Shown: piece by piece, positions 1 through 64,000 of the stretch
Layout of the letters: each line of letters opens with the position of its first letter
How positions within the stretch are numbered: position 1 is the first letter of the stretch
Assembly: GCF_021531815.1 (NCBI RefSeq)
Contig: NZ_JADYUM010000006.1
Span: 1-64,000, forward strand
Direction of reading: 5' to 3'
Origin: Pseudoflavonifractor phocaeensis
GTDB taxonomy: Bacteria > Bacillota > Clostridia > Oscillospirales > Oscillospiraceae
DNA length: 64,000 nt
The notes under the pieces: generated by a model
The model's database searches: none
Told to the model about the DNA's origin: nothing
The model's input: only the letters and a program-made list of their open reading frames with translations
Position numbers and translations under genes: made by a program

Positions 1-131
1 AACCCACGCCTGAGCCGGAGCCCGAGCCCACCCCTGAGCCGGAACCGGAGCCCGCTCCGGACCCCCAGCCCGCCGGGGACGGTGAGGGCGAAGCCTCTGA
101 GCCCAGCGGGGCCGGGCCTTCCGCCGCCTGA
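1..131 (+). CDS. C-terminal end of a Pro/Glu-rich protein (partial)
   Basis: The reading frame is open from base 3 to a TGA at 129-131, and the start lies outside the window. The visible 42 residues are a low-complexity tail of alternating P-E-P and P-T-P units that ends in a Gly/Ser/Ala-rich stretch. Such tails are common at the end of surface-exposed or membrane-anchored proteins, but no domain is visible here, so the function cannot be named. The gene is 28 bases upstream of the next gene on the same strand. Confidence 0.6.
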   Translation, partial: PTPEPEPEPTPEPEPEPAPDPQPAGDGEGEASEPSGAGPSAA

Positions 132-159
132 GGCGATCCTATAGAAAGAGGTCACAAGC

Positions 160-837
160 ATGTTTCAAGGTTTTTCCCAGGGAGCCGTGGACTTTCTCTG
201 GGGCATTCGGTTCAACAATGAACGCAGCTGGTTTCTGGCCCACAAGGAGGAGTACCTGGAGCTGGTAGACGCCCCCCTGCGGGCGCTGGCCGCCCAGATG
301 AGCGGGGCCATGACCGAGGAGTTTCCCTCCCTGGGCCTGGAGCTGAAGGTGAGCCGCATCTACCGGGACGCCCGGCGGCTCTACGGCCGGGGGCCCTACA
401 AGGACCACATGTGGTTCAGCCTCCGCCGCCCCAGCGAGCAGGAGGGGGCCACCCCCGGCTTCTACTTTGAGATTGCCCCGGAATATTACAGCTACGGCAT
501 GGGCTGTTACGACCCCACCCCCCTCACCATGGCCAAGCTCCGCTCCCGCATCGACCGGGACCCCAAGCCCCTGGAAAAACTGGCACGGACACTGGAACGC
601 CAGGAGGAGTTCGTGCTGGAGGGCAAGGAGTACAAGCGGCCCAAGGGCGATCCCGGCCCCCTGCTGTACCCCTGGTACAACCGCCGCCAGATCGGCCTGT
701 CCAGCGATCACAACTGCGAGGGGCTCCTGTTCCAGCCGGAACTGGCCGGACAGATATTGAATGGGTTCCGCTTTCTGGTGCCCTACTACCAGTATCTGAA
801 GGACTTGGCTGGGGACCCTCCTCCGGAATCCATGTAA
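160..837 (+). CDS. DUF2461 family protein
   Basis: This 225-residue protein matches the DUF2461 (TIGR02453) family over its full length. It opens with the typical M-F-Q-G-F-S start, and has the Asn-Asn-x-x-x-W-F block near residue 20, an S-R-I-Y-R-D-x-R stretch near 65 and a Y-K-D-H segment near 80. The biochemical role of the family is unknown. The start is supported by a GAGGT ribosome site 8-10 bases upstream. A strong terminator follows directly, so the gene ends its transcription unit. There is no signal peptide or membrane segment, so it is probably cytoplasmic. Confidence 0.85.
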   Translation: MFQGFSQGAVDFLWGIRFNNERSWFLAHKEEYLELVDAPLRALAAQMSGAMTEEFPSLGLELKVSRIYRDARRLYGRGPYKDHMWFSLRRPSEQEGATPGFYFEIAPEYYSYGMGCYDPTPLTMAKLRSRIDRDPKPLEKLARTLERQEEFVLEGKEYKRPKGDPGPLLYPWYNRRQIGLSSDHNCEGLLFQPELAGQILNGFRFLVPYYQYLKDLAGDPPPESM

Positions 838-845
838 ATCAGGAA

Positions 846-883
846 GGCACACCCCCGGGCAGAGTCCGGGGGTGTGCCTTTGT
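846..883 (+). terminator. Rho-independent terminator after the DUF2461 gene
   Basis: A perfect 13-bp stem (846-858 with 866-878) with a 7-base loop is followed by a short T-rich tract. Confidence 0.85.
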
Positions 884-1405
884 TCAAAATCACCATATAT
901 CTATTTTTGTCGGGATAATTTTTCAAGAAATTTCTAGAAAATGCTTGACATTAGCGTACTGATGTGGTACATTATGGTCAGAAAGGATGAGTCCAATGTA
1001 CTAAGAAAAGCCCCAGCACCTGATGTCAAGCCCGACAGTCGAAAGCAGAAAGGCCCGAAAATCCACTTATTCAACAGCCAATCTTATACAGATGGAATTT
1101 GGCACAAAGTTACCTCTGAATGGAACCCGAGCAATCGCAAGGACTACCAGCATGAGGTTCAGAAATGGGCCATCTCCAGACAGGTCAAGTGCATGACTCA
1201 GGAAACGCGCATACCACACCCGGCAGACGAAGGACGGACAGCACCAACATCCAGTACCTCATGTATGGGGAGAGAACCGCAAGGACGGTCACAAGAGAAA
1301 TGGTTGAGTGAAAGATTCCGAAAACGTCGAGCAGGCAGATGTGGCGTGTGGCGAATTGAAAGAAAGTGAGGTAACCAAATTGATGTTAGATAACAAGAAC
1401 GAACA
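884..1405 (+). other. Low-GC stretch, probably decayed or non-coding
   Basis: The 520 bases between two terminators are clearly lower in GC than the neighbours. One frame (941-1369) is open for 142 codons, but its first ATGs lie inside the promoter and its product (rich in Lys, Arg and Ser) resembles nothing I recognise. It has no ribosome site at any usable start. I read it as a transcribed remnant or a non-coding transcript running from the promoter at 945 to the hairpin at 1406. Confidence 0.35.
945..973 (+). promoter_or_regulatory. Consensus sigma-A promoter with no clear gene
   Basis: TTGACA (945-950), a 17-base spacer and TACATT (968-973) form a near-consensus promoter. The spacer contains two GTAC tetramers flanking TGATGTG, which could be a small operator. 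An AAAGGATG ribosome-site-like sequence follows, but the ATG behind it opens a frame that stops after two codons. Confidence 0.5.
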
Positions 1406-1462
1406 GAAATGACCCTTGGCTGCAACGGATTACGAAACGGGCAGTCAAGGGTCATTTCTTTT
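1406..1462 (+). terminator. Long-stem terminator
   Basis: A perfect 13-bp stem (1406-1418 with 1446-1458) extends by five more pairs (1419-1423 with 1441-1445, one of them a G-T wobble) and is followed by TTTT. It closes the low-GC stretch. Confidence 0.8.
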
Positions 1463-1505
1463 GTCTCAACACCCTGGCACAGCATACATCACAGGTCCAG
1501 TACCG

Positions 1506-1526
1506 GCGCCCGGGGGGCGCTTTTTT
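1506..1526 (+). terminator. GC-rich hairpin with six T
   Basis: A 6-bp all-GC stem (1506-1511 with 1515-1520) is followed directly by TTTTTT. It is a second terminator only 45 bases after the previous one and insulates the next gene. Confidence 0.65.
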
Positions 1527-1573
1527 GCTGTCCGTTTCCGCGCCCCGGCGGTACGGGTATGGTGAGATTTCTC

Positions 1574-1602
1574 TTGTCTCCCGCTCCCCCTGGGAGTACA
1601 AT
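1574..1602 (+). promoter_or_regulatory. Promoter of the SseB-domain gene
   Basis: TTGTCT (1574-1579), a 17-base spacer and TACAAT (1597-1602). It places transcription start near 1610 and rules out the ATG at 1601, which overlaps the -10 box, as translation start. Confidence 0.6.
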
Positions 1603-1633
1603 GGAGACAATTACAAGACAGGAGGCCCCAACC

Positions 1634-2092
1634 ATGGAGGATATGAACAAGCCGGTCGCCAATCCGGAGCTGCTGGCGGCGGTGGAGCGGATGAACCGGG
1701 AAAACAGCCGGGAGAGCCGGGAGGCGGTCTTGGACCTGGTCATCACCACGGCCCGTTTTTTGGCTCCGGTGACCATCACCCCAGCCCCCCAGGAGCAGGT
1801 TAGCGGTCAAGCCGCCCTGGGCCAGGACACCCAGATCCAGTTTCAGCTGCTGGCCAACCAGGAGGGGCAGCCCTTCTTCCCCGCCTTCACCAGCTGGGAG
1901 GAGCTGCGCAAGCTGTGCGGACCCAAGAACCAGCAGACCCTGGTGCTCACCTTTGACGACTACTCCGCCATGGTGGTGCGGGACGTGCGGGCCGCCGGGT
2001 TCGTGGTGGACCCTTTCGGCGCCTCCCTGTCCTTCGACCGTGCCATGGTGGAGCACCTGGTGGAGCGGAAGCGGCAGATGACCGGCAACTGA
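1634..2092 (+). CDS. SseB N-terminal domain protein
   Basis: The 152-residue product has the SseB N-terminal domain pattern: a helical N-terminus, then the segment around residues 60-110 where F-P-A-F-T-S-W-E-E-L is followed by a beta-strand core, and a C-terminal stretch reading V-D-P-F-G. SseB-domain proteins are small cytoplasmic proteins, named for enhanced serine sensitivity in Escherichia coli, with unclear function. I chose the ATG at 1634 because an AGGAGG site lies 8 bases upstream; the longer in-frame extension overlaps the promoter. The gene stands alone between a terminator and a convergent terminator. Confidence 0.7.
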   Translation: MEDMNKPVANPELLAAVERMNRENSRESREAVLDLVITTARFLAPVTITPAPQEQVSGQAALGQDTQIQFQLLANQEGQPFFPAFTSWEELRKLCGPKNQQTLVLTFDDYSAMVVRDVRAAGFVVDPFGASLSFDRAMVEHLVERKRQMTGN

Positions 2093-2099
2093 TTTGCAA

Positions 2100-2140
2100 A
2101 AAGCCCGGCGCGGGAGTTCCAAACTCTTCGCCCGGGCTTT
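2100..2140. terminator. Bidirectional terminator between convergent genes
   Basis: An 11-bp stem with one bulge (2100-2110 with 2129-2140) has A-rich bases on its left and T-rich bases on its right, so it can serve both the SseB-domain gene and the BlaR-type gene. Confidence 0.7.
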
Positions 2141-2143
2141 TGT

Positions 2144-3514
2144 TTATGGCGTTTTGATTTCTCCTGTCCAGATACCCAGTTGGGTGTAGCCTCTCAGGTC
2201 CGGTTCGCCCATGGCCCTGATGGAACCGACAATGTACCTCGTCTCTCCGTAGAATACACAGTGGTACCACACCCCGTCCTCGTCCAGCACCACCAGCTGG
2301 TCCTCCGTCCGGTACCAGACCTCCTGGGGCAGCCAATCCGGCTGGCCCAGCTTCTCCCGCAGGTCCAGGAGCACCTGGGGGCCCTGGGCATAGTTCAGCC
2401 AATTGACCATTTCCATATGCTCCCGGTACTCCGTACCCTCCCAGCTGCCGCAGTAGAAGAACAGCACCATGACCACCGCCAGCAGAAAAGACAGGGCCTC
2501 CGTCCACTCCTTCCGGGGCTTCCACCCGGCCACCCGCCGCACCCGCAGGGCGGCGTCGCACTCCCCGAAGGAGGTGAGCGCCCCCCACATGGGCTTCCCA
2601 GCCCCCAAGTCCACCAGGGTGCGGGCATATTCCCGGCGGTCCTTCGCGTTCAGTTGTTCCATCACCGCCTCGTCGCAGGCCAGTTCCATATCACGGCAGG
2701 TGAGGCGGTAAGCGATCCATAAAATGGGGTTCCACCAATAGAAGTACATGGCTGTGCTGATCACACTTTTCTGCCAGGGATGGTGCAGCCGCAGGTGCTC
2801 CAGCTCATGGCGCATCACCAGCTCCATCCGCTCCCCGGGCAGGTCGTCCTGGAGGCAGATGACGAAGCGCACCCCGTCCCCGAAGCCCTCCTCGTTGCCG
2901 AGGCGCACGAAGCTGGTGGGCAGGCCCTTGCACAGTCGGACCACCGTGTTGTCCCGGTCCACCCCGTATTTGGCCCGCTGCTCCCCGTCCATCTTCACGC
3001 CCTGAAGCCCGATCCGTTTCAGCCGTCTGGTCTGGCGGCTGTCCCACAGAAGCAGGCCGATCAGGGTACCCAGCCACACCAGCGCCACCGCTCCCTGGAA
3101 GACGGCACTGATGTGGACGGGGAACTCCGCCCCGCCGGGGAGGGCCACCGTATAGTCCCCAGGTTTCCAGACATCCGGCAAAAAAGCGGGGAGCGTGCCG
3201 TTGGAGCCTCTCTCGGTCCGCGGGATCACCAGTGCGCGGAAGGAGACGGGAAGCAGGCTTATCTTTCCGATCAACCGGTAGATTTGGGTCAGGAAGCAGG
3301 TATACCACCCCACGAACCAGATCCACACCCGCTGTCGGGGCGGCAGGAGCCGGTTGGTCACAGGGCGCAGCAGGATGAGCGCCCCGAAGGTCATGCCCAT
3401 CATTAGACCGACATTGAAGAACTGGACAGCCGTCCCACTCAAAGCCGCCACCCAGAAGCTCTCCGCCAGTCTGGCTTCCAGGGCGGCGGCCACGTTATGA
3501 AGCCATGTCCCCAC
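2144..3514 (-). CDS. BlaR1/MecR1-type M56 metallopeptidase
   Basis: The 456-residue membrane protein has N-terminal membrane segments (about 21-50 and 62-78), another at 138-157, and a cytoplasmic zinc protease domain with H-E-L-E-H at 236-240 and E-L-A-C-D-E at 277-282, the M56 signature. A last membrane segment lies near 340-356 and is followed by a roughly 100-residue external domain. That domain is too short for the beta-lactam-binding sensor of true BlaR1 and lacks S-x-x-K, so the signal is unknown. In this family, protease activation cleaves the partner repressor. It starts at a GTG 3 bases after the repressor gene, with a GAGGGG site, so the two are co-transcribed. Confidence 0.85.
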   Translation of the reverse strand: MGTWLHNVAAALEARLAESFWVAALSGTAVQFFNVGLMMGMTFGALILLRPVTNRLLPPRQRVWIWFVGWYTCFLTQIYRLIGKISLLPVSFRALVIPRTERGSNGTLPAFLPDVWKPGDYTVALPGGAEFPVHISAVFQGAVALVWLGTLIGLLLWDSRQTRRLKRIGLQGVKMDGEQRAKYGVDRDNTVVRLCKGLPTSFVRLGNEEGFGDGVRFVICLQDDLPGERMELVMRHELEHLRLHHPWQKSVISTAMYFYWWNPILWIAYRLTCRDMELACDEAVMEQLNAKDRREYARTLVDLGAGKPMWGALTSFGECDAALRVRRVAGWKPRKEWTEALSFLLAVVMVLFFYCGSWEGTEYREHMEMVNWLNYAQGPQVLLDLREKLGQPDWLPQEVWYRTEDQLVVLDEDGVWYHCVFYGETRYIVGSIRAMGEPDLRGYTQLGIWTGEIKTP

Positions 3515-3517
3515 AGC

Positions 3518-3871
3518 TTACCCCTCCCCCATCTTCTCGTCGATGAGCCGTTTCAGCTCCAGCGCCTCCTGTTCCGTCAGCTTCCGCCCGCCCAGAAAGG
3601 CGGTCATAAAGGGGGACAGGCCCCCGGCCCACCGCTCCAGCTCCCGGCTCTGGTCCCGGATGGCCTGCTCCCGGGTGAGGATGGGGGTGACGGTGGCCTC
3701 CTCGTGGCGCACCGCCCCCTTGTGCTTCAGCTTGCGCAGGACGGTATAGGTGGTGCTCTTGTTCCAGCCCAGCTTCTCCCGGCACAGGGCCACCAGGCGG
3801 GTGGAGTTCACCGCTCCGCTGTCCCACAGCACCTCCATCAGCTTGTATTCGCCTTCAAACAATTTATCCAT
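3518..3871 (-). CDS. BlaI/MecI/CopY-family transcriptional repressor
   Basis: The 117-residue winged-helix protein carries the BlaI pattern: L-M-E-V-L-W near residue 12, then the recognition-helix region W-N-K-S-T-T-Y-T-V-L-R-K-L, then a basic wing and a C-terminal dimerisation helix. Family members bind paired operators as dimers and are cut by the neighbouring M56 protease. I start at the ATG at 3871; a GTG one codon upstream is equally possible because GGAGG lies 6 bases before the GTG and 9 before the ATG. Two inverted repeats lie directly upstream and are its likely target, giving autoregulation. Confidence 0.85.
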   Translation of the reverse strand: MDKLFEGEYKLMEVLWDSGAVNSTRLVALCREKLGWNKSTTYTVLRKLKHKGAVRHEEATVTPILTREQAIRDQSRELERWAGGLSPFMTAFLGGRKLTEQEALELKRLIDEKMGEG

Positions 3872-3979
3872 CACTTCTGTCCTCCTTCACTCCAGCCTGT
3901 CCCGGCCCCGCAGGCCGGGGAGATTTTCCGTGGAACCAGAGGTTCCCCAAGCCCTCCATGGCCGTCTCCTCTTTCGGAA

Positions 3980-4039
3980 GTTTATTGCGATAAACCTTTC
4001 ACTTGAGGCAAGTTTATCAAAATAAACCTTTTTTGTCAA
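3980..4039 (-). promoter_or_regulatory. Promoter and twin operator dyads for the BlaI/BlaR-type pair
   Basis: On the minus strand TTGACA (4039-4034), a 17-base spacer and TAAACT (4016-4011) form the promoter. Two identical dyads GTTTAT-N4-ATAAAC lie at 4012-4027, covering the spacer and touching the -10 box, and at 3980-3995, just downstream. Their centres are 32 bases apart, about three helix turns, which suits cooperative repressor binding. The half-site differs from the TACA/TGTA of classical BlaI boxes. Confidence 0.7.
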
Positions 4040-4068
4040 TGGGAGGTACTTTCCCCGGCAAAAAATGT

Positions 4069-4109
4069 TTGACATTTTGGTTAGTTTATGCTAACCTATG
4101 TTTGGTTAG
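4069..4109 (+). promoter_or_regulatory. Promoter with a GGTTAG/CTAACC dyad
   Basis: TTGACA (4069-4074) followed after 17 bases by TAACCT (4092-4097) forms a plausible promoter. The spacer and -10 are overlaid by an inverted repeat GGTTAG-N6-CTAACC (4079-4096), and a third GGTTAG copy lies at 4104-4109. The half-sites resemble those of DtxR/IdeR-type metal regulators, although the 6-base spacing is not the classical one. Confidence 0.5.
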
Positions 4110-4251
4110 AGAAAGACGTCCTCCCTCCTCACACCTCCCTACTTTCTTCCACAAACAAGCATGTACGATCTCTGACCACCAGAAACGCCCGGCGGGTGCA
4201 GGCATCTCCCCCGGGCAGGCCCTGTCCGTGCCGTATACACGCGGACAGGGC
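4104..4251 (+). ncRNA. Candidate small RNA between a regulated promoter and a terminator
   Basis: From the expected start point near 4104 to the terminator at 4219-4251 there is no open frame with a ribosome site. Promoter, dyad and terminator are all good, so a transcript of about 150 bases is predicted. It could be a metal-responsive small RNA or the leftover leader of a lost gene. Confidence 0.4.
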
Positions 4252-4266
4252 TTTATTTTGTCTTTT
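4219..4266 (+). terminator. Rho-independent terminator ahead of the LysR gene
   Basis: A perfect 10-bp stem (4219-4228 with 4242-4251) is followed by a T-rich run. Confidence 0.85.
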
Positions 4267-4280
4267 CTCCTTCGGTGATC

Positions 4281-4291
4281 TGTGCTATAAT
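4281..4291 (+). promoter_or_regulatory. Extended -10 promoter of the LysR gene
   Basis: TGTGCTATAAT is an extended -10 element with a consensus TATAAT at 4286-4291. No good -35 box is present, which is usual for this class. Confidence 0.5.
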
Positions 4292-4329
4292 CTGAAACAT
4301 AAGCATTTTGTTATAAGGAGCGGCGTCCC

Positions 4330-5265
4330 ATGTTCGTGAAAAATCCGGAATATTTCCTGACCATCGTGAAGGAACACAGCATCTCCAAGGCGGCGGAGCG
4401 TCTCTACCTGTCCCAGCCCTATTTGAGCCAATATCTGGCCAAGCTGGAAAACAGTCTGGGCGTTATCCTCCTGGACCGCTCCCACACGCCTCTGAAGCTG
4501 ACCCCGGCCGGGGAGGTATTTTACGCCTATCTGGAGCGGCAGAGCTATCTGGACCGGCAGCTGGTCAGCGACCTGCGGGACCTTCAGGACAAGAAGCGCC
4601 CCACCCTCCACATCGGGGTGTCCCCCTGGCGCGGGTCCACCCTGCTGCCCGACGTGCTCCCCGCCTTTACCCAGCACTATCCCAACGTCCAGGTAGTCCT
4701 CCATGAGGCTCCCGTCCCGGAGCTGGCCCAGCTGGCTGAGGGCAACGTCACCGACTTCTGCATCATGCACATCCCCGGCGACCTGACGGAGCTTACTTAC
4801 GAACTGGTCATGCGGGAGCACATCTTCCTCATCGGCCACCGGGACCACCCCCTGCTGCGTGGGCTGGACAGCACCTACGATGACCCCAAAAATTTCCGGG
4901 ACCTGCGGCTGCTGGAGCATGAACGGATCATCATGCTGCCCAGCGACTGGCGGCTGTCCAAGCTGCTCCACAACACCTTCGCCGTCCTCAACGTGGAGCC
5001 CCAGAACATCCTGGTCACCACCAACAACACCACCGCCATCAACCTGGCGGCGGAGAACATGGGCTTCGCCTTCCTCCAGGAGAGCGGCATCGCCCGCACG
5101 CCTTACCTGGACCGGCTGGCCTGCTTCACCATCGGGGAGCCGCCCCTCACCTGCCCCATGGCGGTGGTCTATAAGAAAAACGGCTTCCTCTCCCCCGCCG
5201 CCCGGACTTTTATCGACTTGACCAAGGAGTATTACAGCCGCTTCGACCGCCCCAACCTGTCCTGA
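4330..5265 (+). CDS. LysR-family transcriptional regulator
   Basis: The 311-residue protein has an N-terminal winged helix (residues about 5-65; S-I-S-K-A-A-E-R-L-Y-L-S-Q-P-Y-L-S-Q is the helix-turn-helix) and a periplasmic-binding-like effector domain from about 90 onward. LysR proteins act as tetramers and often control a neighbouring divergent gene, but no divergent partner is obvious here, so its target and effector are unknown. The start is supported by AAGGAG 9 bases upstream. A bidirectional terminator separates it from the convergent ACT-PaaK operon. Confidence 0.9.
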   Translation: MFVKNPEYFLTIVKEHSISKAAERLYLSQPYLSQYLAKLENSLGVILLDRSHTPLKLTPAGEVFYAYLERQSYLDRQLVSDLRDLQDKKRPTLHIGVSPWRGSTLLPDVLPAFTQHYPNVQVVLHEAPVPELAQLAEGNVTDFCIMHIPGDLTELTYELVMREHIFLIGHRDHPLLRGLDSTYDDPKNFRDLRLLEHERIIMLPSDWRLSKLLHNTFAVLNVEPQNILVTTNNTTAINLAAENMGFAFLQESGIARTPYLDRLACFTIGEPPLTCPMAVVYKKNGFLSPAARTFIDLTKEYYSRFDRPNLS

Positions 5266-5290
5266 CGGCGCTTCTTCCCGCCCAACATGA

Positions 5291-5323
5291 AAAAACCGGC
5301 CGCCCAGTGGGCGGCCGGTTTTT
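5291..5323. terminator. Bidirectional terminator
   Basis: A perfect 15-bp stem (5291-5305 with 5309-5323) ends in five A on the left and five T on the right. It serves both the LysR gene and the minus-strand operon that ends with the ACT gene. Confidence 0.9.
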
Positions 5324-5340
5324 CAGGTTTTACAGGAAAC

Positions 5341-5775
5341 TTACAGGGCCTCGATCTCTTCCTGCTCCACCACCCGGATGCCTTCGGCAGCCAGGGCGGC
5401 GGTGGCGGCGTTTTCATTGGCCACCCGGAAGATCATGTAGGCGTGGTCCACATCCTGTCCGCCCAGGAAGGCGTACATGTATTCCACATTCACCCGGGCG
5501 TCTGTGAGGACCTGGAGGACCTTGTTCAGGCCGCCGGGAGTATCGGGGATGGCCACTCCCACCACGGGGGTGACAGAGTGGATATAGCCGGCGTCCTTCA
5601 GGACAGTGGTGGCGTCATAGACATTGTTCACGATGATGCGGACGATGCCGAAGTCCTTGGTCTCCGCCAGGGACAGGGCCCGCATATCCACATTGTTCCG
5701 GGCCAGTACCCCGGTCATGCCGTAAAGGGCGCCGGGCTTGTTCTCCAGAAAGACAGAGATCTGCTTGATGCTCAT
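5341..5775 (-). CDS. Tandem ACT-domain protein
   Basis: The 144-residue protein consists of two ACT modules: residues about 4-68, starting I-S-V-F-L-E-N-K-P-G-A-L, and about 70-140. ACT domains bind amino acids and regulate enzymes. Stand-alone tandem-ACT genes are typically found next to phenylacetate-CoA ligase, as here, where it is the last gene of the yerC-iorAB-fluC-paaK operon. I infer that it senses an aromatic amino acid and modulates the ligase or ferredoxin oxidoreductase. Its ribosome site is GAGGAGG with a 7-8 base spacing. Confidence 0.85.
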   Translation of the reverse strand: MSIKQISVFLENKPGALYGMTGVLARNNVDMRALSLAETKDFGIVRIIVNNVYDATTVLKDAGYIHSVTPVVGVAIPDTPGGLNKVLQVLTDARVNVEYMYAFLGGQDVDHAYMIFRVANENAATAALAAEGIRVVEQEEIEAL

Positions 5776-5794
5776 GCTCTTACCCTCCTCAAAC

Positions 5795-7096
5795 TCAAAT
5801 CTTACGCTTGTCGATGACGCGGACAGCCTTGCCCTCGCTGCGGACGATGGACTTGGGAGCCACCAGGGTGACCTTGGCGGTCAGGCCCAGCATGGAGCGC
5901 AGCCCGTCCACCAGCTCCTTCTGGCGGCGGTTGATCTCGCCCAGATTGTCAGTGAACATCTCAGGAGTCATCTCCACCTGGACGTCCAGGGTGTCGGTGT
6001 TCTTCACCCGGTCCACAATGATCTGGTAGTTGGCGGAATAGCCGTGGTTCAGCAGGACGGTCTCGATCTGGGACGGGAACACGTTGACGCCGCGGATGAT
6101 GAGCATGTCGTCGGAACGGCCCATGGGCTTGCACATCTTCACGTGGGTACGGCCGCAGGCGCAGGGGGTGTAGTCCAGCATGCAGATGTCGCGGGTGCGG
6201 TAGCGCAGCAGGGGGAAGGCCTCCTTGGTGATGGAGGTGAAGACCAGCTCGCCCTTGGAGCCGGCGGGCAGCACCTCGCCGGTGTCGGGGTCGATGATCT
6301 CGGCGATGAAGTGGTCCTCATTGATGTGCATGCCGGTCTGCTGGGAGCACTCGAAGGATACGCCGGGGCCGGACAGCTCGGTGAGGCCGTAGATGTCGTA
6401 GGCCTTGATGCCCAGGGTCTCCTGGATGCTCTGGCGCATCTCCTCGGACCAGGCCTCAGCACCGAAGATACCCGCCTTCAGGGGGATCTGGTCGGGGGTC
6501 AGACCCATCTCCTTCATGGTCTCGCCGATGTAGGCGGCATAGGAGGGGGTGCAGCACAGGATGGTGGCATTCAGGTCACGGATGAACATGATCTGCCGCT
6601 CGGTGTTGCCGGAGGAGGTGGGGATGGTCAGGCAGCCCACCTTGTGGGAGCCGCCGTTGAGGCCGGGGCCGCCGGTGAACAGGCCGTAGCCGTAGGACAC
6701 CTGGCACACGTCCTCGTCGGTGCCGCCGGCGGCCACGATGGCCCGGGCGCAGCAGTCCTCCCACAGGTCGATGTCGTGGTGGGTGTAGAAGGCCACCACA
6801 CGCTTGCCGGTAGTGCCGGAGGTGGACTGGATGCGGACGCAGTCCTTCAGGGGCTTGGCCAGCAGGCCGTAGGGATAGGCCTCACGCAGGTCGGCCTTGG
6901 TGGTGAAGGGCAGCTTGTGCAGGTCGGCCACGCCCTTGATGTCGTCGGGAGTCAGGCCCAGCTTCTCCATCTTCTTGCGGTAGTGGGGCACGTTGTCCCA
7001 GACGTGGCGCACCTGCTTGACCAGGCGCTCGTCCTGCCAGGCTCGGATCTGCTCCCGGGACGCGCATTCGATCTCGGGCTGATAATATCTTTCCAT
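5795..7096 (-). CDS. paaK: Phenylacetate--CoA ligase
   Basis: The 433-residue enzyme activates phenylacetate, or a related aryl acetate, with ATP to the CoA thioester via an acyl-adenylate. The AMP-binding loop S-T-S-G-T-T-G-K is at 91-98, the Y-G-L-T-E motif is near the centre and R-G-V-N-V-F-P-S-Q introduces the C-terminal domain, all typical of PaaK rather than long-chain ligases. A Cys-x-Cys-Gly motif (C-A-C-G-R) follows the core. I chose the ATG at 7096 because AAAGGA abuts the upstream ATG at 7105 with no spacing. With IorAB it can interconvert aryl acetates and aryl pyruvates. Confidence 0.9.
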   Translation of the reverse strand: MERYYQPEIECASREQIRAWQDERLVKQVRHVWDNVPHYRKKMEKLGLTPDDIKGVADLHKLPFTTKADLREAYPYGLLAKPLKDCVRIQSTSGTTGKRVVAFYTHHDIDLWEDCCARAIVAAGGTDEDVCQVSYGYGLFTGGPGLNGGSHKVGCLTIPTSSGNTERQIMFIRDLNATILCCTPSYAAYIGETMKEMGLTPDQIPLKAGIFGAEAWSEEMRQSIQETLGIKAYDIYGLTELSGPGVSFECSQQTGMHINEDHFIAEIIDPDTGEVLPAGSKGELVFTSITKEAFPLLRYRTRDICMLDYTPCACGRTHVKMCKPMGRSDDMLIIRGVNVFPSQIETVLLNHGYSANYQIIVDRVKNTDTLDVQVEMTPEMFTDNLGEINRRQKELVDGLRSMLGLTAKVTLVAPKSIVRSEGKAVRVIDKRKI

Positions 7097-7124
7097 GGGG
7101 ATCATTCCTTTCACTCCCGCTCAC

Positions 7125-7496
7125 TCACACGCGGGAAATAATTTGACTCATTTTCAGGCCGAGCGCCACGCCCAACAGGCACAGAACCGCGCTCAGCAGC
7201 ATGTAGGCGCCGCCCAGCAGGAGGCGTCCCCGCTGAAGCAGCCCCAGGCTCTCCAGCGAGAAGGTGGAAAAAGTGGTGAAGCCGCCGCACACGCCGGTTT
7301 TCCAAAACAGGGTCCAGCCGCCGGAGAGCCGCCCCCTTCCCGCCAGGCCTGCCACCAGGCCGATCAGGACCGCGCCCAGCAGGTTGGTGGCCAGGGTCAG
7401 GATGGGGAACTCCCCCTTGACAGGCAGCAGGCTGATCCCGTAGCGGCCCATGGCGCCCAGGGCTCCGCCCAGTCCCACCCAGAGAAGCTCCATCAT
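7125..7496 (-). CDS. crcB: Fluoride channel FluC/CrcB
   Basis: The 123-residue, four-helix membrane protein has the FluC hallmark G-G-F-T-T-F-S-T-F-S at 71-80 and the pore Asn in T-N-L-L-G at 37-41. FluC forms an antiparallel dimer that exports fluoride passively. It starts 2 bases after the iorB stop, so it is translated from the same mRNA as the aromatic-acid genes, an odd context. There is no fluoride riboswitch in front of it and the ribosome site is weak, suggesting low, coupled translation. An alternative start is the second of two adjacent ATGs. Confidence 0.92.
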   Translation of the reverse strand: MMELLWVGLGGALGAMGRYGISLLPVKGEFPILTLATNLLGAVLIGLVAGLAGRGRLSGGWTLFWKTGVCGGFTTFSTFSLESLGLLQRGRLLLGGAYMLLSAVLCLLGVALGLKMSQIISRV

Positions 7497-7498
7497 GC

Positions 7499-8071
7499 TC
7501 AGGCGTTCTTGCCCAGGGTGAAGGCCTTCTTGTTCAGCTCCAGGAACTTGGGGGGCACCATGGCCTCCAGGGACTTGAGCCAGGCCTCCTCAGGCAGGTC
7601 GAAATAGTGGGACAGCCGGCCCATGAGGACGATGTTCACCGCCTTGGAGGACCCGGCCTCCTCGGCCAGAGCCAGACAGTCCAGAGCGTCCACCTTGGCC
7701 CCGGTGGCTTTCATCTTTTCCACCAGGTTCTCGGGATACTGGGCCGTCCCGGTGATGACAGGCATGGGGTCGATCTGCTGGGTGGAGGTGACGATCTGGC
7801 CGTCGGGCTTCAGATAGCTCAGCCAGCGGGCGGCCTCCAGCAGTTCGAAGGAGACGATGTAGTCCGCCTCGCCCTTGTCGATGACGGGGGAGGCCACCTT
7901 GTCGCCGTAGCGCACATAGGTCACCACGGAACCGCCCCGCTGGGACATGCCGTGGACCTCGGACACCTTTACGTCATAGCCCTGTTCCATGAGCAGGTGG
8001 CCCAGCAGCTTGCTGGCCAGCAGGGAACCCTGGCCGCCCACGCCCACGATCATAATATTCTTGGTTTCCAT
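7499..8071 (-). CDS. iorB: Indolepyruvate:ferredoxin oxidoreductase beta subunit
   Basis: The 190-residue protein is the small, gamma-domain-type subunit of IorAB. The N-terminal G-V-G-G-Q-G-S and the V-H-G-M-S-Q-R-G-G block near residues 40-50 are diagnostic of this superfamily. With IorA it interconverts aryl pyruvates and aryl-acetyl-CoA plus CO2 using ferredoxin. The gene follows iorA by 4 bases. The complex is oxygen-sensitive and cytoplasmic. Confidence 0.92.
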   Translation of the reverse strand: METKNIMIVGVGGQGSLLASKLLGHLLMEQGYDVKVSEVHGMSQRGGSVVTYVRYGDKVASPVIDKGEADYIVSFELLEAARWLSYLKPDGQIVTSTQQIDPMPVITGTAQYPENLVEKMKATGAKVDALDCLALAEEAGSSKAVNIVLMGRLSHYFDLPEEAWLKSLEAMVPPKFLELNKKAFTLGKNA

Positions 8072-8075
8072 GTTC

Positions 8076-9818
8076 TCAGCCCTCCTTCTTGGTGCTGTGG
8101 AAGGCTTTCACGCCGCACAGCTGCTCACACACGCCGCAGCCCACGCACAGGGTGTTGTCCACATGGGCCTTGCCCTCTTTGATGGAGATGGCGGGACAGC
8201 CGATCTTCATGCAGTTCTTGCAGCCCACGCACTTGGCGGCGTCCACCGCCAGAGGGGCCTCGTGCTTGACGTACTTCAGCAGGGCACAGGGCCGGCGGGA
8301 GATGATGACGGAGGGCTCGTCGGCAGCCAGCTCCTCCTTCACCGCCTGGTCGCAGGCCTTCAGGTCGTAGGGGTCCACCACCCGCACCCGGTTGAAGCCC
8401 ATGGCCTTGCACAGCTGCTCCAGGTCGATCTTGCCGGCGGGGTCGCCCTTGATGTTGTAGCCGGTGGTGGGGTTCTGCTGGTGGCCGGTCATGCCGGTGA
8501 TGGAGTTGTCCAGAATGATGACGGTGGAGTTGGACTGGTTGTAGGCGATGTTGGCAAGGCCCGTCATGCCGGAGTGCATAAAGGTGGAGTCGCCGATGAC
8601 GGCCACCGTCTTCCCCTCGGTCTCGGCGCCCCGTGCCTTGTTGAAGCCGTGGATGGCGGAGATGGAGGCGCCCATGCACAGGGTCATGTCCATGGCGGCC
8701 AGAGGGGCCACGGCCCCCAGAGTGTAGCAGCCGATGTCGCCCAGGACGGTGCACTTATTCTTGCTCAGGGTGTAGAACAGGCCGCGGTGGGGGCAGCCGG
8801 CGCACATGACGGGGGGACGGGGCGGGATGGCGTCCTCCAGAGCCACACCGGTATGTACGGTGCCGCCCAGCTTGGCGGCGATCAGGTTCTGGGAGAACTC
8901 GTCCTCCAGGGGCAGCACGTCCTTGCCCATGACGTCCAGGCCCAGCTGGCGGCAGTGGTTTTCAATGATGGGGTCCAGCTCCTCCACCACGGCCAGCTTG
9001 TTCACCTTGGCGGCAAAGTCCAGAATCAGCTTCACCGGCAGGGGGTTGACCATGCCCAGCTTCAGCACGGAGACGGAGTCTCCGAAGACCTCCTTCACAT
9101 ACTGGTAGGAGGTGGAGGAGGTGATGACGCCCAAGCCGGTGCCGCCCATCTCCACCCGGTTGACGGGGGCAGTCTCGGCCCACTCCGTCAGCTTGCGGGT
9201 GCGCTCCTCCACGAAGGGGTGGCGGCGCTTGGCGTTGCCCGGCATCATGACGTACTTGCCGATGTTCTTCTCATAGGGGCGGGTCTCGGGGACCACCCGG
9301 TCATGGAGCTCCACTAGGGACTGAGAGTGGGCGATGCGGGTGCACATTTTCAGCAGCACCGGTGTGTCAAACTCCTCGGACAGCTGGTAGGCCAGCTTGG
9401 CAAAGGCCAGGGCCTCGGCAGAGTCGGAGGGCTCCAGCATGGGCACCTTGGAGGCGATGGCGTGGTGGCGGGAGTCCTGCTCGTTCTGAGAGGAGTGCAT
9501 CCCAGCGTCGTCGGCCACCCCGATGACCATACCGGCGTTGACGCCGGTGTAGGACATGGTGAACAGGGGGTCGGCGGCCACATTCAGGCCCACGTGCTTC
9601 ATGGCGCAGAAGGAGCGCTTGCCCGCCAGACAGGCGCCGAAGGCCACCTCCATGGCCACCTTCTCGTTGGGAGCCCACTCGCAGTAGATGTCGTCGTACT
9701 TGGCGGCCTCCTCGGTGATCTCCGTGCTGGGAGTGCCGGGGTAGCTGGAGATCACGCAGCAGCCCGCCTCATACAGTCCCCGGGCAACGGCCGCGTTGCC
9801 CAGCATCAGTTGTTTCAT
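8076..9818 (-). CDS. iorA: Indolepyruvate:ferredoxin oxidoreductase alpha subunit
   Basis: The 580-residue catalytic subunit has a pyrimidine-binding domain at the N-terminus (S-S-Y-P-G-T-P-S-T-E near 24-33), a TPP/Mg2+-binding domain in the middle (G-D-I-G-C-Y-T-L-G, then G-D-S-T-F-M-H-S-G) and a C-terminal 2x[4Fe-4S] ferredoxin module with C-x2-C-x2-C-x4-C-P and C-x2-C-x2-C-x3-C. It acts on phenylpyruvate, indolepyruvate or hydroxyphenylpyruvate. The ATG at 9818 has AGGGAAGG just upstream; the longer frame would start inside that site. In this operon it may also run reductively, making aryl pyruvates from aryl-acetyl-CoA. Confidence 0.93.
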   Translation of the reverse strand: MKQLMLGNAAVARGLYEAGCCVISSYPGTPSTEITEEAAKYDDIYCEWAPNEKVAMEVAFGACLAGKRSFCAMKHVGLNVAADPLFTMSYTGVNAGMVIGVADDAGMHSSQNEQDSRHHAIASKVPMLEPSDSAEALAFAKLAYQLSEEFDTPVLLKMCTRIAHSQSLVELHDRVVPETRPYEKNIGKYVMMPGNAKRRHPFVEERTRKLTEWAETAPVNRVEMGGTGLGVITSSTSYQYVKEVFGDSVSVLKLGMVNPLPVKLILDFAAKVNKLAVVEELDPIIENHCRQLGLDVMGKDVLPLEDEFSQNLIAAKLGGTVHTGVALEDAIPPRPPVMCAGCPHRGLFYTLSKNKCTVLGDIGCYTLGAVAPLAAMDMTLCMGASISAIHGFNKARGAETEGKTVAVIGDSTFMHSGMTGLANIAYNQSNSTVIILDNSITGMTGHQQNPTTGYNIKGDPAGKIDLEQLCKAMGFNRVRVVDPYDLKACDQAVKEELAADEPSVIISRRPCALLKYVKHEAPLAVDAAKCVGCKNCMKIGCPAISIKEGKAHVDNTLCVGCGVCEQLCGVKAFHSTKKEG

Positions 9819-9860
9819 ATCCTTCCCTACTTTCTTCAAGATCCCGGCTGACGCCGGCGC

Positions 9861-10175
9861 TCAGTTTTCCTGTTTGGGTTCGCCCAGACCTTCCCGGATG
9901 ATGACCTCCTGCATCACGCCGCCCGCACCGTTGTCCAGCATGGACCGCCGGACCCGACTGATGGTGGCGCTGCTGGCCCCCGTCTTGTCCAGAATATCCA
10001 GATAGACCAGCCCCTGCTGGAGGTATACCGCCACGTCGAACCGCTGCTCCAGGGAGCGCAGCTCCGTGGGGGTACACAGGTCGTCAAAGAACCGGCAGCA
10101 CTCGTCCAGGTCCTTCAGCTTCAGGATGGTCTCGTACAGGGCCATGCTTCTGGCCCGTTTTTCCGCTCTTGCCAT
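9861..10175 (-). CDS. YerC/YecD-type TrpR-like DNA-binding protein
   Basis: The 104-residue protein is a member of the YerC/YecD family, related to the Trp repressor. It has F-F-D-D-L-C-T-P-T-E-L near residues 28-38 and a helix-turn-helix with G-A-S-S-A-T-I-S-R-V-R-R near 66-77. As the first gene behind a T-box leader and ahead of iorAB-paaK it is a plausible local repressor of the operon. Its ligand is unknown. GGAGGAGG lies 10 bases before the ATG. Confidence 0.85.
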   Translation of the reverse strand: MARAEKRARSMALYETILKLKDLDECCRFFDDLCTPTELRSLEQRFDVAVYLQQGLVYLDILDKTGASSATISRVRRSMLDNGAGGVMQEVIIREGLGEPKQEN

Positions 10176-10289
10176 GGGTCGCGTTCCTCCTCCAAAATGA
10201 TCAGTTGCTTCTTTCCGTTGGCGCTTACCTTAATATTAGCACATTAAAGCGTAAAGGTAAACAAAAACCTACACATTCTCCGGAGAAAC

Positions 10290-10565
10290 AAAAAAACCTC
10301 TGGCCTGAACAGCCAGAGGACGGGAAATTTCCCGTGTTACCACCTCTATTTACCGCCCCCTCACGGGAAACGGCCTCGCCGGGTGTCCAACAACACCCTG
10401 TCTCTGTAACGGGAGGACCCGGTACCGTTCTACTTGGCCCGCAGGCCGTTCCTCGGACAGCTCAGGAGGTGAAATTTCAAGCCGCGCCGCCATGCCCCTC
10501 GCACCAACCGGGAACTCTCTGAATGGCAACCATCCGCGCCCTACTTTGCCTCCGTCTTTGCTTTT
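10290..10565 (-). promoter_or_regulatory. T-box leader, best read as Phe-specific (UUC)
   Basis: On the minus strand this leader shows Stem I with AGAGAG and GGTTGGTG landmarks, a specifier loop with AAAGTAG on one side and GAAATTTCA on the other, the T-box AGGTGGTAACACGG (10345-10332), and a terminator (stem 10297-10304 with 10312-10319) followed by seven T. In the specifier strand only UUC is followed by the required purine, which points to tRNA-Phe; UUU would also be Phe, and AUU (Ile) fits less well. Uncharged tRNA would favour read-through into yerC-iorAB-fluC-paaK-ACT. Confidence 0.82.
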
Positions 10566-10570
10566 TCTGC

Positions 10571-10600
10571 ATTATATACATCCGTTCTCCCCTTTGTCAA
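10571..10600 (-). promoter_or_regulatory. Promoter of the T-box operon
   Basis: TTGACA (10600-10595), an 18-base spacer and TATAAT (10576-10571) on the minus strand, both hexamers perfect. Confidence 0.88.
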
Positions 10601-10667
10601 GGGGTTGCGGCGAAAAAATCCAAATCCTTAAAACTTTGAAGTTTGCAGGAAACTTTTCATCTTGCCC

Positions 10668-10696
10668 TTGACTTTTCCCCTGAAAACGATTATCCT
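10668..10696 (+). promoter_or_regulatory. Divergent promoter of the acyl-CoA ligase
   Basis: TTGACT (10668-10673), a 17-base spacer and TATCCT (10691-10696). A CTTTAA/TTTAAAG imperfect dyad follows at about 10699-10714 and may bind a regulator. A similar CTTTAAT motif lies upstream of yerC near 10235-10255. Confidence 0.55.
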
Positions 10697-10780
10697 TGCT
10701 TTAATGGTTTAAAGGTCAAAACTACCTGATCGGACTACATATCCGGGGCCGCCCCGGTTTGGAAAGGAACGTCGAACATC

Positions 10781-12415
10781 ATGCCCATTACCGATCTGCT
10801 GGAACGCAACAGCAAGCTCTATGGCGAGGAGATCGCCCTGGTGGAGATCAACCCCGAGATCCAGGAGGAGCAGCGGGTGACCTGGAAGGAGTACGAACTC
10901 ATCCAGCCCACCTCCACCGCCCCCTACCGCCGGGAGATCACCTGGTCCGTCTTTGACGAGAAGGCCAACCGGGTGGCCAACATGCTGCTGGGCCGCGGCA
11001 TCCGCAAGGGTCAGAAGGTGGCCATCCTGCTGATGAATTGCCTGGAGTGGCTGCCCATCTACTTTGGCGTTTTGAAGGCCGGGGCCATCGCGGTGCCCCT
11101 GAACTTCCGCTACACCTCCGACGAGATCGACTACTGCGTCAAGCTGGCCGAGGCCGACGTGCTGTTTTTCGGTCCCGAGTTCATTGGCCGGATCGAGAAT
11201 ATCGTGTCCACCCTGGGCAAGAACCGCCTGCTTTTCTTTGTGGGCGAGACCTGCCCCTCCTTCGCCGAGGATTACCACCGGGCCACCGCCAACTGCTCCA
11301 GCGTGGCCCCCAAGGTGCTCATCGACGACGAGGACGAGGCCGCCATCTACTACTCCTCCGGCACCACCGGCTTCCCCAAGGCCATCCTGCTGAAGCACCA
11401 GGCCCTGCTCCAGTCCGCCCGGATGGAGGCCATCCACCACGAGACCACCCACGACGACGTGTTCCTGTGCATCCCGCCCCTGTATCACACCGGCGCCAAG
11501 ATGCACTGGTTCGGCTCCCTGTTCACCGGCAGCCGGGCGGTGCTGCTGAAGGGCAACTCCCCCAAGGCCATCTTTGAGGCCGTGTCCCAGGAGCGCTGCA
11601 CCATCGTGTGGCTGCTGGTGCCCTGGGCCCAGGACATTCTGGCCGCCCTGGACCGGGGCGATTTGAAGATCGAGGACTACCAGCTGTCCCAGTGGCGGCT
11701 GATGCACATCGGCGCCCAGCCCGTGCCCCCCTCCCTCATCAAGCACTGGCTGAGCTACTTCCCCCACCACAAATACGACACCAACTACGGCCTGTCCGAG
11801 TCCACCGGCCCGGGCTGCGTCCATCTGGGTCTGGAGAACGTCCACAAGGTGGGCGCCATCGGCGTCCCCGGCTACGGCTGGGAGGTCAAGATCGTGGACG
11901 AGCAGAACGTCCCGGTTCAGCAGGGAGATGTGGGCGAGCTGTGCGTAAAAGGCCCCGGCGTCATGGTGTGCTACTACCACAACCCGGAGGCCACCGCCGA
12001 GGTGCTGGAAAACGGCTGGCTCCACACCGGCGACATGGCCAAGCAGGACGAGGACGGCTTCATCTTCCTGGTAGACCGGAAGAAGGACGTCATCATCTCC
12101 GGCGGCGAGAACCTGTACCCCGTCCAGATCGAGGACTTCCTGACCGCCTATCCCAAGGTCCACGACGTGGCCGTCATCGGTCTGCCCGACAAGCGGCTGG
12201 GCGAGATCGCCGCCGCCATCATCCAGGTGAAGGAGGGCATGAACTGCACCGAGAGCGAGATCAACCAGTTCTGCATGGACCTGCCCCGGTACAAGCGTCC
12301 CCGGAAGATCATCTTCGCCCCCGTTCCCCGGAACGCCACCGGCAAGATCGAAAAGCCCAAGCTGCGCCAGCAGTACTGCGGCGTCCGGCTGGTGGAGGCC
12401 CAGAACAAGGCCTGA
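10781..12415 (+). CDS. Acyl-CoA ligase (AMP-binding enzyme)
   Basis: The 544-residue protein belongs to the class I adenylate-forming family. The P-loop Y-S-S-G-T-T-G-F-P-K is at 191-200, Y-G-L-S-E-S-T-G lies near the middle, W-L-H-T-G-D-M in the hinge region, and P-R-N-A-T-G-K-I near the C-terminus supplies the catalytic Lys. It forms an acyl-CoA from a carboxylate and ATP. The acid cannot be read from sequence; being divergent from the IorAB-PaaK operon, aryl or medium-chain acids are reasonable guesses. The length is typical. It ends at a strong terminator. Confidence 0.85.
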   Translation: MPITDLLERNSKLYGEEIALVEINPEIQEEQRVTWKEYELIQPTSTAPYRREITWSVFDEKANRVANMLLGRGIRKGQKVAILLMNCLEWLPIYFGVLKAGAIAVPLNFRYTSDEIDYCVKLAEADVLFFGPEFIGRIENIVSTLGKNRLLFFVGETCPSFAEDYHRATANCSSVAPKVLIDDEDEAAIYYSSGTTGFPKAILLKHQALLQSARMEAIHHETTHDDVFLCIPPLYHTGAKMHWFGSLFTGSRAVLLKGNSPKAIFEAVSQERCTIVWLLVPWAQDILAALDRGDLKIEDYQLSQWRLMHIGAQPVPPSLIKHWLSYFPHHKYDTNYGLSESTGPGCVHLGLENVHKVGAIGVPGYGWEVKIVDEQNVPVQQGDVGELCVKGPGVMVCYYHNPEATAEVLENGWLHTGDMAKQDEDGFIFLVDRKKDVIISGGENLYPVQIEDFLTAYPKVHDVAVIGLPDKRLGEIAAAIIQVKEGMNCTESEINQFCMDLPRYKRPRKIIFAPVPRNATGKIEKPKLRQQYCGVRLVEAQNKA

Positions 12416-12460
12416 CCGCCTGCCTAGGAGCCCGGCTGGCCGTTACACCGTATTCCGGAC

Positions 12461-12494
12461 AAGGGAAGCTGCGCTGCAGCTTCCCTTGCCTTTT
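12461..12494 (+). terminator. Terminator after the acyl-CoA ligase
   Basis: A perfect 12-bp stem (12461-12472 with 12476-12487) with a 3-base loop is followed by GCCTTTT. Confidence 0.8.
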
Positions 12495-12641
12495 AATTTG
12501 CCCGCAAATTTTTTCGCCGCATCGGCCGCCCGACATGTCCACGTCGTTTCCCCGGAACAGGGCCTTGGGTCTTCCGCCCTTTTCCCCGCAAAGCTCCCTT
12601 CAAATTTCAGTTTTTCTGACCGTTTCTTTTTTCCAAAAACA

Positions 12642-12650
12642 TGCTACAAT
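12642..12650 (+). promoter_or_regulatory. Extended -10 promoter of the AEC transporter
   Basis: TGCTACAAT (12642-12650) is an extended -10 element. It places transcription start near 12657 and excludes the in-frame ATG at 12651 as translation start. Confidence 0.45.
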
Positions 12651-12693
12651 GATACGGTCATCACACACGGTTTTCGCCGTATGCAAAAGGCGG

Positions 12694-13641
12694 GTGATCC
12701 AAACGGAAAATTTTATCATCGCGGTCCGCTGCGTGACCCCCATGTTCCTGACCCTGTGCGTGGGACTGCTGCTCCGCCGGGCCCACATCGTCCCCGATGA
12801 AGCCTTCCACCATCTCAGTACCATCAGCTTCCGCTCCCTGCTGCCCTGCGTGCTGTTTTATAACGTATACTCCGCCGACCTGAGCGCGGCCATCCAGCCC
12901 AAGCTGCTGCTGTTTCTGCTGCTGTGGGTGCTCGTGTGGTTTCTTGTGAACTACGCCGCCTACACCGTCTCGGTCCCCGATCCCCGCCGCCGCGGCGCTT
13001 ACATTCAAAGCGCCTTCCGTTCCAATATCGCGGTGATCGGCGTCTCTCTGGCCCAGTCCATGCTCAGCCAGGAGGGTCTGGCCGCCCTGGCTTTCGCCAT
13101 CAGCGTGGTGGTCCCCCTCTACAACGTGCTGGCCGTCATCACCCTGGAGACCTGCCGGGGCGGGGCCATGGACCCGGGCAAGACCCTGCGGGGCATTGTT
13201 CGCAACCCCCTGATCATCGGCTGTTTCCTGGGCGTTGTGTTTCTGTTCTCCGGTCTGCGACTGCCCTCGCCGGTGGAACAGACGGTCAGGAACCTGGGCA
13301 GCGCCGGCAGCGTCACCACCCTGCTGGCCCTGGGGGCCTCCTTTGAGCTCTCCGGCGTGGCCCAGAACCGGAAGGCCATCATACACTGTACCCTGCACCG
13401 CCTGTTGACCGCCCCGCTGCTGGGCCTCGCCGCGGCCATTCTGCTGGGCTTCCGGGGGGACGCCCTGGGGATCGTCCTGGTGTGTCTGGCCGCTCCCACC
13501 GCCTCCACAGCCTACCCCATGGCCCTGGCCTGTGACAGCGACCACCAGCTGACCGCCCAACTGGTGGTCATCACCTCCCTGCTGTGCACCTTCACCCTGT
13601 TTTGCTGGATCTTCTTTTTAAAACAGTTCGGATTGCTTTAA
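12694..13641 (+). CDS. AEC (auxin efflux carrier) family transporter
   Basis: The roughly 315-residue membrane protein has about ten hydrophobic segments and the AEC layout, with E-N-F-I-I-A at the N-terminus and an N-P-L-I-I-G block in the middle. Bacterial AEC proteins export or import organic acids such as malate or malonate. The start is uncertain: I use GTG at 12694 because it is downstream of the promoter, follows AAAAGG and gives the family's normal N-terminus. Lying next to the acyl-CoA ligase, it might move the ligase substrate, but a terminator separates the two. Confidence 0.75.
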   Translation: MIQTENFIIAVRCVTPMFLTLCVGLLLRRAHIVPDEAFHHLSTISFRSLLPCVLFYNVYSADLSAAIQPKLLLFLLLWVLVWFLVNYAAYTVSVPDPRRRGAYIQSAFRSNIAVIGVSLAQSMLSQEGLAALAFAISVVVPLYNVLAVITLETCRGGAMDPGKTLRGIVRNPLIIGCFLGVVFLFSGLRLPSPVEQTVRNLGSAGSVTTLLALGASFELSGVAQNRKAIIHCTLHRLLTAPLLGLAAAILLGFRGDALGIVLVCLAAPTASTAYPMALACDSDHQLTAQLVVITSLLCTFTLFCWIFFLKQFGLL

Positions 13642-13647
13642 GCATGC

Positions 13648-13683
13648 AAAAACGGCGCGGAACTCTCGTTCCGCGCCGTTTTT
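13648..13683. terminator. Bidirectional terminator closing the transporter gene and the phage cluster
   Basis: A perfect 16-bp stem (13648-13663 with 13668-13683) with five A on one side and five T on the other. It overlaps the stop of the last phage gene by one base. Confidence 0.9.
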
Positions 13684-14246
13684 CAATTCACATGGTTTTC
13701 CAGTTCTTCCCAGTTCAGTGCCAGATCCTCGATGTCCTGCCAGCAGGAGAATGTTTCCTCCAGTTCCTTCCAGGTCAGGTGCCAGAAAAAGTACTGGATC
13801 TCCAGATGGGGCGGCAGAATATCCTCGATGATCTTTTTCATCTGGTCAAAGCCCGCCGGCACCCCGGCCACGCCCGGGAAGGAGACTGTCACCCGCTCCA
13901 CCCCCGTCTCCTCCACCTTGGCCGCGATGCCGCAGCCCGAGATGGTATCATTGACGGCCGCCAGGGTAAAGCTGTCCCCGCCGATGCGGAGCAGGGCCGC
14001 CAGGGCAGCAGCCAGCGCCCTGGGCGTATCTGCCACCGGGCGCCGGACAAACAGGCCCGCCGTCCGCTCCAGGCCCCAGCCTTCCGCCGTGGCCAGACTG
14101 GTCTCCCGCAGGTCCTCCTCCAGCGTTTCTTCCACCCCGTCCAGGGCCTCTCCCGCCCCTTCCAGCTCTCCGGCGTTGAATGGGGCGTTCAGGTCATACA
14201 CACCCAGGGGGCGCAGCAGTTCCTTCAAAAATTGGGTGTAACTCAC
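13683..14246 (-). CDS. Baseplate/tail protein, XkdU (DUF2313) type
   Basis: The 187-residue protein starts M-S-Y-T-Q-F-L-K-E-L-L-R-P-L-G and is the last gene of the tail module, the position of XkdU in PBSX. The family is thought to sit between the baseplate wedge and the tail fibre, like P2 gpI. Its start overlaps the stop of the baseplate J gene by 4 bases. No fibre gene follows: the frame ends directly at the terminator, which is unusual. Confidence 0.75.
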   Translation of the reverse strand: MSYTQFLKELLRPLGVYDLNAPFNAGELEGAGEALDGVEETLEEDLRETSLATAEGWGLERTAGLFVRRPVADTPRALAAALAALLRIGGDSFTLAAVNDTISGCGIAAKVEETGVERVTVSFPGVAGVPAGFDQMKKIIEDILPPHLEIQYFFWHLTWKELEETFSCWQDIEDLALNWEELENHVN

Positions 14247-15298
14247 GCCATCTCCTCCAGTGTCAGGGTGCCCAGGACAGGCAGTATGTCCGCCGCCACG
14301 GCCACATCCGCCGCCGGAGTCTTGATGGCGTAGTTGCTCACGCTCTCACAGCTATAGATCAGGTTCCCCAGCTGGGCCCGCAGCACGCTCTGGCCCAGCC
14401 GCTTACCGGTAAACCAGTTTCGGAGGACCGCCTCCACCTCCGCCCGCGCCTCGGCAAAGCTCCGTCCTTCCCCGGGTTTGACCTGAACCGCCAGGTTCAC
14501 CGCCGCCGTCTCCGGCGCCCGCACCTGAACGTCCACAGCGATCTCCCGCCGCTCCTGAAAGTAGGCCTCCAGCTGGTCCAGCAGGTCCTGGTCCGGCAGG
14601 CCGGCCAGGGTGGTCACCACCACGTCCACCGTCCCCACGCCCCGGGGCCGGGGGACCACGGCGGCTCCGGCCACCTGGTCAAAGGACAGCGCCTCCTTCT
14701 GATAGTAGGCGGCGTTGGCCCCGTTGGGCAGACGGCGGTAGGTGTCCAGCACCCTTGTCCGCAGCACCTCGTCTCCCTCCTGGTCTCCGCCGCCGGCACA
14801 GGCCTCGGGATTGGTGCAGGAGGCAATGCCCGCCGGCGCCACCGTCATCACCGTGATGGTCCCGGCCGCCACATTTCCGGCGGCTCCGGGGGCCAGCGCC
14901 TGGACAGGCACCTCCGCAGTCAGGCTCCCCGCCGGAATGGTCCCGTCCTGGGTCGTCTCAAAGCGGATCAGTCCCGCCGTCATACACACCGTCCCCTTGG
15001 GGATGACCCGGGGTTCCCCGGCGGTGCTTCCCGCGGTGAAGCGGACCACGCCCTGGGCTGCCGAAGCCTTTTTCCGCTCCAGCCCCCGGAGCAGGGCGTG
15101 GCGGTCCAGATACTCCCCCTCCGCCGACTGGGGAAAAGCCTGCCGCACCGTCCAGTCCGCCTGAATATAGAGGGCGCAGACCTGGGCGGCCAGGGCGTAC
15201 AGCCGGACGGACAGGTCGCAGCTCGCCTCCGGCTCCAGCCCCGTCCGCTCCCCGTAGCAGGCCAGCATTTCACCATAGATCTCTTCTACTGTCTTCAT
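14243..15298 (-). CDS. Baseplate J-like protein (XkdT type)
   Basis: The 351-residue protein has the baseplate J architecture: an N-terminal helical part with Y-L-D-R-H-A near residue 63, a V-R-F-T-A-G-S beta domain near 85-91, a P-N-G-A-N-A-A-Y-Y segment near 190-200 and a C-terminal alpha/beta domain. In P2 and T4 the family forms the baseplate wedge. It follows the gp25-like gene by 15 bases. Confidence 0.88.
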   Translation of the reverse strand: MKTVEEIYGEMLACYGERTGLEPEASCDLSVRLYALAAQVCALYIQADWTVRQAFPQSAEGEYLDRHALLRGLERKKASAAQGVVRFTAGSTAGEPRVIPKGTVCMTAGLIRFETTQDGTIPAGSLTAEVPVQALAPGAAGNVAAGTITVMTVAPAGIASCTNPEACAGGGDQEGDEVLRTRVLDTYRRLPNGANAAYYQKEALSFDQVAGAAVVPRPRGVGTVDVVVTTLAGLPDQDLLDQLEAYFQERREIAVDVQVRAPETAAVNLAVQVKPGEGRSFAEARAEVEAVLRNWFTGKRLGQSVLRAQLGNLIYSCESVSNYAIKTPAADVAVAADILPVLGTLTLEEMA

Positions 15299-15313
15299 TC
15301 CTTCTCACCTCGG

Positions 15314-15661
15314 TCATGTCAGGCTCAGGGTCACCGACAGGGCCTCTCCCCGCCAGTTCAGCCGGACCGTCAGCTCCGCCTGTTCTCCCCGGTCGGTCAG
15401 TTCCACCCCGGCCACCTGCAGGTCGGGCTCCGCTTCCAAGGCCTCGGCCACATACTGGGCCGCCATAGCCTGCCGCGCGGAGGGCCTCTCCCGGAGGATC
15501 AAGTGGAGCCTGCTGCCCAGCTGAGGCAGAAAAGGCAGGCCGCCCCGCCGGGCGGTGAGCCGGTACAGCACCCGGCCCAGTACCTCGTCGCTCCCGCTCA
15601 GGCGGCACAATCCCCCGGCCCCGTTTGGCACATAGTCTCCGTCCATGATCTTCAATTCCAT
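15314..15661 (-). CDS. gp25-like baseplate protein (XkdS/DUF2634 type)
   Basis: This 115-residue protein sits exactly where XkdS lies in PBSX. It has a short beta N-terminus, then L-P-F-L-P-Q-L-G-S-R-L near residues 42-52 and a C-terminal beta-rich half ending L-N-W-R-G-E-A-L-S-V. gp25-like proteins initiate sheath polymerisation at the baseplate. Its ATG is 2 bases after the previous stop. Confidence 0.75.
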   Translation of the reverse strand: MELKIMDGDYVPNGAGGLCRLSGSDEVLGRVLYRLTARRGGLPFLPQLGSRLHLILRERPSARQAMAAQYVAEALEAEPDLQVAGVELTDRGEQAELTVRLNWRGEALSVTLSLT

Positions 15662-15663
15662 GT

Positions 15664-16056
15664 TCAGCCCCCCAGGATCGCCGCCACGATCATGGCGATG
15701 TATTCATCCAGCGTCACTCCATTGACCCACACTGTCCCGTTAAGGTCGACGGCGCCGTCACGCAGCGCCAGGGAACAGTCCGGCCCGTCCAGGCGCACCT
15801 CTCCCGGGCGCAGGTCCTCCCCCTGCTGGGCCCGGCCCAGGATGCAGGGTGCCTCCCGTTCTCCCCCCGTCTTCACCACCAGCACCTTGTCCCCGGCGGC
15901 AGGCCGCCAGGCATATCCTCCGGGGCTGTATACGGGCAGCCAGCGCCGCTCGCCTCCCAGGTTTACCCCCGCCGGGTCTCCGCCCAGGGTGACCAGACCC
16001 ACCTCAGCCGCCGCCTCCTGGACCACGGTTCGGCGGTCCCGCTCTGATGTCCACAT
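15664..16056 (-). CDS. Baseplate spike/hub protein, XkdR-position (gpV/DUF2577-like)
   Basis: The 130-residue protein looks like an OB-fold followed by a short beta region, with P-A-A-G-D-K-V-L-V and E-A-P-C-I-L-G-R repeats of the sort seen in gpV-type spikes. Its position matches XkdR. I chose the ATG at 16056 because GAGGTGAGGAG precedes it; the longer frame lacks a ribosome site. The C-terminal half ends in a hydrophobic A-M-I-V-A-A-I-L-G-G. Confidence 0.6.
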   Translation of the reverse strand: MWTSERDRRTVVQEAAAEVGLVTLGGDPAGVNLGGERRWLPVYSPGGYAWRPAAGDKVLVVKTGGEREAPCILGRAQQGEDLRPGEVRLDGPDCSLALRDGAVDLNGTVWVNGVTLDEYIAMIVAAILGG

Positions 16057-16121
16057 ACTCCTCACCTCATAAAGTCGAGCCTTGTTCAACGGCCCAGAAT
16101 ACGCCTTGTCTCACTAGTCAG

Positions 16122-17072
16122 CTACAGCACCAAATCAGGCGGGGCCAGCTCCAGCCTCGTCCAGTAGCCCCGGCTGTCCATCCCCGCCACGGTCCGCACC
16201 GCCCGGTACAAGCCGCAGCGGTCCCAATTGCTCCGCTGGATCCGCACCAGATCGCCCGGCCATGCGCCGAAGGGCTGGGCCACCGTCACCTCCAGCCGTT
16301 CCAGCTCCGCCGCCGAGCGGTCCAGCTGGAACTGCCCGGAGTAGCGCATGGCCTTATAGTTGCTCCGCCCCGGCATAGTAAGGACCCGCCGTGCCCGGCC
16401 GCCGTCGGCCAGAAAGGTCTTGTTCTCCACCTTCTGGACCGCGCCGCTGAACCGGTCCCGGACCAGCACCTGGGACAACACGCCGTACCGCTTATCCCGG
16501 CAGCACAGCCTGGTCACCGCCACGCCGTCCCCCACCAGCCGTTCCTGGGTGTCCGGCCAGCCGGTCAGCACCAGGCGGCCCAGGCGGTCAAACCGGGGCG
16601 TCACGCCCCCGTAGTACCGGGCGAAGTCATAGACCACCGACCATTCGCTGCTCCCGGTGGCCACAGAGAACCGGGATACCGCCGGGAGGTTGGCCCCCGG
16701 AGCCACTTGGATGCCGTACGGGGTCACATGGTCCCGCAGAATGTCCGCCTGGGTGGCGGTGCCGTAATCCTGGCCCAGGGCCTCGTTGTCCAGCAGCAGG
16801 GCTGCCATGCCCCGGCCCGACACCTCCAGCGCGCTCCCCGACTCCGACTGGGTCACCTGGCACTCATCCACCACGCCGGTAAACACCCGTTCTCCCTGCC
16901 ACTGCGCGGTAAACCCCACCCAGCGGGCGGGGTCCGTCCCGCTCCCCGCCTCCCAGGGACAGCGGAGCCAAAAGCTGTCACAGGGCACGCCGGAGGTATA
17001 CTCCATCTGCCATGCGGTGAGCACGGGCAATATCCACGTCTCACCTTTGGCGTCGGTCACATAGCCTCTCAC
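16122..17072 (-). CDS. Late control D-like tail hub protein (XkdQ type)
   Basis: The 316-residue protein occupies the XkdQ slot and has the late-control-D-like plan: an N-terminal domain with C-P-W-E-A-G and W-Q-G-E-R-V-F-T-G-V-V-D-E, a central H-V-T-P-Y-G-I region and C-terminal beta domain. These proteins form the trimeric hub through which the tail tube passes. The start is a GTG whose GTGA overlaps the LysM gene stop, with GAGGTGAGGG upstream. Confidence 0.78.
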   Translation of the reverse strand: MRGYVTDAKGETWILPVLTAWQMEYTSGVPCDSFWLRCPWEAGSGTDPARWVGFTAQWQGERVFTGVVDECQVTQSESGSALEVSGRGMAALLLDNEALGQDYGTATQADILRDHVTPYGIQVAPGANLPAVSRFSVATGSSEWSVVYDFARYYGGVTPRFDRLGRLVLTGWPDTQERLVGDGVAVTRLCCRDKRYGVLSQVLVRDRFSGAVQKVENKTFLADGGRARRVLTMPGRSNYKAMRYSGQFQLDRSAAELERLEVTVAQPFGAWPGDLVRIQRSNWDRCGLYRAVRTVAGMDSRGYWTRLELAPPDLVL

Positions 17073-17641
17073 CGCACCCTCACCTCGTCTCCCACCCAGA
17101 TCAGATTGGGATTCTTGATCTGGGGATTCAGGGCGATTAATTCCGACAGGGAGATGCCGTAGGTCTTGGCGATGGCCCACAGGGTGTCTCCCTTCACCAC
17201 CCGGTGGTACGCCGCGCCCGCGGAGGCGGAGACAGCCGCGGCGCTCGAATCCTCCTGTCCAGTGACTTTGGCGGCCATCCCGGTGTACCAGCTGTCATCC
17301 TCCCAGAAGGCGAAGGAGTACCGCACATAGTCGGGCCTAGGCTCCTGCTCCAGCCGCAGGGAGACAAAATAAGCGTTGGACGCCTGCCACAGGGGGTGGA
17401 CCAGCAGGCCCGGCCCGCCGTTGTAAAAGACATTGGCCAGCTTGCCAAACTGCGCGTAGGCGTCCTCCCCCACAAATTCCCCCTCTCCCTCCATGGTCCG
17501 GTGGGTCCGTCCCAGGTCCTGGAGGTGGAACAGGCCGAAGGGGGTCTTGTGCACCGCCATCTTCCGCTCGTAGTCGATGGAGTAAACCTTTGGATTGTGG
17601 GGCCAGGTATAGTTTTTATAGCGCATGGGCGAAAGTGTCAT
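17069..17641 (-). CDS. LysM tail protein (XkdP type)
   Basis: The 190-residue protein has an N-terminal tail domain (residues 1-120, rich in aromatic residues), an Ala/Ser linker and a C-terminal LysM domain of about 45 residues beginning Y-H-R-V-V-K-G-D-T-L-W. It corresponds to PBSX XkdP. LysM domains bind peptidoglycan or chitin-like glycans, and in phages of this class the protein lines the tube-baseplate junction. AGGAGGG lies 8 bases before the ATG. Confidence 0.88.
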   Translation of the reverse strand: MTLSPMRYKNYTWPHNPKVYSIDYERKMAVHKTPFGLFHLQDLGRTHRTMEGEGEFVGEDAYAQFGKLANVFYNGGPGLLVHPLWQASNAYFVSLRLEQEPRPDYVRYSFAFWEDDSWYTGMAAKVTGQEDSSAAAVSASAGAAYHRVVKGDTLWAIAKTYGISLSELIALNPQIKNPNLIWVGDEVRVR

Positions 17642-17686
17642 GCCCCGATCCCTCCTAAAGAATTGTAATGCCGGGGGCCGTCCCCG

Positions 17687-18199
17687 CTAATAGAGAAAGA
17701 AACCGCCGTCGTAGCGGCGGCTGTCCCGCCGGAACACCCGGTCCAGCCCCTCCGCCTGGAGGACCTCGTCGGTCCAAGCGGTACTTCCTGCTTCGCCGGA
17801 CCCTCTCCGCGTCTCTCCTGCGTCCGGCAGCAATTCCCCCCAGGGGACTGTCCCCCGCTGGGCTCCGCCCAGGTTCCGGTCAAAGTTGCTCCGGCCGCTT
17901 TCCGCTTCCTCCCCGTTCTCCCAGAGCGCCGGGGGCTCCTCCTCCCGGAGCTGTCCCCATCCCTCCAGCGCCCGGTCCAGGGCTTCCAGCTCCTCCAGCA
18001 GAGGCATGGAGAGGTATTCCTCCTCCTGGCCGCTTTGTTCCGGAGGCTCTGCTTCCTCCGGAGCGGCGGATGGTCCGGTTTCCTCCCCGCGGGGCCCGTC
18101 CGCCGCGTCTTCCTTCCGGCTGAATTGCTCCAGCTGCCGCACCGCCTCCCAGAGGGCGTCCTCGTCCTCCCCTTCCCGGGGTTCCAGATAGTCGGTCAC
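17687..18199 (-). CDS. Short acidic protein in the tape-measure position, unknown
   Basis: The 170-residue protein is strongly acidic, with Glu/Asp-rich, Pro-containing low-complexity sequence in its first two thirds and a basic-aromatic end, R-R-D-S-R-R-Y-D-G-G-F-F-L-Y. It lies between the tail chaperone and the LysM gene, where PBSX-like phages carry a tape measure of 1000 residues or more. It has no long coiled coil or membrane segment. Its GTG overlaps the chaperone stop. I cannot assign a function; it may be a tail-length or plug protein that replaced the tape measure. Confidence 0.55.
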   Translation of the reverse strand: MTDYLEPREGEDEDALWEAVRQLEQFSRKEDAADGPRGEETGPSAAPEEAEPPEQSGQEEEYLSMPLLEELEALDRALEGWGQLREEEPPALWENGEEAESGRSNFDRNLGGAQRGTVPWGELLPDAGETRRGSGEAGSTAWTDEVLQAEGLDRVFRRDSRRYDGGFFLY

Positions 18200-18833
18200 C
18201 GCCCGCCGCCTCCCTTCAATTCCTCAAACCGGCCAAGGTCAAAGGCCGGGTTGGCTGCGCCTTCCCCCCACCGGGGGGCGGGGCGGCCGCAGGCGGGGCA
18301 GCGGGCCTCCTCCGCCCGGCTCCGGCACTCAGGGCACAGCCGGTCCAGTTCCTCCTCCCGGTCCAGGATCATCTGGACCAGGCACCAGAGGTAGTCCCGC
18401 TCTTTCATGTCCTGGGTCCGTTTCTCCGTGGGCAGGGCCTGAAAGGCCTTCAGCACCCGCCACCGCAGCCGTCCGCCCCGGTCGGAGCGGAGTTTTTTTT
18501 TACGTTCTCCAGTTCCTCCCGGTCCAGGGTCAAGCCGGGGTCCGCCTCCTTCCGGAAGGCGGACCACCGGGCCGCCAGCGCGCCGATCTCCTCCACGGTC
18601 AAGCCGGCCAATACCGCCTCCCCGCTGTCGAAGACCGGGCTGTGGTCCCCGGTCCGCTCCAGCGCCCGGGCCAGCAGGCAGGCGTTGGAGCAGAGGGCCC
18701 GCTCCCGGTCTGACCGGGCCAGCTCCCCCGCCTCCCGCCGGGCCTGGAGGACCTCCAGGGCGGACAGCAGGCGCAGGTCCATGCCGTTGTCCAGGGTGAT
18801 CCGGTCACGCTGGGCCAAAATGGACAGGGTCAC
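18196..18833 (-). CDS. Tail assembly chaperone with programmed -1 frameshift (XkdN type)
   Basis: The first frame (18833-18450, 127 residues) is the XkdN-like chaperone. At a run of nine A (18501-18493, minus strand) the zero frame reads GTA AAA AAA AAC, which contains the slippery heptamer A-AAA-AAC. A -1 slip enters a second frame that runs to 18196 and gives a fusion of about 212 residues. The extension contains a zinc ribbon, C-P-E-C and C-P-A-C about 10 residues apart. Tail chaperones of lambda, PBSX and many others use this device to make short and long forms. The start is a GTG with GAGGTG upstream. Confidence 0.8.
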
Positions 18834-18836
18834 GGC

Positions 18837-19226
18837 TTACACCTCCGTCTCAATGCGCCGGGAGGCCACCAGGGTGACCTTCTCCAGCACCATGCTGCCC
18901 AGGGTGGCGTTCTCCTGGATGGAGCTCCACTGGCAGTCGGAGTAGATGATCTTCCGGTCCGGCTTGCAGATGACCAGGGAGAAGCCGGACAGGCTGTAAA
19001 AGTCGATGCCGTCCCGGATGGCCTCGTCGGTGGCGTACAGCCGGGTCAGCTCCACCACATGCTTGGCCTGGCCCGGAATGGTGGCCACCGGCTCCTGTTC
19101 CCCGAAGGCCTCCACGGCGGTGCTGCTCTTGGTGGCCTTGGCGGTGTAGCTCTGGACCACCGCCACCCGGGTACCGTCCACCTCCAGATAGATGTCGCTG
19201 CTGGTGGGAAATCCCGCGATACTCAT
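18837..19226 (-). CDS. Tail tube protein (XkdM type)
   Basis: The 129-residue protein is a contractile-tail tube subunit, with D-I-Y-L-E-V-D-G near the N-terminus and E-K-V-T-L-V-A-S-R at the C-terminus. It lies between sheath and chaperone genes, as in PBSX. Hexamers stack to form the inner tube. The ribosome site is GGGAGG with 7-base spacing. Confidence 0.85.
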   Translation of the reverse strand: MSIAGFPTSSDIYLEVDGTRVAVVQSYTAKATKSSTAVEAFGEQEPVATIPGQAKHVVELTRLYATDEAIRDGIDFYSLSGFSLVICKPDRKIIYSDCQWSSIQENATLGSMVLEKVTLVASRRIETEV

Positions 19227-19244
19227 GCTCTAACCTCCCTCGCT

Positions 19245-20303
19245 TCAAACGGTAATATGGGCCGTGAGCCAGATCTGATTCAGCCCATGGGCCACGGTGA
19301 AGGAGAAGTCCACCAGACACCGGGTGGGGTCTTCGGCGTCCGCCGTCACCGCCACATTCTCATAGCCGGTGATAATCTCCCGGGCCAGCTTGTTCTCCAG
19401 CTCCAGCACCACCTGGGCCCGGATGGCCCCCCGGCTCTGCTCCGTGTTCTTGGCCCGGCGGAACTTGGCCCGCAGGGCGGTGCGCAGGCTGGGGATCACG
19501 TCGTCCACAATGCGGATGGTGGACAGGTCCCGCCAGGTGCTGTCCGCCGCCTCCCCGGTGGTGGTGCGGGTAGTGATCCCCCGGACCACCGTGATCGCGC
19601 CCCCCACCTGCTCCACGGGGGTAACGCCCCCCAGAATCAGCCGGTCCAGGTCATTGTCCTCATAGCGCAGGGCCAAGCCGTGGAGGCCCAGCAGCTCCGC
19701 GCCGCCCATGGGGACGGCGGGGTCACCCTCCCCCGCGATGGCCCCGGCCAATGCCGCCGCCACCGACACGCCGGAGAGGCCGGCTCCCTGGCTGTCCACG
19801 GCCCCGGGGGCCGTCAGTACCACCCGCTCATGGTTCAGTTCCTTGGCCCGGGCGATCAGGTCGTCCACCGATTCGTCCTTGGCCCCGGCCACCACGGCGA
19901 TGCGCTCCCGCCGGGCCTGGGACGCCTGGACGGCGCTGTCCCGCAGCTTCTTCTGGACCGCCGTGTCCGTGCTATCGCAGATGAGGACGGAGATGTCCTC
20001 TGTCATGTTCAGCGCGTCAAAGGCCGCCTGATAGCCGCTCTCGTCCGCCGCCGCCACCGCGGCCACGGCGGAGGCGCCGTTTTTCAGAGCCAGACGGATC
20101 AGCTCCGCCATGTCCTGCCCCCCGGCGGAGCCGAAGGTAGCCACCGCCTTGTCATAGCTGGTGATGATATGGACCGTTCCCGCCTGGGCCACCGTATTGA
20201 TCGCCGCCAGGCCCACGGTCTTTCCGCCGCCGCTGCCGCTCACCACCGAGGACGCGTCATAGGCGGAGTAGACCCCCGGACGCTGATGTACCGTGATATT
20301 CAT
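19245..20303 (-). CDS. Tail sheath protein (XkdK type)
   Basis: The 352-residue protein starts M-N-I-T-V-H-Q-R-P-G-V-Y-S and has the sheath family's central Rossmann-like region and a C-terminal domain ending F-S-F-T-V-A-H-G-L-N-Q-I. It forms the contractile outer tail layer, so the particle would be myovirus-like. The ATG at 20303 overlaps the previous stop (ATGA) and has GAGGTGG 9 bases upstream; the ATG at 20312 has no space for a ribosome site. Confidence 0.92.
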   Translation of the reverse strand: MNITVHQRPGVYSAYDASSVVSGSGGGKTVGLAAINTVAQAGTVHIITSYDKAVATFGSAGGQDMAELIRLALKNGASAVAAVAAADESGYQAAFDALNMTEDISVLICDSTDTAVQKKLRDSAVQASQARRERIAVVAGAKDESVDDLIARAKELNHERVVLTAPGAVDSQGAGLSGVSVAAALAGAIAGEGDPAVPMGGAELLGLHGLALRYEDNDLDRLILGGVTPVEQVGGAITVVRGITTRTTTGEAADSTWRDLSTIRIVDDVIPSLRTALRAKFRRAKNTEQSRGAIRAQVVLELENKLAREIITGYENVAVTADAEDPTRCLVDFSFTVAHGLNQIWLTAHITV

Positions 20304-20803
20304 GTTTTCCATCCACCTCGCAGTTCAAAATCCAAAAAGAGCCCGCCCGACTGGGGCGTGCTGTACAGCCAGGCCTGACACACCGCCTGGGCCGTCCGTT
20401 TCAGCAGACTTGCCTGACTGTCGTGCTTCGTCTCCCCGCAGGAGAACTCCAGCACCTCCAGCCCCTGGGGTCCGTCTCCGGCGAGGGCGGCGGCCAGGGT
20501 GTCGAAGGCCGCCTGGAGCTCCGCCCCGTCCCCCCGGGCGGGGGCGTACAGGTCCAGGCCGAAGGTGAGCCTGACCTTCCGACCATACAGCTCCTCCCAC
20601 AGTCCGGTGGTTTCGTTGTACCGCTCCCCCAGGTAATTCTGAAAGCCGGCGGGCCCGGCCTCACATGCCCGCAGGGAGACCACCGCCACCGGGGCCTCCA
20701 GCACCTGCCGCTGTCCCTGGGGCCAGGCCGTCACGGCCCGCACCCCCCGCTCCGTCAAATAGCCGGCCATCCGCTCCCGGATGTTCTCCAATCCAGTGCT
20801 CAT
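20300..20803 (-). CDS. Tail completion/terminator-like protein, XkdI-J position
   Basis: The 167-residue protein lies between the head-closure gene and the sheath, where PBSX-like phages encode the tail terminator. It has an N-terminal R-E-R-M-A-G-Y-L-T-E-R-G helix and an L-T-F-G-L-D-L-Y-A-P strand near residue 90. The start overlaps the previous stop (ATGA) and has GGAGGAACT upstream. The function rests on position. Confidence 0.6.
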   Translation of the reverse strand: MSTGLENIRERMAGYLTERGVRAVTAWPQGQRQVLEAPVAVVSLRACEAGPAGFQNYLGERYNETTGLWEELYGRKVRLTFGLDLYAPARGDGAELQAAFDTLAAALAGDGPQGLEVLEFSCGETKHDSQASLLKRTAQAVCQAWLYSTPQSGGLFLDFELRGGWKT

Positions 20804-21123
20804 AGTTCCTCCTTGTCCCGGGGACGGAGCAGGGCCCACCAGTGGCTGTCTCCCACCTGGTGGGCCGACTGGACGTCATAGTCCCGTTTCCCCCACGTCA
20901 CCCGGCTCTCCCCGGCAGTCAGCGGCTGGTCGCCGGGACCCAGATAGAGCATCCGGTCCTCCCGGCGCAGGCCCAGGGGGGAGGGCACCTCCTGTCCCCG
21001 GCTCCGGTCCAGCACCGGCTGGAGGAAGGCCCGCAGGGGCACCTCCTCCTGGCCGGCTCTGGGGCGCACCAGGACCTGCTGTCCGTAGCGGTTCAAAATG
21101 CTCCGCCACTCCCGGTCCATCAT
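20800..21123 (-). CDS. Head-closure/stopper-like protein
   Basis: The 107-residue protein begins M-M-D-R-E-W-R-S-I-L-N-R-Y-G-Q and is beta-rich with G-P-G-D-Q-P-L in the middle. It overlaps both neighbours by 4 bases, and its place (after the first connector, before the tail terminator) suggests a stopper that seals the head-tail interface. Assigned from synteny. Confidence 0.55.
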   Translation of the reverse strand: MMDREWRSILNRYGQQVLVRPRAGQEEVPLRAFLQPVLDRSRGQEVPSPLGLRREDRMLYLGPGDQPLTAGESRVTWGKRDYDVQSAHQVGDSHWWALLRPRDKEEL

Positions 21124-21467
21124 CCCGCCACCCCCCGGAAAGCAAAGCCCGTCTCCCCCAGCCAGGGGGCCATCAGCCGCTCCGCCTGGGCGGTGCGGGA
21201 CTCGCTTTTGTCTGCCCCGGTGCGGATGGACACATCGCCCGCGGTAAAGGAGGTCACCCGTCCGTTCCCCGCCACGCCTTCCAGACCGTCCATGACCACC
21301 ATGGCGGCGGCCAGGAGGAAGGCGTCGCCGCAGTCCTCCGGCGTGACTCCCGCTCTCAGCCGCCCCTCCATGGCGGACACCACCGCCCGGACCAGGGGGA
21401 GCAGCAGCTCCTCCCGGTCCCCATCGGCCCCCATGGCTTTACACAGGGCTACGATTTCTTCCGTCAT
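21120..21467 (-). CDS. Head-tail connector (gp6-like/XkdH position)
   Basis: The 115-residue, mostly helical protein follows the capsid gene by one base and fits a gp6-like adaptor. The ATG at 21467 has GGAGG at a 6-base spacing inside the capsid gene end. The longer frame would overlap the capsid gene and has no ribosome site. Confidence 0.6.
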   Translation of the reverse strand: MTEEIVALCKAMGADGDREELLLPLVRAVVSAMEGRLRAGVTPEDCGDAFLLAAAMVVMDGLEGVAGNGRVTSFTAGDVSIRTGADKSESRTAQAERLMAPWLGETGFAFRGVAG

Positions 21468-21468
21468 C

Positions 21469-22476
21469 TCAAACCTCCAGCACGCGGGAAGCGTCCTGGA
21501 ACACCTTGGCAAAGCCGCTGACAGTGGTGATGGCGGCCCGCTCCAGCTGGCGGTCGATGAGCTTGTCGTACTCCACCATCACGTCGCTGCCCTGGACCAT
21601 CTCCAGGGCGAACCGCTTGTCCAAGCCGATGGCGGTGCCGGCGGGCAGGACAGAGGTGCGCAGCAGGGTGGCGCCCAGGGGGGTGGTCAGCTTGCCGGTG
21701 CCCTGGAAATTCAGGCCGGTCATGGGATTCTGGAACTCGGACAGCTTGAGCATCTTGACCATCACGTCGCCGGACACCAGCAGGGCGTTCATCTGGTAGG
21801 GGTCGAACTTGGCCCAGAAGTCCACCAGGTCGTCGTAGGTCAGGGTGCCCTTGGAAGCCACCTGGTCCACGGCGGCGGCGTTGTTGTTGCCGTCGCCGTT
21901 CATCAGCACATCCACCGCGTCCTCCAGGTTGGCCCGGGCGATGTGGGCGCCGATCTGGCGCAGGGTGACGGAGAACAGGTCCAGCTTCTGATAGCGCACC
22001 GCCTCATAGCTGGCCACCAGCATACGGCCCCGCTTGCGCAGCTTGACCAGATTGGACTGGACCTGGATCGTGGTGGCGGGAATGGCCGTCCCCTCCTCAA
22101 CATGGCGCAGCTCATGGGCTTCCCCATTCTCGGCGGTGATGGAACGGTAATCCATACCCTCGAACTTGGTGACGGCGGCGGTGATATGAGGCAGGATGTC
22201 CTCCTCCATGCCCTGGCGGACAGCCCGGGCGATGTACTCGGGGAACAGGACGGCGGAATCGGCGGTGCGGAAGAACTTTTCCACCACGTCGCTGCCCGCG
22301 CCTTTCACCTTGATGTCAAAGCGCTTGAGCTGGCGCTGGAAGGCGTCCAGCCCCTCCAGGCTGGTGCCTTTGTACTGCTCGCTGGGGTCCAGGCGCTCCA
22401 GCACCTGGGTAAAGGTGCTGCCCGCCTCCTGGTACATGCCCTTGTCCAGTTTCAGATTGTCATAAGAAAAAGCCAT
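21469..22476 (-). CDS. Major capsid protein (XkdG-like, HK97 fold)
   Basis: The 335-residue protein is the expected major head subunit: an N-terminal arm with Q-E-A-G-S-T-F-T-Q-V, an E-loop region near residues 100-125 and the conserved ending V-S-G-F-A-K-V-F-Q-D-A-S. HK97-fold capsid proteins of this group build the icosahedral head. It carries GAGAGGAG 11 bases before the ATG and follows the decoration gene. Confidence 0.87.
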   Translation of the reverse strand: MAFSYDNLKLDKGMYQEAGSTFTQVLERLDPSEQYKGTSLEGLDAFQRQLKRFDIKVKGAGSDVVEKFFRTADSAVLFPEYIARAVRQGMEEDILPHITAAVTKFEGMDYRSITAENGEAHELRHVEEGTAIPATTIQVQSNLVKLRKRGRMLVASYEAVRYQKLDLFSVTLRQIGAHIARANLEDAVDVLMNGDGNNNAAAVDQVASKGTLTYDDLVDFWAKFDPYQMNALLVSGDVMVKMLKLSEFQNPMTGLNFQGTGKLTTPLGATLLRTSVLPAGTAIGLDKRFALEMVQGSDVMVEYDKLIDRQLERAAITTVSGFAKVFQDASRVLEV

Positions 22477-22497
22477 TGTTCCACGCTCCTCTCAAAA

Positions 22498-22836
22498 TTA
22501 CAGACACACCACGGCGCTGCCGCTGCCGGCGCTGACTACCAGGACAGTGACGCCGCCGCTGGCGGCCGCCTTTACGCCGCCCTGGCCGTCGGCCGCCAGG
22601 GTGGTCCATCCCAGGGCCAGGTCGCCGGTGCAGCTGACGGTGACAAAGCCCTTCACCTGGACGGCGGCAGCGCTCTTCCGGGGCTCCAGGGCCACGCCGC
22701 AGAAAGCGTCCCCCGCGGCGCAGGGGCCAACGGTGCCGTTGCCCGTCACCTTGACCACCTGGCCGCCCTCCACGCCCTCGTCCGCGGCGAAGGTGGCCGT
22801 CACGGCCCCAATGTCTTCAAAGGAAATTTTGCTCAT
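22498..22836 (-). CDS. Capsid decoration-like protein
   Basis: The 112-residue, Gly/Ala/Val-rich all-beta protein lies just before the major capsid gene. Such proteins stabilise HK97-like heads as trimers on the surface. I start at the ATG at 22836, with GGGAGG upstream; a TTG two codons earlier is possible. Confidence 0.6.
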   Translation of the reverse strand: MSKISFEDIGAVTATFAADEGVEGGQVVKVTGNGTVGPCAAGDAFCGVALEPRKSAAAVQVKGFVTVSCTGDLALGWTTLAADGQGGVKAAASGGVTVLVVSAGSGSAVVCL

Positions 22837-22866
22837 CCTCAATGTTCCTCCCTTGTTTATTTGGTA

Positions 22867-22886
22867 GGGCGGGTATTTCTCCCGCC
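22867..22886 (-). other. Hairpin between protease and decoration genes
   Basis: A 6-7 bp GC stem (22867-22873 with 22881-22886) with a 7-base loop and no T-tract. It lies in the 50-base gap upstream of the highly expressed head genes and could protect or attenuate the mRNA. Confidence 0.4.
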
Positions 22887-22893
22887 GCTATCC

Positions 22894-23829
22894 TCAAATC
22901 AAAAACGCCCGGTCCTTCTCGCTGTCCAGGGTTGCTTTCTCCCCGTACTCCAGCTGGGGTTTCAGGGGATAGCGCTCCTCCGCCCGGCCGCCGTAGGCCC
23001 GCTTCATGGCCAGCAGTTCCTCCCGGGACAGCTTGTCCGTCATGCCCGTCAGCGTTTCGCAGTCCAGGCCCATCCCGGCCAGCAGTCCCAGGCGCACCAC
23101 TTCCTGCCTCAGCTCAGTCAGATAGGTCCGGCCCAGCCGGGCCTCCTCCTCCAATTTCTCCAGTTCCCGGGCGCAGCCGGGATGCTCCGCGGCCAGGGTC
23201 TTCAGATCGGCGTACACCCGGCCCGCACCCTTAACCACTCCGGCGGCAGGCTGGGCGGGCACCGCCACGAAGGAGAACTCATAGGCGTCATCGGCCCCCT
23301 CCAGGCTGGCGTAGCACAGCTGCCCGTCGTAGCGCTCTCCCTTTTTGTGGCCGCACGCGGCCCGGTTCAGGTCCGCCCCGCAGATGGAACACACCGCGCG
23401 CTCCACCGCGCAGCCCACGCTGACCTCCTTCTTGATGCCCCCCTCGATCTCTGCGATCAGGTCCTTTGTGCTGTCGGTACGCACCATATAGGCGTACCCC
23501 TTCAGCCAGCAGTAGCCGTCCCCCGCCCGGGTGAGCTTCTCCGGCTCCTGAATCACCTCGGCCTTGTAGATGCGGGCGGCCTGACCCCGGGCGGACCACT
23601 GGTGGTCAAAGATGCCGCTCTTGCCCACAAACAGAGGGGCCAGCTCCTCCAGGGTCCGGGGGGCGAACCGCTCCAAGTCCCGGTCCACCTCGTTGTCGCA
23701 CAGCCGCACTGAGAAGGTGTACACCTCCTCCGCTTTCAGTTCCTTCCGGGATAGGGCGTTGATGAGGACCAGGTCCTCCCCGGTCACCGCCGTGCCCTGT
23801 CCTCCCTGGGATTCCTTTACGATCTTCAT
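22894..23829 (-). CDS. Prohead protease/scaffold-like protein (XkdF type)
   Basis: The 311-residue protein has an N-terminal protease-like half (D-N-E-V-D-R-D-L-E-R-F near 45-56; F-D-H-Q-W near 74) and a charged, coiled-coil C-terminal half that would act as scaffold. A Cys-x-x-Cys...Cys-Gly-His cluster (C-S-I-C near 146) may bind zinc. It overlaps the portal gene by 4 bases. XkdF-type proteins are processed during head maturation. The catalytic residues cannot be fixed from sequence alone. Confidence 0.75.
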   Translation of the reverse strand: MKIVKESQGGQGTAVTGEDLVLINALSRKELKAEEVYTFSVRLCDNEVDRDLERFAPRTLEELAPLFVGKSGIFDHQWSARGQAARIYKAEVIQEPEKLTRAGDGYCWLKGYAYMVRTDSTKDLIAEIEGGIKKEVSVGCAVERAVCSICGADLNRAACGHKKGERYDGQLCYASLEGADDAYEFSFVAVPAQPAAGVVKGAGRVYADLKTLAAEHPGCARELEKLEEEARLGRTYLTELRQEVVRLGLLAGMGLDCETLTGMTDKLSREELLAMKRAYGGRAEERYPLKPQLEYGEKATLDSEKDRAFLI

Positions 23830-24965
23830 GTGTTCTCCTCCTTCATGCTCTCCGCCTGGGCGCGGTACAGATCGGCCTTGGCCTCCTCCACGATGTCCTG
23901 CAGGTTGATGTCCTCCCAGACGATCTCCACCCGGTCATCATAGCCGCGGAGCCGCAGCCACAGCTCGGCCACCCGGCACAGCACCGGTTCCACGCTGCGG
24001 CGGATGGCGGTGATCTCGCTGGTGAGCAGGTCGGCCTGCTGGGTGCTCATCCGCTCGGTGGAGGACCAGGACAGGCCCAGCATGAAGGGCGGAATGCCCG
24101 TCCGAGCCACCAGCTGCTCCAAAATCTGCCGCACCGGCACCTGGCTGTCCAGCACCTGGCTGTCGGCGCCGATGACCTTGATGTCCACGTCGCCCACCGC
24201 CACAAAGTCCCGTACCGAGCCCTCCCGGCCCGCCTGCATGGCGGAGGACCACTCCTGGGCGATCTGGCGGCACCGCTCCTGGGCAAAGCCCCCCTCGCCC
24301 TCCTCAGGCCGGCACACCACGGCAAAGCGCAGGTTGCCCGCCCGCTCCCAGTTCTGTCCCGTGGTCTGGAAGATCTTCAGCAGGATGCCCGCCAGAAAGG
24401 GCATGGACCGCAGCAGGGACACCCCACAGGGGGCGTCTCCCGTGGGCTGGAAGGGGGTGAACAGCAGCAGGTCCTGAAAGGGCAGTTCCTCCGGCGCTCC
24501 CACCTTCCGTTGGCACAGGCGGAAGTCCATGGGGTTGTCTCCCGTCTTCACTTCCACCTGCTCCGGGTCAGCGCACAGCAGGGCGGCGATATCCCGTCCG
24601 CCGGGTGCCAATACGATCTCTCCCAGGCCGTGGCCGCAGGTGAACATAGCGTCCAGATACCGGTCCAGAAAGGACTGCACCCCCCGCTGGCCCCAGCCTG
24701 TGTCCACCGTCTTCCAAAACCGCTCCAGCCCCGGCTGGGCCCGGCCGTCCCTGCACCGGACGGACATGCCGCCGCACAGGCGTACCAGCTTCCAGATGGC
24801 GGCGTCCACAATGGGCACGCCCTCCCGGATGGCCCGGTACAGGCTCAGTTCTCCCGGCCGCAGGGGCGTGTACCGCTCCAGCGCGCCGAAGGGGTGGCTG
24901 CCGCCCTGGCGCACCTGCACCACCGGAGCGGGCGGCTCCTTCCGTTTCCGTTCCCACCATTTCAC
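23826..24965 (-). CDS. Portal protein (XkdE-like)
   Basis: The 379-residue protein fits the PBSX-type portal family: a hydrophobic clip domain and a C-terminal region with W-S-S-T-E-R-M-S-T-Q-Q-A-D near residues 311-323. The dodecameric portal is the DNA gate in the head. It starts at a GTG with GGGGGAG upstream. A 117-base gap with palindromes separates it from the terminase gene. Confidence 0.82.
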   Translation of the reverse strand: MKWWERKRKEPPAPVVQVRQGGSHPFGALERYTPLRPGELSLYRAIREGVPIVDAAIWKLVRLCGGMSVRCRDGRAQPGLERFWKTVDTGWGQRGVQSFLDRYLDAMFTCGHGLGEIVLAPGGRDIAALLCADPEQVEVKTGDNPMDFRLCQRKVGAPEELPFQDLLLFTPFQPTGDAPCGVSLLRSMPFLAGILLKIFQTTGQNWERAGNLRFAVVCRPEEGEGGFAQERCRQIAQEWSSAMQAGREGSVRDFVAVGDVDIKVIGADSQVLDSQVPVRQILEQLVARTGIPPFMLGLSWSSTERMSTQQADLLTSEITAIRRSVEPVLCRVAELWLRLRGYDDRVEIVWEDINLQDIVEEAKADLYRAQAESMKEENT

Positions 24966-24988
24966 TTTACTGACTCCCCCTTTTTGTA

Positions 24989-25060
24989 GGGACCGCCGTC
25001 CCCGACGGCCCGTCTTCCCGCCACAGGCGGAATGGATAAAAAGGTCCGGCGAAGCCGGAC
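24989..25060 (-). repeat. Short palindromes between terminase and portal genes
   Basis: Two nested hairpins, GGGAC-N4-GTCCC (24989-25002) or GCCGTC-N3-GACGGC (24995-25009), and a second, GTCCGGC-N3-GCCGGAC (25044-25060), fill an otherwise empty gap. A related GGGACGGCCCCCGG string occurs near 17670. They look like small mobile palindromes or mRNA-processing sites. Confidence 0.45.
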
Positions 25061-25082
25061 ACCACGTTTCCTGATTGCTGGC

Positions 25083-26342
25083 TCAAAACCTTCTCCGCTC
25101 CACGCTCCCCGCAAACCAGCTGCCGTTTGTCTCCTTCGCCGCCACCGTGGCGGCAAAATAGCGGATCTCATCCATGGCATGGTCATGTTCTTTCCGCACC
25201 CGGTCCTGGCCGTCCCCCTGTTCTTCCCAACGGTAGAGGGAGAACTCCCGGATGGCGTCCCCGCAGCCCTTGCAGATGACGATTTTCCCCGCCTTCAGCA
25301 GCCGGGCGGTGAGACGGATGCCGGACAGCACCTCGTTGTCCGCCTTCCGCACCCGCCATCCCCGGCGGCGCAGTGTCTCGATAAAGCTGGCGGCGGAGGG
25401 GTCTACCACCACTGCCCGGATCTCCCGCCCCCCGGCCAGTCCGGCCAGCTCGTCTGCGTACTCCTCGTCGGTCTTCTGCCGCCGCTGCTGCCTGGCGTCG
25501 TAGTAATACTCCGCCACCCGGTACCACACCCCGTTCCGCTGGCCCCACAGCCCCATGGACGTGGGATTCAGGGTGCCGTAATCACAGGAGATGTGCCAGT
25601 TTTCCAGATTTTCCCTTGGAACATCCTGCACAAAGCGTTCGTCGAAAAAGTCGTAGACCCGCCCCTCGGCGGCCACCCACTCCCCCAGGACGAACCGGCG
25701 GTAGAAGGTCCCCTCAAACATGGTCTTGTACCGTTCCAGCACCTCCGGGGACAGCCCCGGATTGTCCTCCATGGAGAATTGGAGGCGCAGTGCTTTTTTC
25801 TCCTCTGTTTTTAAGATCCATTCCCGGTAGAACCAGTGGGCCGGGGACTCGGGGTTGCAGGAGAACCACAGCTTGCTGCCTGTCACCGAACACCGGGCCA
25901 CCGCCTGCTCCACAAAGGACCGGGGCATCAGCGCCACCTCGTCCAGCAGGGCCCCCGCCAGGGTGATCCCCTGGATCAGGGCCGCCGAGCCCTCGTCCTT
26001 GCCGCCGAACAGGTAAAAGGTATTGCTGTGCCCGCCCAGCCGGACCTTCAGGATATTCCGGGACACCTTCTGCTCACAGCGAAAGCCCATGTTTTCCAAC
26101 AGGGGCAGCAGCTCCTCCAGCAGGTTCCGCCGCACGGACACAATGGTTTTTCCGCACAGGGCGAAGTTCTTCCGGTGGAAGGAACGCATGGCCCAGCAGA
26201 AAAAGGAAAGGCCGGTGCACAGGGTCTTGCCGCTGCGCACCGCGCCGTCGCAGATGATGGCCTGTTTCTCCCTGTGGGGCGAGCCAGGCCGCCACCAGGT
26301 CAACACGTTCCGCTGCTTGGGGGAAAACACCATGTCCTCCAC
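25083..26342 (-). CDS. Terminase large subunit (PBSX/XtmB type)
   Basis: The 419-residue packaging motor has Walker A D-G-A-V-R-S-G-K-T near residues 31-39, Walker B L-L-D-E-V-A-L-M near 112-119 and a C-terminal RNase-H-like nuclease with V-V-D-P-S-A-A-S. It cuts and pumps DNA into the head. The GTG start lies 5 bases after the small subunit stop. An ATG three codons downstream is an alternative, but its ribosome site would be only 2 bases away. Confidence 0.92.
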   Translation of the reverse strand: MEDMVFSPKQRNVLTWWRPGSPHREKQAIICDGAVRSGKTLCTGLSFFCWAMRSFHRKNFALCGKTIVSVRRNLLEELLPLLENMGFRCEQKVSRNILKVRLGGHSNTFYLFGGKDEGSAALIQGITLAGALLDEVALMPRSFVEQAVARCSVTGSKLWFSCNPESPAHWFYREWILKTEEKKALRLQFSMEDNPGLSPEVLERYKTMFEGTFYRRFVLGEWVAAEGRVYDFFDERFVQDVPRENLENWHISCDYGTLNPTSMGLWGQRNGVWYRVAEYYYDARQQRRQKTDEEYADELAGLAGGREIRAVVVDPSAASFIETLRRRGWRVRKADNEVLSGIRLTARLLKAGKIVICKGCGDAIREFSLYRWEEQGDGQDRVRKEHDHAMDEIRYFAATVAAKETNGSWFAGSVERRRF

Positions 26343-26346
26343 GGCC

Positions 26347-26643
26347 TCATTCCCCCTTCCCCTCCATGGCGCTCAGGAAGCGGTCCACCTGTTCCTCACC
26401 GCTGTGGTCCGCGGCGTCCAGCAGCCGCTCCAGGAGCCTGCCCCGGTCGGCGAATTTCAGCTCGATGACCCCGTTGGCCCCCCGCTTGAATTCAGTGAGG
26501 GCGTCCAGGTCCAGGTTCTCCAGGCTGCCCCACTCCTCCTCTGGGAAGCAGGCCAGACGGACTGCGTCCACGGCTCCGGCGTTGGCCAGCTTCCACATGC
26601 GTTTTAAAATCTGCTCCCGTCCCGGGAGTTTTGTGTTCGCCAC
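26347..26643 (-). CDS. Terminase small subunit (short form)
   Basis: The 98-residue protein lies directly before TerL and contains F-K-R-G-A-N-G-V-I-E-L-K-F-A-D-R, a stretch seen at the C-terminus of PBSX-type small terminases. It is shorter than XtmA and no clear N-terminal helix-turn-helix is visible, so DNA recognition may be altered. It starts at a GTG with AGGAGG at 6 bases. It is the first gene of the cluster. Confidence 0.6.
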   Translation of the reverse strand: MANTKLPGREQILKRMWKLANAGAVDAVRLACFPEEEWGSLENLDLDALTEFKRGANGVIELKFADRGRLLERLLDAADHSGEEQVDRFLSAMEGKGE

Positions 26644-26754
26644 CCTATCCCTCCTCACCTATCCCCTCCCAGCGCGCAAATGTTGCACGTTTCCCGTCAC
26701 CCAAGAAAAATAAATTTTCGTTTATGGGGCAAAGGGATTCGCCCTGCGGGGCGA

Positions 26755-26781
26755 GTTCCTTTTGCGGCGATCAAAAGGAAC
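26755..26781. repeat. Palindrome GTTCCTTTTG/CAAAAGGAAC
   Basis: A perfect 10-bp inverted repeat with a 7-base loop CGGCGAT. Confidence 0.7.
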
Positions 26782-27153
26782 CAACGGCCCAGGCCGCAAA
26801 ATTTGAATTGACTCACACCGCCTTTTTGCTTCGCAAAATCCAGAGATTTTACGGGGGATCAGCAATATAGCCCGCCTCGGTCACGGCATGACCTGTCCCT
26901 GACACTCCTTACCTCCGTGGCCAGCCGGGGCCGCCCGGTGGGACGTGCCACTGAATCAAGTTTTGCACAACGGGGCGGAGCAGCGCAGTCAGGAACCACG
27001 CCGCACAATTCGGAAACGCAGGCGCTGACATTCAGTAGCTGTTCTCATCCAAACTCGTATTACTCAGGGCCGAAGGCCCGGAAAGAGAGGCAACAGAACC
27101 GAATTTTGCGCGCCGGACGCAAGGAATACTTTCCCAATCGAACTCTCATCAGG

Positions 27154-27173
27154 TCCGGGCCCGCAGGCCCGGA
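27154..27173 (+). terminator. GC hairpin followed by T-rich tract
   Basis: A perfect 8-bp stem (27154-27161 with 27166-27173), loop of 4, then GATTTTTTGG. Its shape is a terminator, but no gene precedes it on that strand. Confidence 0.45.
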
Positions 27174-27182
27174 GATTTTTTG

Positions 27183-27210
27183 GGTACTTTTGTATCTCTA
27201 CAAAAGTACC
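27183..27210. repeat. Palindrome GGTACTTTTG/CAAAAGTACC
   Basis: A perfect 10-bp inverted repeat with an 8-base loop. It shares the CTTTTG/CAAAAG core with the palindrome at 26755, so both seem to belong to one repeat family. Confidence 0.65.
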
Positions 27211-27443
27211 TCGCCCGGGGGCGAAACATCCCCATCCCCGTCCCGCCCGCAGGCGATAACTTAATACAAACAAAAATTTATCATCTCCCCTTCGCCCTCT
27301 TTCGGCATATCTCACGCGCAGGATAGATTATGGTATTGGGAGAGCCTGTCCAGAAAAAAATACCGGTTTCCCTCCTGCATAGAACTTCCTTTTCCTCCAC
27401 ATCCTGACCATACACACCAACGATGGTTCAGGAGGAACGATCT

Positions 27444-28592
27444 ATGAAGCGACTTTCCGCTGTATGTCTGGCGGCGCTGATATTGTCCGCCGCCATTCCC
27501 GCCTCGTCCGCCGTGGGGGAGGACGCCGGCCTGTCCCTGTCCTGCGCCTCCTCCGTCCTGATGGAAAAGGAGACCGGGACCATCCTGTATGACCAGGACT
27601 CCCACGCCAAGCTGGAACCAGCCAGCGTCACCAAGGTCATGACCCTGCTGCTGGTGATGGAGGCGGTGGATTCGGGCCGGCTGTCCCCGGAGGACATGGT
27701 CACCGTCTCTGCCCACGCCGCCGGGATGGGCGGCTCCCAGGTGTACCTGAAGGAGGGGGAGCAGATGTCCGTCTCCGAGATGATCAAATGCGTCACGGTG
27801 GTGTCCGGCAACGACTGTGCCGTGGCCCTGGCGGAACATCTGGCGGGCAGCGAGACCGCCTTTGTCTCCCAAATGAACCAGCGGGCCCGGGAGCTGGGCA
27901 TGGCGGACACCAATTTCGTCAACTGCACCGGCCTGCCCGCCCAGGGCCACCTGACCAGCGCCTATGACATCGCCCTCATGTCCCGGGAGCTGATCCTGAA
28001 CCACCCCAACATCCGCCAGTACACCACCATCTGGATGGACTCCATCCGGGACGGGGCCTTCGGCCTGACCAACACCAACCGGCTGGTCCGGTTCTACCAG
28101 GGGACCACCGGTCTGAAGACCGGCTCCACCGACGGGGCGGGCTTCTGCATCTCCGCCACCGCCGAGCGGGACGGCATGGAGCTCATCGCCGTCATCATGA
28201 GATCCCCCACCGGCCCGGAGCGCTTTGAAGACGCCAAGGCCCTGCTGGACTACGGCTTCGCCAACTACGCCCTGGTCAACGCCTATCCCGACGCTCCTCT
28301 GGCTCCGGTGGACGTGCTGCTGGGTACCGTCTCCCAGGTCCAGCCCCAGCTCCAGCGGGAGTGCCGCCTGCTGGTACGCAAGGGCCAGGAGGACCAGGTG
28401 TCCACCAAGCTCACCCTGGCCGAGGACCTGGAGGCCCCGGTGGAACAGGGCCAGACCCTGGGCCAATTAGAGGTCTATGTGGGGGAGGAGCTGCGGGACA
28501 CCGTCCCCATCGTCTCCGCCCAGCAGGTGGACAGGCTCACCGTTCCCGGCATCTTCACCCGGATGCTCCGTCAGCTGCTCATGGCCGGCTGA
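27444..28592 (+). CDS. D-alanyl-D-alanine carboxypeptidase (DacF/PBP5 type)
   Basis: The 382-residue protein is a low-molecular-weight penicillin-binding protein that trims the terminal D-Ala of peptidoglycan stems. A signal peptide (residues 1-24) is followed by the catalytic S-V-T-K (S61-K64), S-G-N (121-123) and K-T-G (225-227) motifs. A C-terminal beta-domain and a short basic-hydrophobic end for membrane anchoring complete the usual layout. AGGAGG lies 8 bases before the ATG. DacF-type enzymes often act in sporulation, but the sequence does not decide that here. Confidence 0.92.
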   Translation: MKRLSAVCLAALILSAAIPASSAVGEDAGLSLSCASSVLMEKETGTILYDQDSHAKLEPASVTKVMTLLLVMEAVDSGRLSPEDMVTVSAHAAGMGGSQVYLKEGEQMSVSEMIKCVTVVSGNDCAVALAEHLAGSETAFVSQMNQRARELGMADTNFVNCTGLPAQGHLTSAYDIALMSRELILNHPNIRQYTTIWMDSIRDGAFGLTNTNRLVRFYQGTTGLKTGSTDGAGFCISATAERDGMELIAVIMRSPTGPERFEDAKALLDYGFANYALVNAYPDAPLAPVDVLLGTVSQVQPQLQRECRLLVRKGQEDQVSTKLTLAEDLEAPVEQGQTLGQLEVYVGEELRDTVPIVSAQQVDRLTVPGIFTRMLRQLLMAG

Positions 28593-28594
28593 CC

Positions 28595-28613
28595 TACCCG
28601 CCTCCGGCGGGTA
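28595..28613 (+). terminator. Hairpin after the carboxypeptidase gene
   Basis: An 8-bp perfect stem (28595-28602 with 28606-28613). The T-rich bases begin only 10 bases later, so termination is probably moderate. Confidence 0.5.
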
Positions 28614-28669
28614 CATAGTTGCCTTTTCTGTCTTTTTTCTCCCAAAAGATATGTTTCCCTCTATTTAAC

Positions 28670-28698
28670 TTGACGGCACAAACAGCTTGTTGTATAAT
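28670..28698 (+). promoter_or_regulatory. Promoter of the glycogen operon
   Basis: TTGACG (28670-28675), a 17-base spacer and a perfect TATAAT (28693-28698). Confidence 0.85.
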
Positions 28699-28785
28699 TT
28701 ATATAAATATTCAGGGATTGTTTTGACACGGCGTTGTGCTTTTTACCCCAATCTCTGGTATTAACTCTCCACAGAGGTGATCATT

Positions 28786-30897
28786 TTGTCTAAATATCAG
28801 GAAAATCTCTCCTCTCATGAACTATTTTTTGAGCTGGAGGCTTTCTCCGAGGGCCGTTCCACCCACGCCTGGCGCTGCTTTGGCTCCCACCCCGCCAAGG
28901 ACGAGAACGGCACCGAGGGTTATCTGTTCCGGGTGTGGGCGCCCAACGCCCCCCTGGTTTCCATTATCGGTGATTTTAACAACTGGGACCTCCAGGCCAC
29001 CCCGATGACCAAGCTGGAGGGCGGCATCTGGGAGGCTTTCGTCCCCGGCCTACAGCGCTATGACGCCTACCAGTACGCCATCCACAAGGCCGGCGGCGGC
29101 TTTGTGGGCAAGGCCGACCCCTACGCCTTCCACGCCGCCACCCGTCCCAACGTATCCAGCAAGATCTATGACCTGGACACCGGCTACCAGTGGGGGGACC
29201 AGAGCTGGATGGAGTACCGGGCCAAGCAGGTCCCCTATACCTCCCCCATGAATATCTACGAGTGCCATCTGGGCTCCTGGCGCCGCACCGGCGAGGGCGA
29301 GTTCCTCAGCTACCGGGACACCGCCGCTTACTTAGTTCCTTATGTAAAGGAGATGGGCTTCACCCATGTGGAGCTGCTCCCCGTCACCGAGCATCCCCTG
29401 GACGCCTCCTGGGGCTACCAGTGTACCGGCTATTTCGCCGCCACCAGCCGTTTCGGCACCCCCGATGACCTGAAATACCTCATCGACCAGCTCCACCAGG
29501 CGGGCATCGGCGTCATCATGGACTGGGTCCCCGCCCACTTCCCCCGGGACGCCTTCGGCCTGTACAACTTCGACGGCACCCCCACCTATGAGTATTCCGA
29601 CCCCCGGAAGGGCGAGCACGCCGACTGGGGCACCGACGTCTTCGACTACGGCCGCAACGAGGTCCGCTCCTTCCTGTTCTCTTCCGCCATGTTCTGGCTG
29701 GAGGAGTACCACATGGACGGCCTGCGGGTGGACGCCGTCTCCTCCATGCTGTACCTGGACTACGGCCGGCAGGACGGGGCCTGGATGCCCAACGTCAACG
29801 GCGGCCACGAAAACCTGGAGGCCATCGAGTTCCTCCAGAAGCTGAACACCGCCGTCTTCGCCGCCCACCCCGACGTGCTGATGATCGCCGAGGAGTCCAC
29901 CGCCTGGCCCAAGGTGACCTATCCCGTCAGCGACGGCGGCCTGGGCTTCAACTTCAAGTGGAACATGGGCTGGATGAACGACATCTGCCACTACATCAAG
30001 ATGGACCCCTATTTCCGGCAGTTCAACCACCGGGACATCACCTTCTCCCTGATGTACGCCTTCTCGGAGAACTACATCCTGCCCCTGTCCCATGACGAAG
30101 TGGTCCATATGAAGGGCTCCTTCTTCGGCAAGATGCCCGGGGACAACCCCCAGAAGTTCGCCGGCGTCCGGGCCTTCTACACCTACATGATGACCCATCC
30201 CGGCAAGAAGCTCACCTTCATGGGCGCCGAGCTGGGCCAGTGGAACGAGTGGCACTTTGAATACTCTCTGGACTGGCACCTGCTCCAGTATGAGCCCCAC
30301 CGCCAGACCCAGGCCTTCTTCAAGGCCATGAACGCCCTCTATCTGGAGCAGCCCGCCCTCTGGCAGCAGGACAACTCCTGGCAGGGCTTCCAGTGGCTGT
30401 GCGCCGACGACAACACGGCCAACACCGTGGCCTTCCTGCGCTGGGACAAGGAGGGCAAGCCTCTGATCGTGGTGTGCAACTTCTCCCCCGAGCACCGGAA
30501 GGGCTACCGGGTGGGCGCTCCCTTCGGCGGCACCTGGGCCCCCATTCTGAACACCGACGCCCCCGAGTTCGGCGGCCAGGGCTTGGGCGACACCGCCCCC
30601 ATCAAGACGGAGAAGGTCCCCTGCCACGACCAGCAGCAGTCCCTGACCATCGACCTGCCTCCCATGTCCGCCATGATCTACCGCTGCGTACGGAAGAACC
30701 CCGTCCGCAAGCCCAAGGCGGACAAGGACGCCGCCCCCGCCAAGGCTGAGAAGGCCCCCACAGCCAAAAAGGCCGCAGCGTCCAAGGCGGAAAAAGCCCC
30801 CGCCAAGGCCAAGAAAGCTGCCGCGCCCAAGGCCAAAAAGGCGGCGCCCCCCAAGGCGAAGAAGACTGCCAAGCCCAAGGAACCCGCGCAGGACTGA
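28786..30897 (+). CDS. glgB: 1,4-alpha-glucan branching enzyme with a histone-like tail
   Basis: The 703-residue GH13 enzyme introduces alpha-1,6 branches into glycogen. A CBM48-type N-terminal domain is followed by the catalytic barrel with D316 (G-L-R-V-D-A-V), E369 (I-A-E-E-S) and D437 (L-S-H-D-E). Residues about 636-703 form an unusual Lys/Ala/Pro-rich extension of A-K-K-A and K-A-E-K-A-P repeats, like histone H1, absent from ordinary GlgB. I choose the TTG at 28786, placed 6 bases after AGAGGTG; the GTG at 28777 overlaps that site. First gene of glgB-glgC-glgD-glgA. Confidence 0.93.
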   Translation: MSKYQENLSSHELFFELEAFSEGRSTHAWRCFGSHPAKDENGTEGYLFRVWAPNAPLVSIIGDFNNWDLQATPMTKLEGGIWEAFVPGLQRYDAYQYAIHKAGGGFVGKADPYAFHAATRPNVSSKIYDLDTGYQWGDQSWMEYRAKQVPYTSPMNIYECHLGSWRRTGEGEFLSYRDTAAYLVPYVKEMGFTHVELLPVTEHPLDASWGYQCTGYFAATSRFGTPDDLKYLIDQLHQAGIGVIMDWVPAHFPRDAFGLYNFDGTPTYEYSDPRKGEHADWGTDVFDYGRNEVRSFLFSSAMFWLEEYHMDGLRVDAVSSMLYLDYGRQDGAWMPNVNGGHENLEAIEFLQKLNTAVFAAHPDVLMIAEESTAWPKVTYPVSDGGLGFNFKWNMGWMNDICHYIKMDPYFRQFNHRDITFSLMYAFSENYILPLSHDEVVHMKGSFFGKMPGDNPQKFAGVRAFYTYMMTHPGKKLTFMGAELGQWNEWHFEYSLDWHLLQYEPHRQTQAFFKAMNALYLEQPALWQQDNSWQGFQWLCADDNTANTVAFLRWDKEGKPLIVVCNFSPEHRKGYRVGAPFGGTWAPILNTDAPEFGGQGLGDTAPIKTEKVPCHDQQQSLTIDLPPMSAMIYRCVRKNPVRKPKADKDAAPAKAEKAPTAKKAAASKAEKAPAKAKKAAAPKAKKAAPPKAKKTAKPKEPAQD

Positions 30898-30977
30898 TCC
30901 CCGGGAACAACAGGGCGCGCCTCCGGCGAGCGCCTGCTTCCATATAGCTCCCCCCGAAACAGACAAGAGGTGACAGT

Positions 30978-32186
30978 ATGAAAAAAGAAGTTGTGGCCAT
31001 GTTGCTGGCCGGCGGGCAGGGCAGCCGCCTCTACGCCCTGACCAGCCACGTGGCGAAACCCGCCGTTCCCTTCGGCGGAAAGTACCGCATCATTGATTTT
31101 CCCCTGTCCAATTGCGTCAACTCCGGCATCGACACGGTGGGCGTCCTGACCCAGTACCGTCCCCTGGAGCTGAACAGCTATCTGGGCAACGGCCAGCCCT
31201 GGGACCTGGACCGCTCCGACGGCGGCGTCCATATCCTGCCTCCCTACATGCGGGAAGGCGACCAGGGCACCTGGTATAAAGGCACCGCCAACGCCATTTA
31301 TCAGAACATCGGCTTCCTGGACCTGTACGACCCCGAGTATGTGGTGATCCTGTCCGGCGACCATATCTACAAGATGGACTACGCCGACATGGTGGACCTG
31401 CACAAGAAGACGGGCGCCGCCTGCACCATCTCCGTGCTGGAGGTCACCATGGAGGAGGCCACCCGCTTCGGCATCATGAACGTGGACGCCGAGGACCGGA
31501 TCTTCGAGTTCGAGGAGAAGCCCAAGCATCCCAAGAGCAACCTGGCCTCCATGGGCATCTATGTGTTCACCTGGTCCAAGCTGCGCCAGTACCTGATCGA
31601 CGACGAGGCCGACCCCAACTCCTCCAACGACTTCGGCAAGAACATCATCCCCAACATGCTGGCCGCCGGTGAGAAGATGATGGCCTACCGCTTCCAGGGC
31701 TACTGGAAGGACGTGGGCACCATCAACTCCCTGTGGGACGCCAATATGGACATGCTGGCCCCCCGGAGCAGCATCGACCTGTACGATCCCAGCTGGCCCA
31801 TCTACGCCCGTACTCCCATCAAGCCGCCCCACGTCACCGGCCCCAACGCCAAGATCTCCCACTCCCTGGTCACCGGCGGCTGCCAGGTGGACGGCACGGT
31901 GGAGAACTCGGTGCTTTTCCACTCAGTCACGGTGGAGGAGGGCGCGGATGTCCAGTATTCCATTCTGATGCCCGGCGCCGTGGTGAAGGCGGGCGCCAAG
32001 GTGTCCTACGCCATCGTGGCGGAGAACGCCGTGGTGGAGTCGGAGGCCGTGGTGGGCTCCGCCCCCGATGACAGCCCCGAGTGGGGCATCGCCGTGGTGG
32101 CCAGCGGCGTCACCGTGGGGGAAAAGGCTGTGGTCTCCCCCAGCGCCATGATCCGGGAAGATGTGAAGGGAGGTGAGCGGGCATGA
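30978..32186 (+). CDS. glgC: Glucose-1-phosphate adenylyltransferase
   Basis: The 402-residue enzyme makes ADP-glucose from ATP and glucose-1-phosphate, the committed step of glycogen synthesis. It has the N-terminal nucleotide loop A-G-G-Q-G-S-R-L, the substrate block F-E-E-K-P near residue 177 and C-terminal left-handed beta-helix repeats. It is followed by glgD with a 4-base overlap; in Firmicutes GlgC and GlgD form a heteromer. The ribosome site is AGAGGTGA. Confidence 0.95.
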
Positions 32187-33298
32187 ACGACCTCCATGGT
32201 ATTCTCTTTGCCTACCGCTCCGACGCCAATCTGGGTGAGCTGACTCGCCCGCGCAACACCTGTTCTCTGGCCTTCGGCGGCCGGTACCGTCTGATCGACT
32301 TCATGCTGTCCAACTACGTCAACGCCGGCATCACCGACGTGGGCGTCATCGTCCATGAGAGCTACCAGTCCCTGCTGGACCACCTGGGCTCCGGCAAGGA
32401 CTGGGACCTGAGCCGCAAGCACGGCGGCCTGCGCATCCTGCCCCCCTTCAGCTACGCGGAGCAGGGCCACGGCGAGTACCGCGGCAATATGGAGGCCCTG
32501 GCCGGCGTGGCCGGATACCTGAAGAACATCCGCCAGGACTATGTCATCATGGGCTGGGGCGACGTGGCCGTCAACCTAGACGTGGAGGCGGTCTATGACC
32601 AGCACATCGCCTCCGGCGCTGACATCACCGTGGTGTGCACCCCCACTCTGAACGGCGCGCCCCGGTTCTCCGAGTATGTGGAGGTCAGCGCCGACGGCCG
32701 TGTCACCGACCTGTCCGTCCATCCCACCTCCGCCGACAAGGCTCTGGAGTCCCTGGAGATCTATGTCATGTCCAAGCAGCTGCTGATGGATATGGTGGAA
32801 TATTGTGCCGCCCACGACGTACATAGCTTCAGCCGCGGCGTGCTCCAGCCCCGTCTGAAGTCCCTGAAGCTGATGCCCTATATCCACCAGGGCTACGCGG
32901 GCCGCTTCCAGTCCGTGGGCGACTACTTCCAGCGCTCCATGGACCTGCTGGACCCCGCCATCCGGGCCGACCTGTTCAACCCCGCCCGTCCCATCCGCAC
33001 CAAGGACATGTCCAACCCCTCTACCTATTACGGCCCCAACTCCGTCTCCAAGTGCTCTCTGGTGGCGGACGGCTGCTACATCGAGGGCGAGGTGGAGAAC
33101 TCCATTCTCTCCCGCGGCGTCATCGTGGAAAAGGGCGCCAAGGTGGTCAACAGCGTCCTGATGCAGGGCACCGTGGTCAAGGCGGGAGCCTCCCTGGCCT
33201 ACGTCATCGCGGATAAGAACGTCACCATCAACGCTGACCGTATGCTGATGGGCCACTCCACCTATCCTCTGGCCATCGCCAAGGGCACCGTGGTATAA
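32183..33298 (+). CDS. glgD: GlgD, regulatory subunit of ADP-glucose pyrophosphorylase
   Basis: The 371-residue protein is a GlgC paralogue. It keeps the fold ([10 protein letters not shown] near residue 30, C-terminal beta-helix) but lacks the intact G-G-x-G-S-R-L nucleotide loop, which here reads F-A-Y-R-S-D-A-N. GlgD raises the activity of GlgC in Gram-positive heteromers and is poorly active itself. Its ATG overlaps the glgC stop and has GGAGGTGA upstream. Confidence 0.93.
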
Positions 33299-33390
33299 CA
33301 CACAAGAAACAGCGGCTCCATCGTGCGGAAAGCGGGGAATCTCCTCCCTCTCTCCCCCGGTGGAGCCACCTTATACTTGATTGCGGTCCT

Positions 33391-33459
33391 TTCTTTGCCT
33401 CCTCCGGGGCGCGGCGTTCCGCCGCGATCAAGCCGCGTGCAGCGGGTTTGATCAAAGAA
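33391..33459. repeat. Structured palindromic element between glgD and glgA
   Basis: Outer arms TTCTTTG (33391-33397) and CAAAGAA (33453-33459) enclose GCGGCG/CGCCGC (33411-33425) and GATCAA/TTGATC (33426-33453). The CTTTG/CAAAG arms recall the palindromes at 26755 and 27183. Confidence 0.5.
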
Positions 33460-33509
33460 CTTGCAGGATACCCTGTCTCTCCGGCATTTTCGAACGAAAG
33501 GGGATCATT

Positions 33510-34946
33510 ATGAAAATCTTATTTGCCTCTCCCGAAGTTGCTCCCTTCATCAAGACCGGCGGTCTGGCCGACGTGGCCGGCTCCCTCCCCCAGGCTCTGG
33601 CCAAGGAGGGCCATGAGGTCAAGGTCATTCTCCCCCTGTACGAGGGGATCGGCCAGGAATGGCGCAGCCAGATGACCTTCCTGAAATATTTCAACGTCAC
33701 CCTGTCCTGGCGTCAGGTCTACTGCGGGGTCTTTGAACTGGAGCGTGACGGCGTCACCTACTGGTTTGTGGACAACGAGTACTATTTCAAGCGCTGGCAG
33801 ATCTACGGTCACTTCGATGACTGCGAGCGGTTCGCCTATTTCTCCCGGGCCGTCATCGAGACGCCGGGGCAGCTGGATTGGGCTCCCGACGTCATCCACT
33901 GCAACGACTGGCAGACCGCCCTGGTCCCCGTCTATCTGCTGGAGGAGAAGTACCGTATCCCCCAGTTGGCCCACGCCAAGTCCGTCTTCACCATCCACAA
34001 CATTGAGTACCAGGGCCGCTACGGCGAGCAGGTGCTGAAGGACGTCATCGGCCTGGACGCCAGCTACTTCAACGAGGGAATGCTGGCCTACTTTGGGGAC
34101 GTGAACCTGATGAAGGGCGCCATCATGGCCTCCAATTTCGTTACCACCGTCTCCCCCACCTACGCCCAGGAGCTGCGCACCCCCTTCTATGCCAAGGGTC
34201 TGGACGGCGTCATCAACCAGCAGGCCGGCAAGATCGAGGGCATCCTCAACGGTATCGACATGGAGCTGTATGACCCTGCCACCAATCCCGGCCTGACCGC
34301 CAACTTCACCACCAAGGCTCTGGTCAAGGGGAAGAACGAGTGCAAGCTGGCCCTTCAGAAGGCCGTGGGACTCCAGGAGAACCCGGACATTCCCATCATC
34401 GCCTGCATCTCCCGCCTGGTGGGCCACAAGGGCTTCTCCCTGGTCACCGATGTTCTCCATGAGATCATGGGTATGGACGTGCAGATGGTGGTGCTGGGCA
34501 CCGGCGACTGGCAGTATGAGGAAGCCTTCCGCCACGCCCAGAGCCAGTATCCCGGCCGTTTCGCCGCCCAGCTGACCTACTCCGCCCCCCTGTCCACCAT
34601 GATCTACGCCGGCGCCGACATCTTCCTCATGCCCTCCATCTCCGAGCCCTGCGGCCTGAGCCAGATCATCGCCATGCGGTTCGGCACCGTCCCCGTGGTC
34701 CGGGAAACTGGTGGTCTGAAAGACACCGTCACACCATACAATAAGTTCACCGGCGAAGGACGCGGCTTCACCTTCTCCAATATCAACGCGGGAGACATGA
34801 TGTGGGTGCTGCGGGAGGCTGTGGACCTCTATCACAACAACAAGAAGGCCTGGCGCAGCCTCCAGAAGGCCGGCATGACTGCCGACTTCTCCTGGACTAA
34901 TTCCGCCAAACAGTACCTGGACATCTACCAGCGCATCCAGGACTGA
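33510..34946 (+). CDS. glgA: Glycogen synthase
   Basis: The 478-residue GT5 enzyme transfers glucose from ADP-glucose to growing alpha-1,4 chains. The ADP-binding K-T-G-G-L-A is at 15-20, and the C-terminal domain has P-S-I-S-E-P-C-G-L-S-Q and the sugar-binding E-T-G-G-L-K-D-T-V. AAAGGGG lies 6 bases before the ATG. A 210-base gap with a palindromic element separates it from glgD, but no terminator was seen, so it is probably in the same operon. Confidence 0.95.
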   Translation: MKILFASPEVAPFIKTGGLADVAGSLPQALAKEGHEVKVILPLYEGIGQEWRSQMTFLKYFNVTLSWRQVYCGVFELERDGVTYWFVDNEYYFKRWQIYGHFDDCERFAYFSRAVIETPGQLDWAPDVIHCNDWQTALVPVYLLEEKYRIPQLAHAKSVFTIHNIEYQGRYGEQVLKDVIGLDASYFNEGMLAYFGDVNLMKGAIMASNFVTTVSPTYAQELRTPFYAKGLDGVINQQAGKIEGILNGIDMELYDPATNPGLTANFTTKALVKGKNECKLALQKAVGLQENPDIPIIACISRLVGHKGFSLVTDVLHEIMGMDVQMVVLGTGDWQYEEAFRHAQSQYPGRFAAQLTYSAPLSTMIYAGADIFLMPSISEPCGLSQIIAMRFGTVPVVRETGGLKDTVTPYNKFTGEGRGFTFSNINAGDMMWVLREAVDLYHNNKKAWRSLQKAGMTADFSWTNSAKQYLDIYQRIQD

Positions 34947-34963
34947 CCGTTCCCCGTCATCCA

Positions 34964-34991
34964 GGGGCCCCCGCCGGAAGGCGGGGGCCCC
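34964..34991 (+). terminator. Terminator of the glgBCDA operon
   Basis: A perfect 12-bp GC-rich stem with a GGAA loop, followed by TTTCTTCC. Confidence 0.9.
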
Positions 34992-35083
34992 TTTCTTCCT
35001 CCTTTCCGCTCTTTCCCCGTCAAATATTGTATAAAATGGACAGAGCGTCCCGCGTTTTCTCCCCTTTTGCGCCTTTCTGCCGA

Positions 35084-35112
35084 TTGACGCTTTCTGGAAA
35101 ACCTGATACAAT
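35084..35112 (+). promoter_or_regulatory. Promoter of glgP
   Basis: TTGACG (35084-35089), a 17-base spacer and TACAAT (35107-35112). The -35 box and spacing equal those of the glgB promoter. Confidence 0.8.
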
Positions 35113-35199
35113 TAAAGGCTGTAAAAGCTCTATTCCCCCACACTTTTTCATAATAAATCATAAAATGATAAAACAATTCAAGGAACGGGAGGCAGCGTT

Positions 35200-37632
35200 A
35201 TGGCTGAATATACCAAGGCCCAGCTTACCGATATGATTATAGGAAAGCTCCAGCGCAACTTTGGACGCACCGTGGAGGAGGCCACCAAGAACCACATGTT
35301 CAAGGCCTGCGCCCTGGTGCTCCGGGACATCATGTCCCGCCGCCAGATGGAGACAGACAACCGGATCTGGGAGGGCCAGCAGCGCCAGGTCCACTACCTG
35401 TCCCTGGAATTTCTGATGGGCCGCTCTCTGGAGAAAAACGCCTACAATCTGGGGCTGCTTGACACTCTGAAGGACGCTCTGGAGGACCTGGGCTTTTCCG
35501 CCTCCGACCTGTTTGAGCAGGAGCCCGACGCCGGTCTGGGCAACGGCGGCCTGGGCCGTCTGGCCGCCTGCTATCTGGACTCCATGACCACCCTGGAGAT
35601 CCCCGCCACCGGCTATTCCATCTGCTACGAGCTGGGTATCTTCAAGCAGAAGATCATCGACGGCAAGCAGGTGGAGCTGGCCGACAACTGGCTGGGCCTG
35701 GGCGACGCCTGGCTCATCCCCAAGCTGGACGAGACTGAGGAGGTCCGGTTCGGCGGCAAGATCGTGGACCATTGGGACGAGAACGGCCACAACCACCCCG
35801 AGCATGTGGGCTACACCACCGTTCTGGCCATCCCCCGGGACATGGAGATCGCCGGCTACCAGACCCGCCACACCAATATCCTGCGCCTGTGGGACGCCAA
35901 GAGCCCCGTGCCCGTGGATATGTCCCTGTACTCCCGGGGCGAGTACCTGAAGGCGGTGGAGCAGCAGGCCATGGCCGAGGTCATCGCCAAGGTCCTGTAC
36001 CCCGATGACAACCACTACGAGGGCAAATCCCTGCGTCTGAAGCAGCAGTACTTCTTCGTCTCCGCCACCGTCCAGTCCATCGTCCGCAAGCACCGCTCCC
36101 AGTACGGCACCCTGCGTAACTTCCACGAGAAGCACGTCATCCAGATCAACGACACCCATCCCACCCTGGTCATCCCCGAGCTGATGCGGATCCTTCTGGA
36201 TGTGGAGGGCTACTCCTGGGACGAGGCCTGGCACATCGTCACCCACAGCGTCTGCTACACCAACCACACCATCCTGGCTGAGGCTCTGGAGCGCTGGCCC
36301 CAGACCCTGATCGAGACCCTGCTGCCCCGGATCTGGGAGATCCTCAAGGAGATCTCCGGCCGCTATCAGCGGGAGCTGGAGTACCGCTACGGCGGCGACA
36401 TGGGCAAGGTGGGCCACATGGCCATCATCTGGGGCGGCGAGGTCCGCATGGCCAACCTGTGCGTCTGCGCCTGCCAGGCCATCAACGGCGTGTCCGCCCT
36501 CCACTCCGACATTCTGAAGCGGGACGTCTTCCACGACGCCTATCTGGCTAACCCCGACAAGTTCCAGAACGTGACCAACGGCATCGACCACCGCCGCTGG
36601 CTGTCCCAGATCAACCCCAAGCTGGACGCCCTGATCCGGGAGTGCACCGGCGGCGACCAGTACCTGCTCCAGCCCGAGGCCATCCGCGGCCTGGAAAAAT
36701 ACAAGGATGACGCGTCCGTTCTGGACCAGCTGGCCAAGATCAAGCAGGAGAACAAGCGCCGCTTCGCCAGCTATGTGGCCCGTGAGTCCGGCGTGATCCT
36801 GAACACCGACGCCATCTTCGACGTCCAGGTGAAGCGCCTCCACGAGTATAAGCGCCAGCTGCTCAACGTGCTCCATATCGTCCACCTGTACAACCAGCTG
36901 CGGGATAATCCCAACATGGAATTCACCCCCCAGACCTTCCTCTTCGGCGCCAAGGCAGCCCCCGGCTACCTTGTGGCTAAGGACATCATCCAGCTCATCA
37001 ACTCCCTGTCCAACCAGATCAACAACGACCCCATCTGCAAGGATAAGCTGCAGGTGGTCTTCCTGGAGAACTACCGGGTCTCCCTGGCGGAGAAGCTGAT
37101 GCCCGCCTCCGAGCTGTCCGAGCAGATCTCCACCGCCGGCAAGGAGGCCAGCGGCACCGGCAACATGAAGTTCATGATGAACGGCGCCCTGACCATCGGC
37201 ACTCTGGACGGCGCCAACGTGGAGATGCACCAGCAGGTGGGCGACGAAAACATCTTCCTCTTCGGCCTCACCGCCGACCAGGTGGCTGAGCGCAAGCGCC
37301 AGGGCTACCGCTCTCTGGACTACTACCAGCAGAACCCGGCGCTGAAGCGGGTCATCGACCAGATCGCCTCCGGTTTCAGCGACCACACCACCTATGTCAA
37401 TCTGACCAACCGCCTGCTGTTCGGCAGCGGCGGCTCCCTGGCCGACGAGTACATGCTGTTCGCCGACTTTGACAGCTACTGCGCCGCCCACCGCCGCGCT
37501 CTGGAGACTTACGCCGACCAGCGGCGCTGGAACCAGATGTCCCTCATCAACATTGCCCGGTCCGGCATCTTCGCCGCCGACCGCTCCATCTCCGAATACG
37601 CCAAAAACATCTGGCATGTGCCCACCCGTTAA
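35200..37632 (+). CDS. glgP: Glycogen/maltodextrin phosphorylase
   Basis: The 810-residue GT35 enzyme releases glucose-1-phosphate from alpha-1,4-glucan ends. The pyridoxal-phosphate Lys is K657 in E-A-S-G-T-G-N-M-K. Other landmarks are D-A-G-L-G-N-G-G-L-G-R-L near 111-121 and H-E-Y-K-R-Q near 550. Length and motifs are normal. Its own promoter, behind the glgA terminator, allows breakdown to be expressed independently of synthesis. The ribosome site is GGGAGG at 7 bases. Confidence 0.95.
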   Translation: MAEYTKAQLTDMIIGKLQRNFGRTVEEATKNHMFKACALVLRDIMSRRQMETDNRIWEGQQRQVHYLSLEFLMGRSLEKNAYNLGLLDTLKDALEDLGFSASDLFEQEPDAGLGNGGLGRLAACYLDSMTTLEIPATGYSICYELGIFKQKIIDGKQVELADNWLGLGDAWLIPKLDETEEVRFGGKIVDHWDENGHNHPEHVGYTTVLAIPRDMEIAGYQTRHTNILRLWDAKSPVPVDMSLYSRGEYLKAVEQQAMAEVIAKVLYPDDNHYEGKSLRLKQQYFFVSATVQSIVRKHRSQYGTLRNFHEKHVIQINDTHPTLVIPELMRILLDVEGYSWDEAWHIVTHSVCYTNHTILAEALERWPQTLIETLLPRIWEILKEISGRYQRELEYRYGGDMGKVGHMAIIWGGEVRMANLCVCACQAINGVSALHSDILKRDVFHDAYLANPDKFQNVTNGIDHRRWLSQINPKLDALIRECTGGDQYLLQPEAIRGLEKYKDDASVLDQLAKIKQENKRRFASYVARESGVILNTDAIFDVQVKRLHEYKRQLLNVLHIVHLYNQLRDNPNMEFTPQTFLFGAKAAPGYLVAKDIIQLINSLSNQINNDPICKDKLQVVFLENYRVSLAEKLMPASELSEQISTAGKEASGTGNMKFMMNGALTIGTLDGANVEMHQQVGDENIFLFGLTADQVAERKRQGYRSLDYYQQNPALKRVIDQIASGFSDHTTYVNLTNRLLFGSGGSLADEYMLFADFDSYCAAHRRALETYADQRRWNQMSLINIARSGIFAADRSISEYAKNIWHVPTR

Positions 37633-37641
37633 AATCAACGA

Positions 37642-37680
37642 AAAGCGCCCTCCTGTTCCCCATGGGCAGGAGGGCGCTTT
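37642..37680 (+). terminator. Terminator of glgP
   Basis: A perfect 14-bp stem (37642-37655 with 37667-37680) ending in CTTTC. Confidence 0.85.
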
Positions 37681-37699
37681 CATGCTGTCATTTCAAAAA

Positions 37700-37735
37700 A
37701 TATGAGCCGCCGGGGCCTGTGCCCGGCGGCTCATA
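37700..37735 (-). terminator. Terminator of the ATP-grasp/esterase operon
   Basis: A perfect 15-bp stem (37700-37714 with 37721-37735, one unpaired base) followed on the minus strand by TTTTTTG. Confidence 0.85.
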
Positions 37736-37752
37736 TTCTTGCTCAAAACGTC

Positions 37753-38946
37753 TCAGCGGCACTGCAAAATGTCGCAGTAGAACTGGTCCAGTTCCTCCCG
37801 CGTGGGGAACACAGCCACGTACATCTGGTTGCCCATAGCGCCGGCCAGGGCGTCGGGAATGCGCTCCACCATCCGCATCTGGGCGGCATACTTGTCCAGG
37901 ATCTCCTGGTGGCTGAGCACAAAGTCCTTGCCGTCCCGGCGGCCGGCAAAGGCGCAGAACGCGTGCTCACCCACCGGCATGGTGGACCGGCCGAAGGCGA
38001 TCATATCCGCCCAGATCTTGTACACGTTGGTGCTGTGGGCGAAGTTGATCATATCGGGGGTAAACCCGCCGCAGGGGCGCATGTTGACCTCCAGGCCCAC
38101 GATCTGGCCCTTTTTGCCCAGCCCCTTCTGGTCCTGAGTCAGGCGGAAGAACTCAAAGTGGACAAACCGGCTCTTGACGCCGAAGGCCTTCACCGTGGCC
38201 CGGCCGGCCTTCCGGGTGTCCTCAGGCAGGTCCTTCACAATGTAGTAAATGGAATTTCCGTTCTCGTTGACGATGTCCATGATGGAGAAGGGGGTGACGT
38301 TGCCCGTCTCAAACATAGGCTCGCCGTTGGCGTCGATGATGGCGTCGTAGGAATTGACCTCGGCGTTGACGAACTCCTCCATGATGTAGGGTATGTCCTG
38401 GGGCATCTCCGCCAGGAAGTTGTCCAGATCCTGGTCGCAGGCCAGCTTGTAGGTGTTGGCGGCGCCCACGCCGTTGTCCGGCTTGACCACCACCGGGTAG
38501 CCCACCTTCTTGATGAAGGCGGCGCAGTCCTCCCGGCCCTCCACCAGGTGGTAGCGGGCGGTGGGGATCCCTGCCTTGGCATAGAACTCCTTCATCTTGG
38601 ACTTATACTTGACCCGGGGCATATCCTCGTTCTGGAAGCCGGAGGTGATGTGGAAGTCGGTGCGCAGCCGGGCGTCCCGCTCCAGCCAGTACTCGTTGTT
38701 GGACTCCAGCCAGTCAATGCGGCCATACTTGAAAATAAAGAAGGCCACCGCCCGGTACACCTGGTCATAGTTCTCCAGCGTGTCCACCTTGTAATACTCA
38801 TTCAGGCTGGCCTTCAGGTCGCCGCTGAGCTGGTCATAGGGTTGGTCGCCGATGCCCAGCACGTTCATGCCGTTGTTCTTCAGTTCCCGGCAGAACTGCC
38901 AGTAGTTGGTGGGGAAGTTGGGGGAAATAAAAATGAAGTTTTTCAT
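37753..38946 (-). CDS. ATP-grasp ligase of unknown substrate
   Basis: The 397-residue protein has the carbamoyl-phosphate-synthase-like ATP-grasp layout: a pre-ATP-grasp domain (M-K-N-F-I-F-I-S-P-N-F-P), the ATP loop P-V-V-V-K-P-D-N-G-V-G-A near residues 161-172, and the Mg2+-binding E-V-N-M-R-P-C-G-G near 300-308. The family joins a carboxylate to an amine or thiol. The substrate is unknown. It lies on one strand behind two alpha/beta-hydrolases (spacings 47 and 23 bases), suggesting a small pathway that makes and hydrolyses an amide or ester. The ribosome site is weak. Confidence 0.75.
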   Translation of the reverse strand: MKNFIFISPNFPTNYWQFCRELKNNGMNVLGIGDQPYDQLSGDLKASLNEYYKVDTLENYDQVYRAVAFFIFKYGRIDWLESNNEYWLERDARLRTDFHITSGFQNEDMPRVKYKSKMKEFYAKAGIPTARYHLVEGREDCAAFIKKVGYPVVVKPDNGVGAANTYKLACDQDLDNFLAEMPQDIPYIMEEFVNAEVNSYDAIIDANGEPMFETGNVTPFSIMDIVNENGNSIYYIVKDLPEDTRKAGRATVKAFGVKSRFVHFEFFRLTQDQKGLGKKGQIVGLEVNMRPCGGFTPDMINFAHSTNVYKIWADMIAFGRSTMPVGEHAFCAFAGRRDGKDFVLSHQEILDKYAAQMRMVERIPDALAGAMGNQMYVAVFPTREELDQFYCDILQCR

Positions 38947-38993
38947 ACCGATTCCAGCTTTCTCTCTTAATTCCAAACAGGACACACACCCTG

Positions 38994-39746
38994 TCACCCT
39001 AGCAGATAGGGCAGGAAATAGGCCACCTGTTTGTGCCACCAGGGCCAGTCGTGGTTCACGTCCCAGCCCCAGAAGTCCACCCACAGCTGGATGCCCTTCT
39101 CCTGGCACAGCTGCTGGACCCGCCGGGTGGTCTCCGGCTGTTCCCAGGCGCCCTGGCCCACGCAGATGACACCCTTGTGCTGGTTGTACTGGCCGATGAA
39201 GGGGTGGTCTGCGGGCAGGTTGGCCAGATAGTCCACAGGGGAGTTGAGGTAGACCACATCGTCCATGTAGCCGTCAAAGCCATAGCTGGCCGTGTAGATG
39301 CCGCTGAGGGCCAGCAGGCCATCGAACAGGTCGGGGCGGCGGAAATACAGGTTGACGGCGTGGGTGGCGCCCAGGCTGCATCCGAAGGCCATCACCCCCG
39401 GGAAGCCTGTCCACCCGTTGCAGCGGTTGGTCATGTCCCGGATAAAGGGGACCATCTCGTCGGTGATATACCGCATCCACTGTTCGTGGCGGCGGGCTCG
39501 CCAATAGGGGTCGCCCCCCTTGTCGGACCAGGTCTCCTTGTCCATGGTATCGATGGAAAACACCATCACCTGCCCCGATTCGATCCAGGGGGCCCAGGTA
39601 TCGGTCATGTGGAAGCTCTCAAAATCAAAGAAGCGGCCGTCCTGGCAGGGGATAAACAGCACCGGCCGGCCCGCGTGGCCGTACACCTTACACTCCATAT
39701 CCCGTCCCAGCGCGGGGCTGTACTGCTTAAAATATTGTGTCTGCAT
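38994..39746 (-). CDS. Alpha/beta-hydrolase esterase
   Basis: The 250-residue cytoplasmic protein has the alpha/beta-hydrolase nucleophile elbow F-G-C-S-L-G near residues 122-127 and a C-terminal H-D-W-P-W-W-H where the catalytic His is expected. It resembles the putative-esterase (esterase D) family. The ATG at 39746 has GGAGGTG 8 bases upstream. Middle gene of the three-gene operon. Confidence 0.75.
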   Translation of the reverse strand: MQTQYFKQYSPALGRDMECKVYGHAGRPVLFIPCQDGRFFDFESFHMTDTWAPWIESGQVMVFSIDTMDKETWSDKGGDPYWRARRHEQWMRYITDEMVPFIRDMTNRCNGWTGFPGVMAFGCSLGATHAVNLYFRRPDLFDGLLALSGIYTASYGFDGYMDDVVYLNSPVDYLANLPADHPFIGQYNQHKGVICVGQGAWEQPETTRRVQQLCQEKGIQLWVDFWGWDVNHDWPWWHKQVAYFLPYLLG

Positions 39747-39769
39747 GGGGAGCACCTCCATTATTCAGC

Positions 39770-40534
39770 TTACAGGCCGTAGAGCAGCGTGTTCATAAAA
39801 AACGGGATCTGCCGCTCCCAGCTGGCCTCGCAGTGGGTGCCTCCCGGCACAATGCGGCAGGTGAGCGCCACGCCCCGCTCCAGCAGCAGAGACGCCACAT
39901 CGGAAAAGCCCCGGAGCATCTCCCCGTGGTTGCCCATCTCCTGGGCGCCGTAATCCATGTACACCACGGTGCCGGGCTGGATGCGGGCGGTACGCAGCAG
40001 CCGTTCCAGCCGCTCAGGGGCCAGCCAGATCGAGGGCGACAGGGCAGCGCACCGGGAAAAATACTTGTTGTACTTGCTCACAGCGTACAGGCTCATCAGC
40101 CCACCCATGGAGCTGCCGCCGATAAAGGTGTGTTCCCGGCCGGGCAGGGTGGGAAACCGCTCATCGATCTGGGGCTTGAAGGTCTTCACCATCCATTCCA
40201 TAGTCACCTTCCCCAGCCCTTTGATCCGTCCGAATTCCGGGTCCCGGCAGGCGAAGGGGGAATATTCGTTGAGGCGGCCATTGTTGGGGTCGTGGCTGCA
40301 CTCCACGGCGGCAATGATCAGCGGAGTCTGGGTGGACTCCATGTATTCCAGCATCCCCCAGCTTTTTCCGTAGGTGGCGTCCTCATCAAAAAACAGGTTA
40401 TGGCCGTCAAACATATACAGCACCGGGTAGCGCGCCTCCGGGTCCTGCTCCGCCTCATCGGGCAGGTAGAGATAGGCGCGCCTGGGCTGATCTCCAGACA
40501 GTTCCGGAATCGTGACTTCCCAAACATCAATCAT
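39770..40534 (-). CDS. Alpha/beta-hydrolase, esterase D/enterochelin-esterase type
   Basis: The 254-residue protein has R-R-A-Y-L-Y-L-P near residue 18, M-F-D-G-H-N near 42, the nucleophile elbow F-I-G-G-S-S-M-G-G near 139-147 and a late G-G-T-H-C-E that supplies the catalytic His. This is the pattern of the Fes/esterase D family, which cleaves siderophore or acyl esters. The substrate is unknown. First gene of the operon; no signal peptide. Confidence 0.8.
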   Translation of the reverse strand: MIDVWEVTIPELSGDQPRRAYLYLPDEAEQDPEARYPVLYMFDGHNLFFDEDATYGKSWGMLEYMESTQTPLIIAAVECSHDPNNGRLNEYSPFACRDPEFGRIKGLGKVTMEWMVKTFKPQIDERFPTLPGREHTFIGGSSMGGLMSLYAVSKYNKYFSRCAALSPSIWLAPERLERLLRTARIQPGTVVYMDYGAQEMGNHGEMLRGFSDVASLLLERGVALTCRIVPGGTHCEASWERQIPFFMNTLLYGL

Positions 40535-40578
40535 GACAGATCTCTTTTCCTTACATCACAGTGGATGGAATTATGATA

Positions 40579-40607
40579 AGTTTAGCACGCCGCCTGCAAA
40601 AATGCAA
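40579..40607 (-). promoter_or_regulatory. Promoter of the esterase/ATP-grasp operon
   Basis: TTGCAT (40607-40602), a 17-base spacer and TAAACT (40584-40579) on the minus strand. Confidence 0.5.
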
Positions 40608-40745
40608 TTGACGCTTTCCGCAAACTCCGGGGCGAAGTTTCCATACAATGTGTCTGGAGCGGCAAGTCCTTTTTCTTTCCGGCCGCATGTTCCATTTTTT
40701 CTCTCCATATACATGAGCATCACGATTTTATAGGAGGGTATCGCC

Positions 40746-40955
40746 ATGCGCCATCCATTCCGTTCCGTCCGGATCTTTCTGATTTCCAGAAAATGGGTCG
40801 TCTCCGGGGTCTGCCTCACCCTTGCCGCGCTTATGTTCTGCCTGGTCAACTATCCCGCCGTGGTCGGAGTTTCCGCCGCCTCCCGACAGCTGCCCATCTA
40901 CTGCGTCCAGCGGGACCAGAAACTGGTCGCCATCAGCTTCGATGCCGCCTGGGGT
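40746..40955 (+). pseudogene. Polysaccharide deacetylase (PdaB-like), interrupted
   Basis: About 70 codons remain: a basic N-terminus, one membrane segment (residues about 15-37), then R-Q-L-P-I-Y-C-V and the catalytic-domain start S-F-D-A-A-W-G, which in intact PdaB-like proteins continues N-E-D-T. Here it continues into unrelated sequence of the mobile element. AGGAGGG lies 7 bases before the ATG. A CATACAAT box at 40642-40649 fits a sporulation-sigma -10 element. The missing roughly 180 codons are not found in the window. Confidence 0.75.
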
Positions 40956-40966
40956 GATGTTATTTT

Positions 40967-41007
40967 GCGGACGTTGGGTCCCACAGGTTTCGGGGCTCAG
41001 CGTCCGC
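40967..41007. repeat. 16-bp imperfect inverted repeat at the element edge
   Basis: Arms 40967-40982 and 40992-41007 match at 13 of 16 positions; the three differences still pair as G-U. It is followed on the plus strand by ATTTTTC. It may end transcription from the cut gene or form part of the recombinase binding site. Confidence 0.55.
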
Positions 41008-41092
41008 ATTTTTCTTGGAATGATGATAGCACAGGACAAATCAGCTGTAAAGGCATGGGATTTCCCCGAAAAAACGGACGGAGAAAACCAAA

Positions 41093-42688
41093 CTATCCTC
41101 TGCCCCGCCGTTCCAGGACCCCCAGGTCATCTGAGAACGTGTATGTAATTTCCAGCTGTCCATCCTCGAAGACCAGGATCTGCCTGATGGTCTCAGCCAC
41201 GGTGGCCCGGTCCAAAGCCGTCAGCTTCCCCCGCTTCAGCAGCTCCGATACCCACGGCCTGTCCAGTCCCCTGTCCCGCGTCTGTTCCGGCCGCTCCAGC
41301 TGCCCGGAGAGCAGTTTCTCCTGGCGCTGGTAGTCCTCCTGATAGCGGAGGAAGTCCTCTTTGGTGATCAAACCGTCTTTGTAGTCTTCATAGGCGGACT
41401 TTTTTAGCCTGCGGACCCGCTCCAGATTCCCCAGCAGGCGTTCCCGCTCCCCTTTGCGGTCGCAGGTCTTTGCCTCCGGCCGGGCCCCCTCCGCCAGCTC
41501 CTTCAGGTCCTCCACCGCCGAGATGATCTTGTTCAGGTCCTCCAGTACGATCTGTTCCAGCGCCCGGTACGAGATGCCGTGGCGGGTGCAGACTGTGGGG
41601 CCGTACCGCTTGTAGGAGCCGCAGCAGTAGTACACGCCGCCCGGACCGTTGGTTTTGCTCATGGCCCGTCCGCAATCGCCGCAGCGCAGGAAACCTGCAA
41701 AAGGGCTGATATTTTCCTTGAAGTTCAGCGTCCGGGTGTCCCGCTGCAGCAGGGATTGGACCCGCTCCCACTGTTCCGCGCCGATGATGGCCTCGTGGGT
41801 ATGTTCCACTACCGCCCACTGGTCCTTCGACACAAGCCTGGCTTTGCCGTGCATGGTCTGACGGGGCGTCTTACCCTGTTCCATGTTGCCGGCGTACATC
41901 TGGTTGTTCAGGATGCGGTGTATGGTGGCGTAGGTCCAATAGGTTGTCCCATTCAGCTTCTGACCATTGTGATATTTCTCACCGTTGAGTTTCTTGTACT
42001 CGCTGGGGCAGGGCACCCCTTCGGCGTTCAATGTCTTGGCGATCTTGATTTTTCCATATCCCTGTTCAAATAAGGTAAAAATCCGCTGTACCACAGCCGC
42101 CGCCGGCGGGTCAACGATCAGCCGGTTGTGGTCGTTGGGGTCCTTCTGATACCCATAGCTGGCAAAGGCGCCTACAAACTCCCCTCGCCGCTGTTTGGCT
42201 TGGAAGGAACTTCGCACCTTTTGGGAGATATCCCGCGCGTACTGTTCGTTGATGATGTTCTTCACCGGGAGCAGCATGTCATAAGGGCCTTTTTCACTGT
42301 CGATATTGTCCCCGATGGCGACAAAGCGCACACCACGCTCTGGGAACCACCGCTCCAGATAGCGTCCCACATCAATGTAATCTCTTCCGAAACGGGACAG
42401 GTCCTTGACCACCACGCAGTTGACCCGCCCGGACTCAATATCCGCAATCAGGCGTTTGAATGCAGGACGCTCAAAATTTGTACCGGTATAGCCATCATCC
42501 ACGTAAAAGTCCATCGCTGCCATATCCGGCCGTTGGGCCAGATAGTCCTCCAGGAGCTTCTTCTGGTTGGCAATGCTATAGCTCTCCGGCTTGTCGCCGT
42601 CCTCCCGGGACAGGCGGGCATAGAGGGCGGCGCGCCACATGGCGCCGCCAAAGGGGCGATTCGCTTGGTTCCGCTTTGTACGTGCCAT
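41093..42688 (-). CDS. Large serine recombinase (TndX/TnpX type)
   Basis: The 531-residue integrase has the resolvase domain with catalytic Ser27 in L-Y-A-R-L-S-R-E-D, a recombinase domain with G-Y-Q-K near residue 160, a zinc ribbon (C-G-D-C-G near 320, then Y-Y-C-C-G and V-C) and a long coiled-coil C-terminus. It integrates and excises DNA circles between short core dinucleotides. It lies directly inside the disrupted gene, as expected for the integrase of the element. The ATG at 42688 has GGGAGGTG upstream. Confidence 0.92.
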   Translation of the reverse strand: MARTKRNQANRPFGGAMWRAALYARLSREDGDKPESYSIANQKKLLEDYLAQRPDMAAMDFYVDDGYTGTNFERPAFKRLIADIESGRVNCVVVKDLSRFGRDYIDVGRYLERWFPERGVRFVAIGDNIDSEKGPYDMLLPVKNIINEQYARDISQKVRSSFQAKQRRGEFVGAFASYGYQKDPNDHNRLIVDPPAAAVVQRIFTLFEQGYGKIKIAKTLNAEGVPCPSEYKKLNGEKYHNGQKLNGTTYWTYATIHRILNNQMYAGNMEQGKTPRQTMHGKARLVSKDQWAVVEHTHEAIIGAEQWERVQSLLQRDTRTLNFKENISPFAGFLRCGDCGRAMSKTNGPGGVYYCCGSYKRYGPTVCTRHGISYRALEQIVLEDLNKIISAVEDLKELAEGARPEAKTCDRKGERERLLGNLERVRRLKKSAYEDYKDGLITKEDFLRYQEDYQRQEKLLSGQLERPEQTRDRGLDRPWVSELLKRGKLTALDRATVAETIRQILVFEDGQLEITYTFSDDLGVLERRGRG

Positions 42689-42721
42689 GGGCACACCTCC
42701 CTTCCACTGTAATATGCAGAC

Positions 42722-42865
42722 TTACGCAGACTCGAAATGGGCTCTGATCAAACTTTTGAGCATGTCCTTTACACTACGGTCAGAATCGAAGCGACGTTCC
42801 ACACGGATCTCCCTCGTTTTCACCCCCTTTTCTGGCATACCGTCCAGATCTGGTTTTTGACGCAT
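42722..42865 (-). CDS. Small (47-residue) protein upstream of the recombinase
   Basis: The frame M-R-Q-K-P-D-L-D-G-M-P runs to a TAA at 42722 and has a perfect GGAGG 6 bases before the ATG. The product is basic and ends in a helix S-V-K-D-M-L-K-S-L-I. Small genes in front of large serine recombinases (for example TnpW-type proteins) are common in clostridial elements; a role in excision is inferred. The stop lies 34 bases before the recombinase ATG. Confidence 0.6.
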   Translation of the reverse strand: MRQKPDLDGMPEKGVKTREIRVERRFDSDRSVKDMLKSLIRAHFESA

Positions 42866-43025
42866 TTTCTCCCTCCTCTCCGGTTTTGGATTCTATCCTT
42901 AATGAATGCGGCACATCGTCTGGCTTAGAACTCCAAATGCCTCTTTCCTGTGTATGATATATACGCGATACCTGGGAGAAAATCGGAAAATCCATCGTTT
43001 GGCGCGCGGCAGGCCGAAAATCAGC

Positions 43026-44606
43026 TTACGCCCCTGCCCGTTGAAAGAATTTCGCGTTCAAAAAGACCCATCGAATCCCCTCCACTTTTTTACTCACCCT
43101 ATTACTGCTGTCTACAGACACCAGTTGATTCATACGCAGGTATTTTGACACATTCCGCTCCGATATCTGCGGGTTGCATTTGCGCAAATACGCCATCATG
43201 TCATCAAATTTGACGCAGAAGTACCCTTTGTACCTGAATCCCGGTATTACCCCGGTGCGAACGCCCTGCAGGATCTGTTCCTCAACCGGTCTATTCTGCT
43301 CCTGGCGACGGCGAATCACCCCCAGTTCCTCATCAAACACAGCCATAAGGCATTGCTCAAAGCTCTGCTTGAGCTCAGGGATCCGGTCGCGGCACGGTCC
43401 AATCGTGTTCAGGAAACGAAGGAAGCTTTCCAAACACCAATCTATCTGCAGAAATGAAGTCCACAGCCGCTCCACATCCGGATAGGGCGTTGTTGGGAAC
43501 CCGGCCTTGGCACTGCGCAGATTTTCCAGTTCCTCCTCACAGTGTTCGGCAAACCAGCTCAGATAGGCTCTCAGCATCCCGGCTGCAAGCTGACGATCAC
43601 GGGAAGTTCCGCCGATGCGATAGTCATGGACCTGCACCAACAGGCACCGGGTAATTTCCGAAAGCTCTTGGGGCAAAATCTCTGCGGTCAGAACCAGTCC
43701 CGCTTGACACGGATGTGACTGAGGGTCAATTCCCGACATCTTCATTCGACCGCTCTCGTTGGCCACATAACGCACCGCTTTCACGCCGTTATCCAGTCGT
43801 TTACGCTGATTTTCGGTGTCTGTACTGCGGCAGATGTCGTCATACAACACTGTGCGGTCTCGGGTTCTGTGAAGGATCTCCCCCAACGACGGTGTAGTAC
43901 TCTCCGCATCCGGAAACTCTTCCGGAATGCCATTCCTGTCGTACAACTGGCAAAAGTTTCTGGCCAAGGTTGTTTTCCCTGTGCCCGACTTTCCAACGAT
44001 AAATAATGCGCATGCAAACGGGAGATCTGACTCTTTCCAGAGAGAACGGTGAGCCGAAAAAATCGCATATCCGAATACCGGAAGCCGGTAGCACAGATGT
44101 TTTTGCAGCGACGTCAGGAATTCTTGCGCTGTCACGTCCAGTGTCTGGTCCCCTGGGGCTGCCAGCCTTGTACCGGTATGACACACCGTCAAGAATTCTT
44201 CGGCCGCTTGGTCAGGGGCGGCGGGGAGCAGTTCGTCCCCCGCCGCAAAGATTCGTTTCCCATCCGGCAGCGCATACCATCCGCTCTGCGGGAAACAGAG
44301 CGCCGCCTGCCCCGTACCCAGGTGCTGGATTGCTGCGGCACGGACGATCTCCCGGACCTGCTTCTTTGCCCGGGATGTAATGTACAGGCACCCCGCGGCA
44401 TGTTCTTCCAGATTCAGGCGCTGCAGCTGATTCATGGGCAGCAAAATTTTCTGTTCCCGCGCATCACCTTCCACCCTTAACTTCAACAGGAGAAAATACT
44501 CAGACGTGGTGGGATGCTCCACTCCGGCGGGCCGAAACACCCGCTCCAGAGCAAGGTCAAAATTTCCAAACTGCCCGCTTTTAATGAAGTAATCAGCGCC
44601 GGCCAC
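43026..44606 (-). CDS. P-loop ATPase of a mobile element (DUF927-like)
   Basis: The 526-residue protein has a large N-terminal region, a Walker A I-V-G-K-S-G-T-G-K-T-T in the centre, a probable Walker B V-L-Y-D-D-I-C, a sensor-like stretch L-V-L-T-A-E-I, and a C-terminal winged-helix-like part with I-S-E-R-N-V-S-K-Y-L. This arrangement is like DUF927-type helicase-ATPases of plasmids and integrated elements, but I cannot name it. I start at GTG 44606 (GAGGTG 6 bases upstream); it overlaps the upstream small gene by 14 bases. Confidence 0.65.
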   Translation of the reverse strand: MAGADYFIKSGQFGNFDLALERVFRPAGVEHPTTSEYFLLLKLRVEGDAREQKILLPMNQLQRLNLEEHAAGCLYITSRAKKQVREIVRAAAIQHLGTGQAALCFPQSGWYALPDGKRIFAAGDELLPAAPDQAAEEFLTVCHTGTRLAAPGDQTLDVTAQEFLTSLQKHLCYRLPVFGYAIFSAHRSLWKESDLPFACALFIVGKSGTGKTTLARNFCQLYDRNGIPEEFPDAESTTPSLGEILHRTRDRTVLYDDICRSTDTENQRKRLDNGVKAVRYVANESGRMKMSGIDPQSHPCQAGLVLTAEILPQELSEITRCLLVQVHDYRIGGTSRDRQLAAGMLRAYLSWFAEHCEEELENLRSAKAGFPTTPYPDVERLWTSFLQIDWCLESFLRFLNTIGPCRDRIPELKQSFEQCLMAVFDEELGVIRRRQEQNRPVEEQILQGVRTGVIPGFRYKGYFCVKFDDMMAYLRKCNPQISERNVSKYLRMNQLVSVDSSNRVSKKVEGIRWVFLNAKFFQRAGA

Positions 44607-44955
44607 GGCCAAGCACCTCGAAGCCCACTTCGATCGGCGGTTCCCGGAGGGTGCCTTTTTGAGCCCCCAGCGCCAAGTGTAACATCCTGTCCAAGCAGAA
44701 ATTTTGGTAAGCCAGAACGCCGTTCTGGAAGTTAACGCGGGCCACCGTCTGCTCCAGGCGATGTTTCCGTTTTTTCCCCTTTCCTTTTTTCTTTTTGCCC
44801 TTCTTTTTCCCACCGGAGTTCTCCATCAAGCTATCCAGGAGAGAAGGATCAATGGCCTGCAGGCAGTTGAGCGAATGATTTCCCGGCGTGCTGTCCACGG
44901 TATCATCTTCCCCGATGGTCAGATTTGGGTTCGTACGGTAGCTGTTGAAACTCAT
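44593..44955 (-). CDS. Lysine-rich small protein coupled to the ATPase
   Basis: The 120-residue protein has an acidic-polar N-terminus, a run K-K-K-G-K-K-K-K-G-K-G-K-K-R-K near residues 50-64, then a hydrophobic helical C-terminus. The basic run suggests nucleic-acid binding. GGAGG lies 7 bases before the ATG at 44955. It overlaps the ATPase gene, so the two are translationally coupled. Function unknown. Confidence 0.6.
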   Translation of the reverse strand: MSFNSYRTNPNLTIGEDDTVDSTPGNHSLNCLQAIDPSLLDSLMENSGGKKKGKKKKGKGKKRKHRLEQTVARVNFQNGVLAYQNFCLDRMLHLALGAQKGTLREPPIEVGFEVLGRGRR

Positions 44956-45030
44956 GTTTTTTCCTCCAATCGTCAAGTTTTACAGGGTTTTCACGTCAGA
45001 CATTATTCCACATTTTATTTGTGATTTCTA

Positions 45031-45081
45031 TTGACAATACCATGATTTGTTGAATATAATTTGAATATATTCGATTATATT
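45031..45081 (+). promoter_or_regulatory. Promoter and nested palindromes of the 547-residue gene
   Basis: TTGACA (45031-45036), an 18-base spacer and TATAAT (45055-45060) are followed by AATATAAT (45053-45060) inverted as ATTATATT (45074-45081), with a GAATATATTC palindrome (45063-45072) between them. The -10 box lies inside the left arm, so a repressor bound here would block it. The region also faces the divergent ATPase operon. Confidence 0.7.
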
Positions 45082-45111
45082 TTTTAATAACTAATTTTTT
45101 GGAGGATATTC

Positions 45112-46755
45112 GTGGACGCAATCAAGGAATTATACGAAAAAGAGCAATACAATCGTCAAAAGGCCCCGGGGTTTCTGACACTGATCCGCCGCAAGGGTGG
45201 GGCGGTCGACACGCTTCCGCATTTTCGCTGCTTGCCTGATGGGAATGCAGCCCCCTTGTTAGATGTGTGGAGGCGTTTTCATCATGCGGCCCACCACAAG
45301 GCTTTCGCCGATTTTTATGATAAGATCCTATACTGCTCTGAACTATGTGAAGGTCTGCTGGACGAGCCCACATTTCTGGAATTGATTGCCGACCGCAGCT
45401 TCTTGTTTCTGAACTACAGCGAATGTGGGACCGATCCGGAATATCCTACGCTGTCCCGCCTTGTGGATTCCTATGACACATGTCTTGAGAATTACAGGCG
45501 TGAAAATGTGGAGAAGGTGTGGGAGCAAGGGTTCGTTCCCACCGACGCCAACTATTCTGACTACCTGGCCTTTCAGCACAATCTGTCTGAATTAAACGCA
45601 GCGATTGCTTTGCGTAAAACGTTTCTGGATGACCCCGAGGGGAAGGCGTCTCTGCCCGAGGGGTTTTGCCTGGAGATCAAACCCGCCCGGGAGGCGCTAA
45701 GCAATGCGGAGCTTTCTCTCAGCAGCCTGTTCGAACACTATTTGGATGCCTGTAAAAATCAGGCATATGTCAGGTGGGAACCCCTCCGCTCCGGCCCAAC
45801 GGAGCCGTCGCCATGGAACGCTGCCATACACGCGGTCTGGGAGTATACCTCCCGGACCTGCGGGTATCAAGATCCCCCCACCCGCGCATTGGTCTTTTTC
45901 CATCTGTTTACGCAAAAAGCGCAAAAACTATATAACGGAACACTGCGGCAATATAAGTTCGAAAAGATTAGAGAACGCACGACGCTGACAGAAAATCCCG
46001 ATTCCACCCAGCTACGGATTCAGAAGCGCATCCGCTGCAACATCCAGCTCTATGACCAGCTTTTGGAACTGTTCATCGGACAAAGCTGTCTCCCGTTTCC
46101 TACGGAGGAGGCACGTACCCGGTATTCCTGCAGCGCAAAGTTCCAATTCTACCGATACAGCCGGTATGACCGTTACTGGCACTATGATCTGAGCGCCTTT
46201 TGGGATAGCGGATACAACCCCCGCTTTGGGTTCCATTACTTGGAGAACTATCGGGACGGCGTTGACAATCTGGGAAACCTTTTGCGTCATCACATTCATT
46301 ATTGCCTTCCCAATCAGGCTCAGTGGTTGATTCCGGTGCTGCACCATGATCGCCGGGAGCCGCCTCTCTCCGTTCTTACGACCTTTCTCCTTGCGGAGTC
46401 CACTCTGAACCTTCAGCCAAACAAACGGTTGGTTCATAAAGTTCAAAAGCTACTGGACTCCAAAGATGGAGCGATGCTGGTAAAGGAATACACACAGTGC
46501 TGCACCAATCAGACCCGTACCCTGGAACTGCTGACCGAAGCATGCAGAAAGTATCAACTTATCATCCCTCATGAGGAACTGGTCCTGTATGAATCCCTGG
46601 GAGGTGACACTACCGTCCAGAAATGCAGCCAATATGTTCTGGAGTACTTTCTGAGAGAGCGCATGATCAGGAAGGCCCGCGCCCGGCTGGGTACCCTTGC
46701 CAAAACGTATTTCGATCAGCTGTGCCTGAACAGTTTTTCCTACAACGGGAATTGA
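45112..46755 (+). CDS. Unknown 547-residue protein divergent from the ATPase
   Basis: I do not recognise this protein. It is soluble, rich in Tyr, Phe, Leu and Arg, and predicted largely alpha-helical, with C-C-T-N-Q-T and several Cys pairs but no clear catalytic motif, membrane segment or signal peptide. It starts at a GTG with GGAGG 6 bases upstream. GC is lower than the chromosome. Together with the divergent ATPase/Lys-rich pair it forms one regulated module in the mobile element, so a role in element maintenance or host interaction is possible. Confidence 0.5.
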   Translation: MDAIKELYEKEQYNRQKAPGFLTLIRRKGGAVDTLPHFRCLPDGNAAPLLDVWRRFHHAAHHKAFADFYDKILYCSELCEGLLDEPTFLELIADRSFLFLNYSECGTDPEYPTLSRLVDSYDTCLENYRRENVEKVWEQGFVPTDANYSDYLAFQHNLSELNAAIALRKTFLDDPEGKASLPEGFCLEIKPAREALSNAELSLSSLFEHYLDACKNQAYVRWEPLRSGPTEPSPWNAAIHAVWEYTSRTCGYQDPPTRALVFFHLFTQKAQKLYNGTLRQYKFEKIRERTTLTENPDSTQLRIQKRIRCNIQLYDQLLELFIGQSCLPFPTEEARTRYSCSAKFQFYRYSRYDRYWHYDLSAFWDSGYNPRFGFHYLENYRDGVDNLGNLLRHHIHYCLPNQAQWLIPVLHHDRREPPLSVLTTFLLAESTLNLQPNKRLVHKVQKLLDSKDGAMLVKEYTQCCTNQTRTLELLTEACRKYQLIIPHEELVLYESLGGDTTVQKCSQYVLEYFLRERMIRKARARLGTLAKTYFDQLCLNSFSYNGN

Positions 46756-46770
46756 CCGTGAGAAACAAAA

Positions 46771-46806
46771 TCAGGGGAAGCGGGGAAATTCCCCTCTTCC
46801 CCTGAA
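46771..46806 (+). terminator. Strong hairpin after the 547-residue gene
   Basis: Nested stems TCAGGGGAA/TTCCCCTGA and GGGGAA/TTCCCC (46771-46806). There is no T-run, so it may be a mRNA 3'-end stabiliser or a weak terminator. Confidence 0.5.
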
Positions 46807-46987
46807 AGCTGCAGATGGGGAAACAGTGAGTTGGTTCTATGGTGCTCTATTGGCAAATGATCCGCCCCTAATATATCCTCCCCTCTGTCTGTTGTTTCGT
46901 GTGCGGCGTCGCTGTTTTAAGCCAGGACTCCCTTCCGAACCGGGTTTGCGTACCATCGTTCCTACTCCCATGAAATTGAGTTTTTTG

Positions 46988-47017
46988 TTGGAAAGCGCAC
47001 CACAAGTACATTATAAA
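46988..47017 (+). promoter_or_regulatory. Promoter of the helicase gene
   Basis: TTGGAA (46988-46993), an 18-base spacer and TATAAA (47012-47017). Transcription would start about 47024, at the base of the hairpin that follows. Confidence 0.5.
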
Positions 47018-47025
47018 ATGAAGAT

Positions 47026-47058
47026 CTCCCAACAGATTTATAACGATTCTGTTGGGAG
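47026..47058 (+). promoter_or_regulatory. Hairpin that buries the helicase ribosome site
   Basis: A perfect 10-bp stem CTCCCAACAG (47026-47035) with CTGTTGGGAG (47049-47058), 13-base loop. The right arm contains the GGGAGG ribosome site of the gene, so folding would block translation. The GTTTTATTTT behind it could also end transcription. Confidence 0.6.
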
Positions 47059-47068
47059 GTTTTATTTT

Positions 47069-48277
47069 ATGAAGATCCGTAAATCCGTGAAAAAAGCCAT
47101 GGAATTGCTCCAAATCGAGCAACTGAGAAGAAATCAACTCAAACCGATCAATGCGATCCTGGACGGTCGTGACACCATGGTCATTGCGCCCACTTCCTTC
47201 GGCAAATCCGTGCTCTATCTGATCCCCGCCCTGGCACAGGACACAGGGATCACCATTGTGATCGAACCGCTCCTTGCCCTCATCCATGACCAGGTACATA
47301 AACTGCGAAAGCTGGACATTCCCGCGTCCTACCTGGATTCCACACAGTCCAAATCAGAGCAGAAAGCGGTCCTGGATGACCTGTGGAAATGCCGCGTCAA
47401 GATCCTCTATGTTGCCCCTGAGAGACTGGAGACGGGTATTCTCTCTTGGATCGAGGAATTTGGCCAAATCAAGATTGTCGTTGTGGATGAATGCCACTGC
47501 GTGACCACTTGGGGCAGCACGTTCCGGGATGCCTACCGATCCATCGGTGAATACATCGACTCGTTGGAACATCATCCTGTGATCGTTGCTCTCTCCGCCA
47601 CGGCAGTTCCGGAGGACCGGCCTCGGATCATGAAGCTGTTGTCCATGCGTAAGGCCAAGGAGTTCGCGGTAAGCCTGTACCGAAGCAAGCTGTCCTTTAT
47701 GAAGAAGCATGTTCCCTCCGGCTATGGTCACCTGTCAGAACTAAAAAAGTGCCTGAAGAAGTACCACCACCACACAACGATTTTGTTCTGCAATACCATC
47801 GCTGCCACGGAGAATGTTGCGAAAGAACTCAAGAAGCTCTATCACGGCGAGGTGATGGTCTATCACAGCCGGAACAAGGAGCAGGAAGAAGATATGTTGT
47901 CCGGAAAGAAGCATATCATCGTCGCTACCAGCGCGTTGAGCATGGGGGTAGACATCCGGGACGTGGACCTGGTGATCCACTACAACATGCCGCTGTCCCT
48001 TGCAGAGTATTACCAGATGGCAGGTCGGGCCGGCCGGGAGGGACAGCACGCCAGAAGTATCCTGCTGTATAATCCTGACGATTACAACAAGAATCGCTGG
48101 TTGCTGAAGCAGATTGAAGATAAGAAGGTCAGGGGGCGAGCGCTGAAACGGCTGGATGAGATGAAAGAATTCTGCGAGGATGAGGAGCAATGCATGGTCA
48201 TCACCTTGCTCAATGCCCTGGGAGATGCGCACGAGAACGCCTGCCGCTACTGTACCAACTGCCAGAAAGGAAGATGA
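47069..48277 (+). CDS. RecQ-like superfamily 2 helicase, short form
   Basis: The 402-residue protein has motif I A-P-T-S-F-G-K-S (40-47), motif II D-E-C-H (140-143, where classical RecQ has DEAH), S-A-T, and motifs V-VI S-A-L-S-M-G-V-D-I-R through Q-M-A-G-R-A-G-R. A Cys-rich end, C-R-Y-C-T-N-C, may be a reduced zinc domain; winged-helix and HRDC domains are missing. It unwinds DNA, presumably for element replication. The true ATG at 47069 has GGGAGG 10 bases upstream. It is followed after 3 bases by the Rep-like gene. Confidence 0.85.
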   Translation: MKIRKSVKKAMELLQIEQLRRNQLKPINAILDGRDTMVIAPTSFGKSVLYLIPALAQDTGITIVIEPLLALIHDQVHKLRKLDIPASYLDSTQSKSEQKAVLDDLWKCRVKILYVAPERLETGILSWIEEFGQIKIVVVDECHCVTTWGSTFRDAYRSIGEYIDSLEHHPVIVALSATAVPEDRPRIMKLLSMRKAKEFAVSLYRSKLSFMKKHVPSGYGHLSELKKCLKKYHHHTTILFCNTIAATENVAKELKKLYHGEVMVYHSRNKEQEEDMLSGKKHIIVATSALSMGVDIRDVDLVIHYNMPLSLAEYYQMAGRAGREGQHARSILLYNPDDYNKNRWLLKQIEDKKVRGRALKRLDEMKEFCEDEEQCMVITLLNALGDAHENACRYCTNCQKGR

Positions 48278-48280
48278 GAG

Positions 48281-49342
48281 ATGTGCCAGATTGACATAGG
48301 GATCGACAGTTTTTCCTGTACATACAGTCTGACTCCGAAGCAGAAGTCCAGCATTCTGGGTGCACTCAGGATACGTCCGAAGTTTCAGACCAGATGCAGC
48401 GATTATTTTGATTGCACTTATGACTATACCAGCGACTGCTTCGCCGGACAGGGCATCAAGCTGCGGGTCTCCCGGCATAAAGGCTCGCTCTGGAATCTCA
48501 CCGTCACGATCCATCCTACCCTTCTGCTGGGGGATACCGACAGAAGCGCTCTGTTTCATCCCAACAAGAAAACGGTCAAGGAAGTGATGCACGGGGCCGA
48601 CACACCTCTGAAGCAGATCCATTGTCCCTGTAAGCTGAAAGATATGAAGTTGTATCGGGTGGATGTCACGGCCAACCTGATTTTTGAAACGGCAGCCCTG
48701 GTGGAGGGCTACCTGCGCATCCTAAAGAAGAGTCTGATCCTGCCCAGGTATCATGTGGAACAATTCAAAAAGGGCGAGGGCAAAGCCAAAGACTGCAAGG
48801 AGGCCAACAGGCACTCCTATAAGCAGAGCTGTACGGCTGCTTCCTTCTTTGCCTATGATAAGACGGCGCAGTTGGAGATGATCGCCGCCTCACCGGCCTC
48901 TCTGGTGGGGAAACGGGTGCTGCGGCTGGAAGTGCAGCTGCGCCGCAAAGGTATGCGGAAGTGGGTAAGTAAAGATCACATGGACAACAACGGCAAGGTA
49001 TTGAAGATGCTGTATGAGAAGGCGGGAGACATCCTACGCTGGTATCTCGGGCGGCTGCAGCTCAAGGGGCAACGCCATGTTCGCTACAAGGAGGCAAAGG
49101 AGATGATCGATGGCCTTCGGAGTAAAAAGACAAGGGAGCGGATGCTGTATCTGCTGAGAAAGGCAAGCGACCGGAAAAGCCTTTCCGCCGCCATTGAAGA
49201 TCTGAGAGCGGAATTCGGCCTGAAGTCCGGACAGATCAACCGGGTCCTGAAGAAGTTTGACAAACTGGGCATCAGCCCCATCACGCTGACCAACGCGGAC
49301 GGCGAAGAAAGTCTTCCAGCGCTGGCGGGATTTCTTGGATAA
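48281..49342 (+). CDS. Rep-like replication protein (gene II/X-like), tentative
   Basis: The 353-residue basic protein has a Y-R-V-D-V-T-A-N-L strand, an S-F-x-A-Y-D-K block and R-L-E-V-Q-L-R near residue 220, which together recall rolling-circle Rep proteins of the gene II/X group. No clear His-x-His metal motif is seen and the catalytic Tyr is not obvious. It is co-transcribed with the helicase, so replication initiation fits. Some doubt remains; it could be a DNA-binding protein without nicking activity. Confidence 0.4.
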   Translation: MCQIDIGIDSFSCTYSLTPKQKSSILGALRIRPKFQTRCSDYFDCTYDYTSDCFAGQGIKLRVSRHKGSLWNLTVTIHPTLLLGDTDRSALFHPNKKTVKEVMHGADTPLKQIHCPCKLKDMKLYRVDVTANLIFETAALVEGYLRILKKSLILPRYHVEQFKKGEGKAKDCKEANRHSYKQSCTAASFFAYDKTAQLEMIAASPASLVGKRVLRLEVQLRRKGMRKWVSKDHMDNNGKVLKMLYEKAGDILRWYLGRLQLKGQRHVRYKEAKEMIDGLRSKKTRERMLYLLRKASDRKSLSAAIEDLRAEFGLKSGQINRVLKKFDKLGISPITLTNADGEESLPALAGFLG

Positions 49343-49469
49343 TCTAAATTTCTGTGTCTTTCGCATCTAAAAAAGCTCGAAATTGCTCAGAAATGAGTGT
49401 TTTTAAGTGAACGGTAGGTAACATTAGGATACATATTTGCTGGAATTCCGGAGCTGATGAGTATTCCAG

Positions 49470-49574
49470 TTATGCCATGTATAGCTGCTCCACACTAAGT
49501 TCCTGCATCAGCACCTCCTGTCTGGCTGTGTTCTTTTCCCGGGTGTTGACACGTACATATCCAACTTTCGTCAT
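49470..49574 (-). pseudogene. Truncated resolvase N-terminus
   Basis: A 34-codon frame begins M-T-K-V-G-Y-V-R-V-N-T-R-E, matching the first strand of small serine resolvases (G-Y-V-R-V-S-T), but the catalytic Ser is Asn and the frame stops after 34 codons. It is a fossil. Its place next to a long palindrome suggests a former res site. Confidence 0.6.
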
Positions 49575-49588
49575 CCCATCTCCATTTT

Positions 49589-49657
49589 CCCAATAGGGTC
49601 AGTTTTCAAATTGGCACATGCCACAATGCGAAAACCGACCCTATTGGGACAGTTTTT
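49589..49657 (+). terminator. Long hairpin with T-run, end of the helicase-Rep operon
   Basis: Arms 49589-49607 and 49630-49648 pair at 18 of 19 positions; TGGCA/TGCCA pair inside. ACAGTTTTTTTG follows. It works as a terminator on the plus strand. A third CCTATTGG copy lies at 49674-49681. Confidence 0.75.
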
Positions 49658-49689
49658 TTGCCGTTAGGGCACACCCTATTGGCATATGG

Positions 49690-50082
49690 TCAACAAGAGA
49701 TCATCACAAGCTGGCCGCCAATATTCAGAAACAGCTCCGGCTTGGCAAACACCGCCTTGTAATTCCGGAGCTGTTCATCCGTTAAAGAAATAAAATCTTC
49801 TTCGTCCGGCGAGGCGCCGCAGAGGAGAAATGTCCCGCAGACGATGTCATAGGGCTTCCCAGTACGGGACTCGCGCAGTGCACGGTTCATAGGCAGTCCC
49901 AGAAGCTTCCCTTCATCGTTGCAGATCAGCGCCACTGGTTCCTCAAAGGGATACAGCGCCTGAATCAAACCACCCACGATATTTTGCATCGCGGCGAGAC
50001 CGGAAGGTATCTCTTTTTCATAAGGTGCCCTCCCGGGTTCCACGATCAGGACACGCAGCGCCGTTTTTTCAGATGTCCCCAC
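49690..50082 (-). CDS. DUF3846 protein
   Basis: The 130-residue protein fits DUF3846: L-R-V-L-I-V-E-P-G near residue 9, E-E-P-V-A-L-I-C-N-D-E-G-K near 46 and N-R-A-L-R near 65. The family is found mainly in plasmids and integrated elements and has no known activity. Its GTG lies inside the end of the amidotransferase gene (14-base overlap), which couples translation. Confidence 0.8.
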   Translation of the reverse strand: MGTSEKTALRVLIVEPGRAPYEKEIPSGLAAMQNIVGGLIQALYPFEEPVALICNDEGKLLGLPMNRALRESRTGKPYDIVCGTFLLCGASPDEEDFISLTDEQLRNYKAVFAKPELFLNIGGQLVMISC

Positions 50083-51010
50083 AGTACAGCATCTCCTCTA
50101 CATCATCCGTCGTAAAGCCGTCAGTCAGCAGGGTATCCACATAATCAGGCGAAAAGCCGTAGAAAGATGCCACCGATTTCAACTCCCGAATATACGCCTG
50201 GTCTGGTGATGCTGGGAGCGGGACACTCCGGCTCCGGACCGAAGGCTCCATCAGGAAGGAATATGGGGCATATCCGCGGGTATACAAATTCCAGGTGTCA
50301 AAGCCAGCACGGGTTTGTTGTCCTTCCGAATCGATTTTCAGGATCTCGCCGCACGCCAGAACCACTTGAGATGCCTTGCCCAATCGATAGGGCATCCGGG
50401 CAAGGGCTTTCCTCAAAATCTCCTCGGTGGAGGCATAGAGGTACAGGCCGCTGTCGGGATAATGATAGATGCAAAGTGGATTGTCCCCTTTGACGAAGTA
50501 CAGATTGTTCCGGTCATCCAGCACGGTAAAGGAGAAGGAGCCCTCCACCTGTTCCGCCATGTATCTCAGGCTGTCAAAGGTGAGGGTTCCTTGCTGTTGG
50601 AGCAGCTGGACCGCCACGAAGCTGTCCGTCTCGATGTTGGTCCGGGGCAGCTTTTGGGTGGCCCGGAGCAAAACATCGTTGTACAGCACCCCGTTATGGG
50701 CCAGGGCAAAGGAATGGCTTCCCGCTCTGGCCAGGAAGGGGTGGTTGTTGTAGTTGCGCCGTGCGTCCCCCTGGGTGGACATTCTGGTGTGGCCCATGAT
50801 TACTAGGGCGTCCTCCGGGATATGGAACCGGACCTTATGGGCGGGCAGAGGCCGCTTGAACACATGTAGCTTACCGCCAGAATTGTAGGCGATCCCGGTG
50901 GCGTCGGTGCCTCTGACCTCGCTGGCTGTGGCCTGGACATGGAGCATCCTGGCCTTTTGCTTTCCAGTAAACCGATGGTTCCCGTCAATCATTCCAAACA
51001 AACAGCACAT
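50069..51010 (-). CDS. Class II glutamine amidotransferase-like protein
   Basis: The 313-residue protein begins M-C-C-L-F-G, where Cys2 is the N-terminal nucleophile of class II amidotransferases after Met removal. The substrate-binding G-H-T-R-M-S-T-Q-G-D (residues 73-82) and H-N-G-V-L-Y-N-D (about 104-111) motifs are present. Only the glutaminase domain and a C-terminal tail are visible. It would supply ammonia from glutamine to a partner, here probably the adjacent amidoligase. The stop overlaps its neighbour. Confidence 0.85.
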   Translation of the reverse strand: MCCLFGMIDGNHRFTGKQKARMLHVQATASEVRGTDATGIAYNSGGKLHVFKRPLPAHKVRFHIPEDALVIMGHTRMSTQGDARRNYNNHPFLARAGSHSFALAHNGVLYNDVLLRATQKLPRTNIETDSFVAVQLLQQQGTLTFDSLRYMAEQVEGSFSFTVLDDRNNLYFVKGDNPLCIYHYPDSGLYLYASTEEILRKALARMPYRLGKASQVVLACGEILKIDSEGQQTRAGFDTWNLYTRGYAPYSFLMEPSVRSRSVPLPASPDQAYIRELKSVASFYGFSPDYVDTLLTDGFTTDDVEEMLYCGDI

Positions 51011-52119
51011 CAGACCTCCACCTCCGTCTCCACAGGGTCATTGACGTACAGCCGCCGCTCTTTCAGGTACCGCACTAGTTCCGGCTGGGTGCAGCCGGAG
51101 ACAAAGGTGGTCCAGGACATGGCCTTGATCTCCTCGTCGGACAGAAAAAGAGCCACATCGCAGATCCTATCAACGAGCTGCAATGTGGCGATCAAGGTAT
51201 TCAGTTTCAATGTTCCTCTGAAAATACGAAACTCGATAGTATCTTCATTTTGGAGATTGACGCAGGTGTACCGTCCGGCCCCATCCCCTTTCTTGGCGTG
51301 GTCCAGGATGTCACGGGGCTGCTCTTTGTAGCCATACCGGGCTGCCCAGCGTTCCAGTTGCCGTGGCGTCCTGCGGCTGAACTTCAGCAGCTCCTCCCAG
51401 TGCTTCTCAAAGAAATAGAGGATGCGGGCGATGGCAGCGTCCTGCTCAGCCTCGGTGACGCCAAAAGCGGCACGGCTTACATGGACGTGCAGCCCGCAGG
51501 TCCCGGCCCGGTGGGACTGATAGCCCAGACGGACCGCTGCTTTCAAAATATCTGCCCAGGGCATCTGATGACAATGGTACTCCAGGGACATGGGATGGCT
51601 CACCAGTTCAAAGCCATCGTCCAGAGAGCCGTCATGTTTGCAGTACAGCAGTTCCGAACCGCCTCTGTTTGCCACGTCCATAATCTGTGACGCCTTGTTG
51701 TCCAATTCCCCCGCTCCGTCGACCTCCAGCTCGACGCCCATGTAGCGGGGACCTTCTCCATGGAAGATGGGTTCCGGCTTATAGTAATAGTCGTGGATTC
51801 CCTGGGGCGAGGTGTAGTAGCAGGAGTCGCAATAGGGATACTCCTCAGCCTCGTCGGAGTCCCGGTAGAAGGCCTCTGACCGCCTGAGAAGTGTTCCACA
51901 ACGGGTACAGGTGGTGTAGTAGTCATCAAAACAGTCTTGACACAGGGGATGCATCTCGGTCCCCGCATTGTCTTCCCGCAGGATTCGTTCTCCGCACACC
52001 CGGCAAAGAGTGGTTTGTTCCGCCAAGCAGTCGGGACACAGTTCCCGTCCATTCACTTCTGTCCTCTGGTCTTCCGGGTGCTCAGCGCCGCAAATACTGC
52101 ATACAAAGGTTGCTTTCAT
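51010..52119 (-). CDS. Amidoligase family enzyme with N-terminal zinc ribbons
   Basis: The 369-residue protein has four Cys-x-x-Cys pairs (residues about 7-100) forming zinc ribbons, then an amidoligase-2 (COOH-NH2 ligase) domain with Y-M-G-V-E-L-E-V-D-G, C-G-L-H-V-H-V-S-R and a late E-F-R-I-F-R-G. The family is predicted to make peptide-like amide bonds with ATP. It precedes the amidotransferase and DUF3846 genes with overlapping ends, a known accessory trio of mobile elements whose product is unknown. Confidence 0.85.
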   Translation of the reverse strand: MKATFVCSICGAEHPEDQRTEVNGRELCPDCLAEQTTLCRVCGERILREDNAGTEMHPLCQDCFDDYYTTCTRCGTLLRRSEAFYRDSDEAEEYPYCDSCYYTSPQGIHDYYYKPEPIFHGEGPRYMGVELEVDGAGELDNKASQIMDVANRGGSELLYCKHDGSLDDGFELVSHPMSLEYHCHQMPWADILKAAVRLGYQSHRAGTCGLHVHVSRAAFGVTEAEQDAAIARILYFFEKHWEELLKFSRRTPRQLERWAARYGYKEQPRDILDHAKKGDGAGRYTCVNLQNEDTIEFRIFRGTLKLNTLIATLQLVDRICDVALFLSDEEIKAMSWTTFVSGCTQPELVRYLKERRLYVNDPVETEVEV

Positions 52120-52271
52120 GCTGTTTTCCTCCTAAAATCAATTAAACCCCGGGGAATTACCCCGAGGCCTTCACTGTTATAATATATATTTGCGATACGG
52201 AGGAAAACCGGTTGGAAGGATGATTCCCTGGCGTTATATGCTTTATATTAAACTCACATGCTTAAAAGAGG

Positions 52272-52436
52272 TCAAACAAGTCGGAAAATAAGTTCAAAAT
52301 GCCCCAACTCCTCGAGAATATTTTCAACAGCCATTTCTCCTCGTATTGTTTTCTGGTCAGCGGTAACTATATCCCGTTTTATCCAATTGGTGATAGCCTG
52401 GTTGGAATTGGTCATGTTCTGTACGTGTTCCCCCAT
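52272..52436 (-). CDS. Possible 54-residue protein
   Basis: A frame M-G-E-H-V-Q-N-M-T-N runs to a TGA at 52272 and gives a polar, protein-like sequence with N-I-L-E-E-L near its end. A second Met at codon 8 overlaps the stop of a 23-codon frame that starts at 52480. No good ribosome site. It may be a remnant. Confidence 0.3.
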   Translation of the reverse strand: MGEHVQNMTNSNQAITNWIKRDIVTADQKTIRGEMAVENILEELGHFELIFRLV

Positions 52437-52485
52437 CCTGTCAGGCAGCAGATTTCCTCACACATTTCAAAAGAATAGGGCATAA

Positions 52486-52515
52486 ATAGGGCCTGCGGTG
52501 CACCGCAGGCCCTAT
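52486..52515 (-). terminator. Perfect 30-bp palindrome, end of the polysaccharide operon
   Basis: Arms 52486-52500 and 52501-52515 are exact inverted copies. On the minus strand it is followed by TTTATG and lies 26 bases after the stop of the dehydratase gene. Confidence 0.75.
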
Positions 52516-52541
52516 CATTTCCGCTCCATCCGATATTCCCT

Positions 52542-54470
52542 TCATTGCGCAGCGCTTCCACAAGCTACTCCGACTGCTTTTTCCACAGCCACTTCCGGGG
52601 CCTTGACTTCCTCTCCCCGTTCAGGATTCACATCTTCCGGTTCGTGGAAGGTTGGGACAACTTGATGCAAGGTCTCCCGGATAATGCCAGGATTGTTTTG
52701 ATCCAGGGCTGCCGCCAGCACAGCAAGCTTGTCCCTCAACTCCTCGGGGGTAATGCCGGGCTGCCGCTCCACAAAGATCTGGTCGTTCTCTGTCTTCTCG
52801 ATATCCCGGCTGGCAACCAGCAGTTCCTCATACAGCTTCTCCCCGGGCCGCAGGCCGGTCTCCACGATCTGGATGTCCCGGTAGGGCACGTAGCCCGACA
52901 GGCGGATGAGGTTCTCCGCCAGATCCAGAATTTTCACCGGCTGGCCCATATCCAGCACATACAGTTCGTTCTGTTTCGCCATGGCGCCCGCCTGGAGCAC
53001 CAGCTGAGCTGCCTCGGGGATAGTCATAAAATAGCGGATGATCCGCTTATCTGTGATGGTGACAGGACCGCCCGCGGCAATCTGCCGCTTAAAAAGAGGC
53101 ACCACACTGCCGTTGGACCCCAGCACGTTGCCGAAGCGTACCGCGGCAAAGGTAGTCTTGCTCCGGCCCCTCATGGACTGGAGGATCATCTCGCACAGCC
53201 GCTTGGTGGCGCCCATGACAGAGGTAGGGTTCACCGCCTTATCGGTAGATATCTGAATAAACTTGCCCACACCGTACTCGTCAGCGGCCCGGACCAGATT
53301 CAATGTTCCGAACACGTTATTCCGCACCGCCTCCTGAGGGCTTTGCTCCATCAGAGGTACATGCTTGTGGGCTGCGGCGTGGAACACTACGTCGGGCCGG
53401 TAGTGGGCGAAGAGCTGCCGCACCCGCTCGCCGTCCCGGATAGAGGCGATCTCCACCGCCAGGTCCAGCTTATTTTTGTAAATGTATAAAAGCTCCTGCT
53501 GGATATCGTAGGCATTGTTCTCGTAAATGTCCACGATGACCAACTGTTTGGGCCGGTGCTTGGCGATCTGCCGGCACAGCTCGGAGCCGATGGAGCCACC
53601 TCCGCCCGTCACCATGACCACCTTGCCCTCCAGATAGCCGTCCACGGGCTTGGAATCCAGCCGCACCGGCTCCCGACCCAACAAATCCTCGATCTGGATG
53701 TCCCGCAGTTGGGCGCCGATGGGCTTTTGCTCGATCAGGTCCATGGTGCTGGGCAGCACAGATACCTTTACCTTCACCCGGTCCAGACCGGACAGCTCCT
53801 TCAAAATTTCATGCCGCCGCTCCTCGCTGATGGAAGGAATGGCCACGATGATCTGGCGAATATCCATAGCACGCAGGCGGGTAGGGATGTCGCGGATCGT
53901 ACCCTTCACTTCTACTCCATGGATGCGCTTACCCACTTTTGACCGGTCATCGTCAAAAAAGCACTGGACCTGATAGCGGCTGTCGGCGTTGCTCTGGAGT
54001 TCGCCTAATAGTTGAACTCCGGCGGCACCGGCCCCAATGATTGCTACAGGGAGGCGGTGGCTCCCTCGCCGGTGCATTACCTGATTGCGGTAAACCCGGT
54101 AGGTAAACCGCATCAGCAGCATTCCCAGCACCCATACGCTGGCAATGGCGGTCAGCAGTACAAAGGACATCACAGAGCGGATCACCGCCCGGCTGATGAT
54201 CTCATATACGCAGAACCCCCAAAAAGCCGCCATCAAAAGGGACAGGTATTCCCGGCTTTCTGCATAACGCCAAAGGCTGTCATAGGTATGAAACGCAATT
54301 TGAAAGACCACCGTGCACACATACAGCAGTAGTAGGTGGGGAAGTAGTTTGCCCTGACCCACAGCGTCGGGCAGAGCATACCGCAGTGAAAATCGGGCCA
54401 ATAGAATGGCCACAACAATTAAAATTGAACTATCACATATAAATAAAAGTTCTTTTCGAAATCGGCTCAT
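52542..54470 (-). CDS. Membrane-bound UDP-sugar 4,6-dehydratase (FlaA1/PglF/CapD type)
   Basis: The 642-residue protein has four N-terminal membrane segments, a CoA-binding-like Rossmann domain (I-I-G-A-G-A-A near 144-150) and a C-terminal SDR domain with T-G-G-G-G-S-I-G-S-E (288-297). The catalytic segment is S-T-D-K-A-V-N-P-T-S-V-M-G-A-T-K, where Met takes the place of Tyr as in PglF-type enzymes. It converts UDP-GlcNAc to a 4-keto-6-deoxy sugar, the first step to QuiNAc, bacillosamine or FucNAc. It is the last gene of the locus. Confidence 0.9.
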   Translation of the reverse strand: MSRFRKELLFICDSSILIVVAILLARFSLRYALPDAVGQGKLLPHLLLLYVCTVVFQIAFHTYDSLWRYAESREYLSLLMAAFWGFCVYEIISRAVIRSVMSFVLLTAIASVWVLGMLLMRFTYRVYRNQVMHRRGSHRLPVAIIGAGAAGVQLLGELQSNADSRYQVQCFFDDDRSKVGKRIHGVEVKGTIRDIPTRLRAMDIRQIIVAIPSISEERRHEILKELSGLDRVKVKVSVLPSTMDLIEQKPIGAQLRDIQIEDLLGREPVRLDSKPVDGYLEGKVVMVTGGGGSIGSELCRQIAKHRPKQLVIVDIYENNAYDIQQELLYIYKNKLDLAVEIASIRDGERVRQLFAHYRPDVVFHAAAHKHVPLMEQSPQEAVRNNVFGTLNLVRAADEYGVGKFIQISTDKAVNPTSVMGATKRLCEMILQSMRGRSKTTFAAVRFGNVLGSNGSVVPLFKRQIAAGGPVTITDKRIIRYFMTIPEAAQLVLQAGAMAKQNELYVLDMGQPVKILDLAENLIRLSGYVPYRDIQIVETGLRPGEKLYEELLVASRDIEKTENDQIFVERQPGITPEELRDKLAVLAAALDQNNPGIIRETLHQVVPTFHEPEDVNPERGEEVKAPEVAVEKAVGVACGSAAQ

Positions 54471-54602
54471 GGCAGGGAATCTCCAATCATTTCAAACCGG
54501 GACCTCAAGTCCTTCGTTACAATTATGCTACAATATAACACAATCTTTTGACAAAAGGAACACTTTTTCCCGTATTTATACCTGCATAATTTCTACCCCT
54601 GC

Positions 54603-56114
54603 TTAAGAATGACGAAAGACCTTGCTTCGAAGGAATTGAATTATGAAGGCGCGGCAGTGAGGAAGCAACAGGCTTTGCCCGCAAATCAAGACACACAGAG
54701 ACAAGCAGGTGGCAGCAAATCCCACTAGGATCAGGCTGAAATACGAATCCATTGAGACACCGGCGAACAGCCAGCGGAACAGGACCTGAGTCAAGGCGAA
54801 CAACGCAATATCGACAAGGTAAATGGAATAGGTGCGCTTGGCGCTTCGGAAGAGCAGCTTGTGGTTGGCATACAGGATGATGTCATTGGTGCGGTAAAGC
54901 AGAGCGATGACCGTTCCCAGCAGGACACCATAAATGCCGAGAAAGTAAACGCCAATCAGGGATACCGTCAAATTGATCGCGGATTCCAGAATGGTCTGCC
55001 GCAGAGTGTTTTTGAAATGCCCGGCGTATTGGATGGTGGACAGCATGGACGTCCGGCTTTTATCCAGCAGAGAGGCCAGAACAAAGAGCACAGCCAGCCA
55101 GGGGTCTACGTAATTGATATCTGTGACCCCGGCGGTGTACAGGCGCATAAACGGGAGGAAGAGAAACAGGGCTACGGAGAACAACGCGTAGAGTGCGGCG
55201 CTGTAATAGGACTCCACCAGGTCGATCTGCCGGATGTAAAGCGGCCTGTCCGTCTGATATGTCTGTCCCAGAACAAAGCTGATGCTGCTCAGCGGGATCC
55301 CTAGAATCGATTCCAGCTGGGAAGTGACCAGCTTGAACATGGAGTACACGCTGACCACCCGGAGGCCGCAGGCCATTGTAAGGATCAGCACGTCCGTATT
55401 ACGGAAGATCAGCGTGCTAATCTGGTGGACCAGAACAGAGTTTTTTTGCGAAATGGCCGCATAGTTTGGCAGGACGTTCAGGTCCAGGCGGGGGTATTTC
55501 CGGATATACCAAAGAATATAGGCCGCTTGAAGACACTGAAGCAGGAAGGAAAACGCCAGGATAAAAACGATATTGGCATGGAGATAAATCAGGATGATCT
55601 TGGCAATACTGGTCAGGATGGTCGTGACCGTGGCAAGATTGGTCGTGATATACAGCTTTCCGTCCGCCTGGAGGAGAAAGCGGTACTTCCCCTGGAAATA
55701 GAAGAGGACAACATTCCCCAGTCCGCTGAAAAATACGGCGCCGAATACCGTGAGATAGGACAGCGAGCTGTCCACGACCAAAGGATAACACACAGCCAGA
55801 ACGGTCAGGCTGAGCAGATACCAGCGCCCGGTCTTGTGGTAATATTCATTGGTGGCGGCAAGTACGCCGTTGATGCCATCCCAGTCTTCCCGCGCCATGG
55901 GCTTATAGAGAGCCTGCAGGGTAGCGGTGCCGACACCGGCCTCAAACAGGCTCAGATAGACCAGGAGCTGATTCAAGGAGTTCAGCAGGCCGTTGACCTC
56001 GGAGCCGTAGCTGACCACAAACATCCGGGGCAGCAGCAAACCAAACGCGATGGTGAGCGCTTGACTCAGGATCAAATACAGCAGATTTTTCAGACTTTTC
56101 TTCCGATTGTTCAT
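54603..56114 (-). CDS. Polysaccharide flippase (Wzx/MATE-like)
   Basis: The 503-residue protein has 12-14 membrane segments and the PST/Wzx plan: a cytoplasmic N-R-K-K-S-L-K-N start, then L-L-L-P-R-M and G-S-E-V-N-G-L-L-N-S-L-N-Q. It flips undecaprenyl-linked repeat units across the membrane. The ATG at 56114 overlaps the glycosyltransferase stop (ATGA). GC is clearly lower than in the flanking chromosome. Confidence 0.85.
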   Translation of the reverse strand: MNNRKKSLKNLLYLILSQALTIAFGLLLPRMFVVSYGSEVNGLLNSLNQLLVYLSLFEAGVGTATLQALYKPMAREDWDGINGVLAATNEYYHKTGRWYLLSLTVLAVCYPLVVDSSLSYLTVFGAVFFSGLGNVVLFYFQGKYRFLLQADGKLYITTNLATVTTILTSIAKIILIYLHANIVFILAFSFLLQCLQAAYILWYIRKYPRLDLNVLPNYAAISQKNSVLVHQISTLIFRNTDVLILTMACGLRVVSVYSMFKLVTSQLESILGIPLSSISFVLGQTYQTDRPLYIRQIDLVESYYSAALYALFSVALFLFLPFMRLYTAGVTDINYVDPWLAVLFVLASLLDKSRTSMLSTIQYAGHFKNTLRQTILESAINLTVSLIGVYFLGIYGVLLGTVIALLYRTNDIILYANHKLLFRSAKRTYSIYLVDIALFALTQVLFRWLFAGVSMDSYFSLILVGFAATCLSLCVLICGQSLLLPHCRAFIIQFLRSKVFRHS

Positions 56115-57127
56115 GTGCGGTAATATCCCTTCCATTTTTCCCGGAACCGGGCAAGGACATTGTATAAATATGGGGCTTTGACATACAGAACGATACGGCG
56201 GCAGAGCCTTGCGGGAAGATGATTTTTCCGCGCCAGAACCTGCCGCAGATGAGGCTGCAGAAATTGACGGCAGCTTTGCCGGTCTTCCGGATTTTTGGAT
56301 ATCGCCGCCATGTACGCCAGAGAATGAATCTGAGAAGCGTACTGAATAAAGAACGCCGTTTGCATCTGTGCATCATTTTCCGAAATAGTAAAATACCTGT
56401 GTTCCCACATTCTGACATTGTTTATTTGAGGGATCACCGGATTTTTCTTCCCTTGCGCGCATATGCTTTGATCCCGCTGAATGTAAACGTATCCGGCATA
56501 ATCGTCAAGATATGCGGTCTGACATTGGCAAAACACATCCGTCATAAACCAGCCATCTTCATAATAGCAACGCAGATCGGGAAAACGAAGATTCCCGATA
56601 CACTTGGCGCAAAACAATTTACCAAGTACAGACGAGAAATACATGTCTTTTCTTTTTAAAATATCCGAAAAAAATTCAGATCTGTTTTGAATGAGCCGCT
56701 TTGCACTGACACGGGGATACGGATAATAAAACGGATTCCCTCGATCATCCGCATACGTATAATTGCAGCAGGCCATCTCCGTATGGTTCTCTGTGATATC
56801 GTTTAAAAGAACTTCCAAATAATCAGGAGCCACGCGGTCATCTGCGTCCACAAAGGCAATATACTCCCCCAAGGCGGCATCCAGCCCCACGTTCCGGGTT
56901 GCGCTGAGCCCCTGATTCGTCTGGTGAAACACACGGACACGGGGGTCCCTGGCAGCGTACCCGTCACACACGGCCCCGGAGCCATCGGTGGACCCGTCAT
57001 CGATCAGGAGGATCTCCATATTCTGATGGGTTTGCCCCAGGAGACTGTCCACGCACGGGGTCAGATACGGACCGACATTATAGACGGGAACAATGACGCT
57101 AATCAGCGGCTTTTCTGTTGTATGCAT
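56111..57127 (-). CDS. Family 2 glycosyltransferase
   Basis: The 338-residue GT-A enzyme has the N-terminal I-S-V-I-V-P-V-Y-N block, D-D-G-S-T-D-G-S near 43-50 and the metal-binding D-A-D-D at 94-97. It probably adds one sugar to the lipid-linked unit; donor and acceptor are not readable. AAGGAGG lies 9 bases before the ATG. Confidence 0.88.
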   Translation of the reverse strand: MHTTEKPLISVIVPVYNVGPYLTPCVDSLLGQTHQNMEILLIDDGSTDGSGAVCDGYAARDPRVRVFHQTNQGLSATRNVGLDAALGEYIAFVDADDRVAPDYLEVLLNDITENHTEMACCNYTYADDRGNPFYYPYPRVSAKRLIQNRSEFFSDILKRKDMYFSSVLGKLFCAKCIGNLRFPDLRCYYEDGWFMTDVFCQCQTAYLDDYAGYVYIQRDQSICAQGKKNPVIPQINNVRMWEHRYFTISENDAQMQTAFFIQYASQIHSLAYMAAISKNPEDRQSCRQFLQPHLRQVLARKNHLPARLCRRIVLYVKAPYLYNVLARFREKWKGYYRT

Positions 57128-57150
57128 TGCTTTTCCTCCTTGCGAATCAT

Positions 57151-58392
57151 TCAGATATGGTCCAGGAAAGTTGCGAAGCGGTCAGCATTCCGGACCGCGT
57201 CAAACTGTTCCCGCCAAAGCCGGAAGGCAGCGGAGCGCATGGCGCCTCTCTGCGCGGGCGTGCTTTCATACATGCTCCTGACGGCGGCAGATATCTCCTG
57301 GACTGAAGGTTCTTCGGGCAGCAGGAATCCGGTCTCCCCTGTCCGGACGATTTCCGGGATGCCGCCCACCGCTGTCGCGATGGCGGGGATCCCCATGGAA
57401 AAGGCCTCCTGGATCGAGACCGGAACGCCGCCCTCCGTGGAAGTCGTTGTGATGAACACATCCGGGCAAATACTGTGATAGAGCGCTTCCAACTGGTCGT
57501 TGACCACATACCCGTGGAAGGTCCACCGGATATCAGGATGCTCCCGGAACGCCTCCCTGCTTCTGACCCGGAGGGCGTCCAGTTCCGTTCCGTCTCCGAT
57601 GTGATGCCACTCCACCCGGTAACCGGCGGGAAGTGCGGCCAGTGCGTCTATGATCAGATGGACCCGCTTCAACGGGATCGCATTGGAGCAGCTGACCAGC
57701 CGGAGCGTCCCGTCCGAGCAGGGCTGGAACTGCCCCATGGAGCGGCTGCCCAGGTAGGCTGTGATGCGCTTTTGGGGCCATCGGCTCCCCCAGCGGGAGA
57801 GAAAGTACTGCTCCCCTGCCTGAGACGCGAAAACCAGGCGGTCAGCCCGGGCAGCCACGAAATTACGAAAAGGCTGCCAACGAATGCTTGTTCGCTCCTC
57901 ATATAGATCGTACCCATGAAAGCGGGTAATGACTTTAAGAGTCGGAAATTCTTTTTTCAACGAAAGCGCGGCCAGTGTACAGGGCGTGCACCAATAGGTG
58001 TAGACAACATCGATCTGGTCCTCCGCCACGATTTTCCGTATGCGGGGAAGAACCTGGGTGATGTGGTAGCTATACGAGAGGATTTCGCGGTAATACGTTT
58101 TGAAGCTGCAAGAATCCGTGTGTTTTACCGCTGAACAGACTTCCTTTAAGATGTGAAGGTTCATAAAAAGCCGAAATACACAGGTCTTTCGGGCCTCGTG
58201 GAGAGGGGAGAAAGTGTAACGTTCGATCCGCTGAAATCCCTCCGCGGGATGTACCAGAGGGGCCTTCTGGTCATAGGCCAGAAGGCTGATCTCAAATCGC
58301 TGCTTCAAAGCCTCTATTTCCGCGGAGAGGAAGCTCCTTTCGCTTTCCCCATAGGGATACCCGTTTGTTATGAGCAACAGTCGTTTTTTCAT
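57151..58392 (-). CDS. Family 4 glycosyltransferase
   Basis: The 413-residue GT-B enzyme begins M-K-K-R-L-L-L-I-T-N-G-Y-P and has the C-terminal E-G-G-V-P-V-S-I-Q-E-A-F-S-M-G-I-P sugar-nucleotide block typical of GT4. I start at the ATG at 58392 with GAAGGA upstream; a longer frame begins inside the previous stop. Confidence 0.85.
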   Translation of the reverse strand: MKKRLLLITNGYPYGESERSFLSAEIEALKQRFEISLLAYDQKAPLVHPAEGFQRIERYTFSPLHEARKTCVFRLFMNLHILKEVCSAVKHTDSCSFKTYYREILSYSYHITQVLPRIRKIVAEDQIDVVYTYWCTPCTLAALSLKKEFPTLKVITRFHGYDLYEERTSIRWQPFRNFVAARADRLVFASQAGEQYFLSRWGSRWPQKRITAYLGSRSMGQFQPCSDGTLRLVSCSNAIPLKRVHLIIDALAALPAGYRVEWHHIGDGTELDALRVRSREAFREHPDIRWTFHGYVVNDQLEALYHSICPDVFITTTSTEGGVPVSIQEAFSMGIPAIATAVGGIPEIVRTGETGFLLPEEPSVQEISAAVRSMYESTPAQRGAMRSAAFRLWREQFDAVRNADRFATFLDHI

Positions 58393-58439
58393 ATCAATTC
58401 CTTCACTTAAAAATGACTCGACGTTGTTTTGTTTCAGCA

Positions 58440-59759
58440 TCAGCCCTCTGTCAGTTCCTGAAAAATGGTTTCCAGCTGGCGGGCCAGACTGTCATAACGA
58501 AAGTCAGTAAACAGTTCCGGCACCGGAAGATATTCTACATGACCTGTTTCCATCTTCTGTTCATACGCCTGCCGTAGGTAATCACAAAGCTGAGGAAAAT
58601 GTGTCTCTTCCCGGCAGCACTCATAGCAAAAGCCGCAGCGATATTGTTCGTTGATCTGGTACAGCTCACTGTTCGGGACATCTCCGTTGATAATGGAGAG
58701 AATAGGAGAACAGTTGCGGATTCCCTCATAGAACTTGCCTGTCATCACGCCGGTTTCATTGTGCAGGTTCCAGGATGCGACCAGAAATATATCGGACTGC
58801 GCCTGTATATCCACAACCTCATTCCGGGAGACATACCCGTGATTCACCAGGATCTGTTCCACATGATATTTTTCGGCCTGTTGCCGAACCATATCAAAAG
58901 ACGGACCGGCGTAATGCAGCTTGATTCGCTCCAGCGGAAAGCCTAATTGCTGAATACTATGAAAAAGTGGTTCTAGGGTGCTTAGATTGTCGTATAACTG
59001 ACCGGTATAGCAAAAGGAAAGAACATCCTGCTCTTTTTTCACTGTACTTGAAAATGCGCTTTTATCATTATAGCCATTGCGCAAAACACGAATAGGCACA
59101 TTTGTCGTTTCCGTAACCAGCATGTCCGCCAGGCCCTGGGAAACCGCTGTACATAAATCGGCGCTGTTCACAGCATCCGTCTGAATGCGGGTCAACTTGC
59201 GACACTCACGAACCGATGTTAAAGCGTGATGAGCGATTGGATCTCTGAAATCTAAAATCCATTTGCAGTTAAAGAGCTTCGCGGCATAGGCACCGGCATA
59301 GACGTTTTCCAGCTCGCCGTAGGTGGAAAAGACGATGTCAAAGGACTGCCCTTTCAATGCATCTAATACCTGGCACTGCTGAGTCAGGCGCTGTTTCATT
59401 GCCTGTTGCTGCTTGGAAAATTCTATTGGCCGCATAATCTTATGATAAAATGAGGCGATAGGAAGGCGAATAGCAGAAGGCAGAAACGAAATCCGGCTTT
59501 TTCCAATGGAACTCACTTCTCGCCGAGTACCTCTTTCATACTGTTCCGCAGGGCTGTCCAACCCCATATATGAGATTACCCTCGTGCTTCCCAACTCCGC
59601 TAGCGGTAAAGCGTCATCAGCTTTCCCAATGACCAGTCCTGAACGCAAAACCGTCACTTGATGGCCAAATTGTGCGAGGTACTTTGCCAGCATATAGGGT
59701 CTCACCGCCGCAATAGCGGTATCTGGAGAAAAATAGGTGCACAGTATCAAAATATTCAT
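58440..59759 (-). CDS. Glycosyltransferase, GT4-like
   Basis: The 439-residue protein has a GT-B N-terminal half (M-N-I-L-I-L-C-T-Y-F-S-P-D) and a C-terminal half with L-H-Y-A-G-P near 285 and G-V-M-T-G-K-F-Y-E-G near 350, which replaces the usual E-x7-E block. It resembles GT4 enzymes that act on polysaccharide repeat units. It overlaps the upstream polymerase gene by 4 bases. Confidence 0.75.
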   Translation of the reverse strand: MNILILCTYFSPDTAIAAVRPYMLAKYLAQFGHQVTVLRSGLVIGKADDALPLAELGSTRVISYMGLDSPAEQYERGTRREVSSIGKSRISFLPSAIRLPIASFYHKIMRPIEFSKQQQAMKQRLTQQCQVLDALKGQSFDIVFSTYGELENVYAGAYAAKLFNCKWILDFRDPIAHHALTSVRECRKLTRIQTDAVNSADLCTAVSQGLADMLVTETTNVPIRVLRNGYNDKSAFSSTVKKEQDVLSFCYTGQLYDNLSTLEPLFHSIQQLGFPLERIKLHYAGPSFDMVRQQAEKYHVEQILVNHGYVSRNEVVDIQAQSDIFLVASWNLHNETGVMTGKFYEGIRNCSPILSIINGDVPNSELYQINEQYRCGFCYECCREETHFPQLCDYLRQAYEQKMETGHVEYLPVPELFTDFRYDSLARQLETIFQELTEG

Positions 59760-61291
59760 AAGGTTACCCCTCGATAGTTGACTGGTTGAATGTTCTCCAA
59801 ATCGGGTGCATACTTTGGAAGAACAGCATACCTATCGTCAAACAAGATGACGGCCGCCAGATAAATCCACATGCAGAGGAGATCCTGAGCATCCGCAGAT
59901 GCTGTGGAGACGAAGGGAAAGATCAGCAGCGTGCAGAAATAGAGAACAGCGAGGCCCACAAGGCGGCGGTCCCGTGTTTTCAAACCGCTCCCAAAAAGCG
60001 CCCATGTCCGCTTGAGCAGCAAAAAGCCGATGACGGAAAGTGGTATCAGCACAAAGATGCCGTAATCCGCGGCGATCCGGGCAATGAAGCAGTGGATAGC
60101 CTCATAGTATCCATGTTGCTCATTTCCCGCCACATACCGCTGTCCCGCCAGCTTTTCCGTGTTTCCCAAGCCCACGCCCAGACCTTTTGATTCTTTCAAA
60201 CAGTTGAATGCGTGCAGCAGCAGCCGCACCCGGACACCGCCGCTTCTGGTGTTGTTCAACTCTTTTTCTCCAGTCTCCTCGTTGATCTGGAAGAATTGCC
60301 CTTCCAACGGATCCTCCCGAGGATCACCAATATTAAGAGTTGGTTTTTCGACAGGCGTGGTAGGCTCGACAGGTTCCTGTTCCACCTGCTGACGGTATTC
60401 TTTCATCTGCGCCATGTATTGCTGAATGGGAGGCACGATGAAGCGGTACTGGTTGGCAAACTGTACACAAAAGATTAGCAGAATCGCCACTACCGGCACC
60501 CAGACGTGTTTGTGTCCTCTGCAGAGAAACCAGCCCGTGGCACCTGCCAGCAGGATACAAAAGGCTGCCTGGCACAGTCTGGCGGAGGAGGCCAACATCA
60601 AAAACCAGACAAAAGGGATGGTCAATGCGACCGTCCACAGCTGCCAGCGGGGAATGGTATCCTTCCGCCCGGCAGCCCAGAACAACAACACGATGGCACC
60701 CACAAACAGCATGGTGCCAGCGAATTCATTGCAGGTAGAGGAAACGGTGAGGGGAAACTGACAGTCCCGCATAAACAGGAGGAAATAGGTTCCTTCATCG
60801 TATTTGCTGTTAAAAATACCACCGTTGAAGATCTCATAGACACCCATCGTTGCCATAATAGCCGCTGCCGCCAGGGAGAGATACAGCGTATACCGCAGCA
60901 TACGTTTATCCCGGCACAGGCGCAGCAGCAGAAAGAAGAAGCAGAGGTCAAAGCAGAGATTGAACAGTTTGCGGAAGGTGAACATGAAATCGATGGCCCG
61001 GAACAGGGACACCACGCTGTACACCAGCATAATGGCAATCAGCAGGTAGCACCATTTCTCCAAAGCGGAAGTACCCTTCCAGAAGCAGTCCTTTTCCCGG
61101 ACAGACCAGACTAGGTACAGCACTGCTGTCAGCACCAGAAACACGCGGAACGGGAAGACCTCTCCCATACCCGGGACAGAGACTGACAGCATGGCGCTTC
61201 CAAAGAAGGATGTAAATACGGCAGCCAGAAAGCACAGCTTCATGCTGCCTTCTAGCTTGTCCGCTTCCCAGTCCGTGATCAGCTCTTTCAT
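59756..61291 (-). CDS. O-antigen ligase/Wzy-type membrane protein
   Basis: The 511-residue protein has about 10-12 membrane segments and a long external loop between residues about 295 and 365 containing E-P-V-E-P-T-T-P-V, then the R-L-L-L-H-A-F and G-L-G-V-G-L-G-N stretch of the O-antigen-ligase superfamily. It would polymerise or attach repeat units at the outer face. GGGAAATAGAGAG precedes the ATG. Confidence 0.8.
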   Translation of the reverse strand: MKELITDWEADKLEGSMKLCFLAAVFTSFFGSAMLSVSVPGMGEVFPFRVFLVLTAVLYLVWSVREKDCFWKGTSALEKWCYLLIAIMLVYSVVSLFRAIDFMFTFRKLFNLCFDLCFFFLLLRLCRDKRMLRYTLYLSLAAAAIMATMGVYEIFNGGIFNSKYDEGTYFLLFMRDCQFPLTVSSTCNEFAGTMLFVGAIVLLFWAAGRKDTIPRWQLWTVALTIPFVWFLMLASSARLCQAAFCILLAGATGWFLCRGHKHVWVPVVAILLIFCVQFANQYRFIVPPIQQYMAQMKEYRQQVEQEPVEPTTPVEKPTLNIGDPREDPLEGQFFQINEETGEKELNNTRSGGVRVRLLLHAFNCLKESKGLGVGLGNTEKLAGQRYVAGNEQHGYYEAIHCFIARIAADYGIFVLIPLSVIGFLLLKRTWALFGSGLKTRDRRLVGLAVLYFCTLLIFPFVSTASADAQDLLCMWIYLAAVILFDDRYAVLPKYAPDLENIQPVNYRGVTL

Positions 61292-61295
61292 CTCT

Positions 61296-62450
61296 CTATT
61301 TCCCTTCTATCAATGATTGAAACAATCCGGTATAGTTGGCCGCATTTTTCTCCCAGGTCAACTCCAGGGCATCTCGACGGCCTTTTGCCGCGATGGCACC
61401 GGCAGCCTCCGGGTTTTGCAGGCACCACTCTATGACCTCCGCGATGGCCTGGGGGTCGTCCGGCGGCACCAGAAAGCCGTTTTCACCATTCACGATCAGG
61501 TCGGCGATGCCCTCTCCCTCCGTGCCTATGGTGACGCAGCCGGAGGCCATGGCCTCCAGGTAGACGACACCAAAGCCCTCGTGGACGCTGGGCATGACGA
61601 AGAAGCGGGAGCGACCCAGTTCCTCCAGCGCTTCGGAGTTTGGGAGCTGTCCGGTAAAGCGGACCGCGTCTCCCAGCCCTCCGGCGGCGCACTGCTGCTC
61701 CAGAGCTGTCCGCTCCGGGCCTTCGCCCACCAGCGTCAACGCGGCGCCAGGATGGCGTTCCCTCAGCCGCCGGAAGGCCTCCACGGTGACGCTCACCCGC
61801 TTTTGGGTGGTGAGGTGTCCTACCTGCACCACGGAGAGCGGCCGCTTTTCAGCGGAATCACAAATGTGCTCCACGGCAAAGCCGTTGAGGATCACCCGGT
61901 GGGGCGGAGACACCTCGGCCGCGTCCATGCACCGCTTGATTGCGGAGCTGACGCAGACCACCGTGTCCGCCTGATCAGCGTGGCGCTTGATGGCCGCCGG
62001 GTCATGCATCCAGGGCTCCTCGCAGCCGGTCTCACCATGGCTGGTGAACACCAGGGGGCAGCCGGTTTCCCTTTGGAGAAGGCTGCCAAGCTCCGTATTG
62101 GTACCCAGCTTGTGGGCATGAATGATATCCGGCTCAAAATCCTGCAAGACCGCCGAAAGACTGCGGCGAAGGAACCAAATGGCGCTCCGGGTGTTCAACC
62201 CTCCCTTTTCCCCATACCGGGAGAAAGAGGGATATCGAAAAAACATGTGCTCAATACCGTCTACCACCTCAGTATGGAGTAGAGGCAGGAACCGCTTTCC
62301 GTCCTGCCCCACCTTGCCCATGGGAGTGGGAACCAGAATTCTGACACGGTGCCCCGCCCGGAGGAATGCCCGCATCTGGTCGTGGACAAACAGGGCTGTG
62401 GGGACTCCAATACCCTGATAGTGATAGTGCGCAACGACAAGAATATTCAT
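61296..62450 (-). CDS. Family 4 glycosyltransferase
   Basis: The 384-residue GT-B enzyme has M-N-I-L-V-V-A-H-Y-H-Y at the N-terminus, G-E-G-P-E-R near 240 and the C-terminal E-G-F-G-V-V-Y-L-E-A-M-A-S-G with the expected E-x7-E. AGAAAGGAAG lies 3-4 bases before the ATG at 62450. The longer reading frame overlaps the upstream gene and has no ribosome site. Confidence 0.88.
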   Translation of the reverse strand: MNILVVAHYHYQGIGVPTALFVHDQMRAFLRAGHRVRILVPTPMGKVGQDGKRFLPLLHTEVVDGIEHMFFRYPSFSRYGEKGGLNTRSAIWFLRRSLSAVLQDFEPDIIHAHKLGTNTELGSLLQRETGCPLVFTSHGETGCEEPWMHDPAAIKRHADQADTVVCVSSAIKRCMDAAEVSPPHRVILNGFAVEHICDSAEKRPLSVVQVGHLTTQKRVSVTVEAFRRLRERHPGAALTLVGEGPERTALEQQCAAGGLGDAVRFTGQLPNSEALEELGRSRFFVMPSVHEGFGVVYLEAMASGCVTIGTEGEGIADLIVNGENGFLVPPDDPQAIAEVIEWCLQNPEAAGAIAAKGRRDALELTWEKNAANYTGLFQSLIEGK

Positions 62451-62473
62451 AAGCTTCCTTTCTGAAGCCGGTA

Positions 62474-63586
62474 TCAGCAGTTCCCTGTGTTTACCGCTTC
62501 CCGGTAATACGCCTCGCTGCAAGCACATACAGCGTCCTGGCTGAACTGGGCAGCGGCTTCTCCACAGTGCGGCTGCAGCGAGTCATATTCCTTTATCACT
62601 TGTTGGATCTGGCATACGATATCCTCCGGGGACAGCGGATTTACATGATAGCCCACAAAGCCCTCGGGAAATTGCTGATCGAACCCCTGACCGGCACTGT
62701 AAATCACAGGAAGACCCTGCGTCAAAGCCTCCGCATAGACCAAGCCAAAAGACTCGGTCAAAGAAGGCAACACAAAGAGATCCGCCCGGTGGTATTCGTC
62801 AATCAGCTGTTCCTTGGGGAGCTTCTGGATCCTGCGGACAAAGTTGTGGGCGCATATCTGCCGATCCAGCGCTTCATCCTCCCCCGCCCCAACAACTGTC
62901 AGCTCCGCATCCATCCCCTGCTGTCGCAGCATCTGAACGGCCTTTGCTGTCCGCAGCTGATTTTTGCGGGCGTTCACCACCCCGACCGTCAGCAGCCGCA
63001 CCGGCCCATCGTGGGAGGGGTGGCGAGCAGAGTCGGTATGCTCCGTCCAGAAAGGATCCACGGCAAAGGGCAGCAATCGAAACTTTTTTGACACGTCTTC
63101 CCGAGCAGAGGCAGGGACCATGTGGCGCAGGACAAAGGCCCGGTAGGCGTCGGAGATGAAAAACACCAGCTCTGCCTCCCGGAGAATATCCCATCCAAGC
63201 CCACGCAGATGGATCAGCCTGCGGTAAATAGTATTCACATCGGTATCCTGGACTGTGACCACATAGGGGATGCCGAACTCACGTTTTGCCCACAGGCAAT
63301 GGATACCGCCGGAAAACAGAAAATACCCATGTAGGAGATCTGGACGCTGCCGCTCCACTTCCCCGCGAAGCTGCCGGTATATCTTGCGCTGTTTATTCAT
63401 ATACCAATAGCGGTCATAGGGATGAAAACAATGAGCCTCCAGAACGTTAGGTACCTGGTGCTGTGGATCGCGATACCGCATGGGCACAAAAAACACCGAA
63501 TCCAGGCCATCCCGCAGGAAGCCTTGATGCAACGTCCGGTAGACACCGGAGTTGAAGTAATCATTGGATATGTGAAGGACCCGCAT
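62474..63586 (-). CDS. Family 4 glycosyltransferase
   Basis: The 370-residue GT-B protein starts M-R-V-L-H-I-S-N-D-Y and has V-G-V-V-N-A-R-K-N-Q in the linker and S-F-G-L-V-Y-A-E-A-L-T-Q-G near the C-terminus. AAAGGAG lies 7-8 bases before the ATG at 63586. It follows the dehydrogenase gene by 39 bases in transcription order. Confidence 0.88.
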   Translation of the reverse strand: MRVLHISNDYFNSGVYRTLHQGFLRDGLDSVFFVPMRYRDPQHQVPNVLEAHCFHPYDRYWYMNKQRKIYRQLRGEVERQRPDLLHGYFLFSGGIHCLWAKREFGIPYVVTVQDTDVNTIYRRLIHLRGLGWDILREAELVFFISDAYRAFVLRHMVPASAREDVSKKFRLLPFAVDPFWTEHTDSARHPSHDGPVRLLTVGVVNARKNQLRTAKAVQMLRQQGMDAELTVVGAGEDEALDRQICAHNFVRRIQKLPKEQLIDEYHRADLFVLPSLTESFGLVYAEALTQGLPVIYSAGQGFDQQFPEGFVGYHVNPLSPEDIVCQIQQVIKEYDSLQPHCGEAAAQFSQDAVCACSEAYYREAVNTGNC

Positions 63587-63625
63587 ATGCGTTTCTCCTT
63601 TCCGGGAGTCCACTTTATCGGAGCT

Positions 63626-64000
63626 TCATTTCCCGAATCTCCCGGCAAAATCCGTGCTGGCCACATCCTGCAGCGGCAGCTTCACCGGCTTGTCGGTGGC
63701 GGCGGACTGGTAGATGGCCAAAATTATTTCCAACGCATTCCGCCCGGCCACAGCGTCCACATAGGGCTTGCGGTCGTGCTCGATGGCGTCGATAACGTCG
63801 GCGAACAGACTAGTGTGGCCGTTGCCGTAGACATTGCTGGTGGCCTCCTGAAGGCCCTTGTTCTTCTCGTCGGCCTCCCCTTCGTCGGCGAATTCCCACA
63901 CGTCGATGTTGTTGGTGGAGGTGCCGCCGATCTTTACCGTGCCGGTCTCGCCGAACAGGTACAGCGTCTCCTCCAGGTTCTTGGGGTAGACGTTGGTGGT
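63626..64000 (-). CDS. Gfo/Idh/MocA-family dehydrogenase, C-terminal part (partial)
   Basis: Only the last 124 codons lie in the window; the start is beyond 64000. The sequence has the C-terminal beta-sheet domain of this family, with E-T-L-Y-L-F-G-E-T-G-T-V-K-I near its beginning and H-T-S-L-F-A-D-V-I-D-A-I near the middle, followed by R-N-A-L-E-I-I-L-A-I-Y. Such proteins oxidise the 3-position of UDP-sugars (WbpB type) in polysaccharide loci. GC is again high, like the chromosome, in contrast to the genes downstream. Confidence 0.8.
   Translation of the reverse strand, partial: TTNVYPKNLEETLYLFGETGTVKIGGTSTNNIDVWEFADEGEADEKNKGLQEATSNVYGNGHTSLFADVIDAIEHDRKPYVDAVAGRNALEIILAIYQSAATDKPVKLPLQDVASTDFAGRFGK

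Follow-up and report, generated by a model that had tools for sequence, protein, structure and literature searches.

A vertically inherited phage-particle gene cluster of Oscillospirales, probably a gene-transfer-agent-like packaging system with a miniature contractile tail

In PBSX of Bacillus subtilis, the head genes are followed by genes for sheath, tube, frameshifted chaperone, tape measure, LysM protein, hub and baseplate; the tail is contractile, the tape measure is long, and fibre and lysis genes lie in the same locus. RcGTA and CcGTA have tails of another type than the one described here. Faecalibacterium, the genus of FpGTA I and II, belongs to the same order as Pseudoflavonifractor phocaeensis, the host considered here. 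According to the parts of the report cited here, PBSX has been named GTA-like and does not inject its DNA, and GTA-like packaging was observed in Oscillospiraceae faecal particles, with an operon described for Faecalibacterium only (Borodovich 2026, PMC12946183). No such operon in Oscillospiraceae is named in the titles and opening lines of abstracts that our literature search covered.

The cluster that we describe resembles each of these systems in part. As in FpGTA I and II, whose TerS is reported to have no obvious DNA-binding domain, TerS is followed by TerL, portal and capsid in a short operon with no replication genes; we also count as a likeness that FpGTA I and II are near-ubiquitous in their genus (PMC12946183, cited sections). 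Compared by description, the systems differ in that FpGTA is podovirus-like, with no identifiable tails, and has a second operon with fibre and lysis genes, whereas our cluster has sheath and baseplate genes in one operon (PMC12946183, cited sections). RcGTA, whose TerS is described as having no N-terminal DNA-binding domain (PMC6854486), and CcGTA share with our cluster a length of about 14 kb, vertical descent and, as it appears, a TerS without that domain (PMC6854486, PMC11150451), as well as an elevated GC content at the first and second codon positions (PMC7360931). These likenesses, drawn from the sections cited, are by features and imply no homology, and the control of RcGTA and CcGTA is by GafA or GafYZ.

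Gene layout and packaging genes

The window, by which we mean the whole 64,000-nt stretch analysed (Pseudoflavonifractor phocaeensis, GCF_021531815.1, NZ_JADYUM010000006.1, positions 1 to 64,000), contains a virus-particle gene cluster of about 20 minus-strand frames that runs from 26643 to 13683 and is flanked by host genes. Its products include TerS, TerL, portal, capsid, contractile tail and baseplate. An earlier sequence-only reading had placed a set of intact, coupled head, packaging and tail genes here. This was borne out: coordinates and minus strand are confirmed, the genes are intact and touch or overlap, and terminase, portal, capsid, sheath, LysM, hub and baseplate J families were all found. 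The bidirectional terminator that it saw closing the cluster is present at 13683-13648, as a 16-bp stem flanked by A and T tracts, with a folding energy of -29.6 kcal/mol (z -6.9). The same reading stood only in part overall, since its frameshift site was also found but its empty tape-measure position and its argument from the LysM protein were not upheld. The cluster is also overlain on the plus strand by long ORFs, such as one of 956 aa at 20842-23712, which are probably shadow frames.

Integration genes had been said to be missing, and in a Pfam search of ten flank frames we indeed found no integrase-type gene beside the cluster; eight of the ten frames matched, all to host-type families, and the other two, on the plus strand, had no match. 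The host-type flanks here and the cluster borders in relatives both argue against a complete temperate phage, for which integrase, replication, lysis and full tail genes would surround the cluster. With terminase, portal and capsid present, the cluster also differs from a tailocin, which is a tail without head or packaging genes.

All features that follow are on the minus strand. The leader before TerS contains an imperfect dyad (26678..26702, GGGTGACGGGAAACGTGCAACATTT), recognised in the aligned leaders of 29 loci; in many other relatives the repeats are perfect. Control by LexA was rejected, as GAACN4GTTC is absent from 58 leaders and its single match in the window sits in the terminator. 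A regulon defined by the leader pattern was likewise rejected. With one mismatch allowed, genomes G000, G039 and G237 match at the cluster only, G275 matches at the cluster and at two further places, and G189 and G128 each match at one place off the cluster; the reversed control pattern gave 0-4 matches per genome, so this search does not demonstrate a regulon.

The first gene (26347..26643) encodes a TerS-like small terminase of 98 aa, apparently without the N-terminal DNA-binding part. It was identified through its homologues: with E <= 1 as limit, Terminase_2 is found in 12 of 17, the best value being 1.9e-6. The window's own TerS has no Terminase_2 match, and its structure model is weak (pLDDT 60.9). 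A homologue at a related locus (L099) aligns, below the curated cut-off, to Terminase_2 positions 52-127 of 141 only, and its N-terminal part therefore appears to be missing. The large terminase (25083..26342; Terminase_6N, Terminase_3, phrog_2) has Walker and nuclease residues conserved in 75-76 alignment rows. Next come the portal protein (23826..24965; phrog_30703, E 4.5e-154; Phage_portal below cut-off), a 311-aa head protein present in 80/80 family loci (22894..23829; phrog_16951), a head decoration-like protein (22498..22836; phrog_4588, virion structural protein) and the major capsid protein (21469..22476; Phage_capsid_4, phrog_3922). The head is followed by a weakly matched head-tail connector (21120..21467; phrog_541, E 0.002), a 107-aa protein in connector position that is conserved in relatives and has no Pfam or PHROG match (20800..21123), and a 167-aa protein in tail-completion position (20300..20803; phrog_25177, unknown).

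A contractile tail with a miniature tape-measure position

The tail genes begin with the contractile sheath (19245..20303; Phage_sheath_1 and 1C, phrog_279). Behind it lie genes whose products we take to be tube and chaperone: a tube candidate, by its position after the sheath (18837..19226; phrog_27038, unknown; phrog_985, weak), and a chaperone in two parts, recognised by position and frameshift. Its N part (18450..18833) and its C part (18196..18493), which is in the -1 frame, is supported by the frames and by relatives and has a zinc-ribbon-like stretch, meet at an A9 slippery run (18493..18501) within GTA AAA AAA AAC (18503-18492), the site that the sequence-only reading had called preserved. 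An A7-9 run is present at this place in 30 relatives; in 26 of them the C frame is shifted by -1 relative to the N frame, in three both are in the same frame, and one is otherwise arranged.

The claim that no tape measure is present did not hold, as the position between chaperone and LysM gene is occupied by a 170-aa protein, our miniature tape-measure candidate (17687..18199), which has no Pfam or PHROG match. Tube and LysM genes are both present in 72 relatives; in 64 of these the position is filled by a protein of 52-277 aa with RD[ASGT]RR[YF] near its C-terminus, and none of the 72 loci has an ORF longer than 277 aa there. Tail length follows the tape measure at about 0.15 nm per residue, and by this rule 170 aa would allow a tail of at most ~25 nm. 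Gene order and contractile tail are those of PBSX, unlike which the cluster has a 170-aa protein at the tape position and ends after gpI. It is consequently not a PBSX-like element in the sense of full tape, fibre and lysis genes in one locus.

The LysM protein (17069..17641; LysM, DNA_circ_N, phrog_184) had been taken for a retained wall-binding part. That argument fails: its DNA_circ_N, baseplate-hub and Gpu-like matches make it a tail or baseplate protein and are no proof of a wall adhesin. The operon continues with the baseplate hub (16122..17072; phrog_177, E 6.6e-34; Gp44-like_2nd), a spike or OB-fold baseplate protein (15664..16089; Phage_base_V, E 0.004), a gp46/gp25-like baseplate wedge (15314..15661; GP46, E 0.003; phrog_43), baseplate J (14243..15298; Baseplate_J, E 5.6e-56) and, as last gene, a gpI-like tail protein (13683..14246; phrog_521).

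Fibre and lysis genes, also claimed to be missing, are indeed absent from the window; some relatives do have such genes after gpI, with a CBM_5_12 protein, a Phage_holin_4_1 protein and an M15 peptidase confirmed once each. A complementing prophage was not found in the own genome, which has one capsid match, one sheath match and no PhageMin_Tail, Phage_holin_4_1 or CBM-fibre match, while an M15 peptidase query gave weak C-terminal matches only; this answer holds for the families searched. A dedicated second locus supplying lysis and fibre in trans was considered for G237, where holin and CBM genes lie ~55 kb from the cluster, and was rejected because they adjoin integrase and repressor genes, as in an ordinary prophage.

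Distribution, descent and selection

Mapping across the family, as the sequence-only reading had proposed, gave stop-free capsid relatives in 107 of 300 genomes. The capsid gene is single-copy in all carriers save G103, which has two contig-end pieces. Gut isolates with the cluster include Flavonifractor sp. An100 (L111), Oscillibacter valericigenes Sjm18-20 (L178) and Flintibacter muris DSM 110149 (L132). Capsid relatives also occur in 71 of 394 genomes of the order, and a class sample of 391 yielded three matches outside the order, two of them in siphovirus-like prophages. These two (G1001 and G933) share with the window a homologous capsid (E 1.4e-45 and 3.2e-26, respectively) and the 311-aa-type and decoration proteins; unlike the window, they carry Sipho_tail and Prophage_tail proteins and a full-size PhageMin_Tail protein of 1761 aa (G1001) or an ORF of 1781 aa (G933). 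No locus titled Faecalibacterium was among the best 80 of one scan of genome contigs. The capsid is absent from 193 of the 300 family genomes, so that many losses are needed; G128, of the same genus, also has none.

We fetched loci from 80 of the 107 positive family genomes, favouring longer contigs; as they were fetched through the capsid, head retention among them is partly by construction. Trees were built for the own genome and 58 of these 80 loci. Head genes and 12 ribosomal proteins (59 genomes) agreed closely (Mantel r 0.87; 35 of 56 splits in common), whereas shuffled comparisons had at most two splits in common. Two head splits conflicting with the species tree were supported at 0.95 and none at 0.99. 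As judged from these trees, the cluster has descended together with its host, a mark of gene transfer agents. A current phage was rejected: among 50,697 phage records, capsid matches above 50% identity were confined to five uncultured faecal contigs, with three further matches at 23-25%, and the portal matched the same five contigs and one Microcystis phage at 30%. In the longest of the five, MT835508, seven of eight tested flank ORFs are host-type (SecY, RpoA, others). A further mark of gene transfer agents, which the comparisons indicate here, is that caudoviricete head and packaging genes have become fixed in the host chromosome.

Ratios near 1 or scattered frameshifts in relatives would have pointed to decay. 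Instead, pooled dN/dS was 0.07-0.42 over all 20 frames (the first 16 of the independent pairs chosen greedily at a capsid identity of 0.80-0.985, which gave 5-16 pairs for each gene), and no capsid match contained a stop. By this measure the cluster genes are under purifying selection, as is characteristic of gene transfer agents. Of the 79 loci compared (out of the 80 fetched), 75 have a higher GC content than their flanks; in two of three distant prophage regions, too, it is slightly above that of the surroundings. In the window, the excess comes from codon positions 1 and 2, and cluster proteins have fewer carbons per residue (both relative to six host genes). GC raised at these positions and fewer carbons have been reported for RcGTA-like regions (PMC7360931, cited sections).

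What the particle may do

The selection, vertical descent, apparent TerS truncation and composition support the suggestion of the sequence-only reading that this is a selected, GTA-like DNA-packaging particle. We consider it probable, at roughly two in three, that the cluster encodes a domesticated particle of phage origin which is passed on vertically in Oscillospirales and acts as a GTA-like DNA-packaging machine with a miniature contractile tail. Weighing against this are the many losses needed within the family, the two head splits in conflict at 0.95, the window TerS without a Terminase_2 match, the raised GC of two distant prophage regions, and the failure to find lysis or fibre genes of the searched kinds in the own genome. 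From the genes alone we infer how packaging, lysis, transfer and entry would proceed. The operon would be switched on through its own leader under some condition, and TerL, with a TerS that would have lost sequence-specific DNA binding, would fill heads with pieces of the host chromosome. The filled heads would bear the miniature tail, the cell would lyse through genes that our analysis did not recognise, and the particles would carry DNA to kin.

The most serious rival, which we nevertheless regard as unlikely, is a PBSX-like killing particle, with host DNA in its heads and a contractile tail selected for killing neighbours. The gene order is that of PBSX, and sheath, hub and baseplate are under purifying selection; the failure of PBSX to inject its DNA (PMC12946183, cited sections) also fits. 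However, the tape-measure position is tiny, and in some relatives tail parts are lost or degenerate: in the family, 12 genomes with the capsid lack a cluster-type sheath whereas the reverse was seen in only two, and a sheath match is absent from 15 of 20 loci in a capsid-selected set from the order sample (20 of 50, including 16 order-survey capsid matches outside f1). Such degenerate tails, together with the failure to find attachment and lysis genes of the searched kinds in the own genome, would suit a capsid kept for protein delivery, storage or a satellite-like parasitism of phages; we hold this to be improbable, since portal, TerS and the catalytic residues of TerL have all been retained, and a mobile satellite would sit poorly with vertical descent and no adjoining integrase. 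A defective prophage in decay would account for a window without a tape measure of normal size and without genes for fibres, lysis and integration. We rejected it on the dN/dS of 0.07-0.42, with which stop-free capsid genes and descent shared with the host agree, and give it very little chance.

A GTA-like packaging machine may, more tentatively and at a little short of even odds in our view, extend to an order-wide GTA lineage whose tail has been worn stepwise, from a miniature tape measure (~50-280 residues) through sheath and tube without tape and baseplate without sheath to a head with connector and hub only, possibly the state of FpGTA. If true, the lineage would be a contractile GTA distinct from PBSX, and it would provide a gene locus for random packaging of host DNA in Oscillospiraceae faecal particles. 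In the cited sections such packaging is seen without a described operon in Oscillospiraceae, and the cluster is a concrete candidate locus for it (PMC12946183). The relatives form a natural series from a miniature tail to almost no tail, which informs the minimal needs of a phage tail. Members of the Oscillospirales are common in the animal gut, and a particle-making system retained across much of the order would give genes a permanent path of exchange.

The head-tail cluster and its tape-measure position

The cluster comprises about 20 minus-strand frames running from 26643 to 13683, the majority of which overlap or touch. Pfam and PHROG profiles matched large terminase, portal, capsid, sheath, LysM with DNA_circ_N, hub, baseplate J and gpI-like families, and a strong bidirectional terminator (13683-13648) ends the cluster, as the sequence-only reading had described. 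Eight of the ten flank frames scanned matched host-type families: one flank includes an AMP-binding enzyme and a transporter, the opposite flank dacA, glgB and glycogen genes. The remaining two, both plus-strand, matched no family. On the plus strand, an open frame of 956 aa (20842-23712) runs antisense to the capsid region; we read it as a shadow frame produced by GC-rich coding sequence. GC content drops to ~0.48-0.58 at 42000-61000, against ~0.60-0.64 across much of the window's left half.

The two chaperone parts overlap at GTA AAA AAA AAC. Among 30 relatives with a run of seven to nine A residues at this overlap, the downstream frame is -1 in 26, the same in three and other in one, bearing out the earlier claim of a preserved frameshift site; L046, L048 and L110 have the parts fused as one ORF. 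The chaperone C part (18196-18493) has a stretch resembling a zinc ribbon, with a DZR_2 match (E 0.0006) that falls below the cut-off. The tape measure gene of PBSX, the Bacillus subtilis particle, lies directly after the chaperone gene. In the window, the gene at this position (18199-17687, minus strand) encodes 170 aa, and we infer from position that its product is a candidate tape measure. The claim that the cluster lacks a tape measure must be amended, since the position is filled, with a longest ORF of 277 aa between tube and LysM in the 72 family loci having both. An RD[ASGT]RR[YF] motif lies near the C-terminus of the tape-position protein in 64 of 72 loci and is absent from eight. In contrast, the PhageMin_Tail protein of a prophage region in G1001, a genome outside Oscillospirales, has 1761 aa.

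Spread, descent and selection

Mapping across Oscillospiraceae found the capsid in 107 of 300 genomes (80 of 189 good ones), with zero stops; the G103 capsid is in two pieces, and those of G081 and G116 are partial. P. phocaeensis itself has a single capsid match and a single sheath match. Across the order, 71 of 394 genomes carry the capsid (families f1, f2, f7, f14, f23 and f26), with a second full-length copy in G581 and two fragments in G650. In a class sample the count was 11 of 391, three of them outside the order; two of these three (G1001 and G933) have siphovirus-like tail proteins, and the third (G781) was assessed by ORF layout alone. Named carriers among the best 80 of 554 relatives include Flavonifractor, Pseudoflavonifractor, Oscillibacter, Intestinimonas, Lawsonibacter and Flintibacter.

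In 59 genomes, a tree of head proteins (TerL, portal, 311-aa protein, capsid) tracks one built from 12 ribosomal proteins (Mantel r 0.87, reached by 0 of 999 permutations), sharing 35 of 56 splits, against at most two with shuffled labels. Supported head splits contradicting the species tree number four at 0.90, two at 0.95 and none at 0.99, and tail genes give r 0.83 (52 genomes). At four same-genus loci, dacA adjoins the cluster in all four, glgB in three and the AMP-binding gene in two; G128, of the same genus, has no cluster and a different ORF before dacA. The frames had been proposed to be under selection, and pooled NG86 dN/dS values (5-16 pairs per gene) agree: capsid 0.07, portal 0.13, TerL 0.13 and TerS 0.14 among head and packaging genes; tube 0.08, LysM 0.17, gpI 0.17, sheath 0.19 and J 0.20 in the tail; at most 0.31 for other genes, and 0.42, the highest, for the small tape protein. 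There is good support for a domesticated cluster that has descended vertically and been kept under selection.

Tail reduction, lysis and attachment

Profiles run on the 80 family loci, which had been selected through the capsid, matched TerL in 79, portal in 79, sheath in 72 and J in 71; the sole locus without TerL and portal (L049) lies on a contig that begins downstream of both. L072 keeps the baseplate, with sheath and tube at trace scores; L098 lacks chaperone, tape, J and gpI but retains sheath, tube, LysM and hub; L101 has the head, LysM and a weak tube match; L099 has head and connectors. Twenty loci from other families, including short contigs (L346, L350, L357), gave TerS 19, TerL 19, portal 20, capsid 20, sheath 5 and J 10. 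Four f26 loci (L348, L352, L359, L361) hold, in ~7 kb, only TerS, TerL, portal, 311-aa protein, capsid and a hub-like protein, and resemble FpGTA I of Faecalibacterium as described. As a check on capsid-selection bias, we searched the same 300 family genomes reciprocally with sheath. The cluster-type sheath (E below 1e-30) was found in 97, 95 of them also with capsid. Head retention is favoured, though not absolute, because 12 genomes have capsid without sheath (G116 and G261 at contig ends), versus two with sheath and no capsid match (G054 and G254).

The cluster had also been described as lacking fibres and lysis genes. This holds for the window, where, as in L031, no CBM protein, holin or M15 peptidase follows gpI; some relatives do have them. 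Among 243 loci, duplicates included, an L041-like CBM protein matched in 18, the L042 holin in 19 and the L060 M15 peptidase in 11, and Pfam confirmed the L041, L054 and L060 proteins. A search of the P. phocaeensis genome returned zero Phage_holin_4_1, PhageMin_Tail or CBM matches and weak, C-terminal-only M15 matches. This result leaves the largest gap in the picture. A prophage-like region in G237 (L391, C7:104000-123579), ~55 kb from that genome's cluster copy, carries Phage_holin_4_1 and a CBM protein alongside two integrases, a repressor and a reverse transcriptase.

Leader, hints of unspecific packaging and a probable GTA-like function

Perfect inverted repeats (arms of at least 6) occur in 27 of 59 leaders before TerS, compared with a mean of 7.3 and a maximum of 14 in shuffled leaders; a control region gave 12 of 59. 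Eleven leaders have the form TTGYAC...GTRCAA, mostly ~47-62 nt before TerS and often ahead of T residues. A conserved dyad, TTGYACG-N4-CGTRCAA, lies ~50-60 nt before TerS, with T residues often following it, for example in L090, L094, L072 and L052. The window's dyad (26678-26702) is imperfect, its perfect repeat being a different one. CcGTA is reported to carry a near-perfect palindrome at its promoter, and to use anti-termination (PMC11150451). The leader dyad is a candidate operator or terminator-like element.

The first cluster gene encodes a short TerS. Terminase_2 was matched at E 1 or better by 12 of 17 TerS homologues and not by the window's own; the L099 match covers positions 52-127 of the 141 in the profile (23.8 bits, short of the 26.1 cut-off). 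The authors who describe RcGTA gp1 as missing the N-terminal DNA-binding domain suggest that this loss marks GTA TerS proteins (PMC6854486). In 75 of 79 loci the cluster is richer in GC than its flanks, by a median of 4.1 points, and in 53 of 57 it is richer than the ribosomal operon. Of three distant prophage regions, two are also 2-3 points above their surroundings. Against six host genes, the window cluster has GC1 0.678 vs 0.600, GC2 0.465 vs 0.405, GC3 0.855 vs 0.888 and 4.82 vs 4.99 carbons per residue. Elevated GC at codon positions 1 and 2 is reported for RcGTA-like regions (PMC7360931).

IMG/VR holds 379 contigs with a capsid relative; 36 of the 80 examined span TerS or TerL to gpI, nine of these with both ends at most 25 nt from matched genes. 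A 46.7-kb faecal contig filed as bacteriophage (L271, MT835508) is a piece of bacterial chromosome (SecY, RpoA) that carries the cluster in head-only form at ~21.6-27.7 kb. Packaging would account for host DNA in a virome, as could contamination. One study describes GTA-like packaging in Onthomonas (3 of 25 events), gives a single strong operon candidate among four MAGs searched, in Faecalibacterium, and counts PBSX as the first GTA-like system among Gram-positive bacteria (PMC12946183). We infer packaging, release and transfer. A GTA-like function is the most likely mechanism, with a probability of about two in three, slightly lowered because two genomes have sheath without a capsid match.
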